This document shows positions 1-26,124 of a stretch of DNA of 26,124 bases, one piece after another. Position numbers and translations under genes: made by a program. The stretch is from Cudoniella acicularis. Lineage: Eukaryota; Ascomycota; Leotiomycetes; Helotiales; Helotiaceae. Below the pieces are notes generated by a model. That model saw only the letters and a program-made list of their open reading frames with translations, was not told the origin of the DNA and did not search any database. Location: positions 1-26,124 of the forward strand of contig JAAMPI010000775.1 of the NCBI GenBank assembly GCA_013054445.1. The letters run 5' to 3'. Positions within the stretch are counted from its first letter, which is position 1, and each line of letters starts with the position of its first letter.

Positions 1-880
1 CCTATCGTTATTACGTCCTTACACTTCCTATACTTAGAAGGGCGCCTACCCTACTGTTTGGTCTCCGACCTCGGTCGTTTCATAGCTCCTAGAGACTGTT
101 TAGGAGAAGGAGTCAGGCAGGCCGAAGCCACCTCCTAATACTCAGATATACTAATAATCTTCCTAAATTCCCCGACCTTCTACTCGGCAGATTTCATACG
201 GTCGATCGTAATGTTTATTACTACCTGATATTCCTATATCAATACGTCTACTCCCTCCTATAGCTCATCAATCCTTTGCTCAGCAAGACACTCACGAGCC
301 ACCCTCACACTAATTGCTACCCGATATTCCTATATCAAATCGCCCTTTTCTTTCTCTAGCTCATCGATCCTCTTCCTAGCCGAATTATCCCTATCAATTA
401 CTACCTCGATCTGTTTTATAGTCTCTACTCTTCCCCTCTTAAGGTCCCTAATTCTATTTTCATTTTTAGTAGCGCGACGCTTGAAATCTTCGAAGGACGA
501 CTCGTAATCAGAAAGTATCTTCTAGGATTCCTTAAGCTCCTTATAGAGCGAGACGTATTTCGTCGTCATTTCGTATATCTCCGTAACATTCCTTCTATAT
601 TAGACGTATAGTTCTTTATAAGCGTCAGAGCACCTCTGTCGAACTTGCCGTTCCTGTTTAAGGTCCTCTAGAGTAGAAGAGGCAACAAACCGTGTCTTAA
701 ACAATTTTTAGCGAGACACTTCGATAGATTCGCCTACTATAAGGAGTTTCTTATTTATAGCGTCAAGCTCTTAGTTACTAAGCAGCTAAGGTCGCGCTAT
801 AGCGCTATCACGAGAATTTAATAATAATGTTCGACCGCTAGTATCAATACGTTCGGGGCGGTTGGCCTAAGAGTGTTAGG
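1..880 (-). pseudogene. Degenerate coiled-coil protein gene, cut by window edge
   Basis: Reading right to left, one frame runs to base 1 with only TAA/TAG interruptions. The protein is rich in Glu, Lys, Arg and Gln with heptad-like spacing, and holds segments such as KRRATKNENRIRDLKRG and ARKRIDELEKEKGDL. A unit of about 30 residues (RIDEL, then a gap, then EYRVAI or EYQVVI) recurs at least twice, which on the DNA shows as the repeated cctatatc-containing motifs around 230-350. The left (C-terminal) end is basic, with RRPSKYRKCKD. I do not recognise the family; a structural or Gag-like coiled coil are both possible. The start is not identified, as RIP has probably changed it. Confidence 0.5.
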
Positions 881-1625
881 AGCGCTTTCGGAGGATCATA
901 TATGCTATACTTACCTAGGCAGTCTTTTTATAAGCCTTCTCTGCCCCTAGTCTCGTATATTAAACATAACGAGATACTATATTATGACTTAGTAATTATT
1001 CTTAGAGATATTGATCGGTTTTTATGTTCTCTGCCTATATTATTGCTTCGTAGGTGTTTGGCTTTCGTCCTTAGAGGGGATACGCGATTAAATAGAATTG
1101 TCTAACAAATTAGCGAGTCGGAAATATTCTTAAATATCCTTAAGCCGCGTTTAGACATTTTAACATATAGAGCTATTTTCTTAGATCAGTGTCTTCGGTT
1201 AGGCGTAGGACGAACATAGACGACTCTATAGCCTAGCGCTGATCGTAGCAATCCGCTACCAGGTGTCCTGACTAGGACTTTAAAATACTATAATCAGCGT
1301 CCTAAATATAGAAATAAATAAAACATTCTAGAAATACCCTAGCTTCTTTCTAAGACTGTTTTTAGATACCGCTTCTAAAAGCCTTAGGCTAACAAGTCTG
1401 CCAACCCGTAGCATCAGGAGTGACCGTTTTTAGCTCCCTAGGAGAGAATCGGGCTCCTAGCCTTTACAATATTTCTTTAAAAGTAGGATATATATACTAT
1501 ATGCTAATACTAAGGTATAAGTCACTACACTATTATCTTTAATACTGTCTCCAAGTTTAGCAATATCTAACGCATAGGTGCTTTATCTTTAGTTTCTGAT
1601 CATAAAAAAGCTATACCAAAACGAG
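881..1625. other. Non-coding or unrecognised RIP sequence
   Basis: AT-rich, RIP-mutated DNA. A 67-codon open frame at 902-1105 (plus) has no recognisable motif and is probably fortuitous. Nothing else is supported. Confidence 0.4.
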
Positions 1626-2970
1626 CAATCTCTACGAAAGCTTATTATACACCAAAACTTATAGCATCGTCTTTAACCGCTAGTAGCAGAGGCTGATAAT
1701 AAGATATCTAGGAGCCAGGATACCTTATACCAAGCCATAGAAGAAACAGCGAGCTAGCTCGAGAGCGAAAGCCGGGGAAAGATATAGGATTTAGAGCAGG
1801 AAATTAGTATAAGACGGAATACTAAACGACTTATATGTTTAAACCTGACGGAAGGAGTAGCACAAGCGGATCACCCGCAATCACCGGGGGAGAACGAGAC
1901 TTCTATACCGAGTTCGAGCTAGTCTATAAGAAATCAGCGCCTATTTTCCACAAATAGTTATAAGCTAGTTCATATTAAAACATCTAATTAGCTTCTACTA
2001 TCTAACATTCTACTAAACATAGTAAGATTAATCTAAGCCACTATACTCCGTCACTTCTATTTATAATAAAGGACGACTTATACTTAAAAGGACTAGAAGC
2101 ATTAAATCACAGGTCATCCGTCACACTCTAAAATTCTCAAGATAGACTATCGAAACGCTCGACAGTACTCAAACCCAACCGTAGTTTAGAAGTCGGAACT
2201 AAATCCTCTCCTTCTTAGAAACTTCCTAGACCGGGAAGCTTAGAATGTTTTCTTATATGTTCCTAATCACCAAATTTCTCAAATGTTCCCTTATCCTAGT
2301 TATGATTTAGCTTTAATAGAAAACGCTTTAGAAGGCTATATATAGCCAGCACAAGGCAGTAAACTTAACCATGCTATAACGGATCTAGGAGAGCCGCTAT
2401 AGATATAGACAGGTGCTCAGTTATAAAGCGCTCTAGCTAAGCACACAACTAACGATCAAGGTTTAAGACAAGTCGGTCTAAGTTTTAAAGATAGATTCAC
2501 TTTACTCGAGGATAGAATTGGCGGGCTTAAAGTGGTTATTTAGGACCTTCGGAACGAGTGAGTGCCCTCCTTATATAAAGATCTATAGATCTATCGCTGA
2601 CAGGATACTACTAGGTTATAAGAGAAGATAAGGTAATACCTACCCCCTCTATTTAGGATAATATTAACCCTAAAAATAGATTTTTTACGGATATAAAGGC
2701 ATATATAAAAAACCTAGTGGCATAGACAAAGGAATCTAAGGATACTATAGACAGTCTAATAGCGGATTTGAAAAAGGCCGTTGAGTTAATAATATCAAAA
2801 TAGGCTATATTCAAGTACTTCGGATCTAGGCGGCTATGTTTGTAAGAGATAATCATTAAATTTAGTAAGCTAGTATCGTTTATATTAGGCTATAGCTAGG
2901 GCAAGGAATTAACAAATTTTATTCCTTAAATCAAAGATATACCTAGTTTAAATCAAATCTAGCCCGCTAG
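1626..2970 (+). pseudogene. Degenerate helical/coiled-coil protein gene in two frames
   Basis: From 1626 to about 2560 a plus-strand frame stays open apart from TAA/TAG and encodes charged helical sequence (for example ADNKISRSQDTLYQAIEE and FKDRFTLLEDRIGGL). From about 2580 to 2970 a second frame continues with helical sequence (KESKDTIDSLIADLKKAVEL), so a small indel or an intron lies near 2560-2580. No catalytic motif is visible and I do not recognise the family. It converges on the minus-strand fragment ending at 2953. The 5' boundary is arbitrary. Confidence 0.35.
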
Positions 2971-3320
2971 ATGACTTCTAGGAGTCGTATTAGGATGCTA
3001 ACGTACTCCCTAGAATACAAGCCAGGCTTTATTCGCCTTTATCTCTTTAAGACGACATTTCTCGAGTACCTCCTACATCGCTATCATAGTAGTATATATC
3101 TCTTGTAGCAGATTTATTATACGAGTAGAATCTTGCTAATGTCTTACGATATAGAATTCTAGCCACGAATTTTCTATAGTAATTCTCTCTAGCGTCTCTA
3201 GCTACTATCGCTTTTAAAATTCCTCGACTCTCTTAAATAGGTCGTTAATAGAAAAGTCTACTAGGTCTTACGAAGCAAATTACGAGTTAGGAGTTAGGGG
3301 GGCTTCGTACCTAGAGGTGG
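2953..3320 (-). pseudogene. Fragment of a degenerate helical protein gene
   Basis: A minus-strand frame, open except for TAA/TAG, runs from about 3320 down to a TGA at 2955-2953. It encodes acidic and helical segments (RVEEF, LETLERITIENSWLEFYIV, INLLQEIYTTMIAM, EVLEKCRLKEIKANKAWLV). No family is recognised. Its 3' end meets that of the plus-strand frame ending near 2970, giving a convergent arrangement like that at 7 kb and 17 kb. Confidence 0.3.
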
Positions 3321-5316
3321 TATCTATAATATGTGTTTTTAACAATACAAGTGTAATCGGAGGGCGTCTATATATCATATAAGCAAAGATCTCAAGCACC
3401 TAAACTCGCTGTCATTCTTATCCTAAACCGGATCCCTAGAGCCGATTTAGGCTCCGTCTAAATATAGTTTCCTATCAATTATCAACCCCCTAGTCTAGCC
3501 TAGGGCGTCCCTTCGGGTATATAAAGACGATTTTAATTTCTTTCGTTAAGATTTCTAGATCCGAATCTAATCCCTCGTCTTAATCTCTTAAGATCTCTAA
3601 GATAAATTTTGATTAATATGATTTTCGGATTTACCTTTATATCGAAAAAGGGTAAGGGGGAACTTTGCCGTAAAAAGACCACTAGGTTTACTCTAATGTT
3701 AATAAGGGGAACGAGGGGTTAGCGTAGGAAGGAGGCCAGGAAAAGGGGAAAAGGTTCTCCTTTATTTATAATATGTCGGTCTAAATACTTTAGTACTACT
3801 ACTATTAAAACAGCAACCGCTATATATTTGTCTAGACTAGAGAAACCCCTAACACAAATTGAATTAGGGGGGAATTTAGAAGCGGAGGGTGATTTCTCTA
3901 GCAATTTAGGCGAGAAGGGTCTTTAACTAAAATAGATTTCGTTAACGTATTTGTTATAAACTATTATTAACAGGAATCTAAATAGATACCTCATATTTTA
4001 CGAGACTAAAGACTATATGACTAACATAATACAAACCTAACTTACGCTATTATATATTAAAGTCAGAGATATAAAAGGCTATTATTTAAGACAGAATATT
4101 ATCTTTTATATATAAATCTAATACTTGGCTTTATTATAGAGGGGAAACACAACGACCTATATCAATTTATAACCTTTCTAACGTTTACCTGGCGTAGCCA
4201 GTCAATAATAGCTCATTTAAGGACAAAATTAAAAAAACGCAAACTTTAGTAACAGCCCTAAAGAAATAACATAATAGCAATTTAGAGAATAAGAGCTAGT
4301 AGAATAGTAGGAAATTTTAGGAGCCCGGCACTTATAGGAGAGCCCGAGCCCGTGAAAATCGGCGAAGTGAGTAGTATAGGCCCTACGGATAGTTAAGCCG
4401 TTAGGCTATTCACAGTTGCGTTAAAATACCGAGCCGAAGTACCCCGGTAAGGAAAAGCCGTAGTAGTATTAGGCGGACAGAAGGTCGTCTGCGAAGAAGG
4501 AGCTTTAGTTTGATAAGATTGATTAGTAAAAGAAGTTGGGTAGAGCAGGTCGCTTAATTTGGATACTTCAGATACTATAGAAACATTACTAAGCTTGATA
4601 ATACTAGACCCGGACAAGTTGCTAACTTGGATTTAGATAGTCGCCGTTTCTTTAATAAAAGGGCTATTTGTTATTATAGAGAGGCCTAAGGAGGTAGTGG
4701 CCAGTTAGGCTATAATAGTGTTCCAGAAATGCATTCCTAGGCCTGTTTTATTATAAGCCAGGCCTAGGCTAAGTAAGAAAACTGCCGTAGAGAGAGTAGA
4801 GATATATATAGCTATAGTCGAAGAACGCAACTCAGAAAGCTCTCTACTTCTGGCTCGAGGAGGAGAGCAAGTCATATCTTAAGCCAAAAGTAAAATGTTC
4901 TATTATTAGGGCGGATAGAGGCGTCCGAAATGTGACCCGGTTGACTAGTATACGTATTTCTAACACCGCTTAGGTTTCCGCTAAATAAAAGGGGACCGGA
5001 AATAGCGCCCTAAAGAATTTATATACCTTTAGTATTCGGCGGGACCTATTATGGCTCTATAAAGTGCGGGGACCGGAGTTAGCTCCTAAGATAAATAGTA
5101 CCTTAAATAGTTCCCGGATAAACTATATAAAAAACAATCTTTCTCTAACGAGTAGGTAGACCTAGAATCAAGTCACAACCTAAATCAAGTCACAACCTAA
5201 ATCAAGTCATAACCTAAATCTAAAAAGCTCTCTTATATAGCGAGCAATCTTCTAGCATTAATCAGATCCTTGGCGAAGCTATAGCTCTTAAGCGGAACCT
5301 GATTCTAATTTGAAAA
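3321..5316. other. Long stretch without a supported gene
   Basis: RIP-mutated sequence with several short unrelated open frames. A frame at about 4390-4900 (plus) is basic and Ser/Arg-rich and contains ICYYREA, which could be the remains of a Cys-containing zinc-knuckle, but this is too weak to call. A possible TATA-like tatataaag lies near 3520. From about 4980 to 5160 the spacer leads to the short tandem repeat just before the gene at 5317. Confidence 0.3.
5166..5220 (+). repeat. 17-bp tandem repeat, three copies
   Basis: The unit aatcaagtcacaaccta occurs at 5166-5182, 5183-5199 and 5200-5216, the third with one C-to-T change (cac to cat), followed by the start of a fourth. It lies about 100 bases upstream of the ATG at 5317, in the presumed promoter. 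Confidence 0.85.
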
Positions 5317-7083
5317 ATGGCCGCGGTAGGGACAGAAATAAACAATGATCTAGGGGTAGACGGCAACAAGTAAGGAGGAACGGAAGTAAAGAATGGTTTA
5401 GTCACTCTATAGGCAACCCTAGCGGTTAAGGACGGCAGGATCGATGCCGAGAAAGCCAGACAGGCGGTAGTAGTAGTAGTAGTAGAGACTTTAGCAAACG
5501 GCCAGGGTTCGACAGAAACAGAAAATCATAGCGGCAATAAATCTAATAGCGAATTAAGCGATTACGAGACTAATAGTAACGGAGACGTCGTTCCTATCCT
5601 ACCCGAAGATAAAATAGATAGTATAACAGAAACCGACGCGATACTAAAGCCGTCTAAAATTATTTAGAACGTATATTAAGAAGCCATACCGTATTTAGCG
5701 AAGCTTATGATCGATTCTACCGACCTGACTGCCCTAGGTATATTAAAGGCTTTAAACGACAAGATCAAGCAATAAAACGAGAAAGAGGAAAACCTATCGG
5801 ACGGATAGATTATTAATATTCTATTTTTTANNTCAAACTTCGAGATGGCCAAGCCCTATATAGACCGTCTNTTNAAGAGAGGTGAAGGCGAGCCTNCTNA
5901 CTAGGAGTCGGTAAAGAAAATTGATANGATAAATACTACTCTACGNGAGATAAACACCAAACACNACTATCCCTAGAATTGGCTTATAACCCCCCTAAGC
6001 GAAGAAGTTATAGNATAGGCTTAAGTAGCCAAAAAAGNNNNAGACGAANNATTAACCAAAAGGAAGGCAGAGAAGAGAGCCAAGAGGAAGGCAGACAAAG
6101 CGGCAGCTGATAAGGCGGTAGCTAACAAGGCGGCGGTTAATAAGGCGGCGGCTAATAAGGCGGCTGTTGACAAGGCGGCGGCTGACAAGGCGGTGGCTAA
6201 CAAGGCGATGGCTGACAAGGCGGTGGTTAATAAGGCGGCAGCGAGGAAGTTTAGGAATATAAAGTTTCCCTAGGTAATATATCCCCTCCCGACTAGAGAG
6301 CGGATTATTACTAGTCGACAGAGGACGAAGGATGACGTCTTAGGGTCTCTCTGTTATGTAGAGCTTCTATATACCGACCCCGAGGACCTAAACTTCGAAT
6401 TCCGAGACGATATTAATATAATTAAGCTATAGAAGTACTTCCTAACGCCGGGGATAAAGTTAATAGGTAAAACAGATAAAAAGGGCCGGCTAGTGAAAGT
6501 ATAGCGGAAGGTAGACAGAAAGGATTTTAGAGAATTTAAATTTTACGTTATAAGAAAGAGGGAGAGGACAGACCTAAGAACAAGGACTAAGCCTATATGT
6601 CCCGAGGTGCTCTATAGCGTTATAATAGCAGATAGATTTATCGTCCTAAACAAGACGGGATTTTTAAATATAGTTAGAAAGAAGGCTAAAGAAGGCTATA
6701 TTCGCAGGTACTACGAAAAGAAGGGGATCACTTCGCTATAGGACGTCAAGCCGAATTCGTAGACTATAACGACCGAAGATAAAGAGTTACTAGACAAATT
6801 AAAATCGGAGCGGCTTAATTCGGTATTACCTAGAAACTCAGAAATCAAAACTAAGAAGATTAATACTAAAGAAAAGATCAATACTAGTAGAAGCTCCTTA
6901 GATTCGACACTTAAGAAGATAGAGGAGAGAATAGCTTTAATAGAGACGAAATTAGTAAAAGTTGACGAACTTGGTACTAATATAGCCAACATAACGTTAC
7001 TAGTCTAGTAACTAATGAAACAGGCTAGGCTAAACGCAGCTAGCGGATAGGCAGACCAGGGTGATCTAGAAGTAGAGGATTAG
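5317..7083 (+). pseudogene. Degenerate 588-codon gene with Ala/Lys repeat and coiled coil
   Basis: A surviving ATG at 5317 opens a frame that runs to a TAG at 7081-7083, broken only by TAA/TAG codons. The N-terminal third is acidic and disordered-looking (NKSNSELSDYETNSNGD). A helical region follows (YLAKLMIDSTDLTALGILKA), then a very basic stretch (KRKAEKRAKRKADKAA) that leads into ten 5-residue repeats of the type ADKAA/VANKA at 6094-6243. After the repeat comes a globular-looking region (VELLYTDPEDLNFEFRDD) and a C-terminal coiled coil (STLKKIEERIALIETKL). Ambiguous bases (n) are scattered at 5831-6054, yet the frame is preserved across them. No enzyme motif is seen; a nucleic-acid-binding or Gag-like structural protein is possible. 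The final TAG could also be a RIP stop. Confidence 0.55.
6094..6243 (+). repeat. 15-bp minisatellite, ten units, in frame
   Basis: Ten contiguous 15-bp units of the type gacaaggcggcggct encode a five-residue repeat (D/N-K-A-x-A). Units differ mainly by C/T and G/A transitions. Because the unit length is a multiple of three, the frame of the host gene is preserved. On the minus strand it makes a meaningless Ala-rich open frame. Confidence 0.9.
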
Positions 7084-7828
7084 GAGGTTCATTTTTCGTA
7101 TGTTTATAGCTTCGTCTTTTGGCTTATTACGTTCTTAAGTTTTATTAGGCAACTCTTTGTTTTTCGTTAGCCCCTTATATTACTCTAGTTTCCTATATCG
7201 GCTAGCCCGAATAAACTATAAAAAATAGTTAGCGTAGTATAGTACTAATAATCGAGTTTTAACTTACCTAAGCTATTACCTGAAATACAGTTTCCAAATA
7301 AATATATAATCGTGCCCTAGTAGTGACTGCCGTAAGCGACTTCGGAAGCATACGTTAGCGGATAAAGCTAGATAAGAGAGAATTTCAGAAAGTACCTTAT
7401 ATAGCAAATACGGGACTAGATACGGTAACTGTTCCTAGTATAAATAGATGCCCCTAGCCATCAAATTCTCTTTAAATCCTACTGCTTAGAGTTTCTCTAA
7501 ACGGTCGTGACTTTTATCTCCTCGCCTCTATAGTCTCTAATATATTTTTAAGATTTAATCAGTTGAGTTTTAATGATTTTGGCTCTCTTAACGACGTTTT
7601 TACTCTCTATAAGGACATAATCAGTCAACTATATGACTTTATTAATGTCTTCTAAAATTTTGCCTATCTATAGGCTGTTATTTATAACGAAGTCCTTAAA
7701 CGAGCGCTTTGCCGCGTTACGAGGACTATTTCGTCGTAGCTTAGACCCTTGTTTATAGGTCAGATATCGTTATAAAAAATAAAAGGCAATATTATATCTA
7801 TAATTAATAAGATTAGTTACTTATAGAG
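7084..7828. other. Spacer between converging degenerate genes
   Basis: About 745 bases between the 3' ends of the plus-strand gene ending at 7083 and the minus-strand gene ending at 7829. I see no supported frame, repeat or RNA gene in it. Confidence 0.4.
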
Positions 7829-9970
7829 TCATAAGTACTTTTGTCTCTAAACTCGACATAATAGGAACTAGTAGCCTATAATCGACATTCGGGTAAACTG
7901 TCGACATCTTGTCCTTATTAGGTAAGTAGCTATAGTCATTATTAAACTGCTTACCTGTTATAGAACCGTCGAGAAGTTGCTCGGATACTAGTTCGTTTAC
8001 TCAAAGTAATAGGCTTAGAGTTACGTATTATAAGTTCGTATAAATACTAGATATATTTAGGATAGAATCAATCCTTTAATATCCTAACTAGATCTTTTAA
8101 TCCGCTTCGAGACCTTCGTCTCCTTTAAGATCTACTGCTTAACGGTTTCTTTTATGTTATTATACTTACTATATTTAGAAATAACATTTCGATATATCTT
8201 AGCTATAAAGCCGCGCCTTCTCTCCTCTAATTTACGAAGTTGTTCGATGAGTTTGCGGAGCTATTATAGCCGATCCTCGATTAAGATATGCTCAAGTAAC
8301 TTGGCGATTTTATCTTCGAGTTTGATAAGCTTCGAGTACTATACTATTCTATCTAAGGAGAGCTAGCGGAAATTTTCTAAACTCTATAGAACAGTATCTA
8401 GCTATCTAGATTCTATGTTAATAGAATCCCTTAACGAACGTCCGCTAAACCTAGAGCGTGTCTTCCGTTATAATTTGGCCTTAGGACTACTACCAGAAGC
8501 TCCTATATCTTAAGGTGGGTTGACCTGGCTGTCGAGAAGAGTAGTGTCCTTGCCCGCCTTAGGGCGCTTGTATGATATAGCATGGTCATTGACTTCGTTA
8601 TTAGCGATTTTGAACGAGCGCTTAGAGGAGTTTGATAGCCTCTTAGCAGATATGACATCGATGATATTATCGTTAGAGTCATTTGAACTAGTACTCGTGT
8701 CCTTGTTTATAGGCATATACGGTCTAGGTTGATATGCTTTACGTCGGCTCGTAGATTTATCCTTAGGAGCTTTACTAGTAGAGGCTTATAGGGAATTCAA
8801 TAGGGCATCGGTAGCGTCTACGGAATCAAGTAGGGCAGAGGCTAGACGTTTTATATATAAACCTAACATTCTTTTACGTATATATTCGCTGTCTTATATA
8901 CTATCGAAATCGCTACTAACAATTTCGAACTCTAGTAAAGGACTTGGTCTATAGTGACTATCACTAGCAGATAGCTCAGATTTATCTTTAGAATCGATAC
9001 TAGTCAAATCGATAATAGTCATTTAAACATATTTTAATTAGCTTAATCTCTTGAAAGTAGTAAGCTTAACTTGCCTGATTCTTTACGTTTATACTTCTGA
9101 CTATTTGCTTCGTCGTTCGTAGGCTAAGAAGTATCCTTAGCGGTATTAGAACTTAGTAGATAAGATAGCAAGTCCTTTTAGGGCTCTTGATCTAAATCGG
9201 CCGTAGAAACGTCTAGAAGAATGTTAGAGAATACGCGGAAGGTGACGAAAGAGAATTTTACCTGATTGCTTTCCTAAGCTAGGGCGAGTTAGAAGACTCT
9301 TGACTAGGTGGTCTTCAGATAGGCGTTCGGCTGTTAATTAGACTTGGGAAGAGCTTTCTCTTAGCTCTTTCGGAATTTCTCCGCCTAGTAGGTTCGTTAT
9401 AGGGCTATCTATAGCAGATCGGCTATTAGGGAGACTTGTCGAAGCTAGCGTATCTTTAAGAGCTTTCTCCGCTTATTAGTTTGTTATAGGGTTTTCCGTA
9501 ATTTGCCGATCTCTAGCCTAGGCTTCCGTAGTTAGTTGGCCTTTAGAGGGACTCTCTAAGTGTGGTAAAGTTGTTAAAGGCTCCTTTATAAGCGGAGCTT
9601 TAGAGGGTGCTTTTCTAGTAGGCAGAGTAACTATAAGATTCTCCGCTAGTTTTAGGTCTTCTAATAGGCCTTTCAAATATAGTAGAGTTGCTAGTGGCTC
9701 TCTCGTAGGCGGAGCTTTAGAGGGAGCTTCTCTAGTAGGTAGGATAACTATAAGATTCTCCGGAGTAGGTTGGTCTTTAAAGGGGCTTTCTAAAGTTGGC
9801 GGAACTTTAGAGGGGGCTTTTCCTGATAGCGGACACACTATAATAGATGACGGAGCTTGCTGATTTTCAGATAGACTCTCCGTGGTTAGAGATTCTATTG
9901 GTATAGTAGCGGTGGTTACTACTTTCGATTTTGAAGGTCTTAATTATACTCTAGTCTTACGGGNAGCNAT
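7829..9970 (-). pseudogene. Degenerate 713-codon Pro/Ser-repeat and coiled-coil protein gene
   Basis: One minus-strand frame spans 9970 to a TGA at 7831-7829 (714 codons) with only TAA/TAG interruptions. The first codon reads ATN GCT, so an ATG start at 9970-9968 is likely but hidden by an ambiguous base. Residues about 45-150 hold imperfect Pro/Ser/Thr repeats (KAPSKVPPTLESP, REAPSKAPPTREPL, RKAPSKAPLIKEPL, alternating with ENLIVxLPT). The middle is Ser/Asp-rich and basic (STSRRKAYQPRPY, KRLSNSSKRSFK). The C-terminal third is a strong coiled coil (KLEDKIAKLLEHILIEDRL, RKLIEQLRKLEERRRGF). No catalytic motif is seen and I do not recognise it. It converges on the gene at 5317-7083 and could be its partner in a multigene element. 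Confidence 0.5.
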
Positions 9971-9995
9971 GTTATAAGGTNCGNCGAACAGGTAG

Positions 9996-10130
9996 GGATA
10001 GTGATAAAGGTGNTGTTNAATNAGTGATGAAAATAGTGATATAGTGATATGGTGATAAAGGGTGATATGTNATGAAGGGTGATATNTNATNAAGTGATAA
10101 AGGCAGTGATAAAGATAGAAGATTNTATAT
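9996..10130 (+). repeat. GTGATA-type microsatellite with ambiguous bases
   Basis: A run of variants of gtgata, agtgataaag and ggtgatat with several n positions. The ambiguity is probably due to poor base calling or unresolved copies in the repeat. It lies just upstream of the minus-strand gene starting at 9970. Confidence 0.75.
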
Positions 10131-10205
10131 AATGATTAAACTGGCCGAAGTAAACCTCCGGCTCCCTGATACTTATCTCCTAGAATCGAAGTATCTACAA
10201 TCTCC

Positions 10206-10475
10206 GACTTGAGCAGCAGCGCTTAGCCTACCTTTCCGCATGAGAAACACCGGCCAGCTAAGCCTAAACGGGAGGAGGATCAAGGCAGATTCTCAATATC
10301 CCTACTACTCGGCATGAGAATCGCCAGCTAGCTGAAGCAGACGGGACGGAGGTCAAGGTAGATTCCTGGCAGCCCTACTGCTTGGCTTAGGAATCGACAG
10401 CTAGCTAGAACAGGTGTAAGAGGGATCAAGGCAGTTTCCTGGCAGCCCCGCTACTCGGCATGAAAAACACTAGCA
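10206..10475 (+). repeat. 73-bp tandem repeat, about 3.5 units
   Basis: The landmark atcaaggcag/gtcaaggtag recurs at 10279, 10352 and 10425, a period of 73. Each unit also carries a cggcatgag/ttggcttagg block and a cagctagct block. A partial leading unit starts near 10206. The units have diverged mostly by transitions, and CpA/TpG is less depleted here than in the flanking genes. Confidence 0.8.
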
Positions 10476-10601
10476 CCCCTGATATATACCTTCTATTATA
10501 GCTTCGTCACCGTGTATCAGGCAGCAGATCTAGCCTAGCCTGTCTATGATCTACTAACTGTCTGCGTAGTATACGTCAAACGGCTAGAGCGAGACATAGA
10601 A

Positions 10602-10790
10602 GCTTAGCCCCTGATCCGCATAATATGAGCCATCCTTCCGCCGGCGTATTACAAGTCAAGCCGCTATCACACGTTAAAAATAGCTTCTAACGGGGTTTAG
10701 CTCACGATCCGTATACTCTTAGGCCATCCTTCGGCGAGCATGACGACAGTCGAACTACTATCACATACTAAAAGAAAGTTCTAGTAGGAT
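10602..10790 (+). repeat. 93-bp imperfect direct duplication
   Basis: The block beginning gcttagcccctgatccg at 10602 recurs at 10695 as gtttagctcacgatccg. Both contain a gccatccttc core, then a ctatcacac/ctatcacat core. Divergence is high. Confidence 0.65.
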
Positions 10791-11323
10791 TTACCCTAGA
10801 CCTGTCCCTGTCAATGTCCCTAAACCGACGGCTAAGCCATCTTCTATACGTTCTAGGAAACGCCGACTGTCGCGCACCTAGGCGAATATTGGCTAGGCGG
10901 CCTGGTTTATGCTTTTAACGTAGGAATAGAGACGTCATGACTGATGTTAGTCGCGGGATAAAAGATAACTATGATCTTAGTTACGGTTTATAGGGCCGAA
11001 AGATTTTATTTTAGAGCTGACTCTTCCCGTTATTCTCCTCGAAGATCACCAAACACGGGCAGAATCTGATGCCCCTAGATCTCTAGATTCCTAATGTTAT
11101 ACTAAAGCAAGGTGACCAAAAGCAGTAACATCCGGTGGTGGTGACTATTTCCAAGCACGCTCTTATAGTCTCGTGGCTTAGCTTATATCGCGCAGGAAAC
11201 AAGCATCGTCGTAGTATAATTCTTAGCCGGGGTTGACTCTCGAAACATATATATAGGCTCCCTCGTTGACGTCAATGAGTCTATCAGATTAGTGGTCGAT
11301 CTACGCTAGTATAGTACTCTCCC

Positions 11324-11500
11324 TTCCCGATAATATAGATCGAGTATTTAAAGGGAAAGCTAAGAAAGCCTTGCCCAAGAGTGATGACCCGTCCCGTAAG
11401 GAGCTCGAAACGCTCCTTCCCGATAATATAGATCGAGTATTTAAGGGGAAAGCTAAGAAAGCCTTGCCTAAGAGTGATGACCCGTCCCGTGAGGACCGCT
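11324..11500 (+). repeat. 93-bp direct duplication with TATA-like core
   Basis: ttcccgataatatagatcga begins at 11324 and again at 11417. The copies are almost identical through gtatttaa-gggaaagctaag and gagtgatgacccgtcccgt. Each copy has a gtatttaa element. It lies 200-380 bases upstream of the gene starting at 11704, so it could be a duplicated upstream regulatory element. The minus-strand open frame over it is only a reflection of the repeat. Confidence 0.85.
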
Positions 11501-11590
11501 AAAATCATGCCGAGACATAGCGTAGCAATACGTTACGTAACTTATCGTTAGTTATAAGAGGGAAGCTAAAAGCTTTGACTACGTATATAC

Positions 11591-11599
11591 TATATAAGG
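11591..11599 (+). promoter_or_regulatory. Candidate TATA box
   Basis: tatataagg lies 105 bases upstream of the ATG at 11704, downstream of the duplicated 93-bp element. Position and sequence suit a fungal core promoter, but RIP also creates TATA-like strings, so this is tentative. Confidence 0.35.
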
Positions 11600-11703
11600 C
11601 CACCACGTTTGCCAAATGCTTTCCTAGCTTTTATTCTGATTTTTAGTTAATATCACTCCTCGAGTAATTATCACTACCAGATCTACTTAGAACACTTCGT
11701 AGT

Positions 11704-13138
11704 ATGGCCTTCCTTAGCTTATTCTCGACAGACCTAGTATCAGGAGAAACTCTTAAAGATCTGCCTGCCTCTAGTATCTCTACCGAACCGCTTACGGAAT
11801 ACACGTCCTAACAGTAGCAACCTTTAGACAGCCTTTAAATTGGCCTACCAACTAAAAGAGCTACTTCTAGAGAGCTATCGACAGCGGAGAATATACCAAT
11901 TTCTCTATTAGCCTTAGAAATTCTACCTAACGGCCGATTAACTATAAGTAGCCTATCTAGAGGCTACTAACTTATAGAAAGTTTAATAGAGAGCCCTTTA
12001 ATAGCGGAAGATCCTCTAAAAATTCCGGCGGATAAAGGTATTTCAAATAACACTTCAAGTATAGAACTCTCTAACAATTTCTATAGTCGACAGTATAGGC
12101 GTGCCTATACCTAACCTCCGGCTAGGACGAAAACTAAAAACGGTTGTTATCGTAGTAGCCTGGCTCTCTAAACTAGGTTCCGTCGCCCGTAAGACTAAGC
12201 GTATTATTAAAGATCCGACCGAAGAGATTAGTGACTCTAACGAGGGCGATAAGAAATCTAAGAATAAAGATATTATAAATAGACGCGACGAATATTCTAT
12301 TTATAAGAAATATGTTAAGCCGATTTCGTATATATACCCTTATCAGATTTGTAGTTATATACTATATCTCTCCTACGCTAAGATAAAAGACTAGCGCTGT
12401 CCTATATGTTATAAGGACCCTCTCTAAAACATCTTAGACCAATTATCAAAAGACAAGTCTCGATCTAAGAAGACGTTTAGGGAAATAGTTAAGTATGATC
12501 TTATTACTAATAATAACGATATAGGTAAGACCCCTATCTCTATTTCGTATTAATACCGCTAACTATTAGCAGATTCGGAGACTATTATCGTAGATTTCGA
12601 CGAACCTCCGCTTAAGAAGCATAAGAAATCAACCTTGACTATCGATATCCTTATTAAGGCAACCGAAGAAGAGGAGCGAATATAGAGAAGGCAAGTATTT
12701 CGTTTCGTACGTAAGGGTAGTAGGATAAAGATAGCTGATGGCTTCTAGGAGTATTAGAATCAGCTTAGACGACAACGCGTTTGTTTAGTAGCTGTTTAAA
12801 GTGTCATTTTAGGCCGTTAGAGAGGGACTTCTAAGAGTAGCCTCTTTTATCCCTCTAAGGTTCTTCGTAGCCTGATAAACGATAATAAGGCAGAAAAACA
12901 GAAGATAGAAGAGGAATTTCGTGATAGGGTGCTATACTATGATTCGGTAGTCTTACTAGATAGGTATTCGTTATTAGAGGGACGGCGTAAAAGTTTGATA
13001 GAAACTAAGAATTAGATCGACGGCGATAGTCTTTTTAGAGAGGAAGTAGAAGAATAATTAAGGTATAATACGTAGGATCGATTAGCTATATTTAAAAAGA
13101 ATATATACTATTTTGATCGAAGAGTTGATAATTTATAG
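11704..13138 (+). pseudogene. Degenerate gene of unknown function, frameshifted
   Basis: ATG at 11704 opens a Ser/Thr/Leu-rich frame (MAFLSLFSTDLVSGETL, then ENIPISLLALEILPNGRL) running to about 12,150. From about 12,100 a second frame carries on to a TAG at 13136-13138, so a frameshift or lost intron lies at 12,100-12,180. The second part is basic and acidic in turn (KDPTEEISDSNEGDKKSK), and has a small C-x2-C motif (RCPICYKDPL) that could be a remnant zinc-binding hook. It ends with helical charged sequence (KAEKQKIEEEFRDRVLYYD). No family is recognised. All stops in the frame are TAA/TAG. It abuts the inverted-repeat arm at 13170. Confidence 0.45.
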
Positions 13139-13169
13139 TGTTTTAGAATGTCATTTCGTATGTCGACGT

Positions 13170-13203
13170 TGACTTGGCTCGAGCTTCGGCTAAAGAGCCG
13201 TAT
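13170..13203 (+). repeat. Arm of a 34-bp inverted repeat
   Basis: Begins tgacttggctcgagc and ends agagccgtat. Its reverse complement matches 13474-13507 apart from about eight central positions. The two arms enclose 338 bases, the size of a MITE-like element, with no gene inside. No clear target-site duplication was seen. Confidence 0.6.
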
Positions 13204-13473
13204 AGTGGCACCTAGCCTAGGCCCTAGTAAATAAGTCGTAGATCTAGGCTATTTCTAAGGGTCGGGAATAGAAGATATAGAATACTCCCCTTCGGGCTTA
13301 TCTAGACGTGTTTAGTTTAGTATTTAGGGTTATAATAAAGAATTAGCTATAAATTTATCTATAAACTTCGACATTTGGCTACTATATTCATTCGCGTTAT
13401 TTTTATCCGTAAAAGTTCTAATTTATTTTACTATATTTTACGTTAGCCGAGGGCACGTGATATTACCCCTGAC

Positions 13474-13507
13474 AATACGGCTCCTCGGTTAAGCTCGAGC
13501 TAAGTCA
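13474..13507 (-). repeat. Inverted-repeat copy, left end of candidate 6.5-kb element
   Basis: Begins aatacggctcctcgg and ends gctcgagctaagtca. Bases 13474-13500 match the reverse complement of 19903-19929 at 26 of 27 positions, the only difference being a transition. The copy is also the partner of 13170-13203. It may be the left terminal inverted repeat of a segment carrying the 13.76 kb gene, the SET gene and the JmjC-SET gene. Confidence 0.65.
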
Positions 13508-13760
13508 CTATAGATCACGAAATAGCTGATAATAGGATTTCAAATTTTTATACTATTTACCTAACCCGCTACTATACTTCTAAACTCTTAATATAGGCGG
13601 AGTCTATCCTAGCTTAGTATCACGTATAAAGTATCTAACCTTCTTAATAGATAATTCGAAACGAAATATAAAAGCAGTTTATATAAAACTTTAATATGCC
13701 TAAAATAGTAATATAAACTCCGATATATTTATAGTTTAATTATAAAGGAGACTCGTCCTA

Positions 13761-14570
13761 TCAATTGCCTTCTACTTTCCGAATTACGTAAAGCACCTGA
13801 TATACCTCTTTACTAGCGTCCCTCTAATCTTGTTTACCTTTCGTAATCTTATCGAGTATTGATATCGGGATAATTTTAAATCGATGGCCTGCCTACTAGC
13901 CTTATATAAGGTCGCTACTATTATAGTTTATAGAGACTAATATATCTTAAGACTAACAGATACGTGATATTGCCGTATCTCTAAGGCTCTATAAATTCCT
14001 GTCTAGGCCTAACTCTTTTATACTACTATACTCGCCAAACACATACTCTCGGCTAGTCAAGTTGAGTAAGACATATTGTTAGTCCGAAGGAAAAGATTTT
14101 TTAAGAAGCCGAGAGTATTCTACTCGAAATACGTCTGCTTTATCCGAGTCGGATTTTAGGTTCTCTAGGAACTGTTTAGTATAATCACTAAGTGATAGCA
14201 CCTCTATATAGCTTGTGTCGTATAGAGTTTTTGACGCTGATTAATATTCAGGCGATAAGGTGTCGGAATAGTCACTAACACAAACAATTCTTTTATTTAC
14301 CTAAGCTCTAAAGAGATTATCGAAGAGTATCTCTACTAGTACTAGGATATCGCGTTGACTAAGGTAATCTCCGATAGGAGGATAGTCTCCTTTAGGAAAT
14401 CTAGTTCTGATATAGATATCGATAAGTAGTGATAACGGATCCTCTTTAGTATCCTCTTCGGTTTATAGTAAATCCCCTTTAGTATTACCTTCGAGATCAG
14501 CTAGGTAATTTCGAAGCTTCGACTTTATTTCGGTTTCCCTAATGTTCTTTCCGTAAGGAAAATCTTTTCT
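13761..14570 (-). pseudogene. Degenerate conserved fungal protein of unknown function
   Basis: One frame of about 270 codons from near 14570 to a TGA at 13763-13761, with TAA/TAG interruptions only. The N-terminus is charged (GKNIRETEIKSKLRNYLADL). The middle has a GDYPPIGDYLSQRDI motif. The C-terminal part carries LLNLTSREYVFGEYS, a RIC-stop-S segment that would be RICWS, and WAGHRFKI followed by a DW-like region. This order (LxNLTxxEYV, then RICWS, then GxWAGHRF) resembles an uncharacterised family I associate with many fungal genomes, sometimes annotated near F-box proteins. That link is from memory, and the function is unknown. Confidence 0.55.
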
Positions 14571-15797
14571 AATTTAAATTAGTTATATAATAGCATTTTA
14601 TCTGAAGGTCTAGTCTTACTGCTTGCGTATTGGCACTATTAATTGCTATTACAAATGATAGCCTATATATCTATCTAGTAGAATATATCCTAGATTGCCC
14701 TAGGCAAGAGTAGTCAATTGCTATTATCGATCCGGACATATAACCTGCCAATATTGTCCTATAGCTTTGCGAACTAGGGCAGTCAAGCGGATAGTTAAGG
14801 TAAGGTGAGTTGAGTTGAGTTGAGTTAAATAGAGTTGTTATAGCGTAGTATACCTAGAGACATTAAAGGGAAAGATAATTAATATAGATACGTAGGCGGA
14901 TAGCCAGAATAGCCTAGCCAAATGCCCTAAAACGAATAAGTCAGACAAATCTGCAGATAAGCATAAGACGGCCCCTAAAGAGGTAAGGCTATACGCTAGT
15001 AAAATAAAGCTCGACATTTTATAAGAGTATGTTTGAGAAAGCCGGTTTCGGGTACTATAGACTTAGAATATATATAAAGAAGGTACCTATACTCATGTAT
15101 TACCCAAGCCACCACGCGGAAATGCGCTCCTACGGCAGTTTCTTCTAGGTAAGGTAATGGCCAGCCAAGAAAGGTATATAGTATTAGAATCAAGGAAGCC
15201 GGTCCGGGGCTAAGGCATAGAAAGCGGTCGGCCTTGAGTAGAGCCGAATCCTCCGTATGACGACTACTTTAACTGATCTACTATATAGCTAAAGCTTCCT
15301 GTGCCTAGAAGGCACCATGCGGTAGGAGTATACCTCCGAGGGGTGGCTTAGGAAGTGTATAAGTGTGGGTATTTAAGGGCAGATAAGCCTTATAACGGTA
15401 TTCTATATTATCCCTTCGCGTAAAAAGCCTTTTACGGGACAGTTAAACCTTATGTCTCCACTAGTATAGTTGTGTTGATCTATATAGGTTCTTAGCTCTT
15501 TAAAGGGATAAGAATGTCGGATACTTTCCTATGGCATAGCTCCGCCACTATATACCTTTCAACTTCCTCCGTCAGCGTAGCTTTGCCAGTGACGCCGGTC
15601 TGCCTTGCCTTTTATATACTACTTAAACGTCTATTATAACCAGACTGAGTCATGGTGTCTATATATAGGAGGATTCGCCGTACTATCTTAGCTCCTTAGT
15701 CTCGGTTTTATATACCGACCAAGTCATACACGGGACTAGACACGCTATAGCTATATATGCTTCGGAATAGTAGGAAAGTATATACCGGCGAGAGTTA
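14571..15797. other. Spacer with weak coding hints
   Basis: A short plus-strand frame at about 14838-15030 encodes Lys/Asp-rich sequence (NKSDKSADKHKTAPKEVRLY) and could be a 5' exon or a fragment of the SET gene downstream, but no junction is visible. A minus-strand open frame at 14996-15193 has no support. A gtatttaagg TATA-like string lies near 15370. Confidence 0.3.
14806..14826 (+). repeat. TGAGT pentanucleotide microsatellite
   Basis: Four copies of tgagt followed by t. Short and simple, in the spacer between divergently oriented genes. Confidence 0.85.
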
Positions 15798-16735
15798 AAG
15801 CAGAATCACTAGCGGAGCTATATCAATACGGAGGCGAGGGTTATGTCTCGACGGATATATATCTAGGAACACATCTCCTGGTTTTCACTCAAGCCTCTAT
15901 AGGAAGCCTAAAAGAACTCACTATAGGCCGCCTAACAAGCACTACGCTTAGAGAATTTGATGATTTCCTTATAGCCACGCTTATTGACTAAGTGAATATC
16001 CTTCTAATTAGGAATTCTATAGCTTCTAATTATTTATAGGTATACTAGTTACTAACACGAAAATTTGACTTTAATTATCAGCCGAACACTAAAGGGAATG
16101 ATCAAGTCATTGCCATACTACGTTGTTCTATTATCAAATAACAAGATATACCTACGGTAGTCTTATAACTTCTCTAGCTTAATAAATTCACGTAGTTTAT
16201 CGCCTCGTGTTCTAGTACGAAACACGCCTTCGGAATATATCTCCGTAAATATCTTAATATCTATTTACCTGATTGCCCTTTCGAGGTTTTAAACATAGAT
16301 CGGTTTAGGCTAAAGGGCTAGGGTACGGCTATTATTATACGAGAGTTTGTTAAGAAGGGCCAAGATATTAAGTATCTTTAAGGAATAAAGGCTCGTATAG
16401 ATACGAATAAGCAGGAGGCAATAAAGCATAGTAGGCAGGATTTTAGTCTCCTAAAGCTCGACATCGGTACCTATATAATAGTCGGGCCGGCAAGTTTAGT
16501 AAATCATAGCCGCGAATTTAACGCTCGACTTTCGAGAAGAGGGCTATCTATTTAAGTTATTACGGAAGAGGACATCGAGATTAGACAGGAGATTATAATT
16601 TACTACGATAAAGAATACTTTTACCCTAGCGTCGAGGTCCTTAAGAATAGCGAGGAAGAGGAAGTAATAATAGTAGTAAGACTTGAACGGCATAGGAAGT
16701 TATACGGACAGGAGTGGCCTATACGCTCTAGATAA
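15798..16735 (+). pseudogene. SET-domain methyltransferase relic, Suv4-20/SET9-like
   Basis: A plus-strand frame with about ten TAA/TAG stops encodes first a helical segment (TLREFDDFLIATLID) that matches the N-terminal helical part of Suv4-20/SET9 histone H4K20 methyltransferases. Next comes KYLNIYLPDCPFEVLNIDRF, also typical of that family, and then a SET core. In the core, GPASLVNHSREFNARL at 16484-16531 corresponds to the NHxCxxN substrate/AdoMet motif, and EEDIEIRQEIIIYYDKEYF corresponds to the DIxxGEEIT-YYG-YF motif. The key Cys after NHS is Arg and the Gly after YY is Asp, so catalysis is lost even apart from the stops. The expected post-SET Cys cluster is not visible. The start is not certain, and the frame stays open apart from TAA/TAG past 16735. 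Converges on the JmjC-SET gene. The family role is nuclear histone methylation. Confidence 0.75.
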
Positions 16736-16879
16736 CGCTCTGCTTTTAGGATTATAGTAAATTTTGACCTTCTTTCTCTTCTAATTCCTTTCCGTAATAT
16801 AGGAATCTTTATTTAAGAAACTATTATTATTTCGGAGAATAGCGATATATCTTTAACCCTACTCTATCTTTAAACTCCG

Positions 16880-16937
16880 CTTGATCGTACACGGGCTATA
16901 GTCGCAAACTTTACGACTATAGCCGTATACGATCAAG
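16880..16937. terminator. Strong hairpin between converging 3' ends
   Basis: Arms 16880-16904 and 16914-16937 pair over about 24 bases with one C/T difference and one extra G, around a 9-base loop. The left arm begins cttgatcgta. It sits between the end of the plus-strand SET relic and the TGA of the minus-strand JmjC-SET gene at 16942-16940. A 3'-end or insulating role is inference; it could also be a small palindromic insertion. Confidence 0.6.
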
Positions 16938-16939
16938 AT

Positions 16940-19843
16940 TCACACTTAGCCTTATAAGGTCGAACGTCTATTATAGAGATTATATAAACACTCTTTTCCC
17001 TATAAGAAACGCCGTCTATAAAAGACCGTTACTTCGCTATTATACGGTATATCCTGAATTGCGATAAGCATTTGCCTCTACTACCTAGATATCTTTATAA
17101 CGCGGAACTCGACAGAAGGGTCATACGAGTGGTTGACCTTCCTTACCTAATTACCCTTTTCTTTTAGGTAGATCTAGGCGACAGGCTCGTCTCCGAGATC
17201 AGGTCTCCTGAACTCGATAGGCCAGCTATCGTTATAAGTATCAAGAGGTGCGAATTCTCCGACAAGTTCCCCTAGGATTTGACCTTTTTAGTATGTTATA
17301 CCCTCTATACGAACGCCCTGGCCCTTCCCTGCTTCGTTCGTAATACGAGGCTTGTTCTCGGGCAAACATATAGTGATATAATTATATTTTTCTTTATTAT
17401 ATAGATCGTATTGACGATCGGAAAGAGGAACCCAGGCAGGGCTCTATAGCCAGCCCTAAAGCTAACAATCTGGTTTAGACTAGTCGAATTTTCCTACGTT
17501 AAATTCATTCGCCTCTATAATCGGAAACTCCTCTATAAAGGCAGCCAAGTCTTCTATAGGTAACCGGGCGATCGTTTGAGGATCCTTACTCTCCTATTTA
17601 AACTTAGGGACTTCTACGTTAGACCAAACTGATGCTTGGAAGGTCTTCCCTATACGACACATAGGCTATACGAACTTATTAGATTTTAGGAACGAGTGAA
17701 GTAGCTTGATATCTTTGTTAGATAGCTCCTGACATATACGGCCGGATACCTAGAGACTTTCCCCGTCCCTTCGGTTCGGAGGAATAAGGCATAAGAGGCC
17801 GTTAAAACTGTTATATATTCTCTTCTATCGCCGCCCTTCGACAAGGTAATGATATAACTTTATACGATTCGTCTTAGAGTTCTACTACCTAAGGCCATTT
17901 ATAAGGTTTATAATAGCCTCTAGATCTACACGCGTCCGGCCCTCCTTCCCTTTATCGATGATTTCTACTAGCTTAACCTTCGCGAAACGGTCTAAGAACT
18001 CCGTGAGCAATGGTCTTTTCTCTAAGGCACTAATAGCCTATACGATTTGTATAGTAGGAGCCCTACTATTACTATTCTCGAAGAACGGTTTCGATCGATC
18101 TCTCTAGCTATAGATCAGAGAACACAGTTAATAGAAGGCCTGTTTCCTATATACTACCTTAAGGAGGCTGCCTATTTGAGGCGTAACTTAGGCCTTCCTC
18201 GATAGGCTTTCGGTCGGTAAAGCCTTTCTTTTTATCCTAGCAAATTTCGACTAAACGACCGCGAGTTTCTCTAGCTATAAACGTGCCCTTCTGTTTCCTT
18301 AAACCTCGACTAGTAGTCCTTCCTTAGGAAGTCGGAAGTTGGCTTTCGTTATAGTATAAGGGCTATATTTTGTTATATAGAAAAGGTAATCTTAAGGGAT
18401 ATCTAGTAAGGGCCCGTATAAAATATTTATTACTAGGGCGTAATTACGTCCTATATTCATGACCTGATAGATTGTTCCCCGCTCCGTCACTATAGCCTCT
18501 CCTGGTATATAATAGTCGAGAGAATACTCAATTCCCTATTCATCGAGTTTGCTCGGGGGGATAACACGGCCTAGATAGTTAAGGGCTAGGGAACAATACG
18601 CTATTTCTAGGAATTCTTGACGCATGTAGCGCTAAAGTTCTGTCTTATACGCCGGTTTGACAAAAAGCTAGAGTTTGATCTCGCCGTCCCGTAAGAGGTT
18701 TAATAAGCGGAAATCGGCATCTTCGCTATAGTATATAGAAAAGGAGATTCTAGGGCAAATATAAGCATATGTTGTCCTAACTCCGGGAAGATCTCGACCG
18801 CTAATCCGTTCTAGCCTATTCCCTAGGCTTAGTTCTATATCGGAAAAGAAAGGATCCCCGATAATATAGTATATCTTTAGCGGAGGATCTTTTAATACGG
18901 CTTCCTAGGAGTCTTTTAGTTGCTTTCGTGACCAGGTTCCTTTGCTCTAAGAGAATAGCAGGCTAGGTAACCGAACCTCTCGCCTGTCTCCTCTAGCCAC
19001 TTTAACGCACCCTTAATCATCCCGATAGCAAGAGAAGTTTATAGTATAACATTTCCCTAGTTGCCTAAAAGAGGCTTCGTTTAAAGCGAGAGGTGGCAAG
19101 CCTTCGACTATAAGCTTAAAATAGCCTATCTCTTTAACGCTTAGGCCCGAAGAAAATTTCTCGAATTTTGCTTCGTTTAAAGTTTTACTAATATCTTTAT
19201 ACTTGTAGGGAAATGTTAGCGCGGTTTCGTTCTCTAACTAGGGGTGAAGTCGTGCGTTACTTGGTTGAGTTATAAGGCTAGAAGGTTTGGCAGTTGATAT
19301 TGTGAGGGCGAGCTCGTAATAGACAGACTCTTTACTACGTCGCGACGGGATAACATCATAGTCCGAAGATATAGTGGTAGATGCGTGCCCTAATAGTATA
19401 GATCTATCGGTGGCCGCTGATTTTCGCTGTCTACTTTCCGGGATGGCTAGAGACACCAACTCAGTCTCGGACTGACCTAGTGCGGGAGCGCTATATTATA
19501 ACTCGGCCTTAGATACGGCTCTAACATACGTCGTAAACGCGTCGCTTTACGCATGGCCACTATCAGTGAATATGCGTGTGCTAAGCGTCTTCTTGACGCT
19601 CTTTAACTCTACTAATATTTCACTAAAGCACTTGAAGATATCCTATACCTAATCCGGCCGTCCGCTCGGGGCCTCGACACGCACTAAGCGGCGCTGCTTG
19701 CTATGTTTACCGCCGGTAAGAGATTGTCTAATAACGTCGAATACGTCATCTAACTCGTCGAGTCGTTTCTTAAGAGTTATAACTTTCTCCGTCAAGTCTT
19801 TTATCGTAAAATCTTAAAGAAAAGACTTAAATACAAGATTTAT
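16940..19843 (-). pseudogene. JmjC domain fused to pre-SET/SET/post-SET, RIP-inactivated
   Basis: One minus-strand frame runs 967 codons from a probable ATA (former ATG) at 19843-19841 to a TGA at 16942-16940. It has some 35-40 TAA/TAG and no TGA inside. Residues about 1-60 are coiled coil (LTEKVITLKKRLDELDDVFD). Residues about 360-480 match JmjC: TTYAYICPRISFSIYYSED, then LLNLLRDGEIKL-stop-LFVKPAY, VIPPSKLDE-stop-GIEYS, and YYIPGEAIVTERGTIYQVMN. The iron ligands HxE...H appear as Y372-S-E and Y459, a spacing of 87, close to the usual spacing. A helical middle region of about 300 residues follows. Residues about 810-960 hold a Cys/Tyr cluster (QYDLYNKEKYNYITI), GQILGELVGEF, VNHSYDPSVEF at codon 904, EVTVFYRRRF and a CLYNLYN post-SET. 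These domains oxidatively demethylate and methylate histone lysines respectively. TGY-to-TAY and CAY-to-TAY account for the missing Cys and His. Confidence 0.8.
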
Positions 19844-19902
19844 TACGATATAAGGTCACGACGCGTCGATAAGATTAAACCGGCAAGATAAGATAGGGAG
19901 GG

Positions 19903-19929
19903 GCTCGAGCTTAACCGAAGAGCCGTATT
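19903..19929 (+). repeat. Inverted-repeat copy upstream of the JmjC-SET gene
   Basis: Begins gctcgagcttaaccgaag. It matches the reverse complement of 13474-13500 at 26 of 27 bases. It is 60 bases upstream of the inferred start of the JmjC-SET gene, so it is either the right terminal inverted repeat of a 6.46-kb segment or a promoter-linked copy of a dispersed repeat. Confidence 0.65.
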
Positions 19930-20448
19930 TATCGCGGACCCTATAAGAACTAAAACTAGTTAATGCCCGGAAACTCAAATCGGCAAGCTTTAGACGTAAA
20001 AATAAATATAATTAATAATTAACAAACCTACGATCCGTTCTATTCTTTATAACCAAGAGCTATTATCCGACTAAATACTTGATAGTAATTCGTAACTAGG
20101 CTACGGGCGGCACAAATCTGGTCCGTGATTACTAATACGCTAAATGACTTAGGTAGAAGAAAGTTTTTTAGATTATAAAGAAGATTTTTATGTTTAAGAA
20201 TATAAATCATATATTATAATAAAGAAAGGAACTCTACTATATCTTCTAAGATATACTATACGACGGCTCTCTAGGAAACATCAGAAATCCTTATACCAAG
20301 CTTAATAGGACTCCGAGGTCTTCGCGCTATAATGGCCATAGTTGGTCGCCGGTGCCTTAAAGTTAGCGCCTACCTGATCCTGCCTAGAAAAAATAAGATT
20401 AGACGCTGTTTTTTTATAATACGGCTAGTGTGGTTCGTGTCGTATAGA
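19930..20448. other. Spacer without a supported gene
   Basis: RIP-mutated AT-rich sequence between the inverted-repeat copy and the 3' end of the forkhead-retropepsin gene. The run at 20160-20235 is especially A/T-rich. No frame or repeat is supported. Confidence 0.4.
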
Positions 20449-21849
20449 TCACCTGTCTAGAAGAATCATTAGTATCAACTCAGAAGACAATACTAGTATA
20501 CCTATACGCTTTATTTAGAGTTTAGACCGCCGTTCGCGTAAAGTTAGACCTAGCCTCTTTCGTCGTCGTTTCTCAAAATTCACCAGGTCGAAGGCTAGCA
20601 CTATCCTACGCAATTCTTACGCCTTTCTCTCTCGCTAAATATCAAGTAGCTCCTTGTCTCTAATATTCTATAGCGGTTCCTACGTAGACTAGTCTTCGGT
20701 ATAACTATCCTAAAGGAGCAGGTAGTGCGTTCCCCGACCTTCTTACTTCTCTACTAATATACGATCAACAGAATAAAGGTCATCTTCTATGCTTTGACGG
20801 GAGACAGTATCCTTCCAAACTTCATCCTCACTTATCGTCTCGTCTCCTGATTCACCAAGCTCGCACTCTCTAGCCTCCGCAGCCGTTAGCAACTCTTCAG
20901 CTACTAGAGCCGTCTCGTACTCTCCCGTTACGGAGTCCGTGTCAGCCTCAGTTGTAGATATAGGATTGGGAAGCTTGATCAGATTTCCAAGAGGTCCTCG
21001 GATATAGTATATGTGATTTCTAACGCCTCTTAGCAACCTGACCTCTTGAATCCATGCCCTACCTAGCAGAAGGGAAGGTAGCTCGGAAACTACGTATATA
21101 TCGATTGTTGTTTCAACGCTAGCTACCTGGATACTGAATCGACAATATTGACTAATTAGAATACTACGGTTCTCGACTCTTATTCTTATGGTGCCGCTAG
21201 AATGCAGAGATAAGCCGAGTTTGTCGGCTATCGACCGAGGAAGAAGGTTGTGTATGCTATCTCTATCAATCTTCACTCGTCCTAGCTCTACCGTCCCTTT
21301 TCTTAATACTATCACCGCTCTGGTGTATAAAGAGCCTCTCCTGAAATTGTCTTAAGGTATTTGTCGGAGAACGGTAATTGCGCTGCTTGCGGCATCGGAA
21401 CCTGTCTTATTCCTACCCTCGGCCTTAGTAGGTTGGTCATCTTCGGTATAATGACACCTGTCACCCAAGGATTAGGGAACTTGAGACTCTCGTCTAAGGG
21501 GAGGATAACACAGCCCGCGAAGTTCAGCCTCCATTTCTGGCCGGATTGCCTATCGGCATAGGACTCCCGGAAGGCGATGATTGTTAGCAATCGTAAACCT
21601 AGGCTACTGTCTCTCAGAATCGTGTAGCAGAACATTCCGAATCTTATTTTTTATGTATTGGTATTGCGGATACTTTTCAGCAAGCCATTCATAAACTTCG
21701 CAGATGCTCATTTGTGAACTTTGAGACCTCTACAAGCACGTGGCGACTAAGCGGATGCCTTCCCCAGGTGCTAGGATCGTCCTGGTGGCTGGCCTGACCG
21801 AATTATGTTTAAGCGTACGAGATGTACTTCTAGATGAAACAGAATCCAT
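20449..21849 (-). pseudogene. Forkhead-like domain fused to retropepsin-like domain
   Basis: ATG at 21849-21847 opens a frame of 467 codons ending with TGA at 20451-20449, interrupted by about 13 TAA/TAG (the first five at codons 40, 82, 100, 126 and 166). Residues about 30-112 fit a forkhead winged helix: IRLVATCL-stop-RSQSSQ, MSICEVYEWLAEKYPQY (helix 1-2), IKNKIRNVLLHDSER (recognition-helix region), PRFTIAN, then PGVLCR-stop-AIRPEMEAE, where Trp is expected at the stop. Residues about 178-300 fit a retropepsin-like fold: VKID195RDSIHNLLPRSIADKL (catalytic Asp with RDS in place of the usual G-S/T context), IDIYVV, and LLLGRAWI at 260-267. The tail is acidic, then basic (FEKRRRKRLGL). Codons 167-368 are uninterrupted. 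A transcription-factor-like DNA-binding domain with a domesticated protease is inferred. A plus-strand 66-codon and a minus-strand 107-codon open frame here are overlapping shadows. Confidence 0.65.
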
Positions 21850-22787
21850 ACTGGAATTGGTGGTTGGATTTTGTTAGAGGGCTGATATCTGCGATGCGTA
21901 ATTTGAGGAAAGATAATAGTCGTGATACGACAATTGTGGAATTTGGCTCTTTCTAAGGGGAGAGAGCGTCTATTTATGCGATATCAGCGATCAGGACTTG
22001 TAAATAATCCTTCTCTTGTCTTCTTGGATCTTGAAGACGTGCCAAATTTAGAGCAGAGTTCTCTCTTAATTTGGTGGCAGATTTGGGTTCCCGGCATGCT
22101 GGGGCCAATTCATCACCACGTCAGCCGAAGTGGGGCACGGGGCTCAAATCAAGCCAGGGTGCAGAAACAGGGTGTAGAAACAGGGTGTAGAACAAGGTGC
22201 TGGAGGGGCATAATGCGTAATAGGACTAGGAAACAATCAATCAACGCCTGACACAAGTGTTAGTAAGTCACGTTATTTGATGACAGCAAGATGTCTGGAT
22301 TGATTAATGACCTTATTACAATATCACTAAGATGAAAAAGTTCTAATCCAATGACATGCACTAAATTTACATACCATTGATCTACAAGGATAATCAAGAA
22401 TAGAAGTAGGTGCCAAAATGGGATCCCTACGGTTGCAAGCATCAGATGCCAGTTTTAGCTCCCTCCCTTTCTTCTTCGCGTTTTTGGATGATCGATTTCA
22501 GGTCCTATAATTGTAATCACGGTACTCATCTGCTGGTGCCAATTTTAGCTCCTCATGGCCACAGCTTGCGGATCTGATCTCGCTTTGCAAGTCAAGATCA
22601 GCTGTAGCACAATCACAATGCGGACGAGGCCATGAAAATCCCTAATGGACACGATGACAATGACTATAAGCCAATTGATACTAACTAATGAATAATCCTT
22701 AGCGTTAAGAAACCTACCCCGAAAAAAGAAAAAAAGAACCCGTAAATGCCTTCAGAAGCCTGCCTGGGGGCGTTGATTATCCCGACT
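21850..22787. other. Intergenic, largely non-RIP sequence
   Basis: Base composition is closer to normal. It holds the minisatellite at 22156-22203. A ttttagctcc block preceded by tgcca recurs at about 22447-22463 and 22537-22552. A 109-codon plus-strand open frame at 21922-22251 runs through the minisatellite, and I do not regard it as a gene. Two short minus-strand open frames here also lack support. Confidence 0.4.
22156..22203 (+). repeat. Short minisatellite, plus orientation
   Basis: Three to four units of about 12 bases of the type acagggtgtaga and aacaaggtgctgg. The same unit family occurs in the opposite orientation at 25167-25226, on the other side of the transporter gene. Confidence 0.75.
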
Positions 22788-24688
22788 TTACCGATAACGA
22801 AGACGCTGAAGTGAACTCTCATCCACAGTCGGCCTTTTCTTCTCACTGTTATACCTAAATCCCTGCTCCGTCTGCAACTTCCTCTCCAAACTAATCTCCC
22901 TCGTCCATACCATGCTCGCAATAAACGCTACCCCAGCCAGCACACACATAATACACCACACCATCCTTAAGCTCTTAATATAAGCCTTAATCACCACCTC
23001 CTTTATCACCCCTTCCTCCCCAATATTGCTCCACGCTTTTACGACCTGCACGAACGAACTCGTATCCCGAGACCACTCATCTGCAAATGTCGAGTATGTG
23101 GTAGCGAGGATTTTCTTCTTTAAGACATTCTGGAAGATGACGCCGGAGATAGCGACACCGAGCGTTTGCCCGAAGGCCCGGAAAAAACTATATATAGCGC
23201 CGGCAAAAGGCAGGTCGGCGTTAGAGGCCGAGGCTTGGGCGGCGAAGCCTTGCGCACTAAAGAGCATGCCGAGGCCGATGCCAGCGACGAGGGAGAGGAA
23301 GATCCAGGAGGGAATATTAGTTGATTGGTTGAGGCAGATAAGGAGGCCCATGCCGAGGGTTGTGAGGAACCATCCGATCTAGAGTGAGGGCCTGTAGTGA
23401 CCGTCTTGGTGATTACAAGACCGATGACGACGGCAGCGGGTGCGACGGTGAAGGTGAAGGGAAAGATAGCGATGGCGGAGGTGATGGGCGAGTAGTTTTT
23501 CGCGACCTCGAAGTAGAGGGGCATATAGTAGAGGAGCGACCAAACGATTAGGCCTTGGACTAGGGTACCGATGTAGGCGACAATTGCGGTTGGGCTGTTG
23601 AAGAGGGTGCGGCGTATGAGTGGTTCGGTAGATATATAGACAGAATATATGATAAAACCGATGAGGCCGAAGATGCCAAGGATAAGGGGAACAAGAGTTC
23701 GCTATAAGGACCAGTCGTACATTACACCGCCCTACAAATGTTAAATTAATGCTTTGAATAGAGCGCGGATGGTAGACTGACCCATGTTACTAGAACGAGA
23801 CAACTTGTCAGCGCAGCGACGAAGAGGAAAGATCCAAACCAGTCGAAGGTGCGTAATTTAGTCCTGATTGACCCTTCCTTGATATATAGCCTGAGACAAA
23901 TAGGGATTCCTATAGCAGCGATCACACAGAATAGAATGTTAAGCCAGAAAATCCACCGCCAGGTGACTTTCTCCGCTAGAGCGCCACCGATAACTAGACC
24001 GATGACAGATCCAATGGCCTACTAGAGTGAAATCACAGACATGTATTTACCTCGCTCTCGAAGAGTAACCATATCAGTAATAACAACATAGGTAAGAGCG
24101 ACAAGGCCCCCGCCGCCGATACCTTGTACACATCTTCCCACAAGTAATAGGGACACATTATTAGCAATCGATGCGATGATAGTGCCTATAGTGAAAAATA
24201 ACAAGGCTGCTAGAAGGACCGGCTTTCGACCGATGATGTGCGAGAAGGATGCCCATGAAGGTTAAAAGACTGTCGAGCATCTGTGGTTCTATAAGTACTT
24301 ATACTTGTGAAGTAAGAGGGTTGCCTCTAGCTTACAAGAGAAACGAAGTCCCTACCCAGAAAGCTTAGATAGTAGTGGTGCCTTTCAAATCTGTAGCTAT
24401 TATCTTGAAGTTAATTAGTATAGTATCAGGATGGCTTGAGTAGTCTCTTACAGGTAATGCTACTGAGAGAATAGTGGCATCAATAGCACATATAAGATTA
24501 AGGAGTGCCAAAGTCCCAAATGTTCCATAGAACCTCCATCCCCTCTTTACCGAAACAGGTTGCTCCTCCATTTCCATTTCGGAAATATCGCCAGCTTGTA
24601 TAGGTTCTAAAGGGGTGTGCAAGAGTTTCGAGCTTCGTATAGGCAGGTAAGGACTTTGGAACGAAGTAGCCGGCGGTGGCTGTTGTAT
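22788..24688 (-). pseudogene. DHA2-type MFS multidrug transporter, RIP-broken
   Basis: Plasma-membrane drug:H+ antiporter family with 14 helices. Exons are 24688-24452, 24403-24336, 24280-23782 and 23731-22788. The introns 24451-24404 (48 bases, branch site tactaat), 24335-24281 (55) and 23781-23732 (50) have GT..AG ends. The protein would be about 582 aa. Signatures seen: NLICAIDATILSVALP (helix 1), FSHIIGRKPVLL (motif A), VGRCVQGIGGGGLVALTYV, then AIGSVIGLVIGGALAEKVTW and RWIFWLNI (motif C and next helix). The stops TAA 24365, TAA 24262, TAG 24022 and 24019, TAG 23702 and TAG 23379 all replace expected Gln or Trp. One base is missing near 23401: KTG becomes KTV and the frame shifts. Adding that base makes the coding length divisible by three. 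The likely start at 24688-24686 is ATA, explained by RIP of ATG. An in-frame ATG at 24577-24575 is an alternative. Confidence 0.88.
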
Positions 24689-25504
24689 TTAGCTTTAAAC
24701 TCGACAGATTTTAGCAAACAAGGGAGGAAAGCACAATAGTGTTACGCAGAAGAGAAGGATACTTGTGATCGCTTGTAGTGTTGATGCGATTGCGCTTAGT
24801 TATATAATCTGGCGGAAAGCTTTTCCTTTATTAGACCCCCTCGGGTGACGGCGATATATTCTCCATAATAATCTAAGGCAGACAGAGATCCTAAATACGG
24901 CTCCTTGTTACTAATAACTGTTGATTTCCGCATTGTCAATTGCTTAGGTATAACAAGGACTACTTTCAGTCAGTGGGACCCGGATTGTGAAGAGTGTGGG
25001 GCCAGGAAATAAGCTTGCACTATTGATAGCTCCCATTCCCTCACTTTTGTGGGCTTTTGTTGTGTTCGGTAGTTAACTTAACCTCTAATATAGCTTACGT
25101 GACGTTGAGAACTAAGCGCGTGGCGACTAGCGAATCAAATGTGTTTGTCTCCAATTTCTCTACTAGCCTCTACACCCTTGTTCTGCACCCTTGTTCTGCA
25201 CCTTGTTCTGCACCTTGTCTCTGCCCCGCCTTTCTGCCCTAGTCTGGGAAGGATTAAAAGTTCGGATGAAATTATGTTCGAACCATCCGTCTCCTTTGCC
25301 TCAAATTGATGAAGTAGGGTCCGGATTTGCAACTGATATCACCGATAAGCACTAGGTATAGACTGCATATCTTGCAAGCGTTGGTGTAAGAGTGCTATGC
25401 TACAAAATTTGTTATACCTCGAGTACTAATTTATATTTAAAGCTGTCTAAAGACCTTATTGAGAATCTTATTCTAGTGATTTCTAAGCAGCATCTGTTCT
25501 AAAA
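24689..25504. other. Intergenic region
   Basis: Between the 5' end of the transporter gene and the secreted-protein gene on opposite strands. Contains the minus-orientation minisatellite at 25167-25226. The short open frames at 25057-25242 (plus) and 25135-25332 (minus) run through the minisatellite and are not supported as genes. Promoters of both divergent genes should be here, but no clear TATA box was identified. Confidence 0.4.
25167..25226 (-). repeat. Short minisatellite, minus orientation
   Basis: Four to five units of 12-13 bases of the type ttgttctgcacc on the plus strand (ggtgcagaacaa on the minus strand). Same family as 22156-22203 but inverted, so the pair flanks the transporter gene at about 3 kb separation. 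Confidence 0.8.
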
Positions 25505-26026
25505 ATGGTCATTATTCGCCTTCCTTTCCTTTGGCTCTACAGCCTTACCAATGCCTTTCTGGGAACTCCTGTACCATCGATATCGTCGCCTAGCCCTACC
25601 AGCCAGCCGCATTACACATTCGACGAACTCTACAACCTCCAAGTCAAATTCTTCGATAATTTCATCTACCTAGCAGACGTCACTCAAGCAAAGTCTATCA
25701 ATTCAACGCTGCTGGCAGAGGATATACAAGGGCGGATTGACATCACAAGGACATTTGACGGCCGGGAGCTCAACACGGAGTATCTCTTTAGGCTTTTTGC
25801 AAACCTCGTAGCAGATCCTCATTCTATCAGCTTGTTAGGAGTCCTAATTTCATATGAAATCTTGCATTTCGCTGCTAATGAATACGTCACTTCGGCTGCT
25901 ACTCGATTCATGTTCAATTTCACCAGCCTCGGTCTCATTATACCTATTGAGATTGATAGTTGGAATACTTGGAATAAAGCTAGGCAGGTTACGCAGTATA
26001 ATAGGAGCTTCAAGTATTGGCAATAG
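25505..26026 (+). CDS. Intact secreted protein of unknown function, 173 aa
   Basis: ATG at 25505 to TAG at 26024-26026, with no internal stops and normal CpA/TpG content, so it escaped RIP. The N-terminus (MVIIRLPFLWLYSLTNAFLG) fits a signal peptide with a likely cut near residue 17-22. A Pro/Ser linker follows (PSISSPSPTSQP), then a domain with NFIYLADV, QAKSINSTLLAEDIQGRIDI, DGRELNTEYLFRLFANL and a C-terminal SWNTWNKARQV. N-glycosylation sequons occur at NST, NFT and NRS. There are almost no cysteines, unlike typical small cysteine-rich effectors. The pattern recalls uncharacterised secreted fungal proteins (from memory); I cannot name a function. The next base run (26027-26124) shows nothing. 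Confidence 0.75.
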   Translation: MVIIRLPFLWLYSLTNAFLGTPVPSISSPSPTSQPHYTFDELYNLQVKFFDNFIYLADVTQAKSINSTLLAEDIQGRIDITRTFDGRELNTEYLFRLFANLVADPHSISLLGVLISYEILHFAANEYVTSAATRFMFNFTSLGLIIPIEIDSWNTWNKARQVTQYNRSFKYWQ

Positions 26027-26124
26027 ACGGTTGGTTATATAATTGCCTTAAGGTATTCTCTTAACTTTATATCTATGTTTAGAATTTGTCTAAGTCTAAC
26101 AGTGCCCCTTTACTCAACGCTACT

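Follow-up and report, generated by a model that had tools for sequence, protein, structure and literature searches.

Decayed copies of a JmjC-SET (SET-8) gene in dispersed repeat units of the helotialean fungus Cudoniella acicularis

The stretch from 16940 to 19843 of the window, the whole piece of DNA analysed here (26,124 nucleotides from Cudoniella acicularis), is most probably (probability about 0.8) a RIP-inactivated copy of a SET-8 (JmjC-SET) gene located in one of the large dispersed repeat units of this helotialean fungus. It is read in one frame, carries homology to both domains, occurs in multiple copies, has decayed by RIP and belongs to the SET-8 family. The JmjC-SET architecture is already known; what is new is its occurrence as multi-copy, decayed cargo of large dispersed repeat units. 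Among the titles and abstracts returned by our literature searches, we found none showing JmjC-SET on mobile elements, in Starships or as multi-copy cargo. The features of the window are as follows.

1..26124, no strand: the window, which is a complete contig, lies within a dispersed repeat unit
16940..19843, minus strand: RIP-degraded JmjC-SET (SET-8 family) pseudogene, single frame of about 967 codons
19715..19804, minus strand: N-terminal coiled-coil helix, codons about 14-43, from the alignment of intact homologues (helix 2-30 in the P0004 model); the label 'coiled coil' is read from sequence
18314..19249, minus strand: KDM4-type JmjN-JmjC catalytic module, codons about 199-510 (Pfam JmjC 18431-18766); boundaries approximate, taken from the homologue model
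17534..18187, minus strand: helical linker between JmjC and SET, codons about 553-770, probably PF28402, as judged from which truncated homologues retain PF28402
17357..17413, minus strand: pre-SET Cys cluster, C-x2-C ... C-x-C in homologues, RIP-altered here
16994..17356, minus strand: SET domain, ASH1/NSD-like, with an NHS-x-DPS motif (Pfam match 17018-17179)
16958..16993, minus strand: post-SET Cys cluster, from the homologue alignment

Read on the minus strand from 19843 to 16940, the frame contains 39 stops in 968 codons of the window translation, and the other five frames of the same stretch contain 60, 62, 82, 73 and 85. Together with the RIP-type stop columns described below, these counts agree with the argument of an earlier note on this DNA that the integrity of the frame speaks against chance, and chance as its origin is excluded. 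The stops include 27 TAG and 11 TAA, and TGA is absent. When the stops were masked as X, Pfam SET was matched at residues 889-942 (E = 5.3e-6, 27.2 bits, cut-off 22.4) and JmjC at residues 360-471 (E = 5.9e-5), the latter with 23.9 bits, 0.1 bit short of the cut-off of 24; the same JmjC stretch scored 28.9 bits in the whole-genome scan, above the cut-off. The Pfam scan of one plus-strand frame at the locus gave no match. The masked translation thus returned both domains, and with the intact two-domain homologues this bears out the single-frame fusion hidden by RIP stops that the earlier note had proposed. A Cys-rich pre-SET had also been placed there about 350 residues after JmjC. Such a cluster begins about 340 residues past the JmjC match, and the four core Cys of the homologues are Tyr in the window copy, as RIP would give.

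The stop columns were examined in seven of the nine copies found in the genome (C1609 and C305 were omitted). In these, 253 of 265 stops lie in columns where one or more of eight homologues have Gln or Trp, compared with 622 of 6016 non-stop codons. Going from the C810 copy to the window copy, the next base is A in 80 of 123 C>T changes, and the preceding base is T in 60 of 100 G>A changes; the reverse changes (61 A>G and 42 T>C) arise because C810 is RIP-altered as well. Along the window, dinucleotide values are of the RIP type as far as about 21 kb, and less so beyond. Every full-length copy in the genome has at least 19 in-frame stops, and the decayed copies make no full protein. Since the stops are almost only TAG and TAA, one could read these as sense codons of an alternative genetic code and the gene as live. 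The chance of this is negligible, as the RIP-type dinucleotide indices of the repeats are absent from flanking host DNA such as C445 1-5000, the changes show the spectrum of C>T before A, and stop-free host frames of 891 and 701 amino acids exist in the same genome.

RIP cannot cause transversions. When the transversions between the C1588 and C147 copies were counted by codon position, they numbered 113, 87 and 145 over the whole gene (p = 6.5e-4), and this third-position excess is as expected of a gene once under selection. By part, the bias was found in the linker (p = 0.017) and was not significant in the N-terminal (0.40), JmjC (0.16) and SET (0.077) parts.

The search with the masked-frame protein gave 20 proteins among the candidates scored, 13 of which have JmjC and SET in the precomputed annotation. 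Their named sources, all Helotiales, are Tricladium varicosporioides, Cadophora species and Cudoniella acicularis, and the best homologue among those scored, P0001 (968 amino acids), shows 70% identity at 100% query coverage. Full-length Helotiales-type homologues have 895-997 amino acids, with both domains in one chain. When nine homologues were rescanned against Pfam, eight passed both cut-offs. The ninth, the C. acicularis protein P0020, maps along contig C167; its gene model has been stitched together from MFS, protease-like and JmjC-SET pieces, so that the name given to it in public is deceptive. A profile search extended the list to the Sordariales, with proteins of Apodospora, Rhypophila and Podospora, and to a protein of the Mollisiaceae, and a second one gave 82 proteins among those scored, 76 with both domains, including Neurospora crassa SET-8 (P0074). 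These lists are partial because scoring was limited to the 7990 to 7993 candidates with the most words in common with the query. No relatives of P0001 were found in viral contigs.

The intact homologues with both domains indicate that the protein is one chain. The other way to read the locus is as two adjacent genes, JmjC and SET, that share a frame by chance, and some proteins could be taken that way: P0017, P0018 and P0019 have the N-terminal helix, linker and SET without the JmjC part, which is either a real loss or a gene-model artefact, and the shorter P0006 and P0016 have JmjC without SET. This is contradicted by the full-length single-chain homologues in many species, by RIP-type stops along the frame and by a linker that can be aligned from Helotiales to Sordariales, with N. 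crassa SET-8 matching the window copy in its JmjC, linker and SET pieces; we consider two genes very improbable. The earlier note had proposed searching fungal proteomes for intact homologues, and that search found both domains in one chain and not two separate genes. The readings as a chance frame, an alternative code and two genes were therefore rejected on stop counts, Pfam matches, homologues and stop columns.

The domain order was described in the earlier note as belonging to no named family, and this does not hold: in the accessible part of a 2008 survey, JmjC-SET is already a named family, which corresponds to N. crassa SET-8 (PMC2474616), and SET-8 is NCU01973 (PMC8875772). The accessible part of that survey gives one gene in N. 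crassa, one in A. fumigatus, two in M. grisea and none in F. graminearum; it also doubts the activity of the SET domain, which it likens to SET3/4, and notes an Arg substitution in the SET catalytic motif (PMC2474616). From the part available of a 2022 survey of fungal SET proteins, JmjC-SET was left out as ungroupable (PMC9692433). A diatom SET-JmjC protein likewise has both domains in one chain but, according to the accessible text, in the opposite order (PMC3145265).

The present chain has JmjC followed by a C-terminal SET, colinear with N. crassa SET-8, and shares with the family the domain order, N-terminal helix, KDM4-like JmjC, linker, four-Cys cluster and C-terminal SET. For the counts of residues, 21 Helotiales-type rows, a group defined by sequence, were compared with 78 others, after P0020, P0027, P0028, P0029 and P0030 (5 of 104 rows) had been dropped. 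Compared with the other SET-8 rows, the Helotiales-type proteins are shorter and retain NHSC and the post-SET Cys; the 78 others lack the first post-SET Cys, and at the NHSC position Cys does not rank among their six commonest letters. The Asn of NH, which we took as the position of the 2008 Arg, its exact position being unseen, is N in 16 and D in 2 Helotiales-type rows, and R in 18 and N in 30 of the 78 others. The Arg feature was not treated as defining because it is variable within the JmjC-SET family. Unlike the family elsewhere, the gene in C. acicularis is multi-copy, repeat-borne and killed by RIP.

The JmjC part retains its catalytic residues. Counting filled rows, the iron ligands are H in 94 of 94, E or D in 93 of 94 (the HxE position is Lys in one row) and the second H in 96 of 96, and the residues binding 2-oxoglutarate are Lys in 94 of 94, Tyr in 93 of 93 and Asn in 93 of 95. 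A C-x5-H plus C-x3-C pattern, which we take to be the KDM4 zinc site, is similarly conserved (Cys 95/97, His 92/97, Cys 96/96 and Cys 98/98), with Gln or Asp in place of the His in 5 of the 19 filled rows of Helotiales type. The predicted homologue model, built with 98 sequences and compared with the PDB mainly over model residues 188-501, contains the JmjN-JmjC fold; a first model from 19 sequences was poor (mean pLDDT 47) and its PDB matches were discarded. The fold, the Fe/2-oxoglutarate residues and the zinc-site pattern are thus shared with KDM4/JMJD2, from which SET-8-family proteins differ in having a SET domain after JmjC. No PHD, Tudor or JmjN Pfam match was found in nine homologues.

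For the SET part, the closest sequence matches in the PDB are the H3K36 methyltransferases of the ASH1/NSD type (ASH1L at 6.4e-9, NSD3 and others). A resemblance to Suv4-20/Set9 was not borne out, as these matches favour ASH1L/NSD. The AWS Pfam model had no match in nine homologues. The Tyr of the C-terminal SET motif is an active-site residue. In contrast to ASH1/NSD, the Tyr of ELTYDY faces Cys in the Helotiales-type proteins (Cys in 18 of 18 filled rows), and 66 of the 78 other SET-8-family rows have Tyr there; the Tyr/Cys register was taken from the ASH1L alignment, and the aligner shifts around the motif between chains. Consequently, the earlier suggestion of an eraser and a writer in one chain has support on the eraser side, where the JmjC residues are kept, but not on the writer side, where the active-site Tyr is Cys in the Helotiales-type homologues.

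From these features, the ancestral protein would have run over about 968 amino acids from a coiled coil through a complete KDM4-type JmjN-JmjC, the helical linker and a Cys cluster to a SET of the ASH1/NSD type. H3K36 is a substrate of KDM4 and of ASH1/NSD enzymes alike. By analogy, we see roughly even odds that the intact protein was a demethylase of trimethyl-lysine at H3 K9 and/or K36, whose SET would mainly dock on the H3 tail or nucleosome, or be a methyltransferase of weak or altered activity. The JmjC would demethylate by the KDM4 chemistry with Fe(II) and 2-oxoglutarate, and the coiled coil would dimerise. In the Helotiales-type proteins, a KDM4-like module that retains its catalytic residues is joined to a SET with a changed active site, so that the role of the fusion can be tested on intact proteins.

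Searching the genome with the masked protein located the gene on nine contigs, all as decayed copies; those of C949 and C305 are gene parts, that of C1097 is cut by the contig end and that of C1609 is in two pieces. The contigs fall into two families. Family 1 (C1588, C810, C1097, C1609 and C167) has long stretches of DNA around the gene in common, with about 81-92% identity: C810 matches the window throughout with small gaps, and C1097, C1609 and C167 match parts of it. With all partners counted, the unit shared in this family covers at least 21.8 to 56.2 kb of C810. Family 2 consists of C147, C445, C949 and C305, and at least 27 kb are common to C147 and C445; the units are thus at least about 27-34 kb. 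Between the families, DNA can be aligned almost only over the gene (65-69%) and short stretches. In a tree of eight of the nine copies and 26 homologues, with a midpoint root for drawing only and several copies flagged for odd letter make-up, the families lie in separate lineages; P0001-P0003 group with one, and Tricladium copy b and P0017 with the other. On one side, the family-2 unit ends at roughly 5.3 kb of C445, beyond which the DNA is not shared with the other stretches compared; no clear target-site repeat was seen at this approximate end in comparison with C147. In the parts of units examined, a mobilising enzyme and both unit ends were not found.

With N. crassa SET-8 as query, the genome gave only the decayed copies and three JmjC-only places, and therefore no intact SET-8 gene in the assembly, where an intron-split or unassembled gene could escape this search. 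It may be, at somewhat less than an even chance, that a host SET-8 paralogue was swept as a passenger into repeats or segmental duplications, suffered RIP as collateral and never served the unit. Relatives of SET-8 were found in many named fungi, and several of them sit on very long contigs, as an ordinary host gene would. The MFS gene in the window has copies on ten contigs, and six of these (one weak) have no JmjC-SET match, indicating a modular or mixed cargo. A passenger is harder to reconcile with two separate unit lineages, alignable almost only in the gene at about 67%, which both carry the gene and DUF3723, and with the two divergent intact copies of Tricladium varicosporioides, each recorded with a contig of 521878 bases.

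DUF3723 is present in both unit families (the piece on C147 has E = 2.8e-63). It matches at least five of the nine gene-bearing contigs and at least 25 contigs in the genome, and on the remaining four the contig or the truncated gene stops short of the place of DUF3723. The accessible part of one report counts it among the genes prevalent in Starships (PMC12134995). The units could accordingly be giant transposons of the Starship type with JmjC-SET as cargo, since large dispersed cargo-bearing units in Pezizomycotina are another common feature, and a size of at least about 27-34 kb would fit. Against this, none of the 26 DUF3435 captain matches in the genome is on the nine gene-bearing contigs, where the units are cut by contig ends, and target-site repeats were not established at any unit end; we hold Starships to be rather unlikely. 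In 30 selected frame pieces, with partial six-frame coverage of parts of the units, no transposase or integrase Pfam family was found.

A more speculative and quite improbable extension of the reading as RIP-inactivated SET-8 is that mobile units of Helotiales carry a captured SET-8 as an anti-silencing factor, whose demethylase keeps the unit expressed and mobile, and that the host answers with RIP. The KDM4-type demethylase would strip H3K9me3 (and H3K36me3) from the unit, guided by the histone-binding SET relic and the coiled coil, and in C. acicularis no intact host SET-8 would be left beside the units. It is possible for a mobile unit to carry a demethylase against heterochromatin; if these units use it in this way, they would represent a transposon-borne histone eraser in a RIP-competent fungus.

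Several other elements accompany the gene. A second SET-domain gene, also RIP-degraded, lies directly downstream on the opposite strand (window about 16121-16939, plus strand); its C810 copy matches Pfam SET at 1.6e-4, and among the contigs it turned up on the five of family 1 only. Immediately beyond the JmjC-SET 3′ end, a palindrome-like stretch (16880-16937), possibly a terminator-like hairpin, matches C810, C1097 and C1609, including in the inverted sense. Upstream, a minus-strand frame at 20671-22065 has a weak forkhead-like match (8.2e-4, under the cut-off), followed by a stretch that resembles a retropepsin-like domain but has no Pfam match. The MFS transporter pseudogene (about 22788-24396, minus strand; MFS_1, 5.6e-27) sits in the less RIP-altered part of the window, and an array of a 15-base unit at 6066-6264, encoding a 5-residue Ala/Lys-rich repeat, lies inside a long low-stop frame. 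Elsewhere in the family-1 unit, near-palindromic direct and inverted subrepeats were observed at C810 25750-26117 (L019 about 1750-2117), as well as in C1609 and C167, and a low-stop minus-strand frame at C810 39990-40979 (L020:5990-6979) shows a RING/PHD-like Cys-His cluster by eye, with no match to Pfam. In the family-2 unit, two minus-strand frames (L029:1784-2819 and L029:6175-7168) correspond to 2EXR (1.8e-8) and a DUF7730-like domain (5e-6, just under the cut-off), respectively.
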